From positions 1 through 64,000 of the forward strand of contig JAIESI010000043.1 in assembly GCA_019746135.1 (NCBI GenBank): a DNA stretch of 64,000 nt, given 5' to 3'. Both the position numbers and the translations under genes were made by a program. How positions within the stretch are numbered: the first letter of the stretch is position 1; each line of letters opens with the position of its first letter. The notes under the pieces are model-generated. The model was not told where the DNA came from. It did not search any database and worked only from the letters and a program-made list of their open reading frames with translations. Positions 1-64,000 of this stretch are shown here, one piece after another. The stretch comes from Xanthobacteraceae bacterium (lineage in GTDB: Bacteria; Pseudomonadota; Alphaproteobacteria; Rhizobiales; Xanthobacteraceae).

Positions 1-192
1 GTGTCGGTGATCGGCATCGGCATGCGCAGCCACGCGGGCGTGGCGGCCGGCGCGTTCAAGGCGCTGGCGGAGCGCGGGGTGAACATCCGCGCCATCACCA
101 CGTCGGAGATCAAGTTCTCGGTGCTGATCGACGCGGCGTATACCGAGCTGGCGGTGCGCACGCTGCACAGTCTGTACGGCTTGGACAAATAG
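1..192 (+). CDS. lysC: Aspartate kinase, C-terminal ACT domain (5'-truncated by window edge)
   Basis: [43 protein letters not shown] is typical of the aspartokinase C-terminal ACT domain; the ORF runs from the window edge. Confidence 0.88.
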
Positions 193-246
193 CCAGGCCC
201 AGATCGCCACCGCCTACTTTGCTTCTGCGTCAGACAATCGGATAAC

Positions 247-552
247 ATGGCTCTTATGGGCCGAATCGAAGCTATCGAAGCGTTGAAGCACCGCGCCTCT
301 GCGATCAGGGCGATGGGGGCTACATCGCTTTATGTCTTCGGTTCGACCGTGCGGAGCGAGGCCAAAGAGACAAGCGATCTCGACCTCTTCATCGACTACG
401 ATCCGAACAGCCGGTTCAATGCATTCGATCTCGTCGGGATCAAGCAGTATCTCGAAGACGAGCTCAACATCCCCGTCGATGTGACGACCAGAGACGGGCT
501 GCATCCGATGTTGAAATCAGAGATCGAGCAGACGGCGGTGCGGGTTTTTTAA
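247..552 (+). CDS. MNT-type nucleotidyltransferase (MntA-like antitoxin of HepT/MNT system)
   Basis: GS-x(n)-DLDLFID nucleotidyltransferase motif (VFGSTVRSEAKETSDLDLFIDY); stop overlaps the start of a HepT-like gene (TAATG). Confidence 0.8.
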   Translation: MALMGRIEAIEALKHRASAIRAMGATSLYVFGSTVRSEAKETSDLDLFIDYDPNSRFNAFDLVGIKQYLEDELNIPVDVTTRDGLHPMLKSEIEQTAVRVF

Positions 553-897
553 TGGCCCGCAAGGTCGCCCATGCCCTTCACGACATCCTGGAAGCCATCG
601 AACGCGCAGAAGAAGTGATCCGCGGCAAGACGTTCGAAGAATTCGCGGCAAGCTGGCAATTGCGCTGGCTGGTGCAACGAGCCATTGAAAATCATTTCCG
701 AAGCAAGCCGAGCAATTCCTGACAGCTTGACGCAAGAACGGCCGGAGATTCCGTGGAGAAAGGTCCGCGGGATCGGAAACGTCTTGAGACACGACTACGA
801 GGGCTTGTCCGATCGCGTTGTATGGAACGTCGTAATCGATGAATTGCCGCGCTTGAGGACCGCTGTCCAAGCAATCGGCAAAAAGCACGACGGATAG
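552..897 (+). pseudogene. HepT-like (DUF86) toxin, apparently frameshifted
   Basis: N-part MARKVAHALHDILEAIERAEEVIRGKTFEEFAASWQLRWLVQRAIE continues one frame over as IISEASRAIPDSLTQERPEIPWRKVRGIGNVLRHDYEGL; one extra A in GAAAATC near 682-688; span is 346 nt (3n+1). Confidence 0.75.
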
Positions 898-1091
898 AGC
901 AGCGTTGCACTTCATGCGGGTCACGGACCAGGACCATTCCTCCTCCGGCAGGGGATCCAGCATGGGATTTCATTGCGCCGCAACCAGCAACAAGTCCGTC
1001 TTAACAGCCCCTTAGAACAGCTTTGGCTTGCCGTTTGCATAGGCCATTCGCTATAGCCCTGTGATCAATGCGGCCCTGAGGAACGTTTGCC

Positions 1092-3359
1092 ATGGCTGGC
1101 ACGCTCGGCGGTCCGCGCGTGCTGTTGCGCCGGCTCCGCGAGGTGATGGCGGAACCGGTCAGCGCGCAGGAACGCCTGGACAAGATCGTTGTGCTGATTG
1201 CCGCCAACATGGTGGCGGAGGTCTGCTCCGTCTACGTGTTGCGCGTCGACAGCACGCTCGAGCTGTACGCCACCGAGGGCCTCAAGCGCGAGGCGGTGCA
1301 CCAGACCGTGCTGCGCCAGGACGAGGGCCTGGTCGGCCTGGTGGCGAGCGAGGCCAACCCGGTCAATCTCTCCGAGGCGCAGACCCACCCGGCCTTCGCG
1401 TTCCGCCCGGAGACCGGCGAAGAAATCTACCATTCGTTCCTCGGCGTGCCGATCCTGCGGGCCGGCAACACGCTCGGCGTCCTGGTGGTGCAGAACCGGG
1501 CGCGGCGGACCTATTCCGAGGAAGAGGAAGAGGCGCTGCAGACCACCGCCATGGTGCTGGCGGAGATGATCGCCTCGGGCGAGCTGTCCTCGATCGCCAA
1601 GCCCGGCGCCGAGCCCGCCATCAAGCCGCGGCTGCATCTCACCGGCTCGGCGCTGTCGGAGGGCATCGCGCTCGGCCACGTGGTGCTGCACGAGCCGCGG
1701 GTCACCATCAAGAACGTCATCGCCGACGACGTGCAGAAGGAATTGAAGCGGCTCGACGAGGCGGTCGAGGCGCTGCGCGCCGATCTCGACCTGATGCTGG
1801 AGCGCCGCGACGTCGCCGACGGCGGCGAGCATCGCGACGTGCTGGACGCCTACCGCGGCTTCGCCAACGACGCGGGCTGGACCCGCCGGCTGCGCGAGGC
1901 GGTCAGCACCGGCCTCACCGCCGAAGCCGGCGTCGAGCGCGTGCAGTCCGACACCCGCGCCCGGATGCTGCGTGTCACCGATCCGTACCTGCGCGAGCGG
2001 CTGCACGACCTCGACGATCTCGCCAACCGGCTGATGCGGCAGCTCATGGGCCAGGACCACGCGCCGCCGCGCGAGCAGCTTCCCGACAATGCGATCGTCG
2101 TCGCCCGGGCGATGGGACCGGCGGCGCTGCTCGACTACGACCGGCGCAAGCTGCGCGGCCTGGTGCTGGAGGAAGGCGGGCCGACCTCGCATGTCGCCAT
2201 CGTCGCCCGCGCGCTCGGCATCGCCGCGGTCGGCGAGATCGACAACATCTCCGGGCTGGTCGAGACCGGCGATTCGATCATCGTCGACGGCTCGACCGGC
2301 GAGATGCATCTGCGGCCGCCGGGCGACATCGAGATCGCCTATGGCGAGCGGGTGAAGCTGCGCGCCCGCCGCCAGGCGCAGTACCGCGCGCTGCGCGACC
2401 GGCCCTCCGTCACCAAGGACGGACAGGAGGTCGCGCTGATGATCAACGCCGGCCTCCTGGTCGATCTGCCGCACATCGCCGAGACCGGCGCAGGCGGCAT
2501 CGGCCTGTTCCGCACCGAACTGCAGTTCATGATCGCCACCGAGATGCCGCGCATCAGCGAGCAGCTCTCGCTCTACCGCTCGGTGCTCGACGCCGCGGGC
2601 GACCGGCCGGTGACGTTCCGCACGCTCGACGTTGGCGGCGACAAAATCCTGCCCTATATGCGGGCCGAGCCCGAGGAGAACCCTGCGCTCGGCTGGCGCG
2701 CGATCCGACTCGGGCTCGACCGGCCGGGCCTGATGCGGAGTCAGATCCGCGCGCTGCTGCAGGCGGCCGCCGGCCGCGAGCTCCGCGTGATGTTCCCGAT
2801 GATCGCGACCTGCGCCGAATTCGACGAGGCCAAAGGCATGATCGAGCGCGAGCTGACGGCGCTGCGGCGACGGCGGCACAAGCTCCCTGATCGCGTCGAG
2901 GTCGGCGCGATGGTCGAGGTGCCGTCGCTGCTGTTCCAGCTCGATTCGCTGCTGTCGCGGGTCGATTTTCTCTCGGTCGGCTCCAACGACCTGGTGCAGT
3001 TCCTGTTCGCCGCCGACCGCGGCAACAAGCGGGTCGCCGACCGCTTCGATCCGCTCTCCGCCCCGGTGCTGCGCGCCTTGATGGCGATCATCGACAGGGG
3101 CCGGGCTGCCGGCAAGCCGGTGGCGCTGTGCGGCGAGCTGGCCTCGAAGCCGATCGGCGCGCTGGCGCTGGTGGCGCTGGGATTCCGTTCGCTGTCGCTG
3201 ACGCCGTCCGCGCTCGGGGGGGTGAAGGCCATGCTGCTCGAGCTCGACGCCAAGAAGGCCGAGGCGCTGATCCGGCCGCTGATCGAGAACCCGCCGCAGG
3301 ACGGCACGATCCGCGAGCGGCTCGAGCAATTCGCCGCCGCTGAAGGCTTGCAGTTGTGA
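1092..3359 (+). CDS. ptsP: Phosphoenolpyruvate-protein phosphotransferase PtsP (GAF + EI, nitrogen PTS)
   Basis: N-terminal GAF domain, [15 protein letters not shown] phospho-His region, C-terminal PEP-utilising domain ([15 protein letters not shown]). Confidence 0.93.
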
Positions 3360-4435
3360 CCAATCTGCCGGAACAGAAGCTCGACGTGCTGCTCGCCCGC
3401 CACGCGGCGGTGGAGGCCGAGCTGTCGCAGCAATTGTCGGGCGACGCGTTCGTCAAGCTGTCGCGCGAGTTCGCCGAGATCGATCCGGTGGTGGGCAAGA
3501 TCAAGGCCTATCGCGAGGTCGCGGCCGAGCTTGCGGACCTCGAGGCGCTGATCGCCGATCCTTCGACCGACTCCGCCATGCGCGAGATGGCCGACGAGGA
3601 GCGCCGCGCACTGCTCGACAAGCGCGAGCGGATGGTCGAGGAATTGCGCGTGGCGTTGCTGCCGAAGGACGCGATGGATGAGCGCAACGTCATCCTGGAA
3701 ATCCGCGCCGGCACCGGCGGCGACGAGGCCTCGCTGTTTGCCGGCGACCTGTTCCGGATGTACGAGCGCTACGCGGCGCGGCAGGGCTGGACCACCGAGA
3801 TCATGTCGATCAACGAGGGCACCAAGGGCGGCTTCAAGGAGGTCGTTGCCGAGATTCGCGGGCGCGGACCGTTTGCGCGGCTGAAATTCGAATCCGGCGT
3901 GCACCGCGTGCAGCGCGTTCCCGACACCGAGGCGCAGGGCCGGGTGCACACCTCGGCGGCGACCGTCGCGGTGCTGCCGGAGGTCGAGGACGTCGACATC
4001 GAGATCAAGCCCGACGATCTCAAGATCGACACCATGCGGTCGCAGGGCGCCGGCGGCCAGCACGTCAACAAGACCGAGTCGGCGATCCGCATCACTCATG
4101 TGCCGAGCGGCATCGTGGTGATGGTCCAGGAGGAGCGCTCGCAGCACAAGAACCGCGCCAAGGCGATGGCGATGCTGCGCGCCAAGCTCTACGACGCCGA
4201 AAAGACCAAGCGCGACACCGAGCGCGCCGCCGCACGCAAGGACCAGGTCGGCTCCGGCGATCGCTCCGAGCGGATCCGCACCTACAATTTCCCGCAGGGG
4301 CGTGTCACCGACCACCGCATCAATCTTACGCTCTACAATCTGCCGAAGGTGATGGAAGGCGAAGCATTGGGCGAGATCATCGACGCGCTGATCACCCACC
4401 ATCAGGCCGAGCTGCTGGCGGCCGAGGCGTCGTGA
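3356..4435 (+). CDS. prfA: Peptide chain release factor 1
   Basis: [25 protein letters not shown] motif, 359 aa; GTG start overlaps ptsP stop. Confidence 0.96.
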
Positions 4436-5349
4436 TGGAGATTCTCGCGCAAGCGCTGCGGGCTCCGCGGCTCGCATCCGGCATGACCGTCGTCGAGGCG
4501 CGACGCGCGCTGACCGATGCGTTCCGCCGCGCCGGCCTCGACAGCCCGGAGCTCGACGCGCGGCTGCTCACCGGGCACGCGCTCGGCCTCGATCACACCG
4601 GACTGGTGATCGAGGCGAACCGCAATCTGCGCGGCGACGAAGCCTCGCAACTGATTGCGCTGGCCGCGCGGCGGCTCGAACGCGAGCCGGTGGCACGCAT
4701 CCTCGGGGTCAAGGAATTCTGGGGGCTGCCGCTCCGCATCACCAAATCCACACTGGTGCCGCGGCCGGAAACCGAGACCGTGGTCGAGGCGGCGCTGGCT
4801 GCGATCGACCAGGGCGGGCCGCGCCACCGCGCGCTTCGCATCGCCGACCTCGGCACCGGCTCGGGCGCGCTGCTGATCGCGCTCCTGACCGAGCTGCCGA
4901 ACGCCACGGGCGTCGCCACCGACATCAGCATCGACGCCCTGCTGGCGGCCCGCGACAATGCGCGCCAGCTCATGCTTCAATCCCGAACACATTTTGTTGC
5001 ATGCGATTTCGGCGCGGCGTTGCCGCAAGCGTTCGACCTCGTGGTGTCGAACCCGCCCTACATCATGAGCGGCGACATTGCCGGACTCGCGCCCGAAGTC
5101 CGCCACGATCCCCGCCGGGCGCTCGACGGCGGCACCGACGGGCTCGCCTGCTACCGCACCATTGCGGCACAGGCCGGTCGCCTGCTCAAGCCACGCGGCC
5201 ACATTGTGGTCGAACTGGGCATCGGCCAGGAGGCCCCGGTTGCGGCCTTGTTCCGCGCGGCAGGGCTTGCGCCAACGCCGGCTCATACCGATTTATCGGG
5301 TGTTCCGCGGGCGCTGCAGGTGGGTGCAGGCTTGGCTGTGGCCGAATGA
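4432..5349 (+). CDS. prmC: Peptide chain release factor N5-glutamine methyltransferase
   Basis: NPPY motif (VVSNPPYI), overlaps prfA stop by 4 nt; canonical prfA-prmC order. Confidence 0.94.
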
Positions 5350-5822
5350 CGCCATGTTCCACTAACATTGCGGATAGGCAAAAAAGCTCTTGGATTATTG
5401 GCCCGGACCGACTAGCTTTCGTGCAGGAATCGACCCGATGGCCAGATTGCTCAAGCCCGGAGCTTAATGCTCGGCGAGGCGGGCAGTGGGCCAGATTAAG
5501 AGACGGGTCAACGGCAGACAGGATCGCCGAATTCGAAGTCAGCAAGCTACCGGCCGAGCGCGCATCGGGCTTATGACGCATTAACGACAAATGACGCGCA
5601 TGGTGTGAAACAAGCGCTGCCGCGGCAGGTTCGCGGTCGAGGGAATGTTGCGGTCAACGCGCACTGAAGCACTGCGCAAGGGTATCGGAAATCCCGGCGT
5701 AGCAGGCCGACCCGATGGTCACCGGGCCGACATGCTGATGCGTTGAAACTTGCGGTCTGGAGTTGGATGAACGAACCGGCGGGGGAACAACCGCTGCTAA
5801 CAGGAGTCGGCGACAAGCAGTC

Positions 5823-6665
5823 ATGAGAAACGGACAGAACAAGCGCATGCGGGGGCGCAACCGCAACCACAAGGGTCATCATGGCGGCGGCGGCGGTGGT
5901 GGCCATCATCACAACCCGCTGACCCGGGTTTACGAGTCCAACGGGCCGGAGGTGAAAATCCGCGGCACCGCACATCACATTGCCGAGAAATATCTGCAGC
6001 TTGCCCGTGACGCCCAGAGCGCCGGCGACCCGGTCACCGCCGAGAACCACTTCCAGCACGCCGAGCATTATTTCCGCCTGATCGCCGCGGCGCAGGAGCA
6101 GTTCCGGCAGCAGAATCCGTACTATCAGGCGCCGCCCGCGCCGGGCCAGAGCACCTCCGACGAAGCCCTCGACGGCGAGGAGGACGATGGCGGCCCGCCG
6201 GCGCAAGGCCAGCCCTATCAGCAGGGCCAGCCCGGACAGCCGCAGCCGAACTTCGGCGGGCAGCCGAACTACGGCAATCAGCAGCCGAACTTCCAGCCGC
6301 GCGAGCAGCCGCAGCCCTATGGCGGCCAGCAGCCGAACTACCAGCCGCGGCCGCAGCATCAGCAGTCCTACAGCAGCAATCAGCCGCAGCAGCCGCAGCA
6401 GCCGCAGTATCAGCCGCCGCAAGCCGAGGCGAGCGATGGCGAGCGTCTGCCATCGTTCATCACCGGCGCGCAGCAGCCGCAAGCCGGCGGTCAGGGCTTC
6501 ACGCCGAACGGCCACGACGCCAACAATGGCGGCAACAACCCGGATGGCCAGCGCTTCCCGCGTCACCGCCGCAGGCGGCACCGCGGCGGCGGGCCGCGGC
6601 CGGAGATGGCCGGCGCCGCGGCGCAGGACTTCGGCGGCGACGGCCCCGAGCCCGGCAACAGCTAA
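5823..6665 (+). CDS. DUF4167 domain protein with Gln/Pro-rich low-complexity C-terminus
   Basis: MRNGQNKRMRGRNRNHKGHH...NPLTRVYESNGPEVKIRGTAHHIAEKYLQLARDAQSAGD is typical of DUF4167; internal ATG preferred over the ORF start at 5763. Confidence 0.85.
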   Translation: MRNGQNKRMRGRNRNHKGHHGGGGGGGHHHNPLTRVYESNGPEVKIRGTAHHIAEKYLQLARDAQSAGDPVTAENHFQHAEHYFRLIAAAQEQFRQQNPYYQAPPAPGQSTSDEALDGEEDDGGPPAQGQPYQQGQPGQPQPNFGGQPNYGNQQPNFQPREQPQPYGGQQPNYQPRPQHQQSYSSNQPQQPQQPQYQPPQAEASDGERLPSFITGAQQPQAGGQGFTPNGHDANNGGNNPDGQRFPRHRRRRHRGGGPRPEMAGAAAQDFGGDGPEPGNS

Positions 6666-6688
6666 GCGCGGATGACGATTCGAGCGAG

Positions 6689-6714
6689 CAAGGCCGGACC
6701 CAAATCCGGCCTTG
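6689..6714. terminator. Candidate terminator hairpin between convergent genes
   Basis: CAAGGCCGGA-CCCAAA-TCCGGCCTTG perfect 10-bp stem between DUF4167 and methyltransferase genes. Confidence 0.5.
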
Positions 6715-6718
6715 TCGC

Positions 6719-7468
6719 TTATGGTGCTTGCCGCGCCGTCGGGCTTGGCGCTGGCGCGAGCGCAGGCTTCAGCGCCGGCACCAGCACGCGCTTCCGGCGC
6801 CGTGCCGGTATCGCGCGATAGACCTGCTTGGTCGCATCGACGATGTGCACGCCGGCGAACGGCGCGGAGAGCGTCGCGCCGACGCGCTCCCACGCCACCG
6901 CCGAGCGCAGAAACCAGCTGCGCTGGACCGGCGGGACGTAGAGCGCTTCGCTCCATGACACCGGCGTGAACCAGGCGTCGCGCATCAGGCTCATGATCTG
7001 CGAGCGCGAGTAAGGCCGGCCGTGGCCGAACGGCGTCGTGTCCATCCGAGCCCAAAGCCCGCGGCGGTTCGGCACCACGGCGAGCAACTGCCCGCCCGAG
7101 GCGAGCACCCGCCAGACCTCGCGCAGCAGGGCCGTCGGGTTCTGCGACATCTCCAGCGCATGCACCAGCAGCACGCGGTCGACCGACGCGTCCGGCAGCG
7201 GCAGCTCAAGCTCGTCCACCAGCGCCGACAGAGTCGGCCGCACCGTCGGCCATTTCACCACGCCCTGCGCCGCCGGCATGAAGGCGAGACACCGCTCGGC
7301 CTCCTCGCGAAACAGGCCGAGATAGGGGCCCGCATAGCCGAGGCCGACCATCCGCAGCCCCTGGGCGTCGCTCCAGAGGTTGCGGATGCCCCGCCCGACG
7401 AAATACCGGGCCACGGTGCCAAGCCGCTCGGAGTAGAAGGCGCGCAGGTCGACCACGTCGATGGACAT
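6719..7468 (-). CDS. Class I SAM-dependent methyltransferase
   Basis: LWSDAQGLRMVGLGYAGPYL and LLREVWRVLASGGQLLAVVPNRRGLW motifs. Confidence 0.8.
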   Translation of the reverse strand: MSIDVVDLRAFYSERLGTVARYFVGRGIRNLWSDAQGLRMVGLGYAGPYLGLFREEAERCLAFMPAAQGVVKWPTVRPTLSALVDELELPLPDASVDRVLLVHALEMSQNPTALLREVWRVLASGGQLLAVVPNRRGLWARMDTTPFGHGRPYSRSQIMSLMRDAWFTPVSWSEALYVPPVQRSWFLRSAVAWERVGATLSAPFAGVHIVDATKQVYRAIPARRRKRVLVPALKPALAPAPSPTARQAP

Positions 7469-7564
7469 GGAGGAATGATATCATGAACCGCTGCCGGTTT
7501 CGGACGTTCAGAACCCGTGTCCGTTCGTGATACGGTCCGCCAAAGCCCAAAACGAGGAGCCGAC

Positions 7565-8332
7565 ATGCCCGCCGAGACCAAGCTGTTCCGTTGCCTGAAC
7601 GACAATTACGGCGTGCTGATCCATGATCCGGCGACCGGCGCGACCGCGGCGATCGACGCCCCGGAGGCCGCGCCGATCGAGGCCGCGCTGAAAGCGACCG
7701 GCTGGAAGCTCACCGACATCCTGGTGACGCACCATCATAGCGATCACACCGGCGGCATTGCCGAGCTCAAGCAGAAGCACAAATGCCGCGTGGTGGCACC
7801 CAAGGCCGAGGCGGCGAAGATCCCGCTGGTCGACGCGACCGTGCGCGAGGGCGACAAGGTCAGCGTCGGCAAGCTCGACGCCAACGTGATCGAGACGCCC
7901 GGTCACACCGCGGGCCACATCACCTACTGGTTCCACGGCGACAAGCTCGCGTTTGCCGGCGACACGCTGTTCTCGATCGGCTGCGGCCGCGTGATCGAGG
8001 GCACGATGGAGATGATGTGGAATTCGCTGAAGAAGCTGCGCGACCTGCCGGGCGACACCCAGGTCTATTGCGGCCACGAATACACGCTCGCGAACATCAA
8101 GTTCGCGCAGACCATCGAGCCGGACAACGCGGCGCTGAAGGCGCGCGCGGCGCAGGCCGCAAAACAGATCGCCGACGGGCAATGGACGATCCCGACGACG
8201 CTCGACGAGGAGAAGGCGGCGAACCCGTTTCTGCGCGCCGACGTGCCGGCGGTCGCGACGTCGCTCGGGCTGACGGGCAAGCCGGCGGCGCAGGTGTTTG
8301 CGGAAATCAGGGAGCGGAAGAACAAATTCTAG
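7565..8332 (+). CDS. gloB: Hydroxyacylglutathione hydrolase (glyoxalase II)
   Basis: THHHSDHTGG metallo-beta-lactamase motif, FAGDTLFSIGCGR, YCGHEYTLAN. Confidence 0.92.
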   Translation: MPAETKLFRCLNDNYGVLIHDPATGATAAIDAPEAAPIEAALKATGWKLTDILVTHHHSDHTGGIAELKQKHKCRVVAPKAEAAKIPLVDATVREGDKVSVGKLDANVIETPGHTAGHITYWFHGDKLAFAGDTLFSIGCGRVIEGTMEMMWNSLKKLRDLPGDTQVYCGHEYTLANIKFAQTIEPDNAALKARAAQAAKQIADGQWTIPTTLDEEKAANPFLRADVPAVATSLGLTGKPAAQVFAEIRERKNKF

Positions 8333-8340
8333 CGGTCTTG

Positions 8341-8393
8341 TGTCCCGGGCAAGACGCAGCACGCAGTGCTGCGTCGCAGACCCGGGACCCCGG
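8341..8393 (+). repeat. 53-bp palindromic repeat, left copy flanking GIY-YIG gene
   Basis: TGTCCCGGGCAAGACGCAGC...GCAGACCCGGGACCCCGG; inverted relative to 8714..8766. Confidence 0.85.
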
Positions 8394-8411
8394 CTGGCAT
8401 CCGCGCGGGCA

Positions 8412-8699
8412 ATGTCGGAGTTCTACGTCTACATCCTTGCCAGCCGCTACCGCGGCACGATGTATGTCGGCATAACAAACGATCTCAGCCGTCGAATGGG
8501 CGAGCACAAGTCGGGTGCGGTGCCCGGGTTTACCAAGCGCTACCAAGTCAATCGGCTTGTGTATTGCGAGCCCTACGCCTCCATAGATGAAGCACGAACG
8601 CGCGAGCATACGCTCAAACGCTGGCATCGCGATTGGAAGTTCAAGCTGATTGAAGCGAACAATCCCGACTGGCGAGACCTGACGCCGGATATTGTCTAG
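8412..8699 (+). CDS. Small single-domain GIY-YIG nuclease
   Basis: MSEFYVYILASRYRGTMYVGITNDLSRRMGEHKSG: YVYIL...YVGIT motif, Arg, conserved Glu region. Confidence 0.9.
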   Translation: MSEFYVYILASRYRGTMYVGITNDLSRRMGEHKSGAVPGFTKRYQVNRLVYCEPYASIDEARTREHTLKRWHRDWKFKLIEANNPDWRDLTPDIV

Positions 8700-8713
8700 T
8701 GCGAAAAAAGAAA

Positions 8714-8766
8714 CCGGGGTCCCGGGTCTGCAGCGCACCACTTCGTGCCGCGCTGCGCCCGGGACA
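8714..8766 (-). repeat. 53-bp palindromic repeat, right (inverted) copy flanking GIY-YIG gene
   Basis: CCGGGGTCCCGGGTCTGC...GCCCGGGACA; the 18-bp inner and 10-bp outer ends are perfect reverse complements of 8341..8393. Confidence 0.85.
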
Positions 8767-8791
8767 CGAGACCGATGGCGCTTCGGAAAAA

Positions 8792-9358
8792 CTAATCCTT
8801 CGCGCGCTCGACGTAGGAGCCGTCTTCCGTCATCACCACGATGCGCGTTCCGGCACCGATGAACGGCGGCACGTTGGTGCGCACGCCGTTCGACAGCTTC
8901 GCCGGCTTGTAGGACGACGATGCGGTCTGGCCCTTGGTCACGGGCTCGGTCTCGGTCACCTCGAGCACGACCTTCTGCGGCAACTGGATCGCCACCGCGT
9001 TGCCCTCGTGCATGCTCAGCATCACCTTCATCTCCGGCTGGAGATAGGCAGCGCCATCGCCGACCAGCTCGTCTTGCAGCGTGATCTGATCGTAGTTTTC
9101 CGAATTCATGAAATGGAAGCCTTCACCGTCCTGGTAGAGAAACGTGTGCTCGCGGTCTTCCACGATCGCGCGTTCGACCTGCTCGACGGTCTTGTAGCGT
9201 TGCGAGATCTTCACGCCGTCGCTGATGCGGCGCATGTCGATCTGCGTGGTCGGCGTGCCCTTGCCGGGGTGGAAGCTTTCGGCGGTCAGAACGACACAGA
9301 GCCTGCCGTCGATATCGAGAACGTTGCCCTTGCGGACGGAACTGGCGATAACCTTCAC
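8792..9358 (-). CDS. efp: Elongation factor P
   Basis: 188 aa, HPGKGTP loop with conserved Lys, typical KOW/OB domains. Confidence 0.95.
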
Positions 9359-9482
9359 AGGCGATAATCCTCTATTGGCTTAAAGGACCCGGTCGCCGCG
9401 ACCGGGCCCTGCGATTTCGGGCCGCACCATACTAATCCTGGCCCGCTCCGCCAGCCTTTTTCGCAACTTCGACGAGGGCAAA

Positions 9483-10529
9483 GTGAACGACCCCTCCCCC
9501 TGGTGGGACCGCGACGTCTATGCCGACCGGCGGCCGTTTTTGCTGGCGCGGGGGCGCATTTTATCGGCGCTGCGGGAGTGGTTTCGGCGGCGCGGCTTCC
9601 TGGAGGTCGAGACCCCGGCCCTGCAGGTCTCGCCCGGCAACGAGGTGCATCTGCATGCCTTTGCGACCGAGCTGATAACGCCCGCGGCGGGCCGAAAGCC
9701 GCTCTACCTGCACACCTCGCCGGAATTCACCTGCAAAAAGCTCTTGGCCGCGGGCGAGGCCCGGGTGTTCAGCCTCGGCCATGTTTTCCGCAATCGCGAG
9801 CGCGGGCCGCTGCACCACCCCGAGTTCACCATGCTGGAGTGGTACCGGGCCAACGAGCCTTACGAGGCGCTGATGGAGGATTGCGCGGCGATCCTCGACG
9901 AGGCGGCGAAGGCGGCCGGCGCGCTGCAATTCCAGTGGAAGGGACGCGCCGCCGACCCCTACGCCCCGCCGGAGCGGCTCAGCGTCCGTGATGCTTTTCA
10001 GAAGTTTGCCGGCATCGATGTCCTTGCGACGCTGACGGCCGGCGAGCCAAACCGCGACAAGCTCGCGGCAGCGGCCCGCGCCGCCGGAATTGCGACCGCC
10101 GATGACGACACCTGGTCGGACATCTTCAGCCGCGTGCTGGTCGAACGCATCGAGCCCCAGCTCGGCCATGGCCATGCCGTGCTGCTCGATCGCTATCCGC
10201 TGCCGGAGGCGGCCTGGGCCCGGCCCGACAGCGACCCGCGGCTGGCCAAGCGCTTCGAGCTCTATGTCTGCGGTGTCGAGCTCGCCAACGGCTTTGCCGA
10301 GCTGACCGACGCGAAGGAGCAGCAGCGGCGTTTCGAGGAGGCCATGGCCGAACGGCAGCGGCGCTACGGCGAGCAGTATCCGATCGACAACGACTTCCTC
10401 GAGGCGCTGGGGCAAATGCCGCCGGCGAGCGGCATCGCGCTCGGCTTCGACCGGCTGGTGATGCTGGCCACCGGCGCAGCGCGGATCGAGCAGGTGCTCT
10501 GGGCGCCGGTTGCGGGCGACGACCGTTAA
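9483..10529 (+). CDS. epmA: EF-P--(R)-beta-lysine ligase (GenX/PoxA)
   Basis: Class II LysRS-like core without anticodon domain: FRNRERGPLHHPEFTMLEWYRA, GIALGFDRLVMLATG. Confidence 0.92.
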   Translation: MNDPSPWWDRDVYADRRPFLLARGRILSALREWFRRRGFLEVETPALQVSPGNEVHLHAFATELITPAAGRKPLYLHTSPEFTCKKLLAAGEARVFSLGHVFRNRERGPLHHPEFTMLEWYRANEPYEALMEDCAAILDEAAKAAGALQFQWKGRAADPYAPPERLSVRDAFQKFAGIDVLATLTAGEPNRDKLAAAARAAGIATADDDTWSDIFSRVLVERIEPQLGHGHAVLLDRYPLPEAAWARPDSDPRLAKRFELYVCGVELANGFAELTDAKEQQRRFEEAMAERQRRYGEQYPIDNDFLEALGQMPPASGIALGFDRLVMLATGAARIEQVLWAPVAGDDR

Positions 10530-10596
10530 CGCGCCACATTGACGCTCGCGACAGCGGCCCTCTAGGGTGCGCTCAAAACCAGGGATGGAGGCGGGA

Positions 10597-11577
10597 ATGT
10601 CGGTTTTGCTGAACGCAATTCGGGCGCTGGCAGCGAGCGCATTCATCGCCGCGGGCCTTGCGGCACCGGCCGGAGCGCAGAGCTACCCGTCGCAGAACGT
10701 CAACGTCATGGTCGCGTTTCCTGCGGGCGGGCTTGCCGACATCATCGGCCGCCTCGTCGCCTCCAAGCTCGAGGCGCGGCTGAAGCACAGCTTCGTGGTC
10801 GAGAACCGCGGCGGTGCCGGCGGCAACATCGCCGCCAAGGCGGTCGCGGGCGCGGCGCCGGACGGCTACACGCTGCTGGTGACGACCTCGGGCCTCGCCG
10901 CCAACCTCACCGCCTCCAAGAACCGCGGCTTCGAGCAGGGCGACCTGCGGCCGGTGGCCTTCGTCGCCATCAGCCCGGACGTGCTTGCGGTCAACCCGGC
11001 GAACCCGGCGAAGGACCTGAAGGAGTTCGTCGCCAACGCCAGGACCAAGAGTTTCAGCTATGGCAGCGCCGGCGTCGGCACCGGCCCGCAGATCGGCGCG
11101 GAGTATTTCTTCAAGGAGGCCGCGAAGCTTCCTGCCGCGAACGTGGTGCATGTGCCGTTCCAGGGCGGCGCGCCGGCGATCACCGCGGTGCTCGGCAATC
11201 ACGTCGATGCGCTGGTGCTGACCTTGCCGCCCACGGTGCCGCAGATCCGTCAGGGCAAGATGCGCGGGCTCGGCGTCGCGAGCGAGACGCGAAACTCGGC
11301 GATCCCCGACGTGCCGACCTACGGCGAGATGGGCTTCCCCGGCGTCTACTCCGGCTCGTGGGTCGCGGTGTTCGCGCCGGGCAAGACGGCGGACGCGGTG
11401 GTGACCAGGCTCAATGCCGAGATCAACACCGTGATGAAGGAACCGGACGCGCTGGAAAAGCTGAAGCAAAGCGGCTTCGATCCGCTGGTGAAGAACCCGG
11501 CCGAAACCGACGCTTACTACAAGAGCGAGGTCGCGAGCTGGGCCAAGATGGTCACTGCGGTCGGCTTCTCCAACTGA
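10597..11577 (+). CDS. Tripartite tricarboxylate transporter substrate-binding protein (TctC/Bug family)
   Basis: Signal peptide then YPSQNVNVMVAFPAGGLADIIGRLVASKLEARL; typical Bug fold. Confidence 0.88.
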   Translation: MSVLLNAIRALAASAFIAAGLAAPAGAQSYPSQNVNVMVAFPAGGLADIIGRLVASKLEARLKHSFVVENRGGAGGNIAAKAVAGAAPDGYTLLVTTSGLAANLTASKNRGFEQGDLRPVAFVAISPDVLAVNPANPAKDLKEFVANARTKSFSYGSAGVGTGPQIGAEYFFKEAAKLPAANVVHVPFQGGAPAITAVLGNHVDALVLTLPPTVPQIRQGKMRGLGVASETRNSAIPDVPTYGEMGFPGVYSGSWVAVFAPGKTADAVVTRLNAEINTVMKEPDALEKLKQSGFDPLVKNPAETDAYYKSEVASWAKMVTAVGFSN

Positions 11578-11790
11578 CAGTGCGCCCGTTCAGGCCGACG
11601 ATCATTGCGTTACGCTGGCCGTCATCGCCCGCCAACGGGTCCGCGCGAAGCGCGGCCCGATGACAGGCTCCGGCGGGCGATCCAGTGGCTATTTATTGTT
11701 GCTGTTAGCGCAAGGCAGCTTTATCGCTTCACCCGACCCCTGGCTGCCCCGCCTTCGCGGGGCATGACGGCCTGCGAGAAGGCTTGTTCC

Positions 11791-12843
11791 ATGAACGCCG
11801 CACCGAAAACGCTACGCCAACTGTCCGACCTCGACGCTGCGGGGCTTGCCCCCGCGGAGCGGCGCGCCGCGCTGGAGAAGGTCGCCGCGCAATATGCCGT
11901 CGCCATCACGCCGGCGATGACCGGGCTGATCGACCGCGCCGATCCGAACGATCCGATCGCGCGGCAGTTCGTGCCCGATGTCGCGGAGTTGACGACGAAG
12001 GCCGAGGAGCGCGCCGACCCGATCGGCGACGACGCGCACAGCCCCTGTGCGGGCATCGTGCATCGCTATCCCGACCGCGTGCTGCTGAAGCTCACGCATG
12101 TGTGCGCGGTCTACTGCCGCTTCTGCTTCCGCCGCGAGATGGTCGGTCCGGGCACCGAGCCGTTGACTGCGAAACAACTCGACGCCGCGATCGATTACAT
12201 CGCCTCGCGCCCCGACATCTGGGAGGTCATCCTCACCGGCGGCGATCCGCTGGTGCTGTCGCCGCGCCGGATCAGGAACGTGATGGCGCGGCTGGCCGCC
12301 ATCGATCATGTCAAGATCGTCCGCATCCACACCCGCGTGCCGGTCGCGGAGCCTGCGCGGATCACCGCCGAGATGGCGCGCGCGCTCAAGGTCAAGGGCA
12401 AAGCCACCTACGTGGTGCTGCACGCCAACCACGCGCGCGAATTGACCGACGCGGCGCGCGAGGCCTGCGCGCGAATGATCGACGCGGGCATCCCGATGCT
12501 CAGCCAGTCGGTGCTGCTCAAGGGCGTCAACGACGATCCGCAGGCACTCGGCGCGCTCATGCGCGCGCTGGTCGAGAACCGCATCAAGCCGTACTACCTG
12601 CACCACGGCGATCTCGCGCCCGGCACGTCGCATCTGCGCACGTCCATCGAGCGTGGACAGGAGCTGATGCGGGCGCTGCGCGGACGGCTCTCCGGCCTGT
12701 GCCACGCCGAATACGTGCTCGATATTCCCGGCGGCTTCGGCAAGTCGCCGATCGGACCGAGCTATCTCACGCGCGACGCCGCGGGCCGCGTGCAGGTCGA
12801 GGACTTCAACGGAGGCGCGCATTGCTATCCGCCGACGACGTGA
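11791..12843 (+). CDS. epmB: Lysine 2,3-aminomutase-type radical SAM enzyme (EF-P beta-lysylation)
   Basis: CxxxCxxC in THVCAVYCRFCFRR; GGDPLVLS; located with efp/epmA. Confidence 0.87.
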   Translation: MNAAPKTLRQLSDLDAAGLAPAERRAALEKVAAQYAVAITPAMTGLIDRADPNDPIARQFVPDVAELTTKAEERADPIGDDAHSPCAGIVHRYPDRVLLKLTHVCAVYCRFCFRREMVGPGTEPLTAKQLDAAIDYIASRPDIWEVILTGGDPLVLSPRRIRNVMARLAAIDHVKIVRIHTRVPVAEPARITAEMARALKVKGKATYVVLHANHARELTDAAREACARMIDAGIPMLSQSVLLKGVNDDPQALGALMRALVENRIKPYYLHHGDLAPGTSHLRTSIERGQELMRALRGRLSGLCHAEYVLDIPGGFGKSPIGPSYLTRDAAGRVQVEDFNGGAHCYPPTT

Positions 12844-13241
12844 TCCGGGCGCTCGAGCTCAAACCCCATCCGGAAGGCGGACATTACCGCGAGACGTTTC
12901 GCGATCCCCGGACCGTCGCAGGCCGCGCCGCTTCGACCGCGATCTATTTCCTGCTCAGGCGCGGCGAGCGCTCGCACTGGCACCGCGTCGACGCGGCCGA
13001 GGCCTGGCATTGGCACGCCGGCAGTCCTTTGCATCTCAAAGTCAATTCCGGTGGCACAACTGACACCCTGCGGCTCGGCCCCGATCTCGCGGCCGGCGAA
13101 CGGCCGCAGGCGGTGGTATCCGCGTACGCTTGGCAGGCGGCCGAAACCACCGGCGACTGGACGCTGGTGGGCTGCACGGTCGCGCCGGGCTTCCAATTCG
13201 AGGGCTTTGAGCTTGCTCCAAGTGATTGGAGCCCCGTCTGA
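12822..13241 (+). CDS. Cupin domain protein (DUF985)
   Basis: VIRALELKPHPEGGHYRETFRDPRTV...AIYFLLRRGERSHWHRVDAAEAWHWHAG; TTG start preceded by GGAGG, overlaps epmB 3' end in another frame. Confidence 0.82.
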   Translation: MLSADDVIRALELKPHPEGGHYRETFRDPRTVAGRAASTAIYFLLRRGERSHWHRVDAAEAWHWHAGSPLHLKVNSGGTTDTLRLGPDLAAGERPQAVVSAYAWQAAETTGDWTLVGCTVAPGFQFEGFELAPSDWSPV

Positions 13242-13348
13242 ATCCTGTCCACTGTGGCCTTTCCGCCATTTGTTGTGGAACCCGCCCCATGCATGATGCC
13301 GCCGCAATCTAAGGGTGGTGCCGCGCGGGCTGCGGCAGTTGTGTTTGT

Positions 13349-16216
13349 ATGCAGTTTCAGTGTCGATTTCGGGTATTACGCGCTGCCGCCGTGGTCGCCG
13401 TGGTGGCGGGCGCATGGTTGGCCCCGAACAGTCGCGCCCTGGCTGACTGCCAACCGGACATCACCACCAACCTGATCGTGAACTGCACCACGGCCGGTGG
13501 CGCGCAAACGACGACGGTCGGTACCGGAGAAGACGATCGCACCGTTACCGTTCAACCTGGCGCCACGATCGACTTGTCCGGGACAGCGGGAGCCAACGCG
13601 ATCCTTTTGGGCAACCGCAACACCGTTACCAACTTAGGAACGATCATTGCTGGTACAGCGGGCGGCAACGCGATCGATGTGTTCGACAACAATACCGTCA
13701 CCAACTCAGGCACGATCATTGTCGACGACGGTGTCGGCATTTCGGCGAACGACAACAACATCATAACGAACGCCGGCACGATCATCACCGGCGATTCCGG
13801 AACCGGCATCAGCGCCCTTAACGGCAACACCGTGCTGAACAGCGGCACAATACGGATCGGTAATAGCGCAACAGGCATCGACGTCTGTTGCGACAACAAT
13901 GTCATCAACAGCGGCAGCATCGTCGGCCTGAACGGCGCTTTTGGAATTCTCGCCGGGGACCGCAGCAACGTCACCAACACCGGAAGTATTACGGTCGGTT
14001 TTACAGGCACCGGCATCTTCGCGCTTGTCGACGGATTGATCGCGCCGGGCGTCAAAGCCACCATTTCCAACAGCGGCACGATCACTGTCGGCGATTTCGG
14101 CCGCGGCATCGCGGCGATCGAGAATTACAACGTGATCAACTCCGGCGTGATCATCGCATCCACCGGTGGCGTCGGCATACTGGTCGACGACGGAAACACC
14201 GTCGTCAACACCGGAACGATCCGCGTCGGGGACTCGGCCGGCGCCCTCTTCTTGGCTGCCGGCATCGTGGCTGCAGGCGACAATTCGACTGTCAACAACT
14301 CCGGGACAATTTCAGGCGGCGCAGGCGCCATCGGCATCAATGTGGCGGCTCCCATTCTGGGACCCGCCACCACCGGCCCGATCATCACCAATTCCGGCAC
14401 GGTCATCGTCGGCGCAGGAGGCACCGGCGTCAATTTCGAGGATAGCGGCACGCTGATCAACACAGGCCTGATCCGCGCGACGGGCGACGGCTTCAGCCTC
14501 TTCTCGTGCGCGTGCACGACGACGAACATAACGAACTTCGGAACCCTCGACGGCAAGATATTCACTGAGGGTCAAACTACGTTTGAGAACCGCGGCCTGA
14601 TCACCATCACGGACACACACGCTTCCACGCCGATCGGACCCTTCAATTTCAACTTCCAAAACATCAACGCTATCGGATTCCCCCCGAGTACATCGGTTTT
14701 CCAACAATTCGCCGAAGGCACGCTGTCGCTTCGCGTCATGCCGGACCCACTGGGCGGGGCCGCTCCGATCGACAGCCTTTTGGCCGACAATGTCATTCTG
14801 GCCGGTACATTGCGCGCTTCGATCCAGCCCGGGCTGTATGCCAACACGACAATCACAGCCACTGCGCTGTCGCTGACGGGCAACGGCGTGACCACCAACA
14901 TTACGAGCACATTCGATCGTTTTACTTCGTCTTCGCCATTCTTCACCGTCACGCCGATCTACAATGGCAGCGGATTGGCTCCCAACGACTACGAATTCCT
15001 GACCCTCCAGCTCGACCGCATCCCCTTCGGCTCCGTCCCCGGCATGACGCCGAACCAGCGCGCGGTCGGCAATGCACTCGAAGGCAGCTATTCGACCGCC
15101 CTCACCGGCAATGCGGCGACGTTCTTCAGCAACCTGCTCGCCGTGACATCCGTGACGGTTCTCGACCAGCTCAGCGGCGAAGGCACCAGCGCCGTGCAGA
15201 CGGCGTCCTTCAACGCCGGCTCGCTGTTCAACAACGCGATGCAGAACCAGGCGCTGTTTGGCCCGAACCTGAACGGGCTCGGCGCCATTGCGCCCATCCC
15301 CTATACGGCCGAACGTGTGGCACCGGGCCACGAGGCCTTCGCAGCTCTCAAGCCGTCGCCGGCAGCCGAGCCCAGCCGCTTCCGCGTCTGGACCGCGGGC
15401 TTCGGCGCGACCCAATCGCTGCAGGGCCAGCAGACCGACCCCGGCAGCTCCAGCCAGTCGGTGCGCAGCGCCGGCGGCGTACTCGGCGTCGACTGGCAGG
15501 TTGCACCCGACCTGCGGGTTGGCGCGGCCGTGGGCGGCAGCGAGTCGAGCTTCTCGGTGGCAAACCTCGGCACCAGCGGACGCATCGCGGCCGGTCACAT
15601 CGGCGGCTACGCGATGAAGTCGTGGGGCGCGTATTACGCCGCCGCATCGCTGAGCTATGCGCGGTTCGACAATTCGACGACCCGCACCATCATCGGCGTC
15701 GGTCCGACCGAGACGGTCTCGGGCCGTTTCGACAGCGACCAGATCAGCGCCCGGCTCGAGCTCGGCTGGAGGCAGGCTTACGGCCGCATCAACGTCACGC
15801 CGTTTGTCGCAGTCGAACCCTCGGTTCTGTGGCAGCGCGGCTACACCGAAACCGGAACAGGCATACTCGGGCTCACCGTCGCCTCGCACATCGCGACCTC
15901 GTTGCCGACCTTCGTCGGCGTTCAGTTCGACGGACGCTATGTCATGCCCGACGGCGCGGTGCTGGCGCCCTACGCGCGCGTGTCATGGGTGCACGAATTC
16001 GAACCGGACCGCCGCGTCAGCGCGGCCTTCATCACCGTGCCCGGCGCGAGCTTCACGGTGAACGGCGCACGCGCCGCAAGCGACGCCGCCCGCCTCGACA
16101 CCGGCGCCAAGCTGATGTTCGGCGGCGGGCTCGCGCTGTTCGCCAACTTCACCGGCGAGTGGTCAGACCTCACGCACAGTTACGCGGGCAGCGGCGGCTT
16201 CCGATACGTCTGGTAA
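13349..16216 (+). CDS. Autotransporter with beta-helical passenger repeats and C-terminal beta-barrel
   Basis: Repeated (N)TVTNSGTIxx units across ~13.6-14.6 kb; C-terminal autotransporter barrel ending FRYVW. Confidence 0.88.
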   Translation: MQFQCRFRVLRAAAVVAVVAGAWLAPNSRALADCQPDITTNLIVNCTTAGGAQTTTVGTGEDDRTVTVQPGATIDLSGTAGANAILLGNRNTVTNLGTIIAGTAGGNAIDVFDNNTVTNSGTIIVDDGVGISANDNNIITNAGTIITGDSGTGISALNGNTVLNSGTIRIGNSATGIDVCCDNNVINSGSIVGLNGAFGILAGDRSNVTNTGSITVGFTGTGIFALVDGLIAPGVKATISNSGTITVGDFGRGIAAIENYNVINSGVIIASTGGVGILVDDGNTVVNTGTIRVGDSAGALFLAAGIVAAGDNSTVNNSGTISGGAGAIGINVAAPILGPATTGPIITNSGTVIVGAGGTGVNFEDSGTLINTGLIRATGDGFSLFSCACTTTNITNFGTLDGKIFTEGQTTFENRGLITITDTHASTPIGPFNFNFQNINAIGFPPSTSVFQQFAEGTLSLRVMPDPLGGAAPIDSLLADNVILAGTLRASIQPGLYANTTITATALSLTGNGVTTNITSTFDRFTSSSPFFTVTPIYNGSGLAPNDYEFLTLQLDRIPFGSVPGMTPNQRAVGNALEGSYSTALTGNAATFFSNLLAVTSVTVLDQLSGEGTSAVQTASFNAGSLFNNAMQNQALFGPNLNGLGAIAPIPYTAERVAPGHEAFAALKPSPAAEPSRFRVWTAGFGATQSLQGQQTDPGSSSQSVRSAGGVLGVDWQVAPDLRVGAAVGGSESSFSVANLGTSGRIAAGHIGGYAMKSWGAYYAAASLSYARFDNSTTRTIIGVGPTETVSGRFDSDQISARLELGWRQAYGRINVTPFVAVEPSVLWQRGYTETGTGILGLTVASHIATSLPTFVGVQFDGRYVMPDGAVLAPYARVSWVHEFEPDRRVSAAFITVPGASFTVNGARAASDAARLDTGAKLMFGGGLALFANFTGEWSDLTHSYAGSGGFRYVW

Positions 16217-16371
16217 GGCGTCGCGCCCACGCGTGGGCACGTCCGGTGGGCCAGGCTTCCTCACGCCCGGACAAGCATCCAAAGCGTAGCAGCGGCATTT
16301 CAACGCCGCCGCGGGGTTGGTATTGTCGGCAACCATCTGAAGGTTGTTCGGCGCACGCCCCGGAGGCCGCC

Positions 16372-17142
16372 ATGCAGGTCGTCAAATCGCTCGACATTCC
16401 TTCACGGCGACAGAAGTGCAGTCCCGAGGAATGGCAGGCGCGGCTCGATCTCGCCGCCGCCTACCGGCTCGCCGCGCATTGCGGCTGGACCCACCTGATC
16501 AACAACCACATCTCGTTGCGCGTGCCGGGCACCGAGGACCAGTTCCTGATCAACCCCTACGGCTTCCTCTACGAGCAGATCACCGCGTCGAGCCTGATCA
16601 AGATCGATCTCGACGGCAACGACCTCGACGGCTCGCCGTTCCCGGTCAACCGCGCGGGCTTCGTGATCCACTCGGCGATCCATCAGGCGCGCAAGAACCT
16701 GCATGCCATCATTCATACGCACACCGTGGCGGGACAGGCGGTGTCGGCGCTCGACTGCGGGCTCCTGCCGCTGAACCAGAGCGCAATGCGCTACTACAAG
16801 CGCATCGGCTATCACGCGTTCGAAGGCGTCGCCAACGATCTCGACGAGCGCGAGCGCATCGTCGCCGATCTCGGCGACCACAAGTGCCTGATCATGAAGC
16901 ATCACGGCCTGCTCACCGCCGGCGTCAACGTCGGCGAGGCGTTCAACCTGATGTACTATCTGGAGAAGAGCTGCGAGACGCAGATGATGGTGCTCGCCTC
17001 CAACCAGAAGTACAGCCTGCCCTCCGAGGAGAGCTGCGAAAAGTCGGCGCAGGTGTTCTGGGGCAACGGCCGGGTGCACGACCGCGACTGGCCGGCGCTG
17101 GTCAAGCTCGCCGACTCGATCGATCCCTCATACCGCAATTGA
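16372..17142 (+). CDS. Class II aldolase/adducin family protein
   Basis: CGWTHLINNHISLRVPG, AIIHTHTVAGQAVSAL, KHHGLLTAG. Confidence 0.88.
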   Translation: MQVVKSLDIPSRRQKCSPEEWQARLDLAAAYRLAAHCGWTHLINNHISLRVPGTEDQFLINPYGFLYEQITASSLIKIDLDGNDLDGSPFPVNRAGFVIHSAIHQARKNLHAIIHTHTVAGQAVSALDCGLLPLNQSAMRYYKRIGYHAFEGVANDLDERERIVADLGDHKCLIMKHHGLLTAGVNVGEAFNLMYYLEKSCETQMMVLASNQKYSLPSEESCEKSAQVFWGNGRVHDRDWPALVKLADSIDPSYRN

Positions 17143-17149
17143 GGTTTCC

Positions 17150-18004
17150 ATGAATCCCGTCGTCGCAGTCATCGCGCCCGGCATGATGGGTGCGGCCGTC
17201 GGCCAGCGCCTGGTCAAGAACGGCGTCAAGGTGCTGACCGCGCTTGCCGGCCGCAGCGCCGAGACCGCCGCGCGCGCCAAGGCCGCGGGCATGGTGGGAG
17301 CGAGCGACGGAGAGATCGTCGCAACCGATTTTGTCCTGTCGATCCTGCCGCCCGGCGACGCGCTCGCCCTGGCGCAACGCTATGCACCGGCGCTCCAGGC
17401 GAGCAACAGCAAGCCTGTGTTCGTCGACTGCAACGCGGTCGCGCCGCCGACCGTCGACAAGATCGCCGCGGTGATCGCGCCGACCGGCGCGCCGTTCGTC
17501 GATGCCGGCATCGTCGGCGGACCGCCCAAGGCCGACGACGCGGGCCCGCGGTTCTACGCCTCCGGACCGCACGCGCAGCGTTTTGCGACGCTCAGGCAAT
17601 ACGGCCTCGACGTCCGCGTGCTCGAAGGCGCAATCAGCGCGGCCTCGGCGCTGAAGATGTCCTACGCCGGTATCATGAAGGGTACGCAGGCGATCCAGAC
17701 CGCGATGCTGCTCGCCGCCGCCCGCAGCGGCAACGCCGACACGCTCTACAAGGAGCTGCAGCACAGCCAGAAGGAAATGCTCTGGTGGCTCAACCGGCAG
17801 CTCGCGATCATGCCGCCGAAGGCGGCGCGCTGGGTGGCCGAGATGCGCGAGATCGGCGAGTTCGTCAGCCCGGACTCGGGCGGCCGCGAGCTGTTCGAGG
17901 GCGCGGCGCTGCTTTACGAACAGATCGGCGAGGATTTTGCCGGCGACAAGAAAGACCTCGCGACGCTGAAGGCGTTTCTCGACAAGGCGAAGGCCGCGGG
18001 GTGA
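17150..18004 (+). CDS. NAD(P)-dependent oxidoreductase, 6PGDH/HIBADH-type with DUF1932-like C-terminus
   Basis: VIAPGMMGAAVGQRLVKNGVKV Rossmann start; DxNAVAPPTV; alpha-helical C-terminal domain. Confidence 0.78.
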   Translation: MNPVVAVIAPGMMGAAVGQRLVKNGVKVLTALAGRSAETAARAKAAGMVGASDGEIVATDFVLSILPPGDALALAQRYAPALQASNSKPVFVDCNAVAPPTVDKIAAVIAPTGAPFVDAGIVGGPPKADDAGPRFYASGPHAQRFATLRQYGLDVRVLEGAISAASALKMSYAGIMKGTQAIQTAMLLAAARSGNADTLYKELQHSQKEMLWWLNRQLAIMPPKAARWVAEMREIGEFVSPDSGGRELFEGAALLYEQIGEDFAGDKKDLATLKAFLDKAKAAG

Positions 18005-18969
18005 ACGGCCGGCTGAAACGAAGCCTGCTCGCGGCGCTGGCCGTTGCCGCGACCGTCGCGCCGGTGCGCGCCGACGACTATCCCTCGCGGCCGATCGAGC
18101 TGATCGTGCCGTTTGCGCCGGGCGGCGGCTCGGGCCTCGTGGCGCGGATGCTGAGCGACGGCCTCGCCAAGCGCTACGGGCAGGCCGTCGTCGTCATCAA
18201 CCGGCCCGGCGGCAACACCAATATCGGCACGGTGTCGGTCGTGCGCGCGAAGCCGGACGGCTACACGCTCGGCATCGCCAGCGTCGGCATGACCGCGAAC
18301 CCGTCGCTCTACAAGAACCTGAACTACGATCCGCAGACCGAGATCGAGCCGATTTCGCTCTTGGCCAACTCGCCGACCGTGCTGGTGGTGCCGCCGTCGC
18401 TGCCGGTCACCACGCTCGCCGAGTTCATCGCCTATGCGAAGGCGCGCCCCGGCGCGCTCAACTATGCCTCCTATGGCGCCGGCAGCGGCCCGCACATGGC
18501 GACCGAGCTGTTCCAGTCGCTCACCGGCGTGAAGATGGTGCACGTGCCCTATGGCGGCGGCGGGCCGGCCTCGCTCGGTGCCATGACCGGACAGGTGCAG
18601 GCGCTGTTCGCAAGCGTGCTGCCGGTGGTCAGCATGATCAAGGCCGGCACGCTGAAGGCCGTCGCCATCGCCGCCGAACGGCGGCTGGAATTGCTGCCGG
18701 ACGTGCCGACGTTCAAGGAGAGCGGGATCGACTACCGGACCGGCACCTGGTTCGGCCTGTTCGCGCCGGCCAGGACGCCGGCAGCGATCATCGGCTCGCT
18801 GCACAAGGCGACGGTCGACATTTTCCACGAGCCCGGCGCGCGCTCAAAGATCGTCGAATTCGGCGGCGAGGTGGTGGCAAACTCACCCGCGGAGTTCCGG
18901 GCCTTCATCAAGGACGAAACCGAGCATCTCGCCAAGGTCGTGCAAGGCGCGGGCATCCGGCTGGATTGA
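18001..18969 (+). CDS. TctC/Bug-family substrate-binding protein
   Basis: YPSRPIELIVPFAPGGGSGLVARMLSDGLAKRYGQAVVVINRPGG; GTG start overlaps upstream stop. Confidence 0.88.
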   Translation: MNGRLKRSLLAALAVAATVAPVRADDYPSRPIELIVPFAPGGGSGLVARMLSDGLAKRYGQAVVVINRPGGNTNIGTVSVVRAKPDGYTLGIASVGMTANPSLYKNLNYDPQTEIEPISLLANSPTVLVVPPSLPVTTLAEFIAYAKARPGALNYASYGAGSGPHMATELFQSLTGVKMVHVPYGGGGPASLGAMTGQVQALFASVLPVVSMIKAGTLKAVAIAAERRLELLPDVPTFKESGIDYRTGTWFGLFAPARTPAAIIGSLHKATVDIFHEPGARSKIVEFGGEVVANSPAEFRAFIKDETEHLAKVVQGAGIRLD

Positions 18970-19003
18970 GCCGAATGCCCGCTCGTCCAGGTCGGCAGGC
19001 GGA

Positions 19004-19303
19004 TCAAGACGCCCGCTGACGCGGCTTGAGCTGCTCGAGCGCGGGCAGCGTGATCAGGCCGGCCATTGCACCCATCAGCAGTTTTGCCGTCACACCGACG
19101 ATTGCGATCGTGGTGGCCGACAGGTCAGGCTTGATCATGGCGATACTGCCAAGAAGAAACGCCAGCGCCGCCCCGGCGCTCCAGGCGCACGCTGTCATCA
19201 TCGCCCAGAAGGCCGCAGCTTCGGCGGCCCGGCGTATCACAAACGCCTCGATCGTGCCGACGATCATTCCCATGATCAGGCCCGCCAAGGCCGTCATACG
19301 CAT
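19004..19303 (-). CDS. Small membrane protein of unknown function
   Basis: 99 aa, three to four predicted hydrophobic helices; no recognised family. Confidence 0.45.
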   Translation of the reverse strand: MRMTALAGLIMGMIVGTIEAFVIRRAAEAAAFWAMMTACAWSAGAALAFLLGSIAMIKPDLSATTIAIVGVTAKLLMGAMAGLITLPALEQLKPRQRAS

Positions 19304-19457
19304 TGGTGAACAGAAGCGGCTCGTTGCCGGCCTTCTGCACGGCGCGCATGACTGCGATCAGCTCGTAACGCGGATCGACCGCGCGCGAAATCGACCGCAG
19401 GACGCCGCTGCGCTCGAGCGCATCGATCAATTCGCGAAACGAAGTCAGGCCCGGCAC
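19303..19457 (-). pseudogene. UbiD-family decarboxylase N-terminal remnant
   Basis: MPGLTSFRELIDALERSGVLRSISRAVDPRYELIAVMRAVQKAGNEPLLFTNAY resembles a UbiD N-terminus, then loses similarity at the adjacent membrane-protein gene. Confidence 0.6.
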
Positions 19458-19501
19458 GGCGATCCCATAAGGCTCACGCCGTCATCCCGCCTCCTGCGCA
19501 A

Positions 19502-20254
19502 TCAGGTGAAATACTGCCCGCCGTTCGCCGTCAGCGTCGAGCCGGTGATCAGGCCCGCGTCGTCGGAGGCGAGGAACACCACGCAGCGCGCGATCTCCTC
19601 CGGCTCGCCGAGGCGGCCGATCGGGATCAGCGGCAGGATGCTCTTCTCCAGCACGTCCTTCGGCACCGCCTGCACCATCTCGGTGTTGATGTAGCCCGGC
19701 GCGATGGCATTGACGGTGATGCCGGCCCGCGCGCTCTCCTGCGCCAGCGCCTTGGTGAAGCCGATCTCGCCGGCCTTCGCCGCCGAGTAATTGCACTGGC
19801 CGATCTGGCCCTTCTGGCCGTTGATCGAGGAGATGTTGACGATGCGGCCGAACTTGCGCTCGCGCATGCCCTCGATGACGTTGCGGCACATGTTGAACAG
19901 CGAGCCGAGATTGGTGTTGATCACCTGCGTCCACTGCTCGGGCTTCATCCGGTGCAGCGTCGCGTCGCGGGTGATGCCGGCGTTGTTGATCAGCACCTCG
20001 ATCGGACCGAGGTCGGCCTCGACCTGCTTGAGGCCCGCCGCGCAGGCGTCGAACGACGACACGTCCCACTTGTAGACATTGATGCCGGTCTCGGCCTTGA
20101 ACTTCTGCGCCGCCTCGTCGTTGCCCGCGTAGTTCGCCGCGACCTTGTAGCCTGCGGCCTTGAGCGCCTTGGAGATTGCCGCACCGATACCGCGCGTACC
20201 GCCGGTCACCACTGCCACGCGAGCCATACGTTCCTCCTCTGAATTTCTTGGCAA
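19502..20254 (-). CDS. phbB: Acetoacetyl-CoA reductase
   Basis: SDR: TGGTRGIGAAISKAL, NNAGITRD, YSAAKAGEIGFTKALAQE; adjacent to phbA and phaR. Confidence 0.93.
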   Translation of the reverse strand: MPRNSEEERMARVAVVTGGTRGIGAAISKALKAAGYKVAANYAGNDEAAQKFKAETGINVYKWDVSSFDACAAGLKQVEADLGPIEVLINNAGITRDATLHRMKPEQWTQVINTNLGSLFNMCRNVIEGMRERKFGRIVNISSINGQKGQIGQCNYSAAKAGEIGFTKALAQESARAGITVNAIAPGYINTEMVQAVPKDVLEKSILPLIPIGRLGEPEEIARCVVFLASDDAGLITGSTLTANGGQYFT

Positions 20255-20458
20255 TCCCCCAACGCCTCAGCTTAGAGCATGATGCCGGGAAACAAGTTCG
20301 ACAATCGACAAAAAGTTGATGGCCGGGACTCGTCCCGGCCATCACGTATTGATGCAGTGCGAAAAGAGCGTTCAGCGCTCCATGCGACCCCTTTGCCCGG
20401 CGCGTGTTCGCGGCTCAGCCGCGCTCCACGACTTCCTCCTGGTGCGTGTTCGCACGGC

Positions 20459-21868
<1,410 letters not shown>

Positions 21869-21926
21869 TTAGCCTTGTTCCAGACTAAGTCCCGCCGGGG
21901 GGCGGGACAGGGGAGCGTGAGACATC

Positions 21927-22526
21927 ATGGCGAAGTCGGAAGAGCCGGTGATCATCAAGAAGTACGCCAACCGGCGGCTCTACAACACGGGCACCAGCAC
22001 CTACGTGACGCTGGAGGATCTCGCGGGCATGGTGAAGGCCGGCGAGGACTTCGTGGTCTATGACGCCAAGACCAACGAAGACATCACCCGCTCGGTGCTC
22101 ACGCAGATCATCTTCGAGCAGGAAAACAAGGAGGGCGGGCAGAACCTCCTGCCGATCAATTTCCTGCGCCAGCTGATCCGCTTCTACGGCGACAGCATGC
22201 AGATGCTGGTGCCGCGCTACCTCGAAGTGTCGCTCGACTCGCTGACCAAGGAGCAGTCGAAATTCCGCGAGCAGATTTCGCAGGCGTTCGGCATGGGCGG
22301 CTTCGGCGCGATGGAAGATCAGGTGCGGCGGAACATGGAGATGTTCGAGCGCACCTTTGCGATGTTCGCGCCGTTCGCGCGGCAGGGCGGCCAGAGCGGT
22401 CAGGCCGGCGGCGAGACCCCTTCAGAGACGAAACCCGGCTCCGGCGGCGGCGACGACATCAACGAGCTGAAGCGGCAGATGGAAGAGATGCAGAAGCGTC
22501 TCGACCGGCTCGGCGACAAGGAATAG
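21927..22526 (+). CDS. phaR: Polyhydroxyalkanoate synthesis repressor PhaR
   Basis: IIKKYANRRLYNTGTSTYVTLEDLAGMVKAGEDFVVYDAKTNEDITRSVLTQIIFEQE. Confidence 0.95.
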   Translation: MAKSEEPVIIKKYANRRLYNTGTSTYVTLEDLAGMVKAGEDFVVYDAKTNEDITRSVLTQIIFEQENKEGGQNLLPINFLRQLIRFYGDSMQMLVPRYLEVSLDSLTKEQSKFREQISQAFGMGGFGAMEDQVRRNMEMFERTFAMFAPFARQGGQSGQAGGETPSETKPGSGGGDDINELKRQMEEMQKRLDRLGDKE

Positions 22527-22539
22527 CAACAAGCACGCT

Positions 22540-22672
22540 GTCATTCCGGGGCGCTCGCCCACCAGCGCGTTCACGCGCGTCTTCGACGCACTATGGAGCG
22601 AATCCGGAATCCATAACCGCTGCTGCGGAGTATGGATTCCGGGTTCGCGCCTTCGGCGCGCCCCGGAATGAC
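22540..22672. repeat. Intergenic inverted-repeat element with GTCATTCCGGGGCGC ends
   Basis: GTCATTCCGGGGCGC (22540-22554) / GCGCCCCGGAATGAC (22658-22672); contains the GCGTTCACGCGCGTCTTCGACGC core. Confidence 0.8.
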
Positions 22673-22795
22673 GGCGGTTGATTTCAACAGAGAACAATAA
22701 AGCGGGGACGGGCTTGCGCCCGTCCCCTTGAGTTTGTGCCGTCCGAGGAGACCGACGATACGGACAGCACGCCCTCGTCGGCCTGTCGCATCCGG

Positions 22796-24340
22796 TCAGG
22801 CCTTGCGGAGCGGCATCGCGACGAACCGCATCGTGTCGCCGGACTTCACCCGCATCAGCACGTTGCTGTGGCCCTGCTTGCGCGCATCGGCCAGCGCCTT
22901 GCGCATCTCGCCGACGCTTGTCACCGGCTTGCCCGCGACGTCGAGGATGACGTCGCCGGTTTTCATGCCGTTCTCGGCGGCCGGGCTGTCGTCCTGGACG
23001 CCGGTGACGACGAGGCCCTTGCCTTCCGCGCCGGCGACACGATCGGCCGGAGCCAGCGTCAGGCCGAGACGCGGCCCATCGGCGTCGTTCTCCTGCGCGC
23101 CGGTGTCGGCCTTGGCCTGCCGGTCGTTCGGCATCGACTCGAGCGCGACCGTCACGTTCTGCCGCTCGCCCTTGCGCAGGATGCCGAGTGTCAGCTTGGA
23201 GCCCGGCGCAGCCGCGCCGATCTTCTTGGCGAGGTCGCGCGAGTCACGCACCGCGTCGCTGTTGACCGCGGTGATGACGTCGCCCGACTGGATCCCGGCC
23301 TTGGCCGCGGGTCCGTTGGCCTGCGCCTCGGCAACGAGCGCGCCTTCGGCATTGCGCATCCCGAGACTGTCGGCGATGGCTGCCGTGACCGGTTGCACCT
23401 GCACGCCGATCCAGCCGCGGTCGACGTAGCCCTTGTCCTTGAGCTTGGCGACCACGCTCTTCACCGTGTCGGCCGGAATGCCGAAGCCGATGCCGACCGA
23501 GCCGCCGGAGGGCGAGTAGATCGCCGTGTTCACCGCGATCACCTTGCCGTCGCTGTTGAACGCCGGTCCGCCGGAGTTGCCCTTGTTGATCGGCGCGTCG
23601 ATCTGGATGAAGTCGTCATACGGGCCCGCGCCAATGTCGCGGCCGCGCGCCGAGACGATGCCCGCGGTCGCCGAGCCGGACAACCCGAACGGATTGCCGA
23701 CCGCGATCACCCAGTCGCCGACCCGCGGCTGCTTGTCGGAGAATTCGACGAACGCGAACTTCTTGTCGCCGTCGACCTTGATCAACGCCAGATCGGTCTT
23801 CTGGTCGGCACCGACCACCTTGGCGGTGTAGGTCTTGCCGTCGTCGGTCTGGATCTGCACGGTCTTGGCGTGGTCGACCACGTGGAAGTTGGTCACCGCA
23901 TAGCCGTCGGCCGAGATGAAGAAGCCCGAGCCCTGCCCGGTCACCATCTGGCGGCCGCGCGGGGCCATGCGGAAGTTGGGCGTGTCGGGCATGCCGAACT
24001 GGCGGAAGAAGCGCTGCAGGCCTTCGCTGTCGCCGAACTGCTCCATGCGGGAATTGCCGCTGCCGTCGGTCCGGTCGGCGGCCTGGTCGATCTTGACCCG
24101 CACCGAAATCACCGCGGGTTTCACCTTCTCGATGAGGTCGGCAAAGCCGGCCTGCTGCTGCACGGCTTCGACGGCGAGCGCCGGCGTGCCTTTGAGCGCG
24201 ATCGGCGGGTAGGCCGGGCCGGCGAGCATCACGCCCGCGCCGACGGCCGCAACGGAGGCCAGCAGCACGAAGCGCCGCTTCGACCAGAAGCGGCTCGCTT
24301 TCGGAAAAATCTCGTTCTTCATTGGGACAGTCTCCATCAC
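22796..24340 (-). CDS. Do-family periplasmic serine protease (DegP/DegQ-like), two PDZ domains
   Basis: NFHVVDHAKTV, DLALIKVDGDKKF, NKGNSGGPAFNSDGKVIAVNTAIYSPSGG catalytic Ser; true start may be 24322. Confidence 0.92.
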   Translation of the reverse strand: MMETVPMKNEIFPKASRFWSKRRFVLLASVAAVGAGVMLAGPAYPPIALKGTPALAVEAVQQQAGFADLIEKVKPAVISVRVKIDQAADRTDGSGNSRMEQFGDSEGLQRFFRQFGMPDTPNFRMAPRGRQMVTGQGSGFFISADGYAVTNFHVVDHAKTVQIQTDDGKTYTAKVVGADQKTDLALIKVDGDKKFAFVEFSDKQPRVGDWVIAVGNPFGLSGSATAGIVSARGRDIGAGPYDDFIQIDAPINKGNSGGPAFNSDGKVIAVNTAIYSPSGGSVGIGFGIPADTVKSVVAKLKDKGYVDRGWIGVQVQPVTAAIADSLGMRNAEGALVAEAQANGPAAKAGIQSGDVITAVNSDAVRDSRDLAKKIGAAAPGSKLTLGILRKGERQNVTVALESMPNDRQAKADTGAQENDADGPRLGLTLAPADRVAGAEGKGLVVTGVQDDSPAAENGMKTGDVILDVAGKPVTSVGEMRKALADARKQGHSNVLMRVKSGDTMRFVAMPLRKA

Positions 24341-24535
24341 TCGGTTGTCTGCGCTTTTGCAGCGCGTCTGACGGCCAAGATGGAGCGCGCACCCTTACGG
24401 CGCGCTGGCGAGCGGATTAATCCTTGTTCATGCTGCCGGTCGCCGCGCGGACCAAATGTCGCAGCGCCGGCGCGGCCCAAAGCGGGATGATTTTTCTTCG
24501 ATTCGCCACCCCGCTTCAGCTTCGGGGATCATGCT

Positions 24536-26452
24536 CTAGGTGCGCGTGCTCTTGCGGCGATCGACCTGCACCGTGTCGCCCCACGGACGCTCGACCTTGG
24601 CAAGGCCGACCAGCGCACCCTGCAGGTAGTCGCAGCCCCATTCGCTGAGAAGACTTGCACTGTCTTCGTCCTGCACCCACTCGGCGACGGTCTTGAGCCC
24701 GAGCCGCCGCGCCAGATCGATCAGCGAGCGCACGAACGAACGATCGTCGTCGGAGCGGGTCAGGTTATGCACGAACGCACCGTCGATCTTCAGCACATCG
24801 ACGCCGAGCTTGCGGAGGTTGCGGAACGAAGTGAAGCCCGAGCCGAAATCGTCGATCGCGATCCGACAGCCGAGGTCCTTCACCCGCGTCACGAACCCGC
24901 GCGTGTCGTCGACGTCGTGAATCGCCATCGACTCGGTGATCTCGACGATCAGTCGTTCGGCCACGCCGGCATTGGCGCGAAGCAGCGCGCCCAGCGTCGA
25001 CCACCAGTCGGGATCGGTGATCGAGGCCGGCGAGACGTTGACGCTGGCATGGAGCGCGGGCACCGCGGCCATTTCGCTGACCAGGAGCTCCAGCACGCGA
25101 TGATCGAGCAGCCGCACGAGGCCCAATCGCTCGGCCACCGGAATAACCGTGGTCGCCGCCGCGAGCGAGCCGTCGGCGCGGCGAATCCGCATCAAGCATT
25201 CATAGTAGGCCTTGCGGCGGGTGACGGCCTCGACCACCGGCTCGAACGCCAGCAGGATGCGGCGCTCGTTCAGCGCATTGACGATCTCGTCGGCGGCACG
25301 CACGTTCTCGCGGCGCAGCGCCTCGCGCTCGACGTTCGGACGATAGACCTGGAACGAACCCAGCCGCTTGGTCTTGGCGCGGTCGAGCGTCTCCTGGGCG
25401 CGGGCGAGAACCTCCGCCACGTTTGCCGCATGACGCGGCGCGGTAACGCCGCCGATGGTCACGGTCGCGGCCACCGGGCCCGCGCCGGTGCGGATCACAT
25501 CGTCGCGGACGCCGGCGATCAGCCGCTCGGCGGCCTTCTCCATGTCGGCCGGCGTGCAGTTGTTGAGGATCACGCCGAACTTGTTGCCGGAAAAGCGGCC
25601 GAGCTGGTCGCCGCCGCGCATCTTGGCGCGCAGGCGCTTCGCCACCGCGCCGATCGCTTCGTCCGCCACCTCAAAGCCGTAAGACTCGTTCATGCGCGCG
25701 ACGTTGTCGACCGCCACCAGCATGAAGCCGCACGAGCCGCGCTGCGCCACGGCCTGCGCGAGCGTGGACTCCAGCACCTCGGTCAGATGGAAGCGATTCA
25801 TCTCGCCGGTCAACCCGTCGAAGCGCGACAGATAGGTGAGCCGCTCCTCCTGGTCGTGCCGGTCATTAATGACGCGGACGACGCCGTGCGCGCGCTCAGG
25901 CTTGCCGTCGGAGCCGGCGAACCAGCGGCCCACATCCTCGATCCACAGCGGCTTGTCGGAGCCGGACGGCTGCAGCGCATACTGGACCTGATACGGCACG
26001 CCGTTGCCCGCGTCACGCTGCGGCGACTTCATCACCGCGTCGAACCGGCTGATCGCCGCATCGGCCGCGAGGAGCTTCGCGTAGTTGCGCCCGCTCGATA
26101 TCGCGGCGAGGCCGCCGACCGACAACACCTCGGTCGCATTCGCGCCCCAGGCCAGCACATCGGTCGCGATCGTCCACTCGTAGGGCGCCTCGCCGATCGA
26201 CGCCATGATGCGCGCCGGATCGAACGCCGGCTCGCGCGCGATCTCGGCCGCCGGCATGGCGAGCGCCGCAGGCTTCGCGAACACGTCGCCGGACGCGAAC
26301 ACATCGGCGCTCTGCGCCGGCTCGGCCGCACGGAATACCGATGGGCGTGTCTCACGATCCTGTGTCACGGGCGAACCTTTTTGGGATTGCCGCGTTGCCC
26401 CGTTGTGCGACACCGCAGCGTTAATTGGCTGGTGAAAATAGCAATGACCCAT
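24536..26452 (-). CDS. GGDEF-EAL domain signalling protein (degenerate GGDEF)
   Basis: RFSGNKFGVILN in place of GGDEF; YYECLMRI, IEITESMAIHD, AIDDFGSGFTSF, KIDGAFV of the EAL fold. Confidence 0.85.
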   Translation of the reverse strand: MGHCYFHQPINAAVSHNGATRQSQKGSPVTQDRETRPSVFRAAEPAQSADVFASGDVFAKPAALAMPAAEIAREPAFDPARIMASIGEAPYEWTIATDVLAWGANATEVLSVGGLAAISSGRNYAKLLAADAAISRFDAVMKSPQRDAGNGVPYQVQYALQPSGSDKPLWIEDVGRWFAGSDGKPERAHGVVRVINDRHDQEERLTYLSRFDGLTGEMNRFHLTEVLESTLAQAVAQRGSCGFMLVAVDNVARMNESYGFEVADEAIGAVAKRLRAKMRGGDQLGRFSGNKFGVILNNCTPADMEKAAERLIAGVRDDVIRTGAGPVAATVTIGGVTAPRHAANVAEVLARAQETLDRAKTKRLGSFQVYRPNVEREALRRENVRAADEIVNALNERRILLAFEPVVEAVTRRKAYYECLMRIRRADGSLAAATTVIPVAERLGLVRLLDHRVLELLVSEMAAVPALHASVNVSPASITDPDWWSTLGALLRANAGVAERLIVEITESMAIHDVDDTRGFVTRVKDLGCRIAIDDFGSGFTSFRNLRKLGVDVLKIDGAFVHNLTRSDDDRSFVRSLIDLARRLGLKTVAEWVQDEDSASLLSEWGCDYLQGALVGLAKVERPWGDTVQVDRRKSTRT

Positions 26453-26562
26453 GAATAAACGGCAAACCGGCGCGTATACTGACAGCTAACGATGCTGGCA
26501 CAGCGGTTGCGATGTCCCCGGTGCGGGACCGCTTTTGTCCCGTCGCGAGACAGGAGAGCGCA

Positions 26563-26805
26563 ATGCCGGAAGCAACCGATTTACCATCTTCGAGCAGGGC
26601 TCTCGTTCCGCTGATCAGGCTTGCGCCCCACAACGAAGAGGCGCATCGCCGTCCGGCGCGCCGCGCCGCGACTTTTTTGACGCAATTGATTGCCGCGCAG
26701 CAGAAGGTTCCGCAGGCCCGCGAGAAGCGCCGCGCCGATCCTGCCGAGGTCATCGCCGCCTATCAGGCGACGATCGAGCGCATCCGGCAGTTGAACAATC
26801 AATAG
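26563..26805 (+). CDS. Small hypothetical protein
   Basis: 80 aa ORF MPEATDLPSSSRALVPLIRLAPHNEEAHRRPARRAATFLTQLIAAQQ with RBS-like AGGAGAG; overlaps ggt 3' end by 7 nt. Confidence 0.5.
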   Translation: MPEATDLPSSSRALVPLIRLAPHNEEAHRRPARRAATFLTQLIAAQQKVPQAREKRRADPAEVIAAYQATIERIRQLNNQ

Positions 26806-28382
26806 CCCAGAGCGCAACCGTCCTTGCGCGGCTCGGAGCCGCCGATCAGCACGCCGCGATCCCAATCGATGCGGATCGCCTGCGCGCCGCCCCACGGCGT
26901 CGGCGCGACGACGATCTTGTGACCGCGCGCCTTGAGGCCTTCGATTGTCGCGGCCGGCATGCCGCGCTCGATCACCGTGTCTTCGCCGACGAAGAACGCG
27001 CGCGGCGCGTCGATGGCGCTCTGCACATCCATGCCGTAGTCGAACAGGTTGAGCACCATCTGCACGTGCCCCATCGGCTGGTAGTGCGCGCCCATCACGC
27101 CGAACGTCGTATCGCAGCGGCCGCCGCGCATCGCCAGCGCCGGGATGATGGTGTGCATCGGCCGCTTGCCGGGCCCGAGCGCGTTCGGATGGCCGGGATT
27201 GAGCACAAAGCCCGAGGCGCGGTTGTTGAACAGCACGCCGGACTTCTCGGTGCCGATGGCCGAGCCGAACGCGGAGAACAGCGAGTTGATCAGCGACACC
27301 GCGCGCCGGTCGCGGTCGACCACCGTGAGGTAGACCGTGTCGCTGCCGGGTGCAGGCGCGGACGGCAGCGGCACGCGCTTGGCGCGGTCGAGCTTCGTCG
27401 CGAGCTTCTTGGCGAACGCCTTGTCGTTGAGCGCCTCGACGGCCACGCGCATGTGCGAGGGCTCGGCGATGTGGGCGTCGCGCACGGCAAAGCCCAGCCG
27501 CGCGGCCTCGAGCATCAGATGAAAGCGGTCGGGACCGAGCGCTTCGAGTGACGCCAGATCGAAATTTTCCAGGATGTTGAGCGTCACCAGCGCGGTGAGG
27601 CCTTGGGTGTTCGGCGGGATCTCCACCAGATCGATGCCGCGATAGCCGGTCGAGATCGGCGTCACCGCCTCGCCGCGATGGCTGGCAAAGTCCTCGGCGG
27701 TCAGCACCGAGCCCGCCGCGGCCAGCGTCGCCGCCATGTCGTCGGCGATCGGGCCCTCGTAGAACGCGCGAGGGCCGCTCCTGGCAATGGCCTTCAATGT
27801 CTCCGCCAGCGCCGGCAACCTGATGACGTCGCCCTCGGCCGGCGCGCGCCCGCCGGGCAGATAGTGCCTGGTGGCGCCGGCGCTGTTACCGAGCTTGCCG
27901 ACGAGGCCCTTCCAGTCATTGGCGACGCGCGAGGCGACCGGAAAGCCATGCTCGGCATATCTGATCGCCGGCGCGAGCACGCGGTCGAGCGGCCAGGTGC
28001 CGCGCGCCTTCAGGATCGCATCCCAGGCTTCGATCGTTCCCGGCACGTTGACGGCGTGCGGCGAGGTCGCCTCGATGGTCTTGACGCCCTTGGCGAGCAG
28101 CGCCTCGGTCGAGGCCTTCGCGCCGGAGCGGCCGCAGCCGTTGTAGCCCCAGACCGGCTTGCCCGGCTCGGCGATCAGCGCAAAGCAATCGCCGCCGATC
28201 CCGGTCATGTGCGGCTCGATCACGCACAGCACCGCGACCGCGGTGATCGCCGCATCCGTGGCATTGCCGCCCGCGCGCAGCACGTCGATCGCGGCGAGCG
28301 TCGCCAGCGGATGCGACGTGGCAGCCATCCCCTCGCCGGAGACGACGGGCGAACGGCCGGGCAAATGGAAATCGCGGCTCAT
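26799..28382 (-). CDS. ggt: Gamma-glutamyltransferase family protein
   Basis: GMAATSHPLATLAAIDVLRAGGNATDAAITAVAVLCVIEPHMTGIGGDCF; DTVYLTVVDRDRRAVSLINSLFSAFGS. Confidence 0.88.
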   Translation of the reverse strand: MSRDFHLPGRSPVVSGEGMAATSHPLATLAAIDVLRAGGNATDAAITAVAVLCVIEPHMTGIGGDCFALIAEPGKPVWGYNGCGRSGAKASTEALLAKGVKTIEATSPHAVNVPGTIEAWDAILKARGTWPLDRVLAPAIRYAEHGFPVASRVANDWKGLVGKLGNSAGATRHYLPGGRAPAEGDVIRLPALAETLKAIARSGPRAFYEGPIADDMAATLAAAGSVLTAEDFASHRGEAVTPISTGYRGIDLVEIPPNTQGLTALVTLNILENFDLASLEALGPDRFHLMLEAARLGFAVRDAHIAEPSHMRVAVEALNDKAFAKKLATKLDRAKRVPLPSAPAPGSDTVYLTVVDRDRRAVSLINSLFSAFGSAIGTEKSGVLFNNRASGFVLNPGHPNALGPGKRPMHTIIPALAMRGGRCDTTFGVMGAHYQPMGHVQMVLNLFDYGMDVQSAIDAPRAFFVGEDTVIERGMPAATIEGLKARGHKIVVAPTPWGGAQAIRIDWDRGVLIGGSEPRKDGCALGY

Positions 28383-28401
28383 GACAAGATTGACGCCACC
28401 G

Positions 28402-28818
28402 TCACGAGATCGCTTGATCGGTCTTGTCGATCTGGATGTCGCGCTGCGCGGTGCGCGCGGTGATGATGAAGCCCGCCAGCACGTCGACGAACGAGATCGT
28501 CATCAGCAGGAAGAAGGTCGAGGTGCCCGCGCGCGCCACCAGCAGGAACTCGACCAGCATCACCACGAACAGGATCATCGACAGGATGTGGTCCATGATC
28601 CCGCGCAGCCCCATGCGCGCGGCCTTGATGACCTCGATGCCGAGCAGCAGGATCGAGAACGCCAGGATGATCTCCTCCGGCGTCACGGTCCAGGTCTGGC
28701 CCGAGATCAGATGGATGCTCGCGACCGTGCCGGTCCAGCTCATCCCGGGCGTCAGGAACGCGATCATGTTGTAGATCGCGAACGGAATGATGAGCAGCGG
28801 GAAACCGATCAGGTACAT
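28402..28818 (-). CDS. Conserved-looking integral membrane protein, unknown function
   Basis: 138 aa, about four hydrophobic segments. Confidence 0.55.
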   Translation of the reverse strand: MYLIGFPLLIIPFAIYNMIAFLTPGMSWTGTVASIHLISGQTWTVTPEEIILAFSILLLGIEVIKAARMGLRGIMDHILSMILFVVMLVEFLLVARAGTSTFFLLMTISFVDVLAGFIITARTAQRDIQIDKTDQAIS

Positions 28819-28861
28819 GGCCGAGCCCCCTCCGGCATGCGGACGACCTGCAACTTTTTTA

Positions 28862-29047
28862 TCAGACTTCGGTCTTCGGCTTCAGCACCTGGCGGCCCTT
28901 ATACATGCCGGTCTTGAGGTCGATGTGGTGCGGGCGGCGCAGCTCGCCCGAGTCCTTGTCTTCCACGTAAGTCGGCTGCTTCAGCGCATCCGCCGAACGG
29001 CGCATGCCACGCCGCGAGGGCGAGGTTTTTTTCTTTGGCACGGCCAT
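28862..29047 (-). CDS. rpmF: 50S ribosomal protein L32
   Basis: [22 protein letters not shown]...[19 protein letters not shown]. Confidence 0.97.
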
Positions 29048-29157
29048 GGAGGCAACTCCTTCAAAATCATCGGCGCCAGGGGCGCCGGACCGTCTAAACC
29101 TTCGGGAAGCCGGGCTTATAGAGGAACGCTTCCGCCAAGGCTAGAGCCCATGAGATT

Positions 29158-29231
29158 GTCGTTCCGGGGCGGCCCATAGGCGCGTTGACGCGCGTCTTCG
29201 ACGCGCTATGGGGCCGAACCCGGAATGACGG
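29158..29231. repeat. Short palindromic intergenic repeat carrying the shared core
   Basis: GTCGTTCCGGGGCGGCCCATAGGCGCGTTGACGCGCGTCTTCGACGCGCTATGGGGCCGAACCCGGAATGAC. Confidence 0.7.
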
Positions 29232-29261
29232 CGGAGCGCTTGGCCGCGGCCGGTTGGTCCA

Positions 29262-29963
29262 CTACCCCTTCAAGCACGCATCGATCGAGCGGGCCCGGGC
29301 CGCCCGGCCCTGGACGATCCCGGCGATCCGGCGCACCCCCGGCCGCGGCTGCATGGCGCTGCGCCGCCTGGGGTTCGGCAGGACCGCCGCGAGCAGCCCG
29401 GCCTCGGCCGCCGTCAGCTCCTTGGCCGGCTTGTTGAAGGCCTTTCGCGCCCCCGCCTCCACGCCGAATTCGCCGTTCGGCCCCCATTCGGCGATGTTGA
29501 GATAGATTTCCATGATCCGCCGCTTGGGGATGACCAGATCGATCCACAGCGCCAGCGGGAACTCCAGCCCCTTGCGGACAATGCTCCGGCCCGGCCACAG
29601 GAACAGGTTCTTGGCCAGCTGCTGGCTGATGGTCGAGCCGCCGCGGGCGTCGGTGATGTCCTCGGCGTCGTCCAGCGCCGCCCGCAACTCGATGAAATCG
29701 ACCCCCCGATGGGTGCAGAACCGCGCGTCCTCGGAGGCGATCACGGTGCGCGGCAGGACCGGCGCAACCTGACCAAGCGGGACCACGGTCCGCTCCACCC
29801 GTTTACCGAAAATCCATCGCCCCAGCATGAGTGTCGACACCGGGTCCACCACGCGGTAGAGCGGCGCGATCAAATACGGCAGAAGAATCAAGGCGACCAC
29901 TGCCACAATCAGCCAGCGGATCAACCGAAACGCGGTTTTTCGGGGAGAAGCGGCGCTTGTCAT
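29262..29963 (-). CDS. mtgA: Monofunctional biosynthetic peptidoglycan transglycosylase
   Basis: VIASEDARFCTHRGVDFIELRAAL, GGSTISQQLAKNLFLWPGRS. Confidence 0.93.
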   Translation of the reverse strand: MTSAASPRKTAFRLIRWLIVAVVALILLPYLIAPLYRVVDPVSTLMLGRWIFGKRVERTVVPLGQVAPVLPRTVIASEDARFCTHRGVDFIELRAALDDAEDITDARGGSTISQQLAKNLFLWPGRSIVRKGLEFPLALWIDLVIPKRRIMEIYLNIAEWGPNGEFGVEAGARKAFNKPAKELTAAEAGLLAAVLPNPRRRSAMQPRPGVRRIAGIVQGRAARARSIDACLKG

Positions 29964-29991
29964 TGTTCCGGAGTTAAGCACAATTCATCCC

Positions 29992-30948
29992 ATGCCGCGC
30001 ACCGCCGCCAAATCCGATACCGCTCCCAAAGCCTCGTTTGCCGCGCGCCTGAACGCCGCGGCCAGCGAAACCGAGCACCTGCTCGACCGGCTGCTGGGCA
30101 AAACCCTGGCCGAGGGCGAGATCGCCCGGCCGCCGCGCATCGCCGAGGCCATGCGCTATTCGAGCCTCGGCGGCGGCAAGCGACTGCGCCCGTTCCTGAC
30201 GGTCGAGACCGCGGCGCTGTTCGGCGTCCGTCGCGAGCACGCGCTGATGGCCGGCGCTGCCATCGAGCTGGTGCATTGCTACTCGCTGGTTCACGACGAC
30301 CTGCCGGCGATGGACAACGACGATCTGCGCCGCGGCCGGCCGACCGCGCACAAGAAATTCGACGAGGCGACCGCGATCCTGGCGGGCGACGGCCTGCTCA
30401 CCTTTACCTTCGACGTGCTTGGCCGGCCCGAGACACATCCCGACGCGGAGGTCCGCATTGCCCTCGTCACCGGGCTCGCCCGCGCCGCGGGCCTCGGCGG
30501 CATGGTCGGCGGCCAGATGCTCGACCTCGCGGCCGAAGGACGCTTCGGCAAGAACGACACGCCGCAGGGCGAGCAAGACGTGCTGACGCTTCAGGCGATG
30601 AAGACCGGCGCGATCCTGAAGTTCTGTTGCGTCGCCGGCGCGATCCTCGGCAGCGCGCCGAAGGCCAAGCACGAGGCGGTGAGCCGCTACGGCCAGGTGA
30701 TCGGCCAGGCGTTCCAGATCGCCGACGACCTGCTCGACGTCGAGGGCGATGCCGCGACCCTCGGCAAAGCCGCCGGCAAGGACGCAGCGCTCGGCAAGGC
30801 GACGCTGGTCGACCTGCTCGGCGTTGCCGGTGCGCGGGCCAGGCTCGATCAATTGGTGAAGGATGCCGAAAGCGCGCTCGCGCCGTTCGGTGCCGACGCT
30901 ACGACCCTGAAGGAAGCGGCCCGCTTCATCGCGGAGCGGCGCGCCTAG
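29992..30948 (+). CDS. ispA: Polyprenyl (farnesyl-type) diphosphate synthase
   Basis: GGGKRLRPFL, DDLPAMDNDDLRRGRPTAHKKF, IADDLLDVEGD. Confidence 0.88.
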   Translation: MPRTAAKSDTAPKASFAARLNAAASETEHLLDRLLGKTLAEGEIARPPRIAEAMRYSSLGGGKRLRPFLTVETAALFGVRREHALMAGAAIELVHCYSLVHDDLPAMDNDDLRRGRPTAHKKFDEATAILAGDGLLTFTFDVLGRPETHPDAEVRIALVTGLARAAGLGGMVGGQMLDLAAEGRFGKNDTPQGEQDVLTLQAMKTGAILKFCCVAGAILGSAPKAKHEAVSRYGQVIGQAFQIADDLLDVEGDAATLGKAAGKDAALGKATLVDLLGVAGARARLDQLVKDAESALAPFGADATTLKEAARFIAERRA

Positions 30949-30966
30949 GGCGCCCGCGCCGGCTCC

Positions 30967-31644
30967 ATGAACACCACGGCCAAGCGCCCGACCTGGATCG
31001 TCCGGGTCGGCATGGCGCACAAGCGCCTGGTGATCTCGGCCGTCGTCGGCATCGCCGCAGCCTTCGCGCTGCGGCTGACCGATCTCGCGCCGGTCATGCG
31101 CGTGCTGATCGGCTGGGACACCGGCGTCCTGATCTATCTCGTTTGGGCCACGACCGTCATGGCCCGCTGCTCGACTGTCGCAGCCATCAAGCGCAACGCG
31201 GCGATCCAGGATGAAGGGGCATTGGCGATCCTGCTTTTGGCGGTCGGCGCGGCGATCGCAAGCCTTGGCGCCATACTCGCCGAGCTCGCCGCGCTCGAGC
31301 GCGCCAATCCCCACTACGGGTTCCATGTCGCGCTGGCCGCCGCCACCGTGATCTTGTCGTGGACCTTCACCCACACCATCTTCGCTCTTCATTACGCCCA
31401 CGATTTCTACGGCGAGGCCTCACGCCGCAACGGCCTCAATTTTCCGGGCAACGCCAAACCCGACTATTGGGACTTCGTCTATTTCTCGTTCGTGATCGGC
31501 ATGACGTTTCAGGTTTCCGATGTGGCGGTCACCAATAAGGCGATCCGGCGCATGGTCGTGGCGCACGGCGCGCTGTCGTTCTTCTTCAGCACGGCGATCG
31601 TGGCGCTGACCGTCAACATCGCCGCGGGCCTGTTCCAGAAATGA
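30967..31644 (+). CDS. DUF1345 family membrane protein
   Basis: TWTFTHTIFALHYAHDFYGE...DYWDFVYFSFVIGMTFQVSDVAVTNKAIRRMVVAHGALSFFF. Confidence 0.87.
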   Translation: MNTTAKRPTWIVRVGMAHKRLVISAVVGIAAAFALRLTDLAPVMRVLIGWDTGVLIYLVWATTVMARCSTVAAIKRNAAIQDEGALAILLLAVGAAIASLGAILAELAALERANPHYGFHVALAAATVILSWTFTHTIFALHYAHDFYGEASRRNGLNFPGNAKPDYWDFVYFSFVIGMTFQVSDVAVTNKAIRRMVVAHGALSFFFSTAIVALTVNIAAGLFQK

Positions 31645-33242
31645 CCGGCGTCATCCTCACCATTTCGTCGCTGCTGGCCGTGATGGTGGTGATCGCCGTC
31701 ATCGCCCAGCGCATCAGCGTGCCGCCGTCGATCCTGCTGGTCATCGCCGGCGTCGGGCTGGCGCTCATCCCCGGCCTGCCGCCGGTCGAGCTTGCGCCCG
31801 AACTGGTGCTGCTGGTGATGCTGCCGCCGCTGATCTATTCGGCCGGCGTGTCGATGAGCTGGCGCGAGTTCTGCTTCAACCTGCGGCCGATCACCTTGCT
31901 CGCCTTCGGCGCGGTGGTGTTCACCACCGTCGCGGTGGCGGCGGCGATGCACTATCTGCTCGGCTGGCCGTGGAGCGTCGCCCTGGTGCTCGGCGCGATC
32001 GTGTCGCCGCCCGACGTGGTCGCACCGCTCGCCATCGCGCGACGGCTCGGGCTGCCGCGCCGCCTGCTGGTGGTGCTCGAAGGCGAAGGTCTCGCCAACG
32101 ATGCGACCGCGCTGATCCTCTATCGCTTCGCCGTCGTCGTGGTGTCGACCGGCATGTTCTCGGCACCGCAGGCGGCGGGAACCTTCGCCCTGATCGTCGT
32201 CGGCGAAATCGTCTACGGCATCGGCGTCGGCTGGCTCAGCCTGCGGCTGCGGCACTGGGCGCAGAACCCGCGGGTCGAGATCACGCTGTCGGTGATGACG
32301 CCGTTTCTCGCCTTCCTGGTGCCGCACCAGATCGGCGGCTCGGGCGTTCTCGCGACCGTCGCCGCGGGCCTTTATGTGAGCTGGAACGGCCCGCGGCTGA
32401 TCTCGGCGGCCACGCGGCTTCAGGGCATCTTCTTCTGGGACCTGATCGTCTACCTGATCGAGGGCTTCGTGTTCCTGATCACGGGATTGCAGGCCCGCAC
32501 CCTGATCGAAAAGGCGCAGAATTTTCCGGTTGCCGAGATTCTCGCCGCCACCGCGATCACCGTGGCGATCGTGATCCTGGCCCGGATCGTCTGGGTGTTT
32601 CCCGCGATCTATCTGCCGCGCTGGCTGATCCCGCCGCTGGCGCGCCGCGATCCCTCGCCGCCGTGGCAATGGCCGGCCCTGCTGTCGTTCATCGGCGTTC
32701 GCGGCGTGGTGTCGCTGGCGGCCGCGCTTGCCATTCCGCTGACGATCGAAGGCGGCGCTCCGTTCCCCTACCGCGACCTCATTCTGTTTGCGACCTTCGG
32801 CGTCATCATCGTCACGCTGGTCGGGCAGGGATTGATGCTGCCGGCGGTGATCCGCTGGCTCGGCATCGGCATCCAGAGCCATGCCGAGCATCGGGCCGAG
32901 CGGCAGGCCGAGCTCGAGGCCCGCAGCGAGGCGATCCGCGCCGCGCGCGAGCATCTCGACCGGATCGCCGCCGAGCGCGGCTTGAGCGAGGACGTCGTCG
33001 CCTTCCTCAACGCCCGCCACGAGCACCGCGAGCGGCTGATGCCCGCCGACCTCAGCGGGATGGCGGCCGCGCGCGTCAGGAATGATCTGCGGCTCGAGCT
33101 GATCGCAGCGGAGCGCGAGTTCCTTTACGGGCTTCTCCGCAGCGGCAAGATCACCGACGAATCGCGGCGCCGGCTGGAGCGCGACCTCGACCTGGAAGAG
33201 GCCGCAATCCTCGCACGGCGCGATGGCGAGACGCCGCTATGA
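31641..33242 (+). CDS. Na+/H+ antiporter (CPA1-type)
   Basis: VLGAIVSPPDVVAPLAIARRLGLPRRLLVVLEGEGLANDATALILYRFAV; WPALLSFIGVRGVVSLAAAL. Confidence 0.9.
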   Translation: MTGVILTISSLLAVMVVIAVIAQRISVPPSILLVIAGVGLALIPGLPPVELAPELVLLVMLPPLIYSAGVSMSWREFCFNLRPITLLAFGAVVFTTVAVAAAMHYLLGWPWSVALVLGAIVSPPDVVAPLAIARRLGLPRRLLVVLEGEGLANDATALILYRFAVVVVSTGMFSAPQAAGTFALIVVGEIVYGIGVGWLSLRLRHWAQNPRVEITLSVMTPFLAFLVPHQIGGSGVLATVAAGLYVSWNGPRLISAATRLQGIFFWDLIVYLIEGFVFLITGLQARTLIEKAQNFPVAEILAATAITVAIVILARIVWVFPAIYLPRWLIPPLARRDPSPPWQWPALLSFIGVRGVVSLAAALAIPLTIEGGAPFPYRDLILFATFGVIIVTLVGQGLMLPAVIRWLGIGIQSHAEHRAERQAELEARSEAIRAAREHLDRIAAERGLSEDVVAFLNARHEHRERLMPADLSGMAAARVRNDLRLELIAAEREFLYGLLRSGKITDESRRRLERDLDLEEAAILARRDGETPL

Positions 33243-34393
33243 CGCCTGCGCCCGACGGCTTCTACGCAAGCCTGCCGGTGTTCCGCGACTTCACCAAGGT
33301 CATGGCCCCGGCGCTGTTTCGCCCGCTGCCGGACGACTGGGTGGTCGGCACCGCCGACGTCGTGCAATCCACCAAAGCCATCGCCGAGAACCGCTACAAG
33401 GCCGTCAACATGGCCGGCGCGGCCGTGATCGTCGCGGTCACCAACGCGCTCGGCGATCGCGAATTCCCCTTCGTGTTCGGCGGCGACGGCGCGAGCTTTG
33501 CGGTGTCCGCGGCCGACGCCGACCAGGCGCGCGCAGCGCTGACCGCGACCGCCGCCTGGGTTCGCGATGACCTCGACCTGTCGCTGCGGGTCGGCATGGT
33601 CTCGGTTGGGGAGATCCGTGCCCAGGGCCTCGACGTGCGCGTGGCGCGCTATGCGCCGTCGCAAAACATCGCGATTGCGATGTTTGCCGGCGGCGGCATC
33701 GCCTTCGCGGACGCGGCGATGAAGCGCGGCGACATCGCACTCCGCGCGGGCCCGCCCGGCGCGCGGCCGGACCTGAGCGGGCTGTCCTGCCGCTACGAGG
33801 AAATCCCCTCCTCGCGCGGCGTCGTGCTGTCGCTGGTCGTCGCGCCGGCGCCCGGTGCCGACATGGATGCCTTCCGCACGGCGGTCGAGGACATTGCCCG
33901 GATCGTCGAGAAGACGCCCGACGCCTCGCGGCCGGTGCCGGGGCAGAAGCTGCGCCTGTCCTGGCCGCCGCAGGGCTTCGAGCTCGAGGCGCGCGCCTCG
34001 CGCAAGCCCGGCGAAGCGCTGTGGGTGCGGCGGATCAAGGTGCTGGCCTGGACGTTCTTCGCCGTCGCGGTGATGCGCCTGGGCATCAAGGTCGGCGGCT
34101 TCATTCCGGCGAAATACACCCGCGAGCTGATCGACAATTCGGACTTCCGCAAGTTCGACGACTCGCTTCGCATGGTGCTCGACTGCACGCTGTCGCTCGC
34201 CGAGGAGATCGAGGAGCATCTCAAGGACCGCGCGGCGAAAGGCATCCTGCGCTACGGCACGCATCGCCAGCACGCGGCGATGATGACCTGCTTCACGCCG
34301 TCGCCGACGCAGTCGAACCACGTGCACTTCATCGACGGCGCGCTCGGCGGCTACGCAATCGCGGCGAGCGCGCTGAAGAGCTCGCTGTCGTAG
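33239..34393 (+). CDS. DUF3095 domain protein
   Basis: DWVVGTADVVQSTKAIAENRYKAVNMAGAAVIVAVTNAL...FPFVFGGDGASFAVSAADADQARAAL. Confidence 0.82.
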   Translation: MTPAPDGFYASLPVFRDFTKVMAPALFRPLPDDWVVGTADVVQSTKAIAENRYKAVNMAGAAVIVAVTNALGDREFPFVFGGDGASFAVSAADADQARAALTATAAWVRDDLDLSLRVGMVSVGEIRAQGLDVRVARYAPSQNIAIAMFAGGGIAFADAAMKRGDIALRAGPPGARPDLSGLSCRYEEIPSSRGVVLSLVVAPAPGADMDAFRTAVEDIARIVEKTPDASRPVPGQKLRLSWPPQGFELEARASRKPGEALWVRRIKVLAWTFFAVAVMRLGIKVGGFIPAKYTRELIDNSDFRKFDDSLRMVLDCTLSLAEEIEEHLKDRAAKGILRYGTHRQHAAMMTCFTPSPTQSNHVHFIDGALGGYAIAASALKSSLS

Positions 34394-34551
34394 GCGCGCT
34401 CTGCCATCGAAACGATGGGGGCCAATCGCGCCCGATCATTCTGCTTCACGTTGTCAAACAGCGCAGCGGACGTGCTTCATGCCCCGGGGAATTGAATTCG
34501 GGCGCCCGGGCCGGCCCGTTTCCCTTTTTCCGTCCCTCTCGGAAGAGGCGA

Positions 34552-34706
34552 TGGAGCGCCGGGAGGCGCCACCGGCGGATCGCCGCCGGTTGGCGAACCC
34601 AAATCCGGGGTCCGCCGCGCGCCACGGCAGGTCCCCTGTTACCAGGGGTTGCCGCTTCGGGCGCGCTGGCCCAGTGACGTAGGGCCCGGCGCCTCCCGGC
34701 GCTCCA
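34552..34706. repeat. 155-bp multi-stem intergenic element of unknown type
   Basis: Perfect 19-bp inverted repeat TGGAGCGCCGGGAGGCGCC (34552-34570) / GGCGCCTCCCGGCGCTCCA (34688-34706) enclosing ACCGGCGG-ATCG-CCGCCGGT and CCCCTG-TTAC-CAGGGG hairpins. Confidence 0.75.
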
Positions 34707-34899
34707 ACGCGATGCCAGTTGTCGGGCACCGCACCTTGCTCCGTCTCACAAGCCGCGATCGATCGACGGCGATCTCGACTGAACAGGCATCATGCACATA
34801 TCGTGAACAAGAAGGGAGTCAACCCATCAGCAGGCGCAAACTAGCGACGGCGTTGTAGAGTGCGTTTCACCGGAAAAAGCCCAGAAGGATCAGGCGCGT

Positions 34900-35529
34900 A
34901 TGAGCAAAGCCACAGCCACCCTCAAGCCCGGCGAGCCGGTGACCCTGCCGCCGGCCGGCAACATCAGCTTCGAGATCGAAGCCGGCCAACGCTTCAAGAT
35001 GACCCAGCCGGAGGGCGAGCAGGTCGCCGACCTGATCTCGTTCAACCGCGACGATCCGCGCGAGCTTCTGTCGATGCACGGCAGCCGCGCCGTCAACCTC
35101 TCCTGGAAGTTCACCAAGCCGATGACGCTCTACAGCAACCGCACGCAGCCGATGTGGACCATCGAGGAGGACCTGACCGGCGAGAACTACTGCGGCGGCG
35201 GCTACTGCTCCGAGCACCTCAACACGATGCGCTATGGCGACAAGGGCAAAGGCCAGCCGAACTGCCAGGAGAACCTGGAGAAGGCGATCCGCGGCTACGG
35301 CATGGATCGCTGGAACTTCAACATCGACGCCTGCTTCAACGTGTTCATGACGGTCGCCTACGACGCCGACGGCAAATGGGAAATCCGGCTGCCGAAGGGC
35401 AAGCCCGGCGATTACATGATCATGAAGGCGCTGATGCCGCAGATCGTGGCGATCTCGAACTGTCCGATCCTGTTCAACGCCTGCAACAACTTCAGGCTCA
35501 AGCCGCTGACGCTGGAAATTCTGAAATAG
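34900..35529 (+). CDS. DUF1989 / urea carboxylase-associated family protein
   Basis: GQRFKMTQPEGEQVADLISFNRDDPRELLSMHGSRAVNLSWKFTKPMTLYSNRTQPMWTIEED...CFNVFM. Confidence 0.82.
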   Translation: MSKATATLKPGEPVTLPPAGNISFEIEAGQRFKMTQPEGEQVADLISFNRDDPRELLSMHGSRAVNLSWKFTKPMTLYSNRTQPMWTIEEDLTGENYCGGGYCSEHLNTMRYGDKGKGQPNCQENLEKAIRGYGMDRWNFNIDACFNVFMTVAYDADGKWEIRLPKGKPGDYMIMKALMPQIVAISNCPILFNACNNFRLKPLTLEILK

Positions 35530-35672
35530 CGCGCACGCGCCGGTTCCGCGCGTCCGCAGCCAATCCGCTTCCATGCGACCGCAGTCAACAACGTGTGAAG
35601 CCCGTGCGGTTCCGCACGCGCGCGCTTAGCTGCAACACAGGGACGACATTCTTCAACACATGGAGGGATGTC

Positions 35673-36179
35673 ATGCGCAAGGGACTTGCCCTCGCAGTGG
35701 TTCTTGCAACGGCTCTCGCACTGCCGGTTTCCGGCGCGCTCGCGCGCGGCGGCGGCGGTGGTGGTGGCGGAGGACATGGTGGAGGTGGCGGCGGTCACAT
35801 GGGTGGCGGAGGTGGCGGCCACATGGGTGGTGGAATGGGTGGCGGCCACATGGGCGGCGGAATGGGTGGCGGCCACATGGGCGGCGGAATGGGTGGCGGC
35901 CACATGGGCGGCTGGGGCGGCGGCAACTGGGGCGGAATGGGTGCCGGTCCGGTCGGAACATTTTCCGGCAACCGCGCGGCAACATTCAGCCCGCAAGCGC
36001 GGGCCGCGTTTGGCACGGCGCGCGTGGCCGATCCCCGCGGCTTTCACAACGGCCGATTCAATCACCGTCGCCGCGTCGTCGTGATCGGCGGTGGACTCGG
36101 ATACGGCTGGTACGGCAATTCCTGTTGGAATTGGGTCTCGACCCCGTACGGCTGGCAGTGCTGGCCGTACGATTACTGA
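35673..36179 (+). CDS. Secreted Gly/His/Met-rich low-complexity protein
   Basis: Signal peptide MRKGLALAVVLATALALPVSGALA then GGGHMGGGM repeats and a conserved-looking GLGYGWYGNSCWNWVSTPYGWQCWPYDY tail. Confidence 0.75.
   Translation: MRKGLALAVVLATALALPVSGALARGGGGGGGGGHGGGGGGHMGGGGGGHMGGGMGGGHMGGGMGGGHMGGGMGGGHMGGWGGGNWGGMGAGPVGTFSGNRAATFSPQARAAFGTARVADPRGFHNGRFNHRRRVVVIGGGLGYGWYGNSCWNWVSTPYGWQCWPYDY
35811..35912 (+). repeat. 27-bp in-frame tandem repeat (3 full copies plus partial)
   Basis: GGTGGCGGCCACATGGGYGGYGGAATG at 35811, 35838, 35865, partial at 35892. Confidence 0.9.
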
Positions 36180-36198
36180 CGCCGGCGCGGAACGGTCG

Positions 36199-36382
36199 GA
36201 ACGGCCGCTCGCCCTTGATCGTCACCCGCGTGCTGCCAGCAACAGTAGCCCGCATGAAGCGAAGCGGAATGCGGCGTGTGACTGCTTCTGTCCCGGATTG
36301 CGCTTCGCTTCATCCGGGCCACGCCTACGTTGTAACCCTTGACCTTAGAACGGCCGCTCGCCCTTGATGGTCACCCGCGTGC
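36199..36382. repeat. 35-bp direct repeat (36199-36233 and 36348-36382) flanking a palindromic insert
   Basis: GAACGGCCGCTCGCCCTTGATSGTCACCCGCGTGC present twice with one mismatch; insert carries ATGAAGCGAAGCG/CGCTTCGCTTCAT inverted repeat (36245-36322). Confidence 0.88.
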
Positions 36383-37226
36383 CCGCGCGGGTGTGCGGCC
36401 AGTAGTCCCACATCGCGCGGTGCTGGGCGCAGCGATTGTCCCAGAACGCGATCGCGTTCCCGGTCCAGCGGAAGCGACACTGGAACAGCGGGTTCTCCGC
36501 GTGCTGGTAGAGATAGGCCAGGATCGCATCGCTCTCGTCGCGCGGGATGCCGATGATGTGGCGCGTGAAGCCGCGGTTGACGTAGAGCGCCTTCTTGCCG
36601 GTCACCGGATGGGTGCGGATCACCGGATGCTCGGCGCTCGGATAGCTCGGCTTGTCGGCGACGCCCGCATTCGCATAGAGCCCGCGATAGACCTGTTCAC
36701 CGTCGTGCAGCGCGGTGAGCCCCGCGAGATACGTTTTCATCCGCTCCGACAGCGCCTCGTAGGCCGCGTACATGCTGGCAAACAGCGTGTCGCCGCCGTG
36801 CGGCGGACATTGCCGGATGTAGAGGATCGAGCCCATCGGCGGCTCCAAGTCGCAGGACACGTCGGTGTGCCAGCCCTCGCCGTTGGCGCGCGGTGAATCC
36901 TTGTCGGCGTAGATCTTCATCAGCGCCGGCTCGCCCGGCTCGTGCGGCGCCGCGGGATGGATGTGCAACTCGCCGAACCGGCGGCCGAAGGCGAGCTGCT
37001 GCTGCGGCGTGATGCTCTGGTCGCGGAAGAAGATCACCAGGTTTTCGGCCAGCGCCCGGTGGATCTCGTCGAGCTGGCGGTTGGAGAGCGCCTGCGCGAG
37101 GTCGATGCCGCTGATCTCGGCGCCGATGATCGGCGTGAGCTTGTCGACGCCGATGGTTTCGTAGGGCGTGGCGTCGGTCGCGGTGTGCCGATAGCGCGGT
37201 CCCTGCTTGCCGCTGAGCGAACTCAT
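36345..37226 (-). CDS. TauD/TfdA-family Fe(II)/2-oxoglutarate dioxygenase
   Basis: WHTDVSCDLEPPMGSILYIRQCPPHGGDTLFASMYAAYEAL; C-terminal HRAMWDYWPHTRAGTRVTIKGERPF. Confidence 0.9.
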   Translation of the reverse strand: MSSLSGKQGPRYRHTATDATPYETIGVDKLTPIIGAEISGIDLAQALSNRQLDEIHRALAENLVIFFRDQSITPQQQLAFGRRFGELHIHPAAPHEPGEPALMKIYADKDSPRANGEGWHTDVSCDLEPPMGSILYIRQCPPHGGDTLFASMYAAYEALSERMKTYLAGLTALHDGEQVYRGLYANAGVADKPSYPSAEHPVIRTHPVTGKKALYVNRGFTRHIIGIPRDESDAILAYLYQHAENPLFQCRFRWTGNAIAFWDNRCAQHRAMWDYWPHTRAGTRVTIKGERPF

Positions 37227-37331
37227 GTTGTTTCCTCCCGGCTGACAGTCCAATCTTATCCGCCGAAACGGCAAATTGCAGCCGCCACGGTCCACCGAAC
37301 CGCATAGAAAGCGAAACAAAGGAACCTCCCC

Positions 37332-38453
37332 GTGCCCGCATCCCCGCTTGCTCCGTTCAAGGCCGAAGTCGTCGGCAGCCTGTTGCGGCCCACGGCGATC
37401 CACGAGGCGCGGAGCGGCCGCGCGCAAGGGCGCGTCAGCGCCGACGAGCTGTGGGCGGTCGAGACGCGCGCGATCGACGACGCGGTGGCGCTGCAGCGCG
37501 ACACAGGCCTCAGGGTGTGCACCGACGGCGAGTTCCGCCGCCGGCACTGGTTCATGGATTTCATCGAGCGCATCGACGGCGTCGGCTTCGAAGGCTCGTT
37601 GCCGACGCGGTTTCACAACGAGGCCGGCGACATCGAGTTTGCGCCGCCGCGCGTGGTGGTCAAAGGCAAGCTGAAGCGGGTCCAGCCGCTCGCCGTGCAC
37701 CATTTCGCGGCGCTCAAGGGCGTCGCCGATCGCGCGGGGCTGGTCGCCAAACAGCCGATCCCGTCGCCGACGATCCTGCACTTCCGCGGCGGCCGCGCCG
37801 CGATCGACGAGACCGCCTACCCGGACATGGCGGAGTTCTTCGCCGACCTTGCCCGCGTCTATCGCGAGGAGATCGCGGCGCTCTATCAGGCCGGCTGCCG
37901 CTACGTGCAGATCGACGAGACCAACCTGCCGTTCCTGTGCGATCCGCAAATGCGCGACGGCGTGGTGAGGCGCGGCGACGACCCGGACGCCCTGCCTGCG
38001 ACCTACGTGGCGCTCTTGAACGAGTGCCTGCGCGAGGTGCCGGACGACATGGTCGTCGGCATGCACATGTGCCGCGGCAACCACGAAAGCAGCTGGGCCG
38101 CGGAGGGCGGCTACGATCCGGTGGCGGAGCTCGCCTTCAGCGCCATCGACGTCGATGCGCTGTTTCTCGAATACGACAGCCCGCGCGCCGGCACCTTCGC
38201 GCCGCTGAAGCATCTCGCCAAGAACAAGACCGCCGTGCTGGGTCTGGTCACGACCAAGAAGGGCAAACTCGAAACCAGGGACGAGATCAAGCGCCGGATC
38301 GAGGAGGCGGCCCGGATTGCGCCGATCGAGCAGCTTGCGCTGAGCCCGCAGTGCGGGTTTGCCAGCACGATCAGGGGCAATGCGCTGACGCCCGACGAGC
38401 AGCGGCGCAAGCTCGAGCTGGTGGTGGAGGTTGCGGGAGCGGTCTGGGGTTGA
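37332..38453 (+). CDS. Short MetE-like (cobalamin-independent methionine synthase C-terminal family) protein, paralog 1
   Basis: TDGEFRRRHWFMDF; zinc-ligand pattern MHMCRGNHESSW, FLEYDSPRAGTF, LSPQCGFAS; no N-terminal folate-binding half. Confidence 0.85.
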   Translation: MPASPLAPFKAEVVGSLLRPTAIHEARSGRAQGRVSADELWAVETRAIDDAVALQRDTGLRVCTDGEFRRRHWFMDFIERIDGVGFEGSLPTRFHNEAGDIEFAPPRVVVKGKLKRVQPLAVHHFAALKGVADRAGLVAKQPIPSPTILHFRGGRAAIDETAYPDMAEFFADLARVYREEIAALYQAGCRYVQIDETNLPFLCDPQMRDGVVRRGDDPDALPATYVALLNECLREVPDDMVVGMHMCRGNHESSWAAEGGYDPVAELAFSAIDVDALFLEYDSPRAGTFAPLKHLAKNKTAVLGLVTTKKGKLETRDEIKRRIEEAARIAPIEQLALSPQCGFASTIRGNALTPDEQRRKLELVVEVAGAVWG

Positions 38454-38488
38454 GAACAACCGCGCGGCACGGTATTATATGAATTATC

Positions 38489-38508
38489 CGAATAATATGG
38501 ATTATTCG
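38489..38508. promoter_or_regulatory. Candidate autoregulatory operator of Phd-type TA locus
   Basis: CGAATAAT-ATGG-ATTATTCG perfect 8-bp arm inverted repeat ending 1 nt before the antitoxin ATG. Confidence 0.65.
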
Positions 38509-38509
38509 C

Positions 38510-38773
38510 ATGAAGGTCTCGACGGCAGAATTCATCAAGAATTACGGGTCTTTGGCAGACAAGGCCCTGTCCGAGCCAGTGATCGTCACCAAGAACGGGC
38601 GCGACCGGTTGGTGATCATCTCGGCCGAGGAATATGCGAGGCTGAAGCGCCGCGACCGCCGTGTGGTGCGTCTTGAAGACTTCACCGACGAGGAGATGGC
38701 GCTGATCGCCAATGCCACGCCCTCGGCTGACGATGCAGATCTCGACGCCGAACTGAAAGACTGGAAGCCGTGA
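38510..38773 (+). CDS. Type II antitoxin, Phd/YefM-like
   Basis: MKVSTAEFIKNYGSLADKALSEPVIVTKNGRDRLVIISAEEYARLKRRDRR. Confidence 0.87.
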   Translation: MKVSTAEFIKNYGSLADKALSEPVIVTKNGRDRLVIISAEEYARLKRRDRRVVRLEDFTDEEMALIANATPSADDADLDAELKDWKP

Positions 38774-39207
38774 ACTGGCCGGCCCCGCGGCCGGGCCTCG
38801 TCATCCGCTATTCGTATTTGTGGGAGCGCGAAGCGCGCCAAGGCCGCGAGGAGGGTGTGAAGGATCGCCCATGCGCGATAGTGCTGGTGCTGCTGCGCGA
38901 AGGCCAGCATCCCGTCGTCCGTGTGCTGCCCGTGACGCACGCGCCGCCGAAAGAGCCCGACGACGCTTTGGAGATTCCACAAGCGACGACGCAAAGGCTG
39001 GGGCTCGATGCCGGGCGTTCATGGGTGGTGCTGACCGAAGCCAACGATTTCATCTGGCCCGGTCCCGATCTGCGACCTGCAGTGAACGGTGATCTGTCGT
39101 CCGTCGTTTATGGGATGCTGCCGCCGGGTTTCATGCGCGTGCTGCGCGAACGACTGTTGCAGCAATGGCGGGACAAGCGGATGTCGGTCACCCAACGAAC
39201 CGAGTGA
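38770..39207 (+). CDS. Putative toxin, PemK/MazF-like
   Basis: PRPGLVIRYSYLWEREARQGREEGVKDRPCAIVLVLL...VRVLPVTHAPP; overlaps antitoxin stop by 4 nt. Confidence 0.65.
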   Translation: MNWPAPRPGLVIRYSYLWEREARQGREEGVKDRPCAIVLVLLREGQHPVVRVLPVTHAPPKEPDDALEIPQATTQRLGLDAGRSWVVLTEANDFIWPGPDLRPAVNGDLSSVVYGMLPPGFMRVLRERLLQQWRDKRMSVTQRTE

Positions 39208-39249
39208 CGACCATAGGTGGGGTTGGCAAGGCGTGACCTCCCGCCAACT

Positions 39250-40479
39250 CTAGCGACCCCTCATCAACCCCGACGGCGTCACGAAAATCATCAGATTGGC
39301 GACGACGATCGTGGCGGCGAGGAAATAGAACGCGGCCATGATGCCGTAGCGGTCGGCGAGGAGCCCGGCGCAGATCGGGCCGATCGCCGCGCCTGCGGCC
39401 TGCGCCCCGAACAGGATGCCGATGGCGCTGCCGGCGAGATCGGGCGGCGTCGCATCGAGCAGCCAGGCCTGCAGCACCGCGCGCACCGCGAACAGGAAGA
39501 AGCCCAGCACCGCGACCAGCACGACGAACCAGATCGTCCCGCCGGCGAAGATCATGGCGAGAAGGATCAGAGCCGTCATCGTCATGCTGGAGGTGACGAT
39601 CTGCCGGCGGCCGATGGTATCGGACAAATGGCCGGCGATCGGCGCCGCGGCAAATCCCGCGGCCTGGAGCGCGAACATGCACATGCCGATCCAAAGCGGC
39701 GAATAGCCCATATCGCGCGCGAGATAGACCGGCAGGAACGTCAGCAGCGCGCTTTGCGTCATGGTGCGGAAGGTCGAGCCGACCGACAACGTGACCACCG
39801 CGCGGTCGGTCAGCAGCGATGCGAATGCGCCAAGACGCTGGGCACTGCCGCCGGCGGGCTTCTTCGCCGCGGCTGGCGCAGCGCCCTTCTCGTTCGATCG
39901 ACGCCCGATGTAGACGAGGATCAGCACCGACATCACGACGCCGGGCACCACGTTGATGAGAACCACATCGCGCCAGCTCAAGATTGTCAGCAGGGCACCG
40001 ACGGCGAGCGGCGCGAGCGCATCGCCCACGTTGGCGCCCATGCTGTGAAACGACATCACCAGGCCCTTGCGCTCGGGAAAGCGTCCGGCGAGCCACGGGA
40101 TCGCGGTCGGGTGCCACAGGTTGTTGCCGACGCCGACCATCGCGGCGCAGGCCAGCATCATCCAGTAGACGTGCGAAAATCCCATCACCAGGTAGGGAAA
40201 CCCGACCCAGAACAGCGACACGGCCATCAGCAGGCCTTTGCGGCCCACCGTGTCGACGAATATCCCGCCGGGGATGTTGGCGATCGCGCCGGCCGCGAAC
40301 TGGAAGGTCAGGATCGAGCCGATCTCGGTGTAGCTCAGCCCAAGCTCGGAGCCGATGAGCGGCAGCAGCAGGTAGAACGTGGCCGGGTACCAGTGCGTCA
40401 GGGCGTGGCCGATGCTGACGACCCAAACCTCCTGAAACGAGCGCTTTGGCGCGCCCGCCCCGACCTCCATCGCCGTCAT
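39250..40479 (-). CDS. MFS transporter
   Basis: 12-TM pattern; GGIFVDTVGRKGLLMAVSLFWVG; GHLSDTIGRRQIV. Confidence 0.87.
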   Translation of the reverse strand: MTAMEVGAGAPKRSFQEVWVVSIGHALTHWYPATFYLLLPLIGSELGLSYTEIGSILTFQFAAGAIANIPGGIFVDTVGRKGLLMAVSLFWVGFPYLVMGFSHVYWMMLACAAMVGVGNNLWHPTAIPWLAGRFPERKGLVMSFHSMGANVGDALAPLAVGALLTILSWRDVVLINVVPGVVMSVLILVYIGRRSNEKGAAPAAAKKPAGGSAQRLGAFASLLTDRAVVTLSVGSTFRTMTQSALLTFLPVYLARDMGYSPLWIGMCMFALQAAGFAAAPIAGHLSDTIGRRQIVTSSMTMTALILLAMIFAGGTIWFVVLVAVLGFFLFAVRAVLQAWLLDATPPDLAGSAIGILFGAQAAGAAIGPICAGLLADRYGIMAAFYFLAATIVVANLMIFVTPSGLMRGR

Positions 40480-40709
40480 CGAAGTGCCCTTAGCCCAGCG
40501 TTTCCCACCTGTTGTTTTGCTGCCGGTGGTTGCCGGTCCCGGTGGTGGGCTTTGTCTACGGCTGCCAGCCGGACGAAGCAATCTTTGCGATGCAAGGTCG
40601 CCATGTTGAAACGGGAAGTGCGTGGGTTGAGCGCACAGCGAAACCCCACGCTGCATTGACCGAACGTGTGCGTCGCGCCGGTCGGCACCTTGACTTCGAG
40701 CCTGTCTGA

Positions 40710-40722
40710 GCTACATTGTAGC
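40710..40722. promoter_or_regulatory. Candidate operator upstream of RelB-like antitoxin
   Basis: GCTAC-ATT-GTAGC perfect inverted repeat 18 nt upstream of the ATG. Confidence 0.45.
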
Positions 40723-40740
40723 CCAGAAAAGGTCATTGAA

Positions 40741-41004
40741 ATGGCAGAGAATTCCGTTGTCCGCGCCAGAATCGACGAGCGTATCAAGGATGAAGCCGCC
40801 GCCGTGCTGGCGGCCATGGGACTCACCGTGTCCGATGCGTTCCGCCTGCTGATGGTTCGCATCGCCAAGGACAAGGCGCTTCCGTTCGAGCCACTGGTCC
40901 CGAACGCAGAAACGATCGAAGCGATGAAGGCCGCGCGGCGCGGCGAGGTCGTCAAGGCCGGCCCGCCCGACAAGCTGCTGTCGCGCCTGAATGCGGACGA
41001 TTAG
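40741..41004 (+). CDS. RelB/DinJ family antitoxin
   Basis: VVRARIDERIKDEAAAVLAAMGLTVSDAFRLLMVRIAKDKALPFEPLVPN. Confidence 0.92.
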   Translation: MAENSVVRARIDERIKDEAAAVLAAMGLTVSDAFRLLMVRIAKDKALPFEPLVPNAETIEAMKAARRGEVVKAGPPDKLLSRLNADD

Positions 41005-41272
41005 CTACACCAACCGCTTCAAACGCGACTACAAGCGCGAGAAGGCCGGTCGCCACGGCCAGATGCTCGACGCCGACCTGATGCAGGTCGTCAACATGCT
41101 TGCCGCCGACACGCTGCTGCCGAGAAGGAATTTCGACCATCCGCTCTCCGGCGAATGGAGCGATCACCGCGACTGCCACATCAAGCCGGACCTGGTGCTG
41201 ATCTATCGCAAGCCGGACAAGGTCAACCTGGTGCTTGTACGGCTTGGCTCGCACAGCGAATTGGGGTTGTGA
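40991..41272 (+). CDS. YafQ family toxin
   Basis: RTISYTNRFKRDYKREKAGRHGQMLDADLMQVVNMLAADTLLPRRNFDHPLSGEWSDHRDCHIKPDLVLIYR. Confidence 0.93.
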   Translation: MRTISYTNRFKRDYKREKAGRHGQMLDADLMQVVNMLAADTLLPRRNFDHPLSGEWSDHRDCHIKPDLVLIYRKPDKVNLVLVRLGSHSELGL

Positions 41273-41363
41273 ACGGTGAAGTTTTGTGGGGTTAGCCGAG
41301 GTGTAATCCGCCTGCTAGTGTAGTTGTCATCATGGCGTTCCAAAAAAGCCGCCGCGAACGAGC

Positions 41364-41851
<488 letters not shown>

Positions 41852-41997
41852 GAAACTCCGGGCAAGCGCATCCGCCATCAACAATGGCTACGGCGCAAAC
41901 TTCCGTTTGGTAGACTGTTCGTGGGCACGGCACTGCGCGCCTTCGCCTACCTGACGCTTGCTTCCAGGCGTCGATGCAGGGCGGCTTGGCGCCGCAG

Positions 41998-42477
41998 TCA
42001 CTCCACGAACGCGGCCAGGCTTGCGAGCGAAGACCGGATGCCCGCGTCGTGGTCGGCAGGCTCGATCCCCCGCGGCGCGTTCTCGACCAGAATCGTGACC
42101 CTGGTGCCGTCCGGCACCGGCTCGAACGATGTCGTCATCCGCATGGTCCCGGCGAACTGGGGATCGTCCGACACAAAGTCGACCTCCTCGACGATCTTCT
42201 GATCGGCGACGAGCGTCACGAAGCGGCCGGTGAAGGCATCGGACCGTTCCGACGTCTTGCCGTGCACGCCAGGACCGGCATCGACATAGTCGAGCGCCAT
42301 CCGGTAGCCGCCGCCCTCGCGCGGATCGAATGTGAAGATGCGGGCGGTCATGCCTTCCGGCCGGCGCCACGCCGCGATGGCCGCTGGATCGAGGAACGCC
42401 CGATAGACGGACGGCGGCGGCGCCTTGATCACCCGCGAGACGCGAAGCGGCTCGTCGCTGGCGGCGGCGGTGGCCAC
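41998..42477 (-). CDS. SRPBCC/AHSA1-domain protein
   Basis: LRVSRVIKAPPPSVYRAFLDPAAIAAWRRPEGMTARIFTFDPREGGGYRM. Confidence 0.87.
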   Translation of the reverse strand: MATAAASDEPLRVSRVIKAPPPSVYRAFLDPAAIAAWRRPEGMTARIFTFDPREGGGYRMALDYVDAGPGVHGKTSERSDAFTGRFVTLVADQKIVEEVDFVSDDPQFAGTMRMTTSFEPVPDGTRVTILVENAPRGIEPADHDAGIRSSLASLAAFVE

Positions 42478-42483
42478 GCGATG

Positions 42484-43737
42484 CTACTCCGCCGCGGTCC
42501 GCCCCGCCCCGCCGACGCCATACCGGCGATCAATGTAATCGATCACCAGCTTCTGGAAATCCTGCGCCACGGTCGGGCCGCGCAGCGTCACCGCCTTCTT
42601 GCCGTCGATGAACACGGGCGCCGCCGGCGCCTCGCCGGTGCCGGGCAGCGAGATGCCGATGTCGGCGTGCTTGCTCTCGCCCGGGCCGTTGACGATGCAG
42701 CCCATCACCGCGACGTTGAGCCCCTCGACGCCGGGATACTTCTTCTTCCACTCCGGCATCGACTCGCGGATGAACGCCTGGATCGAGCCGGCGAGCTCCT
42801 GGAACGTGGTCGAGGTGGTGCGGCCGCAGCCCGGGCAGGCCGCGACCAGCGGCACGAAGGTGCGGAAACCCATGGTCTGCAGGATCTCCTGCGCGACCTT
42901 CACCTCGAGCGTGCGGTCGCCGCCGGGCTCGGGCGTGAGCGAGACGCGGATGGTGTCGCCGATGCCCTGCTGCAGCAGGATGCCGAGCGCCGACGCGGAC
43001 GCGACGATGCCCTTCGATCCCATGCCGGCTTCGGTGAGGCCGAGATGGATGGCGTAGTCGGAGCGCTTGCCGAGGTCGGCATAGACCAGCACCAGGTCCT
43101 GCACCGACGACACTTTCGCCGAGAGAATGATGCGGTCGCGCGGCAGGCCGATTTCCTCGGCGCGCGCGGCCGACAGCAGCGCCGACTGGATCATGGCCTC
43201 GCGGGTGATCTCGCGTGCTTCCTTGGGCTGGTTGGACTTCGAGTTCTCGTCCATCAGGTGCGTCAGCAGCTCCTGGTCGAGCGAGCCCCAGTTGGCGCCG
43301 ATCCGCACTGGCTTCCCATGCTTGATCGCCATCTCGACGATGGCGGAGAACTGGCGGTCCTTCTTGTCCTTGAAGCCGACATTGCCGGGATTGATGCGGT
43401 ACTTGTCGAGCGCCTCGGCGCAGCCCGGATGGTCGGCAAGGAGCTTGTGGCCGATGTAGTGGAAATCGCCGACGATCGGCACGTCGCAGCCGATCTTGAG
43501 CAGCCGCTCCTTGATCTTCGGCACGGCGGCCGCGGCCTCGTCGCGGTCGACGGTGATGCGGACGATCTCGGAACCGGCGTTGGCCAGCGCCGCCACCTGC
43601 CGCACGGTCGAATCGACGTCGGCGGTGTCGGTGTTGGTCATCGACTGCACCACGATGGGGGCGCCGCCGCCGACCGTCACATTCCCGACCCTGACCGCCA
43701 CCGACTGGCGCCGCGGCTGTATTCCGGCATCAAGCAT
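42484..43737 (-). CDS. ispG: 4-hydroxy-3-methylbut-2-en-1-yl diphosphate synthase
   Basis: [80 protein letters not shown]. Confidence 0.96.
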
Positions 43738-43855
43738 TGGAACCCTCTCCTGACAGGCCTGATATAGCCCGATCGCGGCACAAATTTCACCTCCCCCGAT
43801 CGAATTCAGGCCCCCACCTCGACCCTTGTTTTCAGGGTCAAGGCTCAGGTCCGCT

Positions 43856-44758
43856 TCATTTCGGCCGGTTGACGAGGATGAGACCCCCGGCCACCAGCGC
43901 CACCGCCAGGGCAAAAGCCGGCGTGAGCGGCTCCCCCAGCAGGAAATGCCCGGCCGCCACCCCGAACAGCGGCGTCAGAAAGGTGAAGGCCGAAAGCCGG
44001 CTCGCCGAGAACTTCACGATCAGGGCGAACCACAGGCTGAACGTGGTTCCGATCACGACCGTCTGGTAGGCGAGCGAGCCGAGCGCGACCGCGGACGGCA
44101 TGGCCGTGATGCGCTCTCCGAACACCAAGGCACCGGCGCCCACGATCGGCACGCAGAGCACGATCTGGTAGAGCAGCGTCTTCTCCGGCGAGATGCGCGC
44201 AAGCGAGCTCGCCTTGATCACCAGCGTGGTCGCGGCCCAGGCCGCGGCCGCGCCCGCCATCATCAGGTCGCCGACGAGCTGGTGCGGCGAGGACGCGGGC
44301 GCCGGCACGCCGAAAGCGACCACCATGCCGGCGAAGGCCAGCAGCAGTCCGGCCCACTGCATGACGCCGAAGCGGTCGCCCGGGAACAGCCACCGCGCGC
44401 CCAGCACGACGAAGAACGGTGCGAGATAGATGAACAGCACCGCACGCGACGCGGTGGTGTAGACGAGCCCGCGATAGATCAGCAGGAACTCGACGCCGAA
44501 CAGCACACCGGCAACGACGCCCGCGGTCAGCGTTCCGTCGCGCGCCAGCACCGGCAGGCCGCGCCAACGCATGATGCCGAGCACGATGAGCATGCCGAGG
44601 CCCGAGCGGATCGCGCACTGAATGAGCGGCGGCACACCCTCGAGGATCGCGAGCTTGACCATCGGCTGGTTGAAGCCCCAGGCGAGGCACAGCAGCACCG
44701 TGAGCGCCATATGGGCGGCGTCGAGCGGCCGGGTGTGGCTGGCGGGGACGGAGGTCAT
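43856..44758 (-). CDS. EamA/DMT family transporter
   Basis: Two EamA repeats, about 10 TM segments, [33 protein letters not shown]. Confidence 0.87.
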
Positions 44759-44944
44759 GGGTGCGAACGGGATGATTGCAGTTGGCGCAGTGTTCGAATT
44801 TTCGCGAGGGGAGCGCCACGTCCCCTTCCCCGCTTGCGGGCGGGGTTATCGCGTATGGCGCAACACGGGTGGTGCGCCGCCCGAGGAGGAAGCGCACCGC
44901 TCGTGCGGTTGGAGCTGCGTGCGACCACGAGCATCGTCACGAAG

Positions 44945-45439
44945 TCACGTCACGTGTTCGTGCTTCTGGCAGTGTGCGCAGACGCCGGAGATCTCGATCA
45001 CCGGCGCCTTCGGCGCAAAGCCCGCGGCGCGCGCGGCGGATTTGAGCTGATCGGCGACGGCGGCCGACGGCGCCTCGCCGACCGCGCCGCAATGCTCGCA
45101 GATCAGGAACACGATCATCTCGCCGCTCTCGTGCCGGCTGACACAGGCGACGAAGGCGTTGCGGCTCTCGATCCGATGCACGAGGCCGTTGTCGCGGAGA
45201 AAATCCAGCGCCCGGTAGATCGTGATCGGCGCCGGCCGCGTTCCATCGGCCGCGGCACGGTCCATGATCTCGTAGGCGCCGAGCGGCTTGTGGCTCCCGA
45301 GCAGCACCTCCAGCACCTGGCGGCGGATCGGCGTCAGCCGCTGCGAGCGCTGGGCGCACAGCGCCTCGGCATGCGCCAGCGCGTCGGCGGTGCAGCGCTC
45401 GTGATCGTGGTCGGGGGCGTGGAAAACCGGCTGCGGCAT
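44945..45439 (-). CDS. zur: Fur-family regulator, probably Zur
   Basis: RLTPIRRQVLEVLLGSHKPLGAYEIMDRAAADG...PITIYRALDFLRDNGLVHRIESRNAFVAC; CEHCG and CAHC zinc motifs, HDHERC N-terminus. Confidence 0.82.
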   Translation of the reverse strand: MPQPVFHAPDHDHERCTADALAHAEALCAQRSQRLTPIRRQVLEVLLGSHKPLGAYEIMDRAAADGTRPAPITIYRALDFLRDNGLVHRIESRNAFVACVSRHESGEMIVFLICEHCGAVGEAPSAAVADQLKSAARAAGFAPKAPVIEISGVCAHCQKHEHVT

Positions 45440-45555
45440 GCGGATGACATAAGCTCGAACGTGCGGCTTGCGAACATAGCAGTGAGCCAACCCAATTGCG
45501 TCCGAAGATGGCCGCTCGCATGGCGCTCACGCCGGTGGCGCAGCGCTCATTTTGC

Positions 45556-45570
45556 TGTTGCAATGCAACA
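45556..45570. promoter_or_regulatory. Candidate operator between zur and bdhA
   Basis: TGTTGCA-A-TGCAACA perfect 15-bp palindrome in a divergent intergenic region. Confidence 0.5.
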
Positions 45571-45653
45571 TTACAATCGCCACCTTCCGAGATGAGCTCC
45601 ATAGGAGCCGTCGCCGTGAGGGCGGACCCACACCATTTCATAAGGCATCTCAA

Positions 45654-46436
45654 ATGCTTAAAGGGAAAAACGCAGTCGTCACCGGCTCCACCTCGGGCAT
45701 CGGTCTCGGCATCGCCCGTGCCTTCGCCAAGGATGGCGCCAATGTGCTGATCAATGGTTTTGGCGCTGCCGCCGACATCGAGAAGGAGCGCGCCGGCATC
45801 GAAAAGGAATTCGGCGTGAAGGCGATCTATTCGGGCGCCGACATGACCAAGCCCGCCGAGATCGCGGCGATGATCAAGACCGCGGAAACGCAACTCGGCT
45901 CCTGCGACATCCTCGTGAACAATGCCGGCATCCAATATGTCGCGCCGATCGAGGAATTCCCGGTCGAGAAATGGGACCAGATCATCGCGATCAATCTCTC
46001 GTCCGCGTTCCATTCGATCCGCGCCGCGGTGCCCGGCATGAAGGCGCGCAAATGGGGCCGCATCATCATGACGGCATCGGCGCACTCGCTGGTCGCCTCG
46101 CCGTTCAAGGTCGCCTACGTGTCGGCGAAGCACGGCATCGCCGGCATGACCAAGACGGTCGCGCTCGAGCTCGCGACCTTCGGCGTCACGTGCAACTGCA
46201 TCTCGCCGGGCTATGTCTGGACACCGCTGGTCGAAAAGCAGATCCCCGACACGATGAAAGCGCGCAACATGACCGCCGAACAGGTCAAGCGCGACGTGCT
46301 GCTGGCCGCCCAGCCCACCAAGGAATTCGTCACCGTCGATCAGGTGGCGTCGCTCGCGCTCTATCTCACCTCGGACGCGGCCGCCTCGATCACGGGGGCC
46401 AACATCTCCATCGACGGAGGCTGGACCGCCGAGTGA
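45654..46436 (+). CDS. bdhA: 3-hydroxybutyrate dehydrogenase
   Basis: MLKGKNAVVTGSTSGIGLGIARAFAKDGANVLINGFG; YVSAKHGIAGMTKTVALE; CNCISPGYVWTPLVEKQI. Confidence 0.92.
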   Translation: MLKGKNAVVTGSTSGIGLGIARAFAKDGANVLINGFGAAADIEKERAGIEKEFGVKAIYSGADMTKPAEIAAMIKTAETQLGSCDILVNNAGIQYVAPIEEFPVEKWDQIIAINLSSAFHSIRAAVPGMKARKWGRIIMTASAHSLVASPFKVAYVSAKHGIAGMTKTVALELATFGVTCNCISPGYVWTPLVEKQIPDTMKARNMTAEQVKRDVLLAAQPTKEFVTVDQVASLALYLTSDAAASITGANISIDGGWTAE

Positions 46437-47575
46437 TGAGTCTCATCCCGCGAGGCTTGCGCAAGAACAAATCCAACGGCGGCCGGCCCGAGGTCAACGG
46501 CGGCAACGGCAGAAAGCGCATCAATCTCGCGCTTCAGGGCGGCGGCGCGCACGGCGCGTTCACCTGGGGCGTGCTCGACGAGCTGCTGAACGACAGCCGG
46601 ATCGAGATCGAAGGGATGTCCGGCACCTCGGCCGGTGCGGTCAACGCCGTGATGGTGGCCGACGGGCTCGCACGCGGTGGACCGGAGGAGGCGCGCAAGC
46701 GCCTTGCCGACTTCTGGCGCGCCGCGAGCCGCGACGGCGACCTGTCGAAGCTCAACCGCGCGATCTCCGACCGCCTGTTCTCGCTGGTGCCGATCGTGAC
46801 CGCTCCATTCCAGCCGTTCATCGATGCGTGGTCGCGAACGCTGTCGCCCTACGACACCAACCCGCTCAACATCAACCCGCTGCGTGACCTGATCGTCCGG
46901 TTCGTCGATTTCGACGCAGTGAAGAAAAGCGGCATGCCGCTGTTCATCGCCGCAACCAATGTGCACACCGGCCGCCTGCGGGTGTTTCCATGCGACAAGA
47001 TCGACGCCGACGCAGTGCTGGCTTCGGCGGCGCTGCCCCATGTGTTCCGCGCGGTCGAGATCGACGGTGAGCCCTACTGGGACGGCGGCTACACCGCCAA
47101 CCCGCCGATCTATCCGTTCTTCCGCACCACGCAGACCGAGGACGTGCTGGTGGTGCAGATCAATCCGGTGGTGCGGACGCAGACGCCGCATTCGGCGCAG
47201 GAGATCATGAACCGGATCAACGAGATCACGTTCAACTCGTCGCTGGTCGCCGAGTACCGCGCGATCGAGTTCGTGCGCCGGCTGATCGACGACGGCGCGC
47301 TGAAGCGCGGCACCGGGCCCGGCGAGTACCGGCGGATCAACGTGCATCGCATCGATCTCGGCTTCATCGGGAGAAAGCTCACGGCGTCGAGCCGGCTCAA
47401 CACCGATTTCGATTTCTTCGAGATGCTGCATCGCGCCGGCCGCCGCGCCGGGCGGCGGTTCCTCGACCAGCACTTCGACGACATCGGCGTCCGCAGCACC
47501 ATCGATCTGCGCGAGGAGATGCGCGCGGAGAGAGAAGAGCAGATGCCCGCGGGCGTGGACAGGCTGACGAAGTAA
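46436..47575 (+). CDS. Patatin-like phospholipase family protein
   Basis: ALQGGGAHGAFTWGVLDEL, GMSGTSAGAVNAV (GxSxG), DGGYTANPPIYPFF; overlaps bdhA stop. Confidence 0.92.
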   Translation: MSLIPRGLRKNKSNGGRPEVNGGNGRKRINLALQGGGAHGAFTWGVLDELLNDSRIEIEGMSGTSAGAVNAVMVADGLARGGPEEARKRLADFWRAASRDGDLSKLNRAISDRLFSLVPIVTAPFQPFIDAWSRTLSPYDTNPLNINPLRDLIVRFVDFDAVKKSGMPLFIAATNVHTGRLRVFPCDKIDADAVLASAALPHVFRAVEIDGEPYWDGGYTANPPIYPFFRTTQTEDVLVVQINPVVRTQTPHSAQEIMNRINEITFNSSLVAEYRAIEFVRRLIDDGALKRGTGPGEYRRINVHRIDLGFIGRKLTASSRLNTDFDFFEMLHRAGRRAGRRFLDQHFDDIGVRSTIDLREEMRAEREEQMPAGVDRLTK

Positions 47576-47584
47576 GCCACCGCC

Positions 47585-47726
47585 GTCATTCCGGGGCGCG
47601 GGCGAAGCCCGCGAGCCCGGAATCCAGAACCGCACGGACTTTCTCCTTAACTGGATTCCGGGCTCGCTCGCGATAGCGCGTCGAAGACGCGCGTGAACGC
47701 GCTTATGGCGAGCGCCCCGGAATGAC
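47585..47726. repeat. Intergenic inverted-repeat element, same terminal sequence as 22540..22672
   Basis: GTCATTCCGGGGCGC ... GCGCCCCGGAATGAC; inner GAGCCCGGAATCCAG/CTGGATTCCGGGCTC; contains inverted core. Confidence 0.82.
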
Positions 47727-47737
47727 CGAGTGGCAAG

Positions 47738-48715
47738 CTACTGCGGCTCGAGACCCGCAGTCTTCGCCACATCGCGCCAGCGGACCACTTCGTCGGCAAT
47801 CAGCTTGCCGAACTCTTCCGGCGACGACAGCGCCGCCTCCGCGCCGATGTTTTCCAGCTGCTTCTTCACGGCGTCGCGCGACAACACATCGGTCAACGCC
47901 CTGTGCGATTTCGTGATCACCTCGCCCGGCACGCCGGCGGGATAGACGAAGCCGTACCAGCCGTTCACCTCGAAGCCCGGCATGCCGGACTCAATCATGG
48001 TCGGCACATTGGCGAGCGAGGGAAAGCGCCGCCCGGTCGCGACCGCGATCAGCCGGAGCTCGCCCGCCGCGACCTGGCCGCGCACCGCGTGTGCCAGATC
48101 GACCGCATAGGCCACGTCCTTGCGCAGCAGCGCGGTGACCACCTCGCCGGTGGTGCGGAACGACACCGCCTGCGCCTTGAGGTCGGCGCGCTGGCGGAAC
48201 AATTCGGCGGTGAGATGCTGGGTCGAGCCGGTGCCGACCGTTGCATAGTTGTACTTGCCGGGGTCCTTCCTGATGACCTCGATCAGGCCCTTCAGGTCGC
48301 TCGCCGGAAAGTCCTTCTGCACGACGATGGCGATCGCTGAATTGGCGATGATGCCGACCGGCGCGAAGTCCTTCACCGCGTCATAGGCCTGCGCCTTGAT
48401 CATCGCCGCCGCCACCGTGTGGCCGGTCGAAATCATCAGCGCGTTGTAACCGTCCTTGGTGCCTTTCGCGACGATATCGCCGGCGATGGTGCCACCGGCC
48501 CCGGGCTTGTTCTCGACGATGACGCGCTGGCCGAGCACCTCGCCCAAGGGCTCTGCGACGATGCGGGTCGCGACGTCGGTGCCGCCGCCCGCGCCGAAGC
48601 CGACCATGATGCGGACCGGCCGCGACGGCCAGGCGTCCTGCGCCACCGCCTGATATCCGCCCACGACCGCAAGCGTGGGCAAGAGCACGAGCGCTGCTTT
48701 AAGAGCCCAATTCAT
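47738..48715 (-). CDS. TctC/Bug-family substrate-binding protein
   Basis: WPSRPVRIMVGFGAGGGTDVATRIVAEPLGEVLGQRVIVENKPGAGG. Confidence 0.9.
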   Translation of the reverse strand: MNWALKAALVLLPTLAVVGGYQAVAQDAWPSRPVRIMVGFGAGGGTDVATRIVAEPLGEVLGQRVIVENKPGAGGTIAGDIVAKGTKDGYNALMISTGHTVAAAMIKAQAYDAVKDFAPVGIIANSAIAIVVQKDFPASDLKGLIEVIRKDPGKYNYATVGTGSTQHLTAELFRQRADLKAQAVSFRTTGEVVTALLRKDVAYAVDLAHAVRGQVAAGELRLIAVATGRRFPSLANVPTMIESGMPGFEVNGWYGFVYPAGVPGEVITKSHRALTDVLSRDAVKKQLENIGAEAALSSPEEFGKLIADEVVRWRDVAKTAGLEPQ

Positions 48716-48832
48716 CGCATCCCTCCCAAGGATCGCACCGGTCTTGCGCCGGGTTCTGTCGGCGACAGCAAACGCGGGCTCCTGTGCCGGGTCAAGCGCG
48801 GTTTGCCGCCCTCCTGGTGCTAGAATGGCCGG

Positions 48833-49387
48833 ATGCAGTCCCCGCTTCTCACCGCCGAGGCCGGATCGACGCGGCTCGAGATCGTCGTCGCCGACATCAC
48901 CACGCTTTCGGTCGACGCCATCGTCAACGCCGCGAACACGTCGCTGCTCGGCGGCGGCGGGGTCGACGGCGCGATCCATCGCGCCGCGGGACCGCAACTG
49001 CTCGAAGAATGCAAGACGCTGGGCGGCTGCGAAACCGGCTCGGCCAAGATCACGCGCGGCTATCGCCTGCCGGCGCGGAACGTGATCCACGCGGTCGGGC
49101 CGGTGTGGCAGGACGGCGGCAGCGGCGAGGACGTGCTGCTCGCCGGGTGCTACAGCGCGGCGGTTTCACTTGCGGCGGTGCGGCGGCTGCGCTCGGTGGC
49201 GTTTTCGGCGATCTCCACCGGGGTGTACGGATTCCCCGCCGACCGCGCCGCGCGGATTGCGGTCGGCACCGTGGTGTCGGCGCTCGGCGCGCAGGATCAC
49301 CGGATCGAGCGCGTGGTGTTCTGCTGCTTCTCGGACGAAGCGGCCGATCACCACGCCCAGGCGTTCTACGAGTGCGGGTTGGTGTAG
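48833..49387 (+). CDS. Macro domain protein (O-acetyl-ADP-ribose deacetylase-like)
   Basis: VVADITTLSVDAIVNAANTSLLGGGGVDGAIHRAAGPQLLEEC; AISTGVYGFP. Confidence 0.93.
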   Translation: MQSPLLTAEAGSTRLEIVVADITTLSVDAIVNAANTSLLGGGGVDGAIHRAAGPQLLEECKTLGGCETGSAKITRGYRLPARNVIHAVGPVWQDGGSGEDVLLAGCYSAAVSLAAVRRLRSVAFSAISTGVYGFPADRAARIAVGTVVSALGAQDHRIERVVFCCFSDEAADHHAQAFYECGLV

Positions 49388-49425
49388 TGCTCGATCGCTG
49401 TTGATTGGATCGGCATCGGCGCTGC

Positions 49426-49590
49426 CGTCCCTCCCCGCGAGGGGAGGGTCCGCGCCACCAGCGCGTTTACGCGCGTCTTCGACGCGCTATGGCGCGGGGG
49501 TGGGGAGAAGCCTGCGACTCTCGCCGGCCTCTCCCCACCCGGCCGCTCGCTATCGCTCGCGTCCACCCTCCCCTCGCGGGGAGGGATGGC
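49426..49590. repeat. Intergenic composite palindromic repeat with CCCTCCCCGCGAGGGGAGGGT ends
   Basis: Outer CCCTCCCC... / ...GGGGAGGG inverted ends plus internal GCGCGTTTACGCGCGTCTTCGACGCGCTATGG core. Confidence 0.75.
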
Positions 49591-49603
49591 ACTGCCGATG
49601 CCG

Positions 49604-50401
49604 CTATACCTTCGGGTCGACGTCGAGGCGCACGACGAGCCCCGACAGCGCCGAGGACGCCGCCGGATAGAGCTTCATCACCGCGGGATCGTGTCCCGGC
49701 ACGATGTGATGCCGCGACGACGCGAGCCGCTTCAGCGTCTCGTAGCCCTCGAGCACTTCCGCGAGATTGTAGGTGGTCGGGAAGATCCGCGCCTCGTCGA
49801 GATGCGGATAGAGGTGCACCGCGTCGGCCGCGAGCATCACGAAGCCGCGCCTGGTTTTGACCCGGAGGCTTTGCAGGCCCATGGCGTGGCCGCCGATGTG
49901 GTGCAGGGTGATGCCCGGCGCAAGCTCGCTCACGCCGTCATGGAAGGTCACGCGGCCGGCGAACAGCTTGCGCACCATCGCGACGACATAGTCCTCCTCG
50001 TAGGAGAAGCGGAGCTGCCGGTGGCACATGCAGCGGCCGGTGCACATCTGCATCTCCTTGTCCTGCACGTGATAGCGGGCGCGCGGGAACAGGTCGACGT
50101 TGCCGCAGTGGTCGTAGTGCATGTGGCTGATGATGACGTCCTCGACCTGGTCGGGATCGACGCCGAAACGCTTCAGCGCCTCGCCGACCGGCGTGATGAC
50201 GGTGCGCCCGCGCCTGGTGCCGACCGGCTGGTCGAAACCGGTGTCGACCACGAAGGTGCGCTTGTCGTTGCGGATCACCCAGACGAAATAATCGAGCGGC
50301 TGCAGCACGTCGTGCGGGTCGCCGCCGATGTAGTTGTCCGCAGCCTTGCGCTGATGCTCGGCATAGCGGACCGCGAAGACCTCCCAGATATCGTCGCTCA
50401 T
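49604..50401 (-). CDS. MBL-fold hydrolase, N-acyl homoserine lactonase-like family
   Basis: VIISHMHYDHCGNVDLFPRARYHVQDKEMQMCTGR (HxHxDH), GHAMGLQSLRV. Confidence 0.85.
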   Translation of the reverse strand: MSDDIWEVFAVRYAEHQRKAADNYIGGDPHDVLQPLDYFVWVIRNDKRTFVVDTGFDQPVGTRRGRTVITPVGEALKRFGVDPDQVEDVIISHMHYDHCGNVDLFPRARYHVQDKEMQMCTGRCMCHRQLRFSYEEDYVVAMVRKLFAGRVTFHDGVSELAPGITLHHIGGHAMGLQSLRVKTRRGFVMLAADAVHLYPHLDEARIFPTTYNLAEVLEGYETLKRLASSRHHIVPGHDPAVMKLYPAASSALSGLVVRLDVDPKV

Positions 50402-50409
50402 GGCAGCCC

Positions 50410-51306
50410 TCAGGATTTCTTCGCCGCACGCATCTCCACGCCGGCGCGCTTCTCGACGGTCTTGGCCAGCTCGGTGAAGTCCGACTGCTCGCCGTTCTCC
50501 TTCATCGCCGCCTCCCACAGGCTGCCGACCGCCTTCGCGACCTCGAGCGGGATGCCGAAGTCTTCGGCTTCGGCGAGGAACAGCCGCACGTCCTTCACCA
50601 TCAGCGCCATGCCGAAGCCGTAGTCGAAGGTGCCGGGCAGCACCGAGCGGGGAAACTTCTGCGTCGTCGCCGTGTTCATGCCGCTGCCGGCATTGATCAC
50701 GTCGCACATCAGGCTCGGATCGAGGCCGGCCTTGACCCCCATCGCGATCGCTTCGGAGCTTGCCGCCATGCCGGTGGCCGAGAGGAAATTGTTGGCGAGC
50801 TTCATGCTTTGCGCCATGCCGGGCTTATCGCCGCAGTAGAACACCTTGCCGAACACCTCGAGCGCCGGACGGACCAACTCGACCTCGTCCTTCGGGCCGG
50901 ACACCATGACGGCGAGCGTGCCCTTCTCCGCGCCGGCGACGCCGCCGCTCACCGGGCAATCGATCTGCACGATGTTGCGGGCTTGCAAAATTTCCGCGGT
51001 CTTGACCGCCGCGCGCGAGCCGGTGGTGGAGAGGTCGATATAGCGACGGACGCGGTTGCCGCGGGTGAGGCCGTTCTCGCCGTTGACCACCTTCATGCCG
51101 ATGTCGAGCGAGGGCAGGCTCGTCATCACCGTCTCGACCCGGCTGGCGACGTCGGCCGGCGAGCTTGCCGCCTGCGCGCCGAGCTTAACGAGCTTGTCCA
51201 TCGCCTCCTTGCGGGTGTCGAACACCGTGAGCTTGTGCCCGGCCTCGACCAAGCGGCGGCTCATCGGGCCGCCCATGTTGCCCAGGCCGATGAATCCGAT
51301 TTCCAT
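50410..51306 (-). CDS. NAD(P)-dependent oxidoreductase (3-hydroxyisobutyrate dehydrogenase family)
   Basis: MEIGFIGLGNMGGPMSRRLVEAGHKLTVFDTRKEAMDKL; DCPVSGGVAGAEKGTLAVMV. Confidence 0.9.
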   Translation of the reverse strand: MEIGFIGLGNMGGPMSRRLVEAGHKLTVFDTRKEAMDKLVKLGAQAASSPADVASRVETVMTSLPSLDIGMKVVNGENGLTRGNRVRRYIDLSTTGSRAAVKTAEILQARNIVQIDCPVSGGVAGAEKGTLAVMVSGPKDEVELVRPALEVFGKVFYCGDKPGMAQSMKLANNFLSATGMAASSEAIAMGVKAGLDPSLMCDVINAGSGMNTATTQKFPRSVLPGTFDYGFGMALMVKDVRLFLAEAEDFGIPLEVAKAVGSLWEAAMKENGEQSDFTELAKTVEKRAGVEMRAAKKS

Positions 51307-51333
51307 TCCAGCTCCTCCCGAGAATTCTGCCGT

Positions 51334-52476
51334 TCAAACCTTAGCAGCTTTGGGCGCGAACTCGGCGCGCACTTTGGCGCTGTGCTCGCCCACCGCGGGC
51401 ACCGGCCCATAGCGCCGCGGCTCGCCGTCGCGCTGGGCGGCGGGCGCCGGATAGGACAGCGGGCCGTTGGGCGAGCCGAGCGTGATGCGGCGCAGATGCG
51501 GGTGCCGCGCGAGCTCGGCCGGGCCGTTGACGCGGCCGAAGGCGATGTCGGCCTCGGCGAGCTTCTGTTCCAGCGCGTTGACGTCGAGCCGGCCGAAGGC
51601 GGCGGCGACCCTGCCGTCGGTTTCGGCGCGGCGCTTCACCCGCTCGATGTTGGTGGCGAAGTTCGGATCGGCGGCGAGCGCTTTGTCGTCGAGCACCTTC
51701 TCGGCGAGGATGCGCCATTCGCGGTCGCTCTGGATCGAGATCAGGATATCCGCGCCGTCCTTCGACTTGAACACGCCGTAGGGCGAGATCGAGGTGTGCG
51801 CGAGCCCGATGCGCTTGGGCGGCGAGCCGCCCTCGTGCTGCAGCAGCGGCACCGTCATCCAGTCGGCCATGGCGTCGAACATCGACACCGAGATCGCCGC
51901 GCCCTCGCCGGTGCGGCCGCGCGCGATCAGCGCCTCGAGGATCGCCTCATAGGCGTTCATGCCCGAGGCGATGTCGCAGACCGACACGCCGACGCGCGAG
52001 GGCGCCTCCGGCCCGCCGGTCACCGAGGCGACGCCGGCCTCGGCCTGGATCAGCATGTCGTAGGCCTTGCGCTGCGCATAGGGGCCGGTTTCGCCATAGC
52101 CCGACACCGAGCAGACGATCAGCCGCGGATAGTCGCGCCGCAGCCGGTCGAGGCCGAAGCCGAGCTTGGCGACCGAGCCGGGCTTGAGGTTCTGGATGAA
52201 CACGTCGGCTTTGGCGAGCATGGCTTCGAGCAGCGCCTTGTCCTCGTCCTTGGCGAGATCCATCACCACGGATTCCTTGCCGCGGTTGAGCCAGACGAAA
52301 TAGCTCGACTGCCCGTTTGCGAGCGCGTCGTAACCGCGCGCGAAGTCGCCCTCGGGACGCTCGATCTTGATGACGCGCGCGCCGGCGTCGGCGAGCCGGC
52401 ACGAGCACATGGGTGCTGCGACCGCCTGCTCCAGCGAGACGACGAGGATGCCGGAGAGGGGGAGCGTCGGTGCCAC
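51334..52476 (-). CDS. CaiB/BaiF family (class III) CoA transferase
   Basis: LPLSGILVVSLEQAVAAPMCSCRLADAGARVIKIERPEGDFARGYD; ADVFIQNLKPGSVAKLG. Confidence 0.92.
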   Translation of the reverse strand: MAPTLPLSGILVVSLEQAVAAPMCSCRLADAGARVIKIERPEGDFARGYDALANGQSSYFVWLNRGKESVVMDLAKDEDKALLEAMLAKADVFIQNLKPGSVAKLGFGLDRLRRDYPRLIVCSVSGYGETGPYAQRKAYDMLIQAEAGVASVTGGPEAPSRVGVSVCDIASGMNAYEAILEALIARGRTGEGAAISVSMFDAMADWMTVPLLQHEGGSPPKRIGLAHTSISPYGVFKSKDGADILISIQSDREWRILAEKVLDDKALAADPNFATNIERVKRRAETDGRVAAAFGRLDVNALEQKLAEADIAFGRVNGPAELARHPHLRRITLGSPNGPLSYPAPAAQRDGEPRRYGPVPAVGEHSAKVRAEFAPKAAKV

Positions 52477-52479
52477 GGC

Positions 52480-52884
52480 TTACCTCTCCCCGCTTGCGGG
52501 GAGAGGTCGGACCGCGAAGCGGTCCGGGTGAGGGGGGCTCTCCGCGCGGACGGCGGCTGCGATGACTTCGAGAACGCCGTCCATATTTTTCATAACGTCA
52601 TGATTCCAGAATCGCAGGACACGGTAGTTGTGGTCGGTCAGCCATCGGTCGCGAATACGATCCGTTTCGCTGTCAGCGTGCTGTCCGCCATCAAGCTCGA
52701 CAATCACTCGCGCTTCGCGGCATACGAAGTCAACCACGTATGGCCCGATCGACTCCTGGCGAACAAACTTACGACCTTCAATTGATCGCGAGCGCAGCCG
52801 GTACCATATGCGTAATTCGGCATCGGTTGAATTCTGACGAAGCCGCCGCGCTCTGTTCGTTTTGATGACGTTGGCAGGACGCAT
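52480..52884 (-). CDS. DUF559 (Vsr-like) endonuclease-domain protein
   Basis: RLRQNSTDAELRIWYRLRSRSIEGRKFVRQESIGPYVVDFVCREARVIVELDGGQHADSETDRIRDRWL. Confidence 0.9.
   Translation of the reverse strand: MRPANVIKTNRARRLRQNSTDAELRIWYRLRSRSIEGRKFVRQESIGPYVVDFVCREARVIVELDGGQHADSETDRIRDRWLTDHNYRVLRFWNHDVMKNMDGVLEVIAAAVRAESPPHPDRFAVRPLPASGER
52481..52536 (+). repeat. 56-bp palindromic repeat, one side of DUF559 gene
   Basis: TACCTCTCCCCGCTTGCGGGGAGAGGTCGGACCGCGAAGCGGTCCGGGTGAGGGGG. Confidence 0.85.
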
Positions 52885-52893
52885 GTGGCAACT

Positions 52894-52949
52894 CCCCCTC
52901 ACCCGCCGCGCTACGCGCGTCGACCTCTCCCCGCAAGCGGGGAGAGGTA
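52894..52949 (-). repeat. 56-bp palindromic repeat, inverted copy on other side of DUF559 gene
   Basis: CCCCCTCACCCGCCGCGCTACGCGCGTCGACCTCTCCCCGCAAGCGGGGAGAGGTA. Confidence 0.85.
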
Positions 52950-52974
52950 CTCGCGGCGCCACCACCCGAACATT

Positions 52975-54144
52975 CTAGTACGACCGCGGCAATCCAAGCA
53001 CGTGCTCGGCGATGTACGACAGCACCAGATTGGTCGAGATCGGCGCCACCGTGTAGAGCCGCGTCTCGCGGAACTTGCGCTCGATGTCGAACTCCTCGGC
53101 GAAGCCGAAGCCGCCATGGGTCTGCAGGCACATGTCGGCCGCGGCCCATGACGCTTCCGCGGCGAGCTGCTTCGCCATGTTGGCCTGCTCGCCGCAATCC
53201 TCGCCCGCCTCGTAGCGCCGCGCGGCCTCGTGCACCATCAATTCCGCGGCGCGCATCTGCATGTAGCAGCGGGCGATCGGGAACTGGACGCCCTGGTTCT
53301 GGCCGATCGGCCGGTTGAACAGCGTGCGCTCCTTGGCGTAGGCCGACGCCTTCTCGACGAACCACTTGGCGTCGCCGATGCACTCCGAGCCGATCAGGAT
53401 GCGCTCGGCATTCATGCCGGAGAGAATGTAGCGGAAGCCCTTGCCCTCCTCGCCGACCAGGCTGTCGGCCGGGATCCGCATGTTGTCGAAGAACACTTCC
53501 GTCGTCGCGTGGTTCATCATGGTGCGGATCGGCCGGATCGTCAGCCCCTGGCCCTGCACCGCGCGCATGTCGACCAGAAACACCGACAGCCCGTCGGTGC
53601 GCGACTTCGCCTGCTCGCGCGGCGTGGTGCGGGCGAGCAGCAGCATCAGGTCGGAATGCTCGGCGCGCGAGGTCCAGATCTTCTGGCCGTTGACCACATA
53701 GCCGCTGTTGCCGTCCTTGACCGCGGTGGTGCGCAGCGACAGCGTGTCGGTGCCGGAGGTCGGCTCGGTGACGCCGAACGCCTGCAAGCGCAACTCGCCC
53801 CTGGCGATGCCCGGCAGATACTTCTGCTTCTGCTCGGCGCTGCCGTGCCGCAGCACCGTGCCCATGGTGTACATCTGCGCGTGGCAGGCGGCGCCGTTGC
53901 AGCCCGCGGCATGGATTTCCTCCATGATCGCCGCGGCCGCCGACATCTTGAGGCCGCTGCCGCCGTATTCTTCGGGGATCAGCGCTGCGAGAAAGCCCGC
54001 CTTGGTCAGCGCCTGCACGAACCCGGTGGGGTAGGCGCGCTCGCGGTCGACCCTGCGCCAGTATTCGCCGGGAAATTCCGCGCACAACGCCCGCACCGCC
54101 TCACGGATCGGCGCAAGCTCGGCGTCGTGCGCGGCGCCCGTCAT
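52975..54144 (-). CDS. Acyl-CoA dehydrogenase family protein
   Basis: LQAFGVTEPTSGTDTLSLRTTAVKDGNSGYVVNGQKIWTSRAEHSDLM; QTHGGFGFAEEFDIERKFRETRLYTVAPISTNLV. Confidence 0.93.
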   Translation of the reverse strand: MTGAAHDAELAPIREAVRALCAEFPGEYWRRVDRERAYPTGFVQALTKAGFLAALIPEEYGGSGLKMSAAAAIMEEIHAAGCNGAACHAQMYTMGTVLRHGSAEQKQKYLPGIARGELRLQAFGVTEPTSGTDTLSLRTTAVKDGNSGYVVNGQKIWTSRAEHSDLMLLLARTTPREQAKSRTDGLSVFLVDMRAVQGQGLTIRPIRTMMNHATTEVFFDNMRIPADSLVGEEGKGFRYILSGMNAERILIGSECIGDAKWFVEKASAYAKERTLFNRPIGQNQGVQFPIARCYMQMRAAELMVHEAARRYEAGEDCGEQANMAKQLAAEASWAAADMCLQTHGGFGFAEEFDIERKFRETRLYTVAPISTNLVLSYIAEHVLGLPRSY

Positions 54145-55001
54145 CCCTTCACCTCGGCGCGGCCGTTGTTCATCACCACGACGTTGCGCGCGGGCACCGA
54201 GGCGCGGAAGCTCACGACATTGCCGTCGCGCCACATCTCGGTGCGGATGGTCTCGCCGGGAAACACCGGCGCCGAGAACCGCCCGCCGAACGCGGCGACG
54301 CGCGCAGGATCATAGTCGCAGACGCTTTTCAGCAGCGCGTGGCCGACGACGCCGAAGGTGCCGAGCCCGTGCAGGATCGGCTTGGGAAAGCCCGCGGTCG
54401 TGGCCATCTCCGGGTCGATGTGCAGCGGATTGCGGTCGCCGGAGAGGCGATAGATGGTCGCCTGCTCCGGCCGCGTGGCGAGATCGCAGACGAGGTCCGG
54501 CGCGCGCCCGGGGATCGGGTGCACCGGCGGGCTCTCGCGCGGCGGGCCGCCGAAGCCGCCGTCGGCGCGGCAGAACGTGGTCTGCGTCGTGGTCGCGATC
54601 AGCGCGCCGCTCGCCTTGTCAAAGACCTTGCGCTCGGCATAGACCAGCGCACCCTTGCCCGGCCCCTTGTCGATCACCTCGAGGACGCGGGTCTTGCCGA
54701 CCACCGTGCCGGCCGGCTTCAGCGGCTGGTGCAGGAAGACCGCCTGCTCGCCGTTGACGATCCGCACCCAGTCGATGCCGGTGTCGAGATCGCGCACCCA
54801 GAAGCCCGGATAGCCGAGCATGGCGGCGAAGGTCGGCAGGGCCTTGAGGCTCCGCTCGTAGACGAAATCGAGCTGTTTCAGGTCGAGCGGGTCGTGGCCG
54901 AGGCCGACGCCCAGCGCGTAAAGAATCGTGTCCTTGTCGGTGTAGGTGTGCTCGGCGTCGGGGATTTTCAGCGCGAGCAGCTTGTCGTAGTTGATGGCCA
55001 T
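54141..55001 (-). CDS. MaoC-family enoyl-CoA hydratase
   Basis: YTDKDTILYALGVGLGHDPLDLKQLDFVYE; YRLSGDRNPLHIDPEMATTAGFPKPILHGLGTFG. Confidence 0.92.
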   Translation of the reverse strand: MAINYDKLLALKIPDAEHTYTDKDTILYALGVGLGHDPLDLKQLDFVYERSLKALPTFAAMLGYPGFWVRDLDTGIDWVRIVNGEQAVFLHQPLKPAGTVVGKTRVLEVIDKGPGKGALVYAERKVFDKASGALIATTTQTTFCRADGGFGGPPRESPPVHPIPGRAPDLVCDLATRPEQATIYRLSGDRNPLHIDPEMATTAGFPKPILHGLGTFGVVGHALLKSVCDYDPARVAAFGGRFSAPVFPGETIRTEMWRDGNVVSFRASVPARNVVVMNNGRAEVKG

Positions 55002-55090
55002 GCCCTACTCCGTCAGCGCGCCAACCGGCGCAACACACTCCGCCGTCATCACCGGGCTTGTCCCGGTAATCTCGACGTAGCTCCTCCCAT

Positions 55091-56005
55091 TCAGATCGGA
55101 TCCCAGGCGAACACCTCGCCGGAGCGGTCGAGCGGCGTGAACGAGGGGCCGAACGCGCCCTTGAGCTGCGCGTCGATCTTCTCCGGCGTCCAGCCGTCGG
55201 AGCGGTGGATGGCGCGGATCGGCCGGGTCTGGTTGAACAGGAAAATCTCGTTGTTGCGCACCGAGAAGATCTGCCCGGAAATTCCCGCGGCCTTGTCGGA
55301 GCCGAGATAGACCACGAGCGGCGCGATCTTCTCCGGCGTCATCTGCTGCAGCCGCGCGACGCGCTCCTTCTCGGCGTCGGTCTCGGTCGGGATCGAGCCG
55401 ATCATGCGGCCCCAGGCGAACGGCGCGATGGCGTTCGAGCGCACGTTGAAGCGCTGCATGTCGAGCGCGATGCCGCGCGACAGGCCGACGATGCCCATCT
55501 TCGCCGCCATGTAGTTGGCCTGGCCGAAGTTGCCGATCAGCCCCGAGGTCGACGTCATGTGGATCATCGAGCCGGAGTTCTGCTCGCGGAAGTGCGCGGC
55601 GCAGGCGCGGCTCATCGAGAACGAGCCGTGCAGATGCACCGCGATCACGTCCGACCAGTCGGACCAGCTCATGCGGTGGAAGATCTTGTCGCGCAGGATG
55701 CCGGCGTTGTTGACCAGGATATCGACGCGGCCGAAGGTCTCCAGCGTCGAGGCGACGATCTTGTCGGCGTTGGCGGGATCGCCGATCGAGACGGTCGAGG
55801 CGATGGCGTGGCCGCCCTTCTTCCTGATCTCGTTGACCACCTCCTGGGCCGGGCCGACGTCGCCGCCGGAGCCGTCCAGCGCCGCGCCGATGTCGTTGAC
55901 CACGACCTTGGCGCCCTCCTCGGCGAGCATGAGCGCGATGGCGCGGCCGATGCCGCGGCCCGCGCCGGTGACGATTGCGACTTTTCCTTCGACGATTCCT
56001 GGCAC
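55091..56005 (-). CDS. SDR-family 3-hydroxyacyl-CoA dehydrogenase-like oxidoreductase
   Basis: VEGKVAIVTGAGRGIGRAIALMLAEEGAKVVVNDIGAALDGSGGDVGPAQEVV; GTG start behind GGAGGGAATT. Confidence 0.9.
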   Translation of the reverse strand: MPGIVEGKVAIVTGAGRGIGRAIALMLAEEGAKVVVNDIGAALDGSGGDVGPAQEVVNEIRKKGGHAIASTVSIGDPANADKIVASTLETFGRVDILVNNAGILRDKIFHRMSWSDWSDVIAVHLHGSFSMSRACAAHFREQNSGSMIHMTSTSGLIGNFGQANYMAAKMGIVGLSRGIALDMQRFNVRSNAIAPFAWGRMIGSIPTETDAEKERVARLQQMTPEKIAPLVVYLGSDKAAGISGQIFSVRNNEIFLFNQTRPIRAIHRSDGWTPEKIDAQLKGAFGPSFTPLDRSGEVFAWDPI

Positions 56006-56017
56006 AATTCCCTCCAC

Positions 56018-56132
56018 GTCATGCCCGGCTTCATGCCGGGCATCCACGCCTTGGCCGCACATTAAAGGCGTGGATGGCCGGGACAACGGGTCCCCGCCAA
56101 CTTTGTTGGCGGGGTCCCGACCCGGCCATGAC
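56018..56132. repeat. Intergenic palindromic repeat cluster
   Basis: ATCCACGCCTT/AAGGCGTGGAT and GGTCCCCGCCAAC-TTT-GTTGGCGGGGTCC inverted repeats, GTCATGCCCGGC-type ends. Confidence 0.7.
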
Positions 56133-56167
56133 GGCGGCGTACGCGGCAACTCCTGCGTGAAATTGGG

Positions 56168-57274
56168 CTAACGGCCCCAGACCTCGTCGGCCACTTCCAC
56201 GATCAGGCGCAGCTTCGCCCATTGCTCGTCCTCCGTGAGCAGGTTGCCCTCCTCGGTCGAGGCAAAGCCGCACTGGCCGGACAGGCAGAGCTGGTCGAGG
56301 CTTGCGAACTTCGCCGCCTGGTCGATCCGGCGCTTGAGCTCGTCCTTGCTCTCGAGCTGGCCGGTCTTGGTGGTCACCAGCCCGAGCACCACGGTCTTGC
56401 CCTTCGGCAGCAGCCGCAGCGGCTCGAAGCCGCCGGCGCGCTCGGTGTCGTACTCCATGAAATAGCCGTGCACGTTGGTCTGGTTGAACAGCACGTCGGC
56501 CTCGGCGTCATAGCCGCCGGCGCCCATGAAGGTGGATTTGTAGTTGCCGCGGCACAGGTGCATGGTGATGGTCATATCGGAGGGAATGTCCGACATCGCC
56601 GCGTTGATCAGCTTGGCATAGAGCGGCCCGAGCTTCTCCGGATCGTCGCCGCGCTTCACCATCTGGTCGCGGTAGTTCGGATCGCACAGCATGGCGATGA
56701 ACACCTCGTCGAGCTGAAGGTAGCGGCAGCCGGCGTCGGCAAAACCGCGCACCGCCCGCTTGTAGGCGTTGCCGAGGTCGTCCCAGAAACGGTCCATCGA
56801 CGGATACACGGTCTTGTCGATCGGCGTCGCGATCGGCCGACCGTAGATCGCCGACGGCGCCGGAATGGTGATCTTCGGCGTGCGCCTGGTGTGCGCCGCG
56901 ACGAACCTGAAGTGCTCGACCATCGGATGCGGCCCGGCCATGCCGAGCTTGCCGGTGACCTTCACGCCTTCGTTGCGGGTGTTGACCGCGGCGAAATGCA
57001 CGCCCTCGGCCATGAGGTGCTTCTCGGCGCCGTCGAGGCCCCACAGGAAGTCGAGATGCCACCACGAGCGGCGGAACTCGCCGTCGGTGACGGCTTCAAG
57101 GCCGACATCCTCCTGCTTCCTGATGACGCGCTCGATCTCGCGGTCTTCGATTTCTTTCAATGCCTGCGGCGTGATCTCGCCTTTGGCGTGCTTCGCGCGC
57201 GCGTCATGGACCGCCTGCGGACGGAGCAGGCTGCCGACATGGTCGGCGCGGAACGGCGGCTTGGTGCGTTTCAT
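56168..57274 (-). CDS. Short MetE-like protein, paralog 2
   Basis: MKRTKPPFRADHVGSLLRPQAVHDARAKHAKGEI; MHLCRGNYKSTFMGAGGYD, FMEYDTERAGGFEPLRLL, LSGQCGFAS. Confidence 0.9.
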   Translation of the reverse strand: MKRTKPPFRADHVGSLLRPQAVHDARAKHAKGEITPQALKEIEDREIERVIRKQEDVGLEAVTDGEFRRSWWHLDFLWGLDGAEKHLMAEGVHFAAVNTRNEGVKVTGKLGMAGPHPMVEHFRFVAAHTRRTPKITIPAPSAIYGRPIATPIDKTVYPSMDRFWDDLGNAYKRAVRGFADAGCRYLQLDEVFIAMLCDPNYRDQMVKRGDDPEKLGPLYAKLINAAMSDIPSDMTITMHLCRGNYKSTFMGAGGYDAEADVLFNQTNVHGYFMEYDTERAGGFEPLRLLPKGKTVVLGLVTTKTGQLESKDELKRRIDQAAKFASLDQLCLSGQCGFASTEEGNLLTEDEQWAKLRLIVEVADEVWGR

Positions 57275-57335
57275 GTGGCTTCTCCCTGTTTTTGGTTTTC
57301 TTAGCACTGGCGGTCGTGCGGCTGGCTCGCTCTCG

Positions 57336-57481
57336 TGTCCCGGGCGCGACGCAGCACGCAGCGCAGCGGAGTGATGCGGCGCAGACCCGGGACCGTTCCA
57401 CATTCGGTATTCGTAACGGTCCCGGGTCTGCAGTGCATCACTTCGCGCTGTCGCGCTACGTGCTGCACTGCGCCCGGGACA
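57336..57481. repeat. Inverted pair of the GIY-YIG-flanking repeat type with a short spacer only
   Basis: TGTCCCGGGCGCGACGCAGC...GCAGACCCGGGACCGTT (57336-57397) and AACGGTCCCGGGTCTGC...GCCCGGGACA (57415-57481). Confidence 0.82.
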
Positions 57482-57493
57482 CGGAAGAACGGG

Positions 57494-58765
57494 CTACGGC
57501 CTCGCCTTCTCGAACGGATAGATGATGTCCCCCGACTTGTACTGCGGCGGATAGAGCAGCACCTCGGCCTTCAGGTCGCGGAACTGGTCGATCGAACCGT
57601 CCTTGATGTTCTGGAACTGGATCAGCAGCATCCGGTCCTTGGCCCATTCGCCCTTGTCGCCGAACTTCACGTCACCCGCGGTGGTCTTGAACGTGGTCTT
57701 GCGCAGGTGGTCGGCGATCCGGTCGTCGTTCAGGCTGTTGGTCGCCTTGATCGAGTCGCCCAGCACCTGAAGATACGCGTAGGCCCAGACCGGCATGTAG
57801 TAGCCGAGCGGATCGACGCCTTCGGCCGCGGCGCGCGCCTGATACTTCTTCAGGAGCTCCATCGAGCCCGGGAACTGCAGCTTCTCGAACGGCAACCAGG
57901 TCTCGTAGTTGACGATGCCGTTCAGCAGCGGACCAAGCTGCATCTTGAACGCCGTCGCTTGCAGGCCGACCATCGCGCCGCCGATCATCTTCGGCTTGTA
58001 GCCGATCTCGTTGATCGCCTTCAGCAAGCCGACCGAGTCGAGCGGGTACGAGCAGATCATCACAATGTCGGGATTGCTGGCCTGGATCGCGCGCACGATC
58101 GGGCCGAAATCCGTGGTCGGCGGCGGATAGGTCCGGTCATAGGTGATGCGGAGCTTCAGGTTCTTGGCGTTCTCGCGCGCGCCGTCGCAGGCGTTGCGGC
58201 CGAACTCGGCATCGGCGGCGACGATCGCGACCGACGTGGGCTTCGGGTTCTGCGCCATCGCCACCGTGAAGAAGCCCTCGCTGTAGGTGGGCTTCGGCGT
58301 CGGTCCGGTCGGCAGCATCGAGAAGTATTTGTCGTATTTGAACTCGTCGTTGATGCCGGTGCCGAACAGGCTGATGAACAGCCGCTTCTTCTGGATCATC
58401 ACCGGCATGGCCGCCGCGATCTGGGTCGAGGCATAGGCGCTGACCGCGAAGTCGACCTTGTCGACGTCGAGAAGCTTGGAGTAGATGCCGGGCACCTGCG
58501 CCGGGCTCGACTGGTCGTCGTAATAGATCAGCTTCACCGGGCGGCCGAGCAGCCCGCCCGACTTGTTGATGTCATCCTCCCAGATCTTCATCGCCACCAG
58601 CGACATCTTGCCGTTGGCCGAGAGCGGCCCGGTCAGCGACATGCTGAAGCCGATCTTGATCGGCTCGCCGCTCTGCGCGAGTGCCGCGCCGGCCGACAAG
58701 GCCAGCGCCGCGGCGCCGCACGCGACATTGCGCGCGAGACGCCGCCAGTTGAGCAGTCCACTCAT
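57494..58765 (-). CDS. ABC transporter substrate-binding protein (branched-chain amino acid/amide type)
   Basis: Signal peptide; GEPIKIGFSMSLTGPLSANGKMSLVAMKIWEDDINKSGGLLGRPVKLIYYDDQSSPAQV. Confidence 0.9.
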   Translation of the reverse strand: MSGLLNWRRLARNVACGAAALALSAGAALAQSGEPIKIGFSMSLTGPLSANGKMSLVAMKIWEDDINKSGGLLGRPVKLIYYDDQSSPAQVPGIYSKLLDVDKVDFAVSAYASTQIAAAMPVMIQKKRLFISLFGTGINDEFKYDKYFSMLPTGPTPKPTYSEGFFTVAMAQNPKPTSVAIVAADAEFGRNACDGARENAKNLKLRITYDRTYPPPTTDFGPIVRAIQASNPDIVMICSYPLDSVGLLKAINEIGYKPKMIGGAMVGLQATAFKMQLGPLLNGIVNYETWLPFEKLQFPGSMELLKKYQARAAAEGVDPLGYYMPVWAYAYLQVLGDSIKATNSLNDDRIADHLRKTTFKTTAGDVKFGDKGEWAKDRMLLIQFQNIKDGSIDQFRDLKAEVLLYPPQYKSGDIIYPFEKARP

Positions 58766-58803
58766 GCTTTCCTCCGTTGCAAAACCAGAATTCCGCCGAT
58801 CGC

Positions 58804-59913
58804 TCAGCGGCCCCAGATTTCCTCCGCAAGCTCGACGACCATGCGAAGCTTCGCCCATTGCTCGTCTTCGGCTATGATATTGCCTTCTTCGCTGGACGCG
58901 AAGCCACATTGCGGTGACAGGCAGATCTGGTCGAGCGGCATGAATTTCGCGGCCTGCTCGATGCGGCGTTTGATCGCATCCTTGGATTCCAGCACGCCGG
59001 TCTTCGACGTGACCAGCCCGAGCACGACCTGCTTGCCCTTGGGCACGAAGCGCAGCGGCTCGAACCCGCCGGCGCGCTCGCTGTCGTACTCCATGAAATA
59101 GCCGTGCACGTTGATGGTGTTGAACAGAAGCTCGGCCACCGGCTCGTAGCCGCCCGAGGCGATGAAGGTCGAGCGGAAGTTGCCGCGGCACAGATGCATG
59201 GTGATGGTCATGTCGGCGGGAATGTCCGACATCGCCGCGTTGATCATGCGGGCATAGGCCGCCGGCAGCGCGGCCGGGTCCTCGCCCCGGTCCCTGACCT
59301 GCTGGATCAGCTTCGGATCGCAAAGGTAGGTGAGGTTCACCTCGTCGAGTTGCAGGTAGCGGCAGCCGGCGTCGGCGAAGGCCCGCACCGTCTTGCGATA
59401 AGTCTCGCCGAGGTCACGGTAGAAGTCCTCGATATCGGGATAGACCGACGCCGGCACCGCGTCGCGGCCGTCGCGGAAGTGCACCGCCGACGGCGACGGG
59501 ATCGTCATCTTCGGCGTCTGCCGGGTATGGGCCGCCAGAAACCTGAAGTGGTCGATCATCGGATGGCCGGCGAAGCCGCCGAGCTTTCGCGCGACCCGCG
59601 GCAGCACCTGCTGCGGCTGCACGCCGCCCTGGAAATTGACCTTGCGCTGGTGCGAAACCGTCTCGATGCCGGGCAGCGCCGAGACGAAATCGGTCTGCCA
59701 GGATTTGCGGCGGTTTTCGCCGTCGGTGATCGACTTGAGACCGATCGACTCCTGCTTGCGGATCAGCGCTTCGATCTCGCGATCCTCCGCCGCCTTCAAC
59801 TGCCCGGCGTCGATCTCGCCCGCGGCGCGTTTGGCGCGGGCATCCTTCAGCGCGGCGGAGCGGAGCAGGCTGCCAACCTGATCGGCACGGAAGGGCGGCT
59901 TGGTACGCTGCAT
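58804..59913 (-). CDS. Short MetE-like protein, paralog 3
   Basis: MQRTKPPFRADQVGSLLRSAALKDARAKRAAGEI; MHLCRGNFRSTFIASGGYEPV, FMEYDSERAGGFEPLRFV, LSPQCGFAS. Confidence 0.9.
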   Translation of the reverse strand: MQRTKPPFRADQVGSLLRSAALKDARAKRAAGEIDAGQLKAAEDREIEALIRKQESIGLKSITDGENRRKSWQTDFVSALPGIETVSHQRKVNFQGGVQPQQVLPRVARKLGGFAGHPMIDHFRFLAAHTRQTPKMTIPSPSAVHFRDGRDAVPASVYPDIEDFYRDLGETYRKTVRAFADAGCRYLQLDEVNLTYLCDPKLIQQVRDRGEDPAALPAAYARMINAAMSDIPADMTITMHLCRGNFRSTFIASGGYEPVAELLFNTINVHGYFMEYDSERAGGFEPLRFVPKGKQVVLGLVTSKTGVLESKDAIKRRIEQAAKFMPLDQICLSPQCGFASSEEGNIIAEDEQWAKLRMVVELAEEIWGR

Positions 59914-59930
59914 GCTGCTCACTTGATCTC

Positions 59931-61037
59931 TCACTTGCCCCACACCTCTTCCGACAATTCCACGATCATCCGCAGCTTCGCCCACTGCTCGTCCTCGGCG
60001 AGGATGTTGCCCTCCTCGGTGGAGGCAAAGCCGCACTGCGGCGACAGGCAAAGCTGGTCGAGCGACACGTATTTCGCCGCCTCGTCGATCCGGCGCTTGA
60101 GCGCGTCCTTCGACTCCAGTGTGCCCGACTTCGACGTCACCAGGCCGAGCACCACGGTCTTGCCCTTCGGCACGAACCGCAGCGGCTCGAAGCCGCCGGC
60201 GCGGTCGGTGTCGTATTCCATGAAATAGGCCTGGATCTTGACCTCGTTGAACAGGATTTCCGCGACCGGCTCGTAGCCGCCCGAGGCGACGAAGGTGGAC
60301 TGGAAATTGCCGCGGCAAAGGTGCATCGCCGTCGTCATGTCGGCCGGCACGTCGGAGATCGCCGCATTGATCATCCGGGCGTAGTCGTGCGGCATCTTGT
60401 CGGGATCGTCGCCGCGCTCGGTCACCTGGGCCCGCAGCTTCGGATCGCAGAGATAGGTGAAGTTCACCTCGTCGAGCTGGATGTAGCGGCAGCCGGCGTC
60501 GGCAAAGGCGCGCACCGCCTTGCGGTAGCTCTGGCCGAGATCGTTGTAGAACTCCTCCATGTCCGGATAGATCGCCTCCGGCACCGCCGAGCGCCCGTAG
60601 CGGAAGTGCAGCGACGAGGGCGACGGGATCGTCATCTTCGCCGTCTCTCCGGTCTGCGACTGCACATATTTGAAGTGCTCGATCATCGGATGGCCGGCGA
60701 ACGCGCCGAGCTTGCCGGTTACGCGCAGCATCATCGGCTTGGGCTGCTTGCCCTGGAACGCGATCTTGCGCTCGCCAAGGTAGGCCTCGACGCCGGGAAG
60801 CTTGCCGAGGAAGTCGTAGTTCCAGAACGCGCGGCGGTATTCGCCGTCGGTGATGGACTTGAGCCCGACCGCCTCCTGCTTCTTGATGAGCGCGGCGATC
60901 TCGCGGTCTTCAGTGGCCTTCAGTTGTTCGGCCGTGATCTCGTTCTTCTCGCGTTTTGCGCGGGCTTCCTTGAGCGCCGCGGAGCGAAGAAGACTGCCGA
61001 CATGATCGGCGCGGAAGGGAGGTGTCGCGCGTTGCAT
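59931..61037 (-). CDS. Short MetE-like protein, paralog 4
   Basis: MQRATPPFRADHVGSLLRSAALKEARAKREKNEI; MHLCRGNFQSTFVASGGYEPV, FMEYDTDRAGGFEPLRFV, LSPQCGFAS. Confidence 0.9.
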   Translation of the reverse strand: MQRATPPFRADHVGSLLRSAALKEARAKREKNEITAEQLKATEDREIAALIKKQEAVGLKSITDGEYRRAFWNYDFLGKLPGVEAYLGERKIAFQGKQPKPMMLRVTGKLGAFAGHPMIEHFKYVQSQTGETAKMTIPSPSSLHFRYGRSAVPEAIYPDMEEFYNDLGQSYRKAVRAFADAGCRYIQLDEVNFTYLCDPKLRAQVTERGDDPDKMPHDYARMINAAISDVPADMTTAMHLCRGNFQSTFVASGGYEPVAEILFNEVKIQAYFMEYDTDRAGGFEPLRFVPKGKTVVLGLVTSKSGTLESKDALKRRIDEAAKYVSLDQLCLSPQCGFASTEEGNILAEDEQWAKLRMIVELSEEVWGK

Positions 61038-61260
61038 TCCAGATTTCCTTCCAGTGACAGCGGAACTTGCCTCCGGCCGTCACCCCCCGGGCTTGACCCG
61101 GGGGATCCATACGGTGGCGCGGCGCCGAACACACCTACGATTTGACTTCGATGCGCTCGCTCATGGATCGCCGGGACATCGGCGAGCGAAGCGACGCCGT
61201 CCTTCGGACGGCTATGCCCGGCGATGACACCGCGTGTGTGGCAGCTAGGGGGCGGCTGCC

Positions 61261-62367
61261 TCACTTCCCCCAGATCTCCTCGGCGACCTCCACCACCTCG
61301 CGCATCTTCGCCCACTGCTGCTCCTCGGTGAGCACATTGCCCTCCTCGGTCGAGGCGAAGCCGCATTGCGGGCTGAGCGCGAGCTGGTCGAGCGGCGCGA
61401 ACTTCGCCGCCTCGTCGATCCGGCGCTTGACCAGGTCCTTCGGCTCCAGCGTGCCGCTCTTCGAGGTGATGACGCCGACCACGACGATCTTGTTGCCCTT
61501 CGGCAGGAAGCGCAGCGGCTCGAAGCCGCCGGCACGCTCGCTGTCGTATTCGAGGAAGTAGCCGTCGAAGTTGCACCGGGCGAGCAGCCGCTCCGCCACC
61601 GGCTCGTAGCCGCCCGAGGCAATCCAGGTCGAGCGGAAGTTGCCGCGGCAGACATGGGTGGTGATCGTCATGTCGGCCGGCTTGTCCCTGACCGAGTCGT
61701 TGATCAGCCTGGTGTAGTCGTCGGCGAGCGTCGCGACGTTCATGCCGCGGTCCTTCGCCTTCTTCATCTCGGCGTCGGAGCACAGATAGGCCCAGGCGGT
61801 GTCGTCGAACTGCAGATAGCGGCAGCCGGCGTCGTAGAACGCCTTCACCGCCTTGCGATAGGCCGCGGCGAGATCGGCAAAGATCGCGTCGTTGTTCGGA
61901 TAGGCCTGTTTCGAGACCGCGCCCGGCTCGAGGCGGAAGTGCAGCACCGTCGGCGCCGGGATGCACATCTTCGGCATCACCTTGGTGTGGCTCTTCACGA
62001 ACTTGAAGTGCTCCAGCATCGGGTGATTGCTGAAGTCGATCTTGCCGGTGACGCGGATGCCCTTCGGCTTGGTCTGCACGCCCTGGAACTGGATGCCGTG
62101 ATCCATCTCGTAGACCTCGACATTGTCGAGGCCGTCATAGAAGTCGTAGTGCCAGAACATGCGGCGGTATTCGCCGTCGGTCACGCATTGCAGGCCGACG
62201 TCCTCCTGCTTCTTGATCACTTTCGGGATCTCCGCGTCCTCGACCTGCTTCAGGTCGGCCGCGCTGATCTGGCCCTTGTCCCGCTTCGCCCGCGCCTCAG
62301 TGATCGCCGCCGAGCGCAGGTAGCTGCCGACATGGTCGGCGCGGAACGGGGGCTTGGTTCTTTTCAT
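61261..62367 (-). CDS. Short MetE-like protein, paralog 5
   Basis: MKRTKPPFRADHVGSYLRSAAITEARAKRDKGQI; THVCRGNFRSTWIASGGYEPV, FLEYDSERAGGFEPLRFL, LSPQCGFAS. Confidence 0.9.
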   Translation of the reverse strand: MKRTKPPFRADHVGSYLRSAAITEARAKRDKGQISAADLKQVEDAEIPKVIKKQEDVGLQCVTDGEYRRMFWHYDFYDGLDNVEVYEMDHGIQFQGVQTKPKGIRVTGKIDFSNHPMLEHFKFVKSHTKVMPKMCIPAPTVLHFRLEPGAVSKQAYPNNDAIFADLAAAYRKAVKAFYDAGCRYLQFDDTAWAYLCSDAEMKKAKDRGMNVATLADDYTRLINDSVRDKPADMTITTHVCRGNFRSTWIASGGYEPVAERLLARCNFDGYFLEYDSERAGGFEPLRFLPKGNKIVVVGVITSKSGTLEPKDLVKRRIDEAAKFAPLDQLALSPQCGFASTEEGNVLTEEQQWAKMREVVEVAEEIWGK

Positions 62368-62695
62368 CGGGTGGTCTCCTCACTCGAACCATTCGTTTGC
62401 AGCGTTGCGCGAGCATCGCACGGGTGCCTGTCAGTGGTCGAGAACCGCACCGCTCGTCAACCCTTCCAAGCTGGCAGACGCCTTGCGCCGGACGTGTGGG
62501 ACCATTCCCATTGCAAGCGAAACCGGCCGGGACGGAAGCGGGATTTGTCAGCCATTTTCGGTGTCGGAATGCGCCGAAACGCCGCGCTTTCCGCGGCCCA
62601 CTCGCTTGCGAGGTTTCGCGCTTTCGCCCTAGTATTCGCCCGACACCGGTCGCGCTCGGGGGGCGCCGGTCAGGCATCACCTTGGGAGGATTTTT

Positions 62696-63901
62696 ATGAT
62701 GAAACGCGTTCTCGCGGCGTCCGCCGCGCTTGCGATGTCGGCCGCGCTGGCCAACGCGCAGGAGGTGAAGATCGGCCTGGTTGCGCCGTTCACGGGCATC
62801 GGCGCCGAGCTCGGCCAGCAGATCGACCGTGGCGTCCAGCAGTACCTCAAGCTTCGGGCCAGCGAGTTCGCGCCCTACAAGATCAACATCATCAAGCGCG
62901 ACGACAAGAACCCGTCCGGCGCCGACTCCAAGATCGCGGTGCAGGAGCTCTTGACGCAGGAGAACGTCGACGCGCTGGCCGGCTGGATCTATTCGCCGAA
63001 CGCGATCGCGTCCGCGCCGGTCGTCACCGCCGGCAAGAAGATCGGTGTCATCATGAACGCCGGCACGGCGCACATCACCACCATGTCGCCGCTGTTCGTG
63101 CGCACCTCGTTCAGCATGTGGCACGCCGGCTACGCGCTCGGCGAGGCCGCCGCGAAGCAGCTCAAGGCCAAGACCGCGGTGATCGGCTACAGCGACTTCC
63201 CGCCCGGCAAGGACAGCCTCGCAGCGTTCAAGCGCGCGTTCGAGGCCAACGGCGGCAAGGTGATCGACGAAATCCCGATGGGGGGACCGGCGCAGGTGCC
63301 GGACTTCACGCCGTTCTTCCAGCGCGCCAAGGACAAGAAGCCCGACGTGTTCTTCGTGTTCGTGCCGGCCGGCGACCACGCGCTCGCCGTCACCAAGACC
63401 TACGGCGCGCTCGGCATGAAGCAGGCCGGCATCAAGCTGATCGGCCCGGGCGACATCACCCAGGACATCAAGCTGCAGGCGATGGGCGACGCGGCGATCG
63501 GCCTGATCACCATGCACCACTACAACGCCGACCTCGACAACGCCGCAAACAAGGCCCTCGTTGCGTCCTGGAAGAAGGACTACGGCGCGGATGCGACACC
63601 CGACTTCGTGGCGGTCGGCGCCTATGACGGCATGGCCGTGCTCGCCCACATGATCAAGGCGACCAAGGGCAAGCTCGGCGACACGGACGCGGCGCTCGCC
63701 TCGCTCAAGGACTGGAAATACAACAGCCCGCGCGGCCCGATCTCGATCGATCCGGCGACCCGCGACATCGTCATGAACGAGTACCTGGTCGAGGTCGTGA
63801 AGGGCAGCGACGGCAAGCTGCACCAGAAGCAGCTCGGCAAGATCGACAGCGTCAAGGACCCCTGCAAGGAGCAGAAGATCGGTCCCTGCGCGCCGAAGTG
63901 A
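62696..63901 (+). CDS. ABC transporter substrate-binding protein (branched-chain type)
   Basis: Signal peptide; QEVKIGLVAPFTGIGAELGQQIDRGVQQYLKLRASEFAPYKINIIKRDDKNPSGADSKIAVQELL. Confidence 0.9.
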   Translation: MMKRVLAASAALAMSAALANAQEVKIGLVAPFTGIGAELGQQIDRGVQQYLKLRASEFAPYKINIIKRDDKNPSGADSKIAVQELLTQENVDALAGWIYSPNAIASAPVVTAGKKIGVIMNAGTAHITTMSPLFVRTSFSMWHAGYALGEAAAKQLKAKTAVIGYSDFPPGKDSLAAFKRAFEANGGKVIDEIPMGGPAQVPDFTPFFQRAKDKKPDVFFVFVPAGDHALAVTKTYGALGMKQAGIKLIGPGDITQDIKLQAMGDAAIGLITMHHYNADLDNAANKALVASWKKDYGADATPDFVAVGAYDGMAVLAHMIKATKGKLGDTDAALASLKDWKYNSPRGPISIDPATRDIVMNEYLVEVVKGSDGKLHQKQLGKIDSVKDPCKEQKIGPCAPK

Positions 63902-63928
63902 CGGCCGCAAGCGTTCGGAAAACGGCAG

Positions 63929-63956
63929 ACCGCCGCCCCTCGGGGCGGCGGTTTTG
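63929..63956 (+). terminator. Rho-independent terminator
   Basis: ACCGCCGCCCC-TC-GGGGCGGCGGT 11-bp perfect stem followed by TTT GCTTT, 28 nt after the stop. Confidence 0.75.
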
Positions 63957-64000
63957 CTTTGCCGCAGGGCCCTGTGCCGAACGCCGGTTCCGCTGGCGCA

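Follow-up and report, generated by a model that had tools for sequence, protein, structure and literature searches.

A small DUF559 nuclease gene between inverted REP-like palindromes: a candidate minimal mobile cassette with a parallel GIY-YIG family

REP-like palindromes are common bacterial genome repeats and, to our knowledge, only their GTAG class has a known dedicated enzyme. The locus described here raises the question why a small nuclease gene is enclosed by two inverted copies of such a palindrome and whether gene and palindrome form one unit. It is located in a 64,000-nucleotide stretch of Xanthobacteraceae DNA (the window), whose source assembly is fragmented (395 contigs, with 8.5% contamination). 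An earlier reading made from the letters alone (the sequence-only reading) had reported inverted arms of 56 nt around a single DUF559 gene. This was confirmed, as the two arms are 88% complementary over 56 nt each, are separated by a gap of 357 nt and have only one gene between them, which matches DUF559 (PF04480). The immediate neighbours of this gene encode a CaiB-like protein and an acyl-CoA dehydrogenase, and the locus contains the following features:

52477-52974, no strand: insertion junction between the CaiB-like gene (51334-52476) and the acyl-CoA dehydrogenase gene (52975-54234)
52481-52536, plus strand: left arm of the inverted repeat, with a two-hairpin DNA fold (z -5.9) and a second hairpin that covaries in relatives
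52480-52884, minus strand: DUF559 (PF04480) nuclease gene, 134 aa from an ATG at 52884 (start inferred), protein match to PF04480 with E 3.4e-37
52894-52949, minus strand: right arm, inverted relative to the left one, with a variable second hairpin of its own and the inner GGGTGAGGGGG toward the gene

The left arm consists of an outer hairpin CCTCTCCCCGC-TT-GCGGGGAGAGG, a variable second hairpin GGACCGC-GAA-GCGGTCC and the gene-facing GGGTGAGGGGG. Its core stem CCTCTCCCCGC-NN-GCGGGGAGAGG occurs twice in the window, compared to 0.00 expected occurrences from 100 dinucleotide shuffles even when three mismatches are allowed. Folded as single-stranded DNA, both arms are predicted to form two hairpins followed by a free GGGTGAGGGG tail, with energies of -23.4 and -22.3 kcal/mol (z -5.9 and -5.3). 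In the genome search PF04480 was matched at 52549-52860 of the minus strand (E 1.7e-36), and the stop codon TAA (52480-52482) lies right at the left arm's outer edge. As the frame continues through this arm to the stop, the left arm also encodes the last ~19 residues of the protein. An alternative upstream GTG start would yield 161 aa.

The AlphaFold2 model of the protein (mean pLDDT 85) shows a PD-(D/E)XK fold of the Vsr/homing-endonuclease type (EDxHD). The best structural match is 3hrl, a solved DUF559 protein of Neisseria gonorrhoeae (Z 14.8), and the model furthermore matches the homing endonuclease I-Bth0305I in its catalytic domain (Z 10.4, with an rmsd of 2.5 over 88 residues) as well as E. 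coli Vsr (1cw0, Z 8.7). Foldseek matches to the mitochondrial ribosome reflect PD-(D/E)XK-like domains and were dismissed as functional relatives. The acidic residues and the histidine expected to be catalytic (E, D, ExDGxQH, D) are invariant in 38 relatives, and related genes are under purifying selection (dN/dS 0.04-0.12, with many dS values near saturation). From these data the main rival explanation arises, namely that DUF559 is a host DNA-repair nuclease acting, like Vsr, in very-short-patch repair, while the palindromes are ordinary REPs or terminators gathering nearby. The Vsr match and the purifying selection would fit such a role, and the Caulobacter DUF559 protein VsrA, for which a repair function was proposed, drives an SOS response when a methyltransferase is mutated (PMC12907096). 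We nevertheless consider the host-repair explanation unlikely on the grounds given below.

To assess how general the layout is, the 260 bp left of the domain were aligned to the reverse complement of the right-hand 260 bp and a score of at least 16 was counted as a pass. Within the genus, inverted arms were found at 21 of the 23 testable small DUF559 genes and at none of the five long DUF559 proteins (~400 aa). Across several phyla 54 of 76 named DUF559 loci have them (55/77 before one run of Ns was removed) and 15/30 loci of the class passed, compared to 0.2% of 1039 control positions inside the same loci. The sampling of loci is biased to close DUF559 relatives. The check suggested by the sequence-only reading, whether palindromes stand at most DUF559 loci, therefore comes out positive for the small genes. 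From Alphaproteobacteria to Chloroflexi and Planctomycetes the arms follow one plan, with a CCYTCYCCC stem-loop on the outside and a GGG(T/A)GRGGGG box on the inside, toward the gene, and their common signature is a CCTCTCCC-type outer hairpin followed by the gene-facing GGGTGAGGGG. Not every DUF559 gene has arms on both sides (exceptions are L043 and L033), and E. coli ycjD and an Azospirillum gene (L203) have a palindrome on one side only. The DUF559 gene of Legionella anisa (L161) is surrounded by inverted repeats of ~147 nt, longer than elsewhere, with a GGGAGAGGGTTGGGGAGAGGG-like ending. A connection of DUF559 or GIY-YIG with palindromes of this kind was not found in open-licence papers.

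Where a second hairpin is present, it varies with compensatory changes (covariation 0.501, versus 0.132 shuffled and at most 0.075 slid). This would be expected if the arms were RNA elements, i.e., small RNAs, mRNA stabilisers or terminators that serve expression of the nuclease gene and not mobility. Both arms also resemble the Rfam family whalefall-1 (RF01762) over its full length, sharing a CUCUCC hairpin, a variable hairpin and a GGGUGAGG tail in the same order. The end-to-end alignments cover 52480-52535 (plus strand) and 52895-52950 (minus strand) of the window. Membership in this family was rejected, as the scores of 23.2 and 18.9 bits are below the gathering cut-off of 37 bits, and no whalefall-1 match was found in 16 related loci at E 0.05. 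The candidate whalefall-1 RNA was reported as noncoding RNA from a whale-fall metagenome only (PMC2864571); it may represent a palindrome of the DUF559 type from uncultured bacteria. A role restricted to gene expression is very improbable, since the copies stand in opposite orientation on both sides of the gene and many others are distant from any DUF559 gene.

These dispersed palindromes are found singly or as pairs. In its simple form, the DUF559 palindrome was present in 29 of the 47 class genomes with a strong DUF559 gene versus eight of the 143 without (p 5e-15). Phylogenetic non-independence among the 190 genomes was not corrected for. The reversed pattern, used as a control, did not occur in any of them. 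Genome size as driver of the correlation was rejected, as the association persists at 3 Mb or more (25/35 versus 3/45, phylogeny uncontrolled). Outside the class, E. coli carries 11 copies and N. gonorrhoeae 18. The E. coli DUF559 gene is ycjD, whose region was matched in 3365 of 5426 genomes, and downstream of it lies a palindrome that follows the same plan and is present in multiple copies (L204, 1890-2448). A simple empty site at ycjD was rejected: strains without ycjD have an efflux operon by fabI that replaces sapF-ycjD, so the E. coli borders cannot be read. In the window genome, three loci carry gene-less palindromes of subtype A (L009 at 1501-1738, L007 and L011), as an inverted pair in L009, with long G/C runs beside or between the palindromes that are perhaps an assembly artefact. 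Azospirillum sp. OGB3 (G216, the genome of L150) contains 178 copies, many of them paired at ~65-80 bp with the tails outward, opposite to the cassette layout.

The sequence-only reading had also described a similarly laid-out GIY-YIG cassette 44 kb away, which proved to be real (locus L084):

8333-8393, plus strand: left arm of the GIY-YIG cassette, GTGTCCCGGG...AGACCCGGGACC type
8412-8699, plus strand: GIY-YIG gene, 95 aa, PF01541 at 8421-8642 (E 3.4e-14, domain E 4.1e-15)
8714-8774, minus strand: right arm of the GIY-YIG cassette, from the inverted-flank test

Its arms reach a score of 31 in the inverted-flank test. Among small GIY-YIG genes, 14 of 28 from the genus and 15 of 29 from the class have inverted flanks of this other palindrome family, compared to 0/103 controls. 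Most GIY-YIG arms (CGTCAT...ATCCA) agree with published CGTC REPs (PMC3733652), and the criterion for these, a CGTC/TGTC/CCTC start, a stem-loop and a CCA-type tail, is met by arms such as CGTCATTCCGG...CCGGAATCCA and CGTCATCCCCGCG...GGGGATCCAG; the GTGTCCCGGG subtype of the window fits it more poorly. The flanked DUF559 and GIY-YIG genes thus support the proposal that nuclease elements bounded by repeats form a general class comprising two independent folds, and the tests that could have refuted this proposal did not do so.

Cassettes were compared between unrelated sites, three of them in the window genome, and homology stops at or near the outer arms. Two cassettes of the window genome (L004 and L005) share 597 columns at 75% identity, with the homology ending 12 nt inside and 0 nt from the arm edges. 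For most other DUF559 pairs it ends within ~20 nt of the arm edges, the widest being at most 43 nt, and the borders of GIY-YIG pairs are less sharp than those of DUF559 pairs. At the acyl-CoA dehydrogenase/CaiB junction, 11 genomes of the genus were compared. The junction contains the DUF559 cassette in G000 and G003, a GIY-YIG cassette in G001 and G010, a decayed GIY-YIG in G008, a bare palindrome pair in G007 and a short remnant in G009, and it is near-empty in G002, G005 and G006. For G004, no acyl-CoA dehydrogenase was found and a different sequence follows. The polymorphism that the sequence-only reading had suggested looking for thus exists between species, and its link between the two cassettes, an inference at that time, obtains direct support, as relatives hold GIY-YIG in the other palindrome family at the very same junction. 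At the pheS/pheT junction, DUF559 cassettes, a single palindrome or no gap were observed depending on the species. A multi-junction DNA query covered the first six of sixteen junctions. Empty junctions exist, but the species compared are too diverged, and none of the empty/filled pairs is related closely enough to reveal exact borders or a target duplication. In two Bradyrhizobium, a Tardiphaga and an Afipia (L090, L091, L092, L094) the DUF559 cassette occupies a common junction beside a LivH-like transporter gene, which indicates that some copies are old and inherited.

Borders of this kind could also be generated in trans, if a RAYT or IS200/IS605-type transposase encoded elsewhere moved palindrome-bounded units with the nuclease as accidental passenger. 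RAYTs do move GTAG REPs and some RAYT genes are flanked by unrelated terminal inverted repeats, although the same study found no transposase of any kind between CGTC REPs (PMC3733652). An accidental passenger is doubtful, even more so than the host-repair explanation, as across phyla or the whole class the gene between the arms comes again and again from these two nuclease families; the distribution of RAYTs was outside this analysis.

Palindrome similarity tracks protein similarity, with Mantel r of 0.553 for DUF559 and 0.643 for GIY-YIG (p 0.0002), cassette pairs from the same genomic context being left out. Five genus genomes holding the matching DUF559 subclade contain 5, 6, 9, 19 and 14 copies of the subtype-A palindrome and the remaining six contain 0-4, so that the two groups do not overlap (rank probability 1 in 462). 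Every nuclease subclade is associated with a palindrome subtype of its own. The host-repair explanation leaves this subtype-by-subclade pairing unexplained, as it does the two-sided arms in fixed inward orientation in most copies, the loss of homology close to the arms between cassettes at unrelated sites and the GIY-YIG parallel. The pairing would equally be expected if the cassette was copied passively in one piece. It remains possible, if improbable, that the nuclease is defence or selfish cargo, spread passively via homologous recombination between dispersed palindromes. Identical dispersed palindromes would supply the homology, and junctions that hold cassettes in relatives hold bare palindromes. 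However, the presence of the palindrome depends on the presence of the nuclease, cargo would exchange palindrome families more freely than the Mantel pairing indicates, and for a defence function PADLOC returned only a weak partial match of the nuclease, to DpdF.

We therefore favor, at a probability of roughly 55%, a minimal mobile cassette in which a small nuclease gene lies between inverted REP-like palindromes and the nuclease acts on its own palindrome. The two parts of this reading differ in strength. That a mobile unit exists and that nuclease and palindrome are paired is well supported: the unit recurs from outer edge to outer edge, its palindromes match, gene-less copies occur and the enzyme gene is under purifying selection. 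With matching arms in widely separated bacteria and a second enzyme family with different arms, these loci resemble compact mobile cassettes. The action of the nuclease on its palindrome is inferred and only somewhat favored, as catalysis itself is an inference and neither cleavage nor movement was demonstrated. Mechanistically, the nuclease, a DUF559 (Vsr-like) enzyme in one family and a GIY-YIG enzyme in the parallel one, would recognise the fold or sequence of its palindrome and nick or cut the DNA there; repair or single-strand capture might then place a copy of the cassette, or of a palindrome pair without the gene, in short gaps between genes.

Among known systems, the Vsr-like (EDxHD) homing endonucleases contain the closest characterised mobile-element fold to DUF559, I-Bth0305I, and the GIY-YIG fold also occurs in (free-standing) homing endonuclease genes. 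The cassettes differ in being palindrome-bounded and in lacking an intron or intein host, and cleavage of an empty allele was not shown. VsrA and E. coli YcjD belong to the same DUF559 family as the window protein, and a related palindrome lies beside ycjD. For VsrA, a cellular phenotype was reported and mismatch repair was proposed, and palindromes are not mentioned in the text of that study (PMC12907096). The RAYT-REP/REPIN systems are similar in that a small DNA-processing gene lies inside inverted palindromes, gene-less copies are dispersed and enzyme and palindrome subtypes co-vary; inverted flanking repeats and gene-less dispersed palindromes are RAYT/REPtron criteria that the DUF559 cassettes meet. 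In contrast to RAYTs, the enzymes are PF04480 (PD-(D/E)XK) or PF01541 (GIY-YIG) proteins instead of HUH Y1 (IS200/IS605-type) transposases, and the terminal GTAG tag is missing, the DUF559 arms ending in TACCTCTC and GGGTGAGGGG. CGTC-tagged REPs, a family separate from the DUF559 palindromes, are abundant in Alphaproteobacteria and no dedicated or associated transposase was found for them (Di Nocera et al., 2013; PMC3733652), whereas here GIY-YIG genes are located inside inverted pairs. Whether DUF559 and GIY-YIG are the dedicated mobilisers of two palindrome families, CCTCTCCC/GGGTGAGGGG and the CGTC REPs, in a RAYT-like layout without a transposase, is in our view evenly balanced. As candidate movers, each is subtype-paired with its palindrome: GIY-YIG becomes a testable candidate for the CGTC class, whose mover was left open (PMC3733652), and DUF559, for the second family, obtains a testable role as a domain of unknown function that is found in E. 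coli (ycjD) and was solved from Neisseria gonorrhoeae (3hrl).

Follow-up and report, generated by a model that had tools for sequence, protein, structure and literature searches.

A conserved array of short MetE-like zinc proteins in a Xanthobacteraceae bacterium and its possible role in methoxy-aromatic demethylation

We analyzed a 64,000-nucleotide stretch of DNA (the window) from a Xanthobacteraceae bacterium, and found that it encodes an array of four short MetE-like proteins in an aromatic catabolic locus. In our judgment there is an even chance that these proteins serve methoxy-aromatic catabolism as zinc/thiol methyltransferases, with the direct removal of O-methyl groups as their probable activity. 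This reading builds on the proteins themselves, the active-site residues that they keep and lose, their ancient and ordered clades, and their gene context, each of which is established below.

The preliminary description of this DNA reported four paralogs of about 368 residues on one strand, and all four open reading frames are intact on the minus strand. The array and a fifth paralog comprise:

61261..62367, minus strand: MetE-like copy of clade A, first gene of the array (NF005085, 584.5 bits; tree; 88% identical to its ortholog in related locus L066)
59931..61037, minus strand: MetE-like copy of clade Cb (NF005085, 530.5 bits; tree)
58804..59913, minus strand: MetE-like copy of clade Ca, separated by 17 bp from the gene before it (NF005085, 517.2 bits; tree)
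57494..58741, minus strand: Peripla_BP_6 solute-binding protein within the array, between the clade Ca and clade D copies (PF13458, 189.9 bits)
56168..57274, minus strand: MetE-like copy of clade D, last gene of the array (NF005085, 507.6 bits; tree)
37332..38453, plus strand: fifth NF005085 paralog, outside the array, on a long branch outside clades A-D (NF005085, 413.8 bits)

The copy at 58804-59913 has 369 residues and the other three have 368; relative to the 61261-62367 copy, the others are 59, 57 and 56% identical. All four belong to NF005085 (PRK06520, a subfamily of PF01717), matching it over 366-367 residues against a curated cut-off of 313 bits, and they align end to end with the solved structure 1YPX. 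The motifs noted earlier (TDGExRR, H-x-C-R-G, F(M/L)EYD and QCGF) are common to all four copies, as is R-x-x-P-P-F-R-A-D-x-V-G-S; H-x-C-R-G reads MHLCRG in three copies and THVCRG in 61261-62367. The array proteins are members of a known subfamily, and the role proposed here would be new to the MetE fold. Automatic annotation names the copies homocysteine methyltransferase. Three further NF005085 genes lie elsewhere in the same genome; these, the fifth paralog at 37332 and both binding-protein genes of the locus had been overlooked in the preliminary description. Promoter and terminator scans returned nothing above chance.

We compared the active site of the copies with that of T. maritima MetE, in which zinc is bound by H618, C620, E642 and C704, homocysteine is contacted by S411, E462 and D577 (PMC539065), and the pterin is contacted by W539 and E583, with a DMV motif at 467-469 (PMC539065; Pejchal and Ludwig). 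The copies carry the zinc-ligand pattern H238, C240, E273 and C335, with E273 placed by motif. Profile alignment to 1XPG, used for the first part of the barrel (1XPG chain numbering is residue + 32), maps S411 to S15, E462 to E66 and D577 to D188. These three residues, the HxC motif and the zinc-motif glutamate are invariant across all clades, and the last zinc cysteine, C335, is conserved at 90% in clade Ca and at 100% in the four others. On the folate side, DMV is replaced by x-W-(H/N/Q), the W539 equivalent by F (G in clade D; this column may be off by one), and the E583 equivalent, placed by counting six residues past D577, by Y or M. The homocysteine and zinc residues are kept and the pterin contacts replaced, and the copies have therefore retained the acceptor side of MetE and lost the folate side. 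The intact zinc and homocysteine residues and the lost pterin contacts support the earlier proposal that these are zinc thiol-methyltransferases lacking a folate barrel. A carboxylate could be held by R145, which does not vary within or between clades A-D. The conserved homocysteine-binding residues also seem to argue, if only indirectly, against an identity as epoxyalkane:coenzyme M transferases.

A tree of 127 family proteins (quick method, SH-aLRT support) resolves clades A, B, C (with sub-groups Ca and Cb) and D. Arrays in other genera follow one order, A-(B)-Cb-Ca-D, with losses; L066 carries A, B, Cb, Ca (its frame broken in that assembly) and D. Orthologs share about 70-88% identity and paralogs 56-62%. 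Every clade is internally conserved at 140 columns. At 20 of these the clades differ from one another, and the 20 make up 6 of the 11 columns near MetE donor contacts versus 14 of 129 elsewhere (Fisher p = 0.001), an enrichment that is supportive rather than confirmatory, since the donor-site windows were defined only once the family had been studied. The copies represent ancient clades, and the differences between these are concentrated at the former folate (donor) site.

The genes surrounding the array are:

62696..63901, plus strand: divergent solute-binding protein (phmmer, 304 bits to 4EY3; Foldseek best matches 4EY3 and 4EYG)
55091..56149, minus strand: SDR oxidoreductase (NF005861, 285 bits from residue 51, the real start probably being near 56000; c24, conserved downstream of arrays)
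54141..55001, minus strand: MaoC-type hydratase (PF01575, PF22622; c15, conserved downstream)
52975..54144, minus strand: acyl-CoA dehydrogenase (PF00441, PF02771, PF02770; c14)
51334..52476, minus strand: class III CoA-transferase, CaiB type (PF02515, 340.7 bits; c16)
50410..51306, minus strand: 3-hydroxyisobutyrate-dehydrogenase-like (HIBADH-like) protein (PF03446, PF14833; c37)
49604..50434, minus strand: metallo-beta-lactamase-fold hydrolase, with which the unit may end (PF00753)

The SDR, MaoC, acyl-CoA dehydrogenase, CaiB and HIBADH-like genes are also kept downstream of the array in relatives. The binding protein within the array has a counterpart at the equivalent position in L065, and homologs lie downstream of family genes (MET genes) in L068 and L087-L089. 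For the divergent binding protein at 62696-63901, the best sequence matches are 4EY3, 4EYG and 4EYK, and its structure was modeled from a 16-homolog alignment (pLDDT 89), replacing a poor single-sequence model (pLDDT 41). Of its Foldseek matches, 4EY3 is titled as a complex with p-hydroxybenzoic acid, and 4EYG is a protein of R. palustris BisB5 whose ligand we take to be vanillic acid. The modeled protein probably binds benzoate derivatives. In R. palustris 2.1.18 an operon carries the clade-A gene and, upstream of it, the gene of an orthologous binding protein that shares 95% identity with a solved protein of the 4EY3/4EYG family. The contig ends 145 bp past the window. Its synteny with L066 is taken up by another contig of this genome, C300, a join made by synteny and not by overlapping sequence. 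C300 encodes a Liv-type ABC transporter, TctC, a LigC-like oxidoreductase, LigB, LigA, an HbpS-like protein, an Amidohydro_2 protein in the LigI position (a LigI-like hydrolase), PcaF, a crotonase and a PRK12582 acyl-CoA synthetase.

We then turned to relatives of the array at 80 named loci, a sample biased towards the array since its members were chosen by similarity to it. PcaGH or LigAB lies within 10 kb, in the fetched stretch, in 22 of the 80, and 18 of these 22 show no LigM or VanA in that stretch. Five of the 80 loci carry such a demethylase gene: LigM (called at 61-64% identity to a LigM reference sequence) in L074, L081 and L084, and VanA in L077 and the actinobacterial L093. An MTHFR-like gene is found between PcaGH and MET in 10 loci, directly preceding MET in most. 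Bradyrhizobium loci combine a single clade-A gene with purU, an aromatic-type ABC operon, gene c1, metK and ahcY.

Separate samples gave a broader view. The family occurs in 15 of 150 genomes across the phylum, the source genome included; of 15 other places in this sample, three are Bradyrhizobium-like, and the gammaproteobacterial members show no aromatic gene context. Sphingomonad-like relatives have PQQ-alcohol and aldehyde dehydrogenases as neighbors, not aromatic genes. Two loci of this sample join MET to vanillate genes: L171 (VanA-GntR-VanB, MET, Liv genes, an aromatic binding protein and LigBA) and L177, where MET adjoins VanA and VanB. At class level, the family is present in 52 of 387 Alphaproteobacteria, and at least one aromatic marker was found at 14 of 40 loci versus 1 of 20 controls (p = 0.009), the controls being stretches about 50 kb or more from the match in the same genomes. 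Independence among the loci is incomplete, as four of the 14 marker-positive ones are LigB-like genes at 28-29% identity from one genus. VanA or LigM alone is not enriched (3/40 loci versus 1/20 controls); the enrichment holds for the broader set of markers only. The source genome has other candidate demethylases, namely VanA-like genes and a LigM-like gene that lies 84 bp upstream of another MET paralog; we accordingly dropped the idea that array genomes are simply without other demethylases.

Our preferred reading, direct demethylation of methoxy-aromatics, would operate as follows. A dedicated ABC importer would bring the aromatic acid into the cell; each paralog would bind a thiol, probably homocysteine, on zinc in the conserved site, and would demethylate its own methoxy-aromatic donor (such as vanillate, isovanillate, veratrate, syringate or 3-O-methylgallate) in the pocket equivalent to the methyl-folate site of MetE. 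The phenolic product, of protocatechuate or gallate type, would then pass to ring cleavage by LigAB, together with LigC, LigI-like enzymes and PcaF. That the acceptor is a thiol, that the donor is an aryl methyl ether and that the copies divide the substrates among themselves are inferences. Among the donors suggested in the preliminary description, methyl ethers alone are supported, by the methoxy-aromatic genes around the array; nothing was found in favor of sulfonium or epoxide donors or of coenzyme M.

Several points weigh against direct demethylation. Vanillate itself can be handled without the array where LigM or VanAB is in the cluster, and the source genome has the other candidate demethylases named above. 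If methionine were made at catabolic flux, homocysteine would have to be regenerated, and the metK and ahcY genes close to MET in Bradyrhizobium give no more than a hint of how. In the open-access literature searched we found neither a precedent for a zinc thiolate accepting the methyl group of an aryl methyl ether nor a report of MetE-like aromatic demethylases. Nor can an aromatic role hold family-wide, given that Lactobacillus YxjH is methionine-regulated and gammaproteobacterial members are without aromatic context.

The main rival, which we regard as unlikely yet still worth weighing, holds that the copies act downstream: LigM or VanAB demethylates, and the copies pass the C1 unit, on 5-methyl-folate or another carrier, to homocysteine, feeding methionine and SAM. 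In its favor, LigM or VanAB adjoins MET genes in several genomes, the LigM-like gene of the source genome sits immediately ahead of another MET paralog, the MTHFR-like gene recurs between PcaGH and MET in those 10 loci, and metK, ahcY and purU flank single copies in Bradyrhizobium; moreover, methionine in SYK-6 depends on LigM-derived methyl-folate (PMC6888825). However, the copies have no folate barrel and have lost the pterin-binding residues, a methionine sink needs no four ancient specialized copies, MetH and MesD are already present, and most relatives with ring-cleavage genes (18 of 22) have neither LigM nor VanA in the fetched stretch.

The MetE fold family also includes zinc alkyltransferases that use sulfonium, betaine, epoxide or thioether donors. 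We consider it improbable that the copies are of this kind, even though their donor pocket differs from that of MetE and the sphingomonad-like relatives sit beside dehydrogenase genes rather than aromatic ones: their neighbors in Xanthobacteraceae and other Alphaproteobacteria are aromatic-acid genes, and no coenzyme M, DMSP or betaine genes were noticed around the array.

We also surveyed methionine supply in the source genome. The preliminary description had called for a check on full-length MetE or MetH, and we found MetH and MesX-MesD present and full-length MetE absent: a MetH-sized frame of 1271 residues carries a homocysteine-methyltransferase domain, a MesX gene adjoins a MesD-like gene, and the N-terminal MetE domain PF08267 has no match over the cut-off in the genome. 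There are also about 33 distinct short Meth_synt_2 frames, at an estimated contamination of 8.5%, so the genome is unusually rich in the fold. That the copies are ordinary or redundant methionine synthases, there by chance, is a very improbable reading: their automatic names and intact homocysteine and zinc sites fit it, but MetH and MesX-MesD are present, aromatic-gene co-location recurs in separate lineages, and the multi-clade array is conserved. Redundancy in particular is unlikely, in keeping with the earlier argument against it, which draws support from the same methionine enzymes, the lost pterin contacts, and the ancient ordered clades with their donor-site differences.

Aromatic O-demethylation is known to proceed by oxygenase/P450, corrinoid and tetrahydrofolate routes. 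Somewhat short of an even chance, in our view, is the wider proposition that the array represents a further chemistry, in which oxygen-independent zinc enzymes, diversified by ancient duplication to give one enzyme per substrate, would move the methoxy methyl group straight onto homocysteine. O-demethylation is a bottleneck in bacterial lignin use, and a zinc/thiol route, if real, would need neither oxygen nor formaldehyde handling; a function would also be assigned to a common MetE-like subfamily (52/387 sampled Alphaproteobacteria). Such a route may also bear on the unexplained anaerobic demethylation in Rhodopseudomonas palustris (PMC6974649, PMC12366328), among whose relatives a vanillate-type import operon includes a clade-A gene. 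The array is also a warning against the automatic name methionine synthase.

Canonical MetE (TIGR01371; T. maritima, E. coli) has two barrels, about 750 residues and scores above 930 bits. The copies resemble its C-terminal zinc/homocysteine barrel, sharing the zinc (H, C, E, C) and homocysteine (S, E, D) residues, but at 368-369 residues and about 30-40 bits they are without the N-terminal barrel, and the equivalents of the pterin-site DMV, W539 and E583 are replaced. Closer are the YxjG/YxjH-type short relatives (NF005085/PRK06520; NF004875/PRK06233; PDB 1YPX), which are of equal length, homologous over their full length and identical in zinc and homocysteine-site residues, with H-x-R replacing the pterin tryptophan. 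Lactobacillar YxjH is methionine-regulated and adjoins luxS (PMC6004538), whereas the genes described here form an array in an aromatic catabolic locus. MesA-D (PMC7857596) and core-MetE (PMC7005905) are likewise single-barrel homocysteine methyltransferases without a folate domain; the copies score far below the cut-offs of the related NCBIfam archaeal and core models, and the only MesX (PF08908; C235:9246-10214), the partner expected next to a MesD, lies beside a different MetE-like protein.

Among known demethylases, the tetrahydrofolate-dependent LigM/DesA of Sphingobium SYK-6 occupy a similar locus, with an MTHFR-like gene, LigAB/LigC and an expected methoxy-aromatic substrate. LigM is a folate-using GcvT-fold enzyme, whereas the copies are MetE-fold zinc proteins: the GCV_T domain (PF01571) is found in LigM genes neighboring MET genes and not in the copies, which match PF01717 and MetE-type models. 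The Rieske vanillate O-demethylase VanAB adjoins MET genes in L077, L093, L171, L177, L183 and L184, but it is an oxygen-dependent iron enzyme that releases formaldehyde, and its fold is unrelated to that of the copies.

Across the whole source genome (contamination 8.5%), we found about 33 short Meth_synt_2 frames; the majority belong to a type (KRSTxRIxTTHxGSLPRP) that is not related to the array. Another NF005085 paralog lies on a separate contig of this genome (C302), with the gene for a LigM-like GcvT protein (34% identity) immediately upstream (C302:24298-26660, equivalent to 11200-13667 of fetched locus L159). The pair is divergent to genes for an acyl-CoA ligase, a Peripla_BP_6 protein and LivH.

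An uncharacterised family of ~470-residue proteins, c1, is encoded near NF005085 genes at L067:7690-9093, L117:11272-12711 and 38 further fetched loci. The c1 proteins have no Pfam match, and a SAM-methyltransferase-like motif is present in the family. They occur in two settings, PcaGH-c1-MTHFR-NF005085 and NF005085-c1-metK-ahcY, and the proteins of one setting are ~62% identical to those of the other.

In other loci, a Rieske ferredoxin-type gene immediately precedes the single clade-A gene (L072, L073, L080, L085 and L086), and in sphingomonad-like genomes (L174, L175 and L176) the genes adjoining the family member, as read by eye, resemble those for PQQ-alcohol dehydrogenase, aldehyde dehydrogenase and amidohydrolase. 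Within or adjoining the arrays there are also genes for c53, a second type of short MetE-like protein (L121:11173-12216; also L088, L091 and L095). At the far end of the window's downstream catabolic genes lies a macro-domain protein gene (48833-49387), and similar genes (family c33) are found in five relatives.
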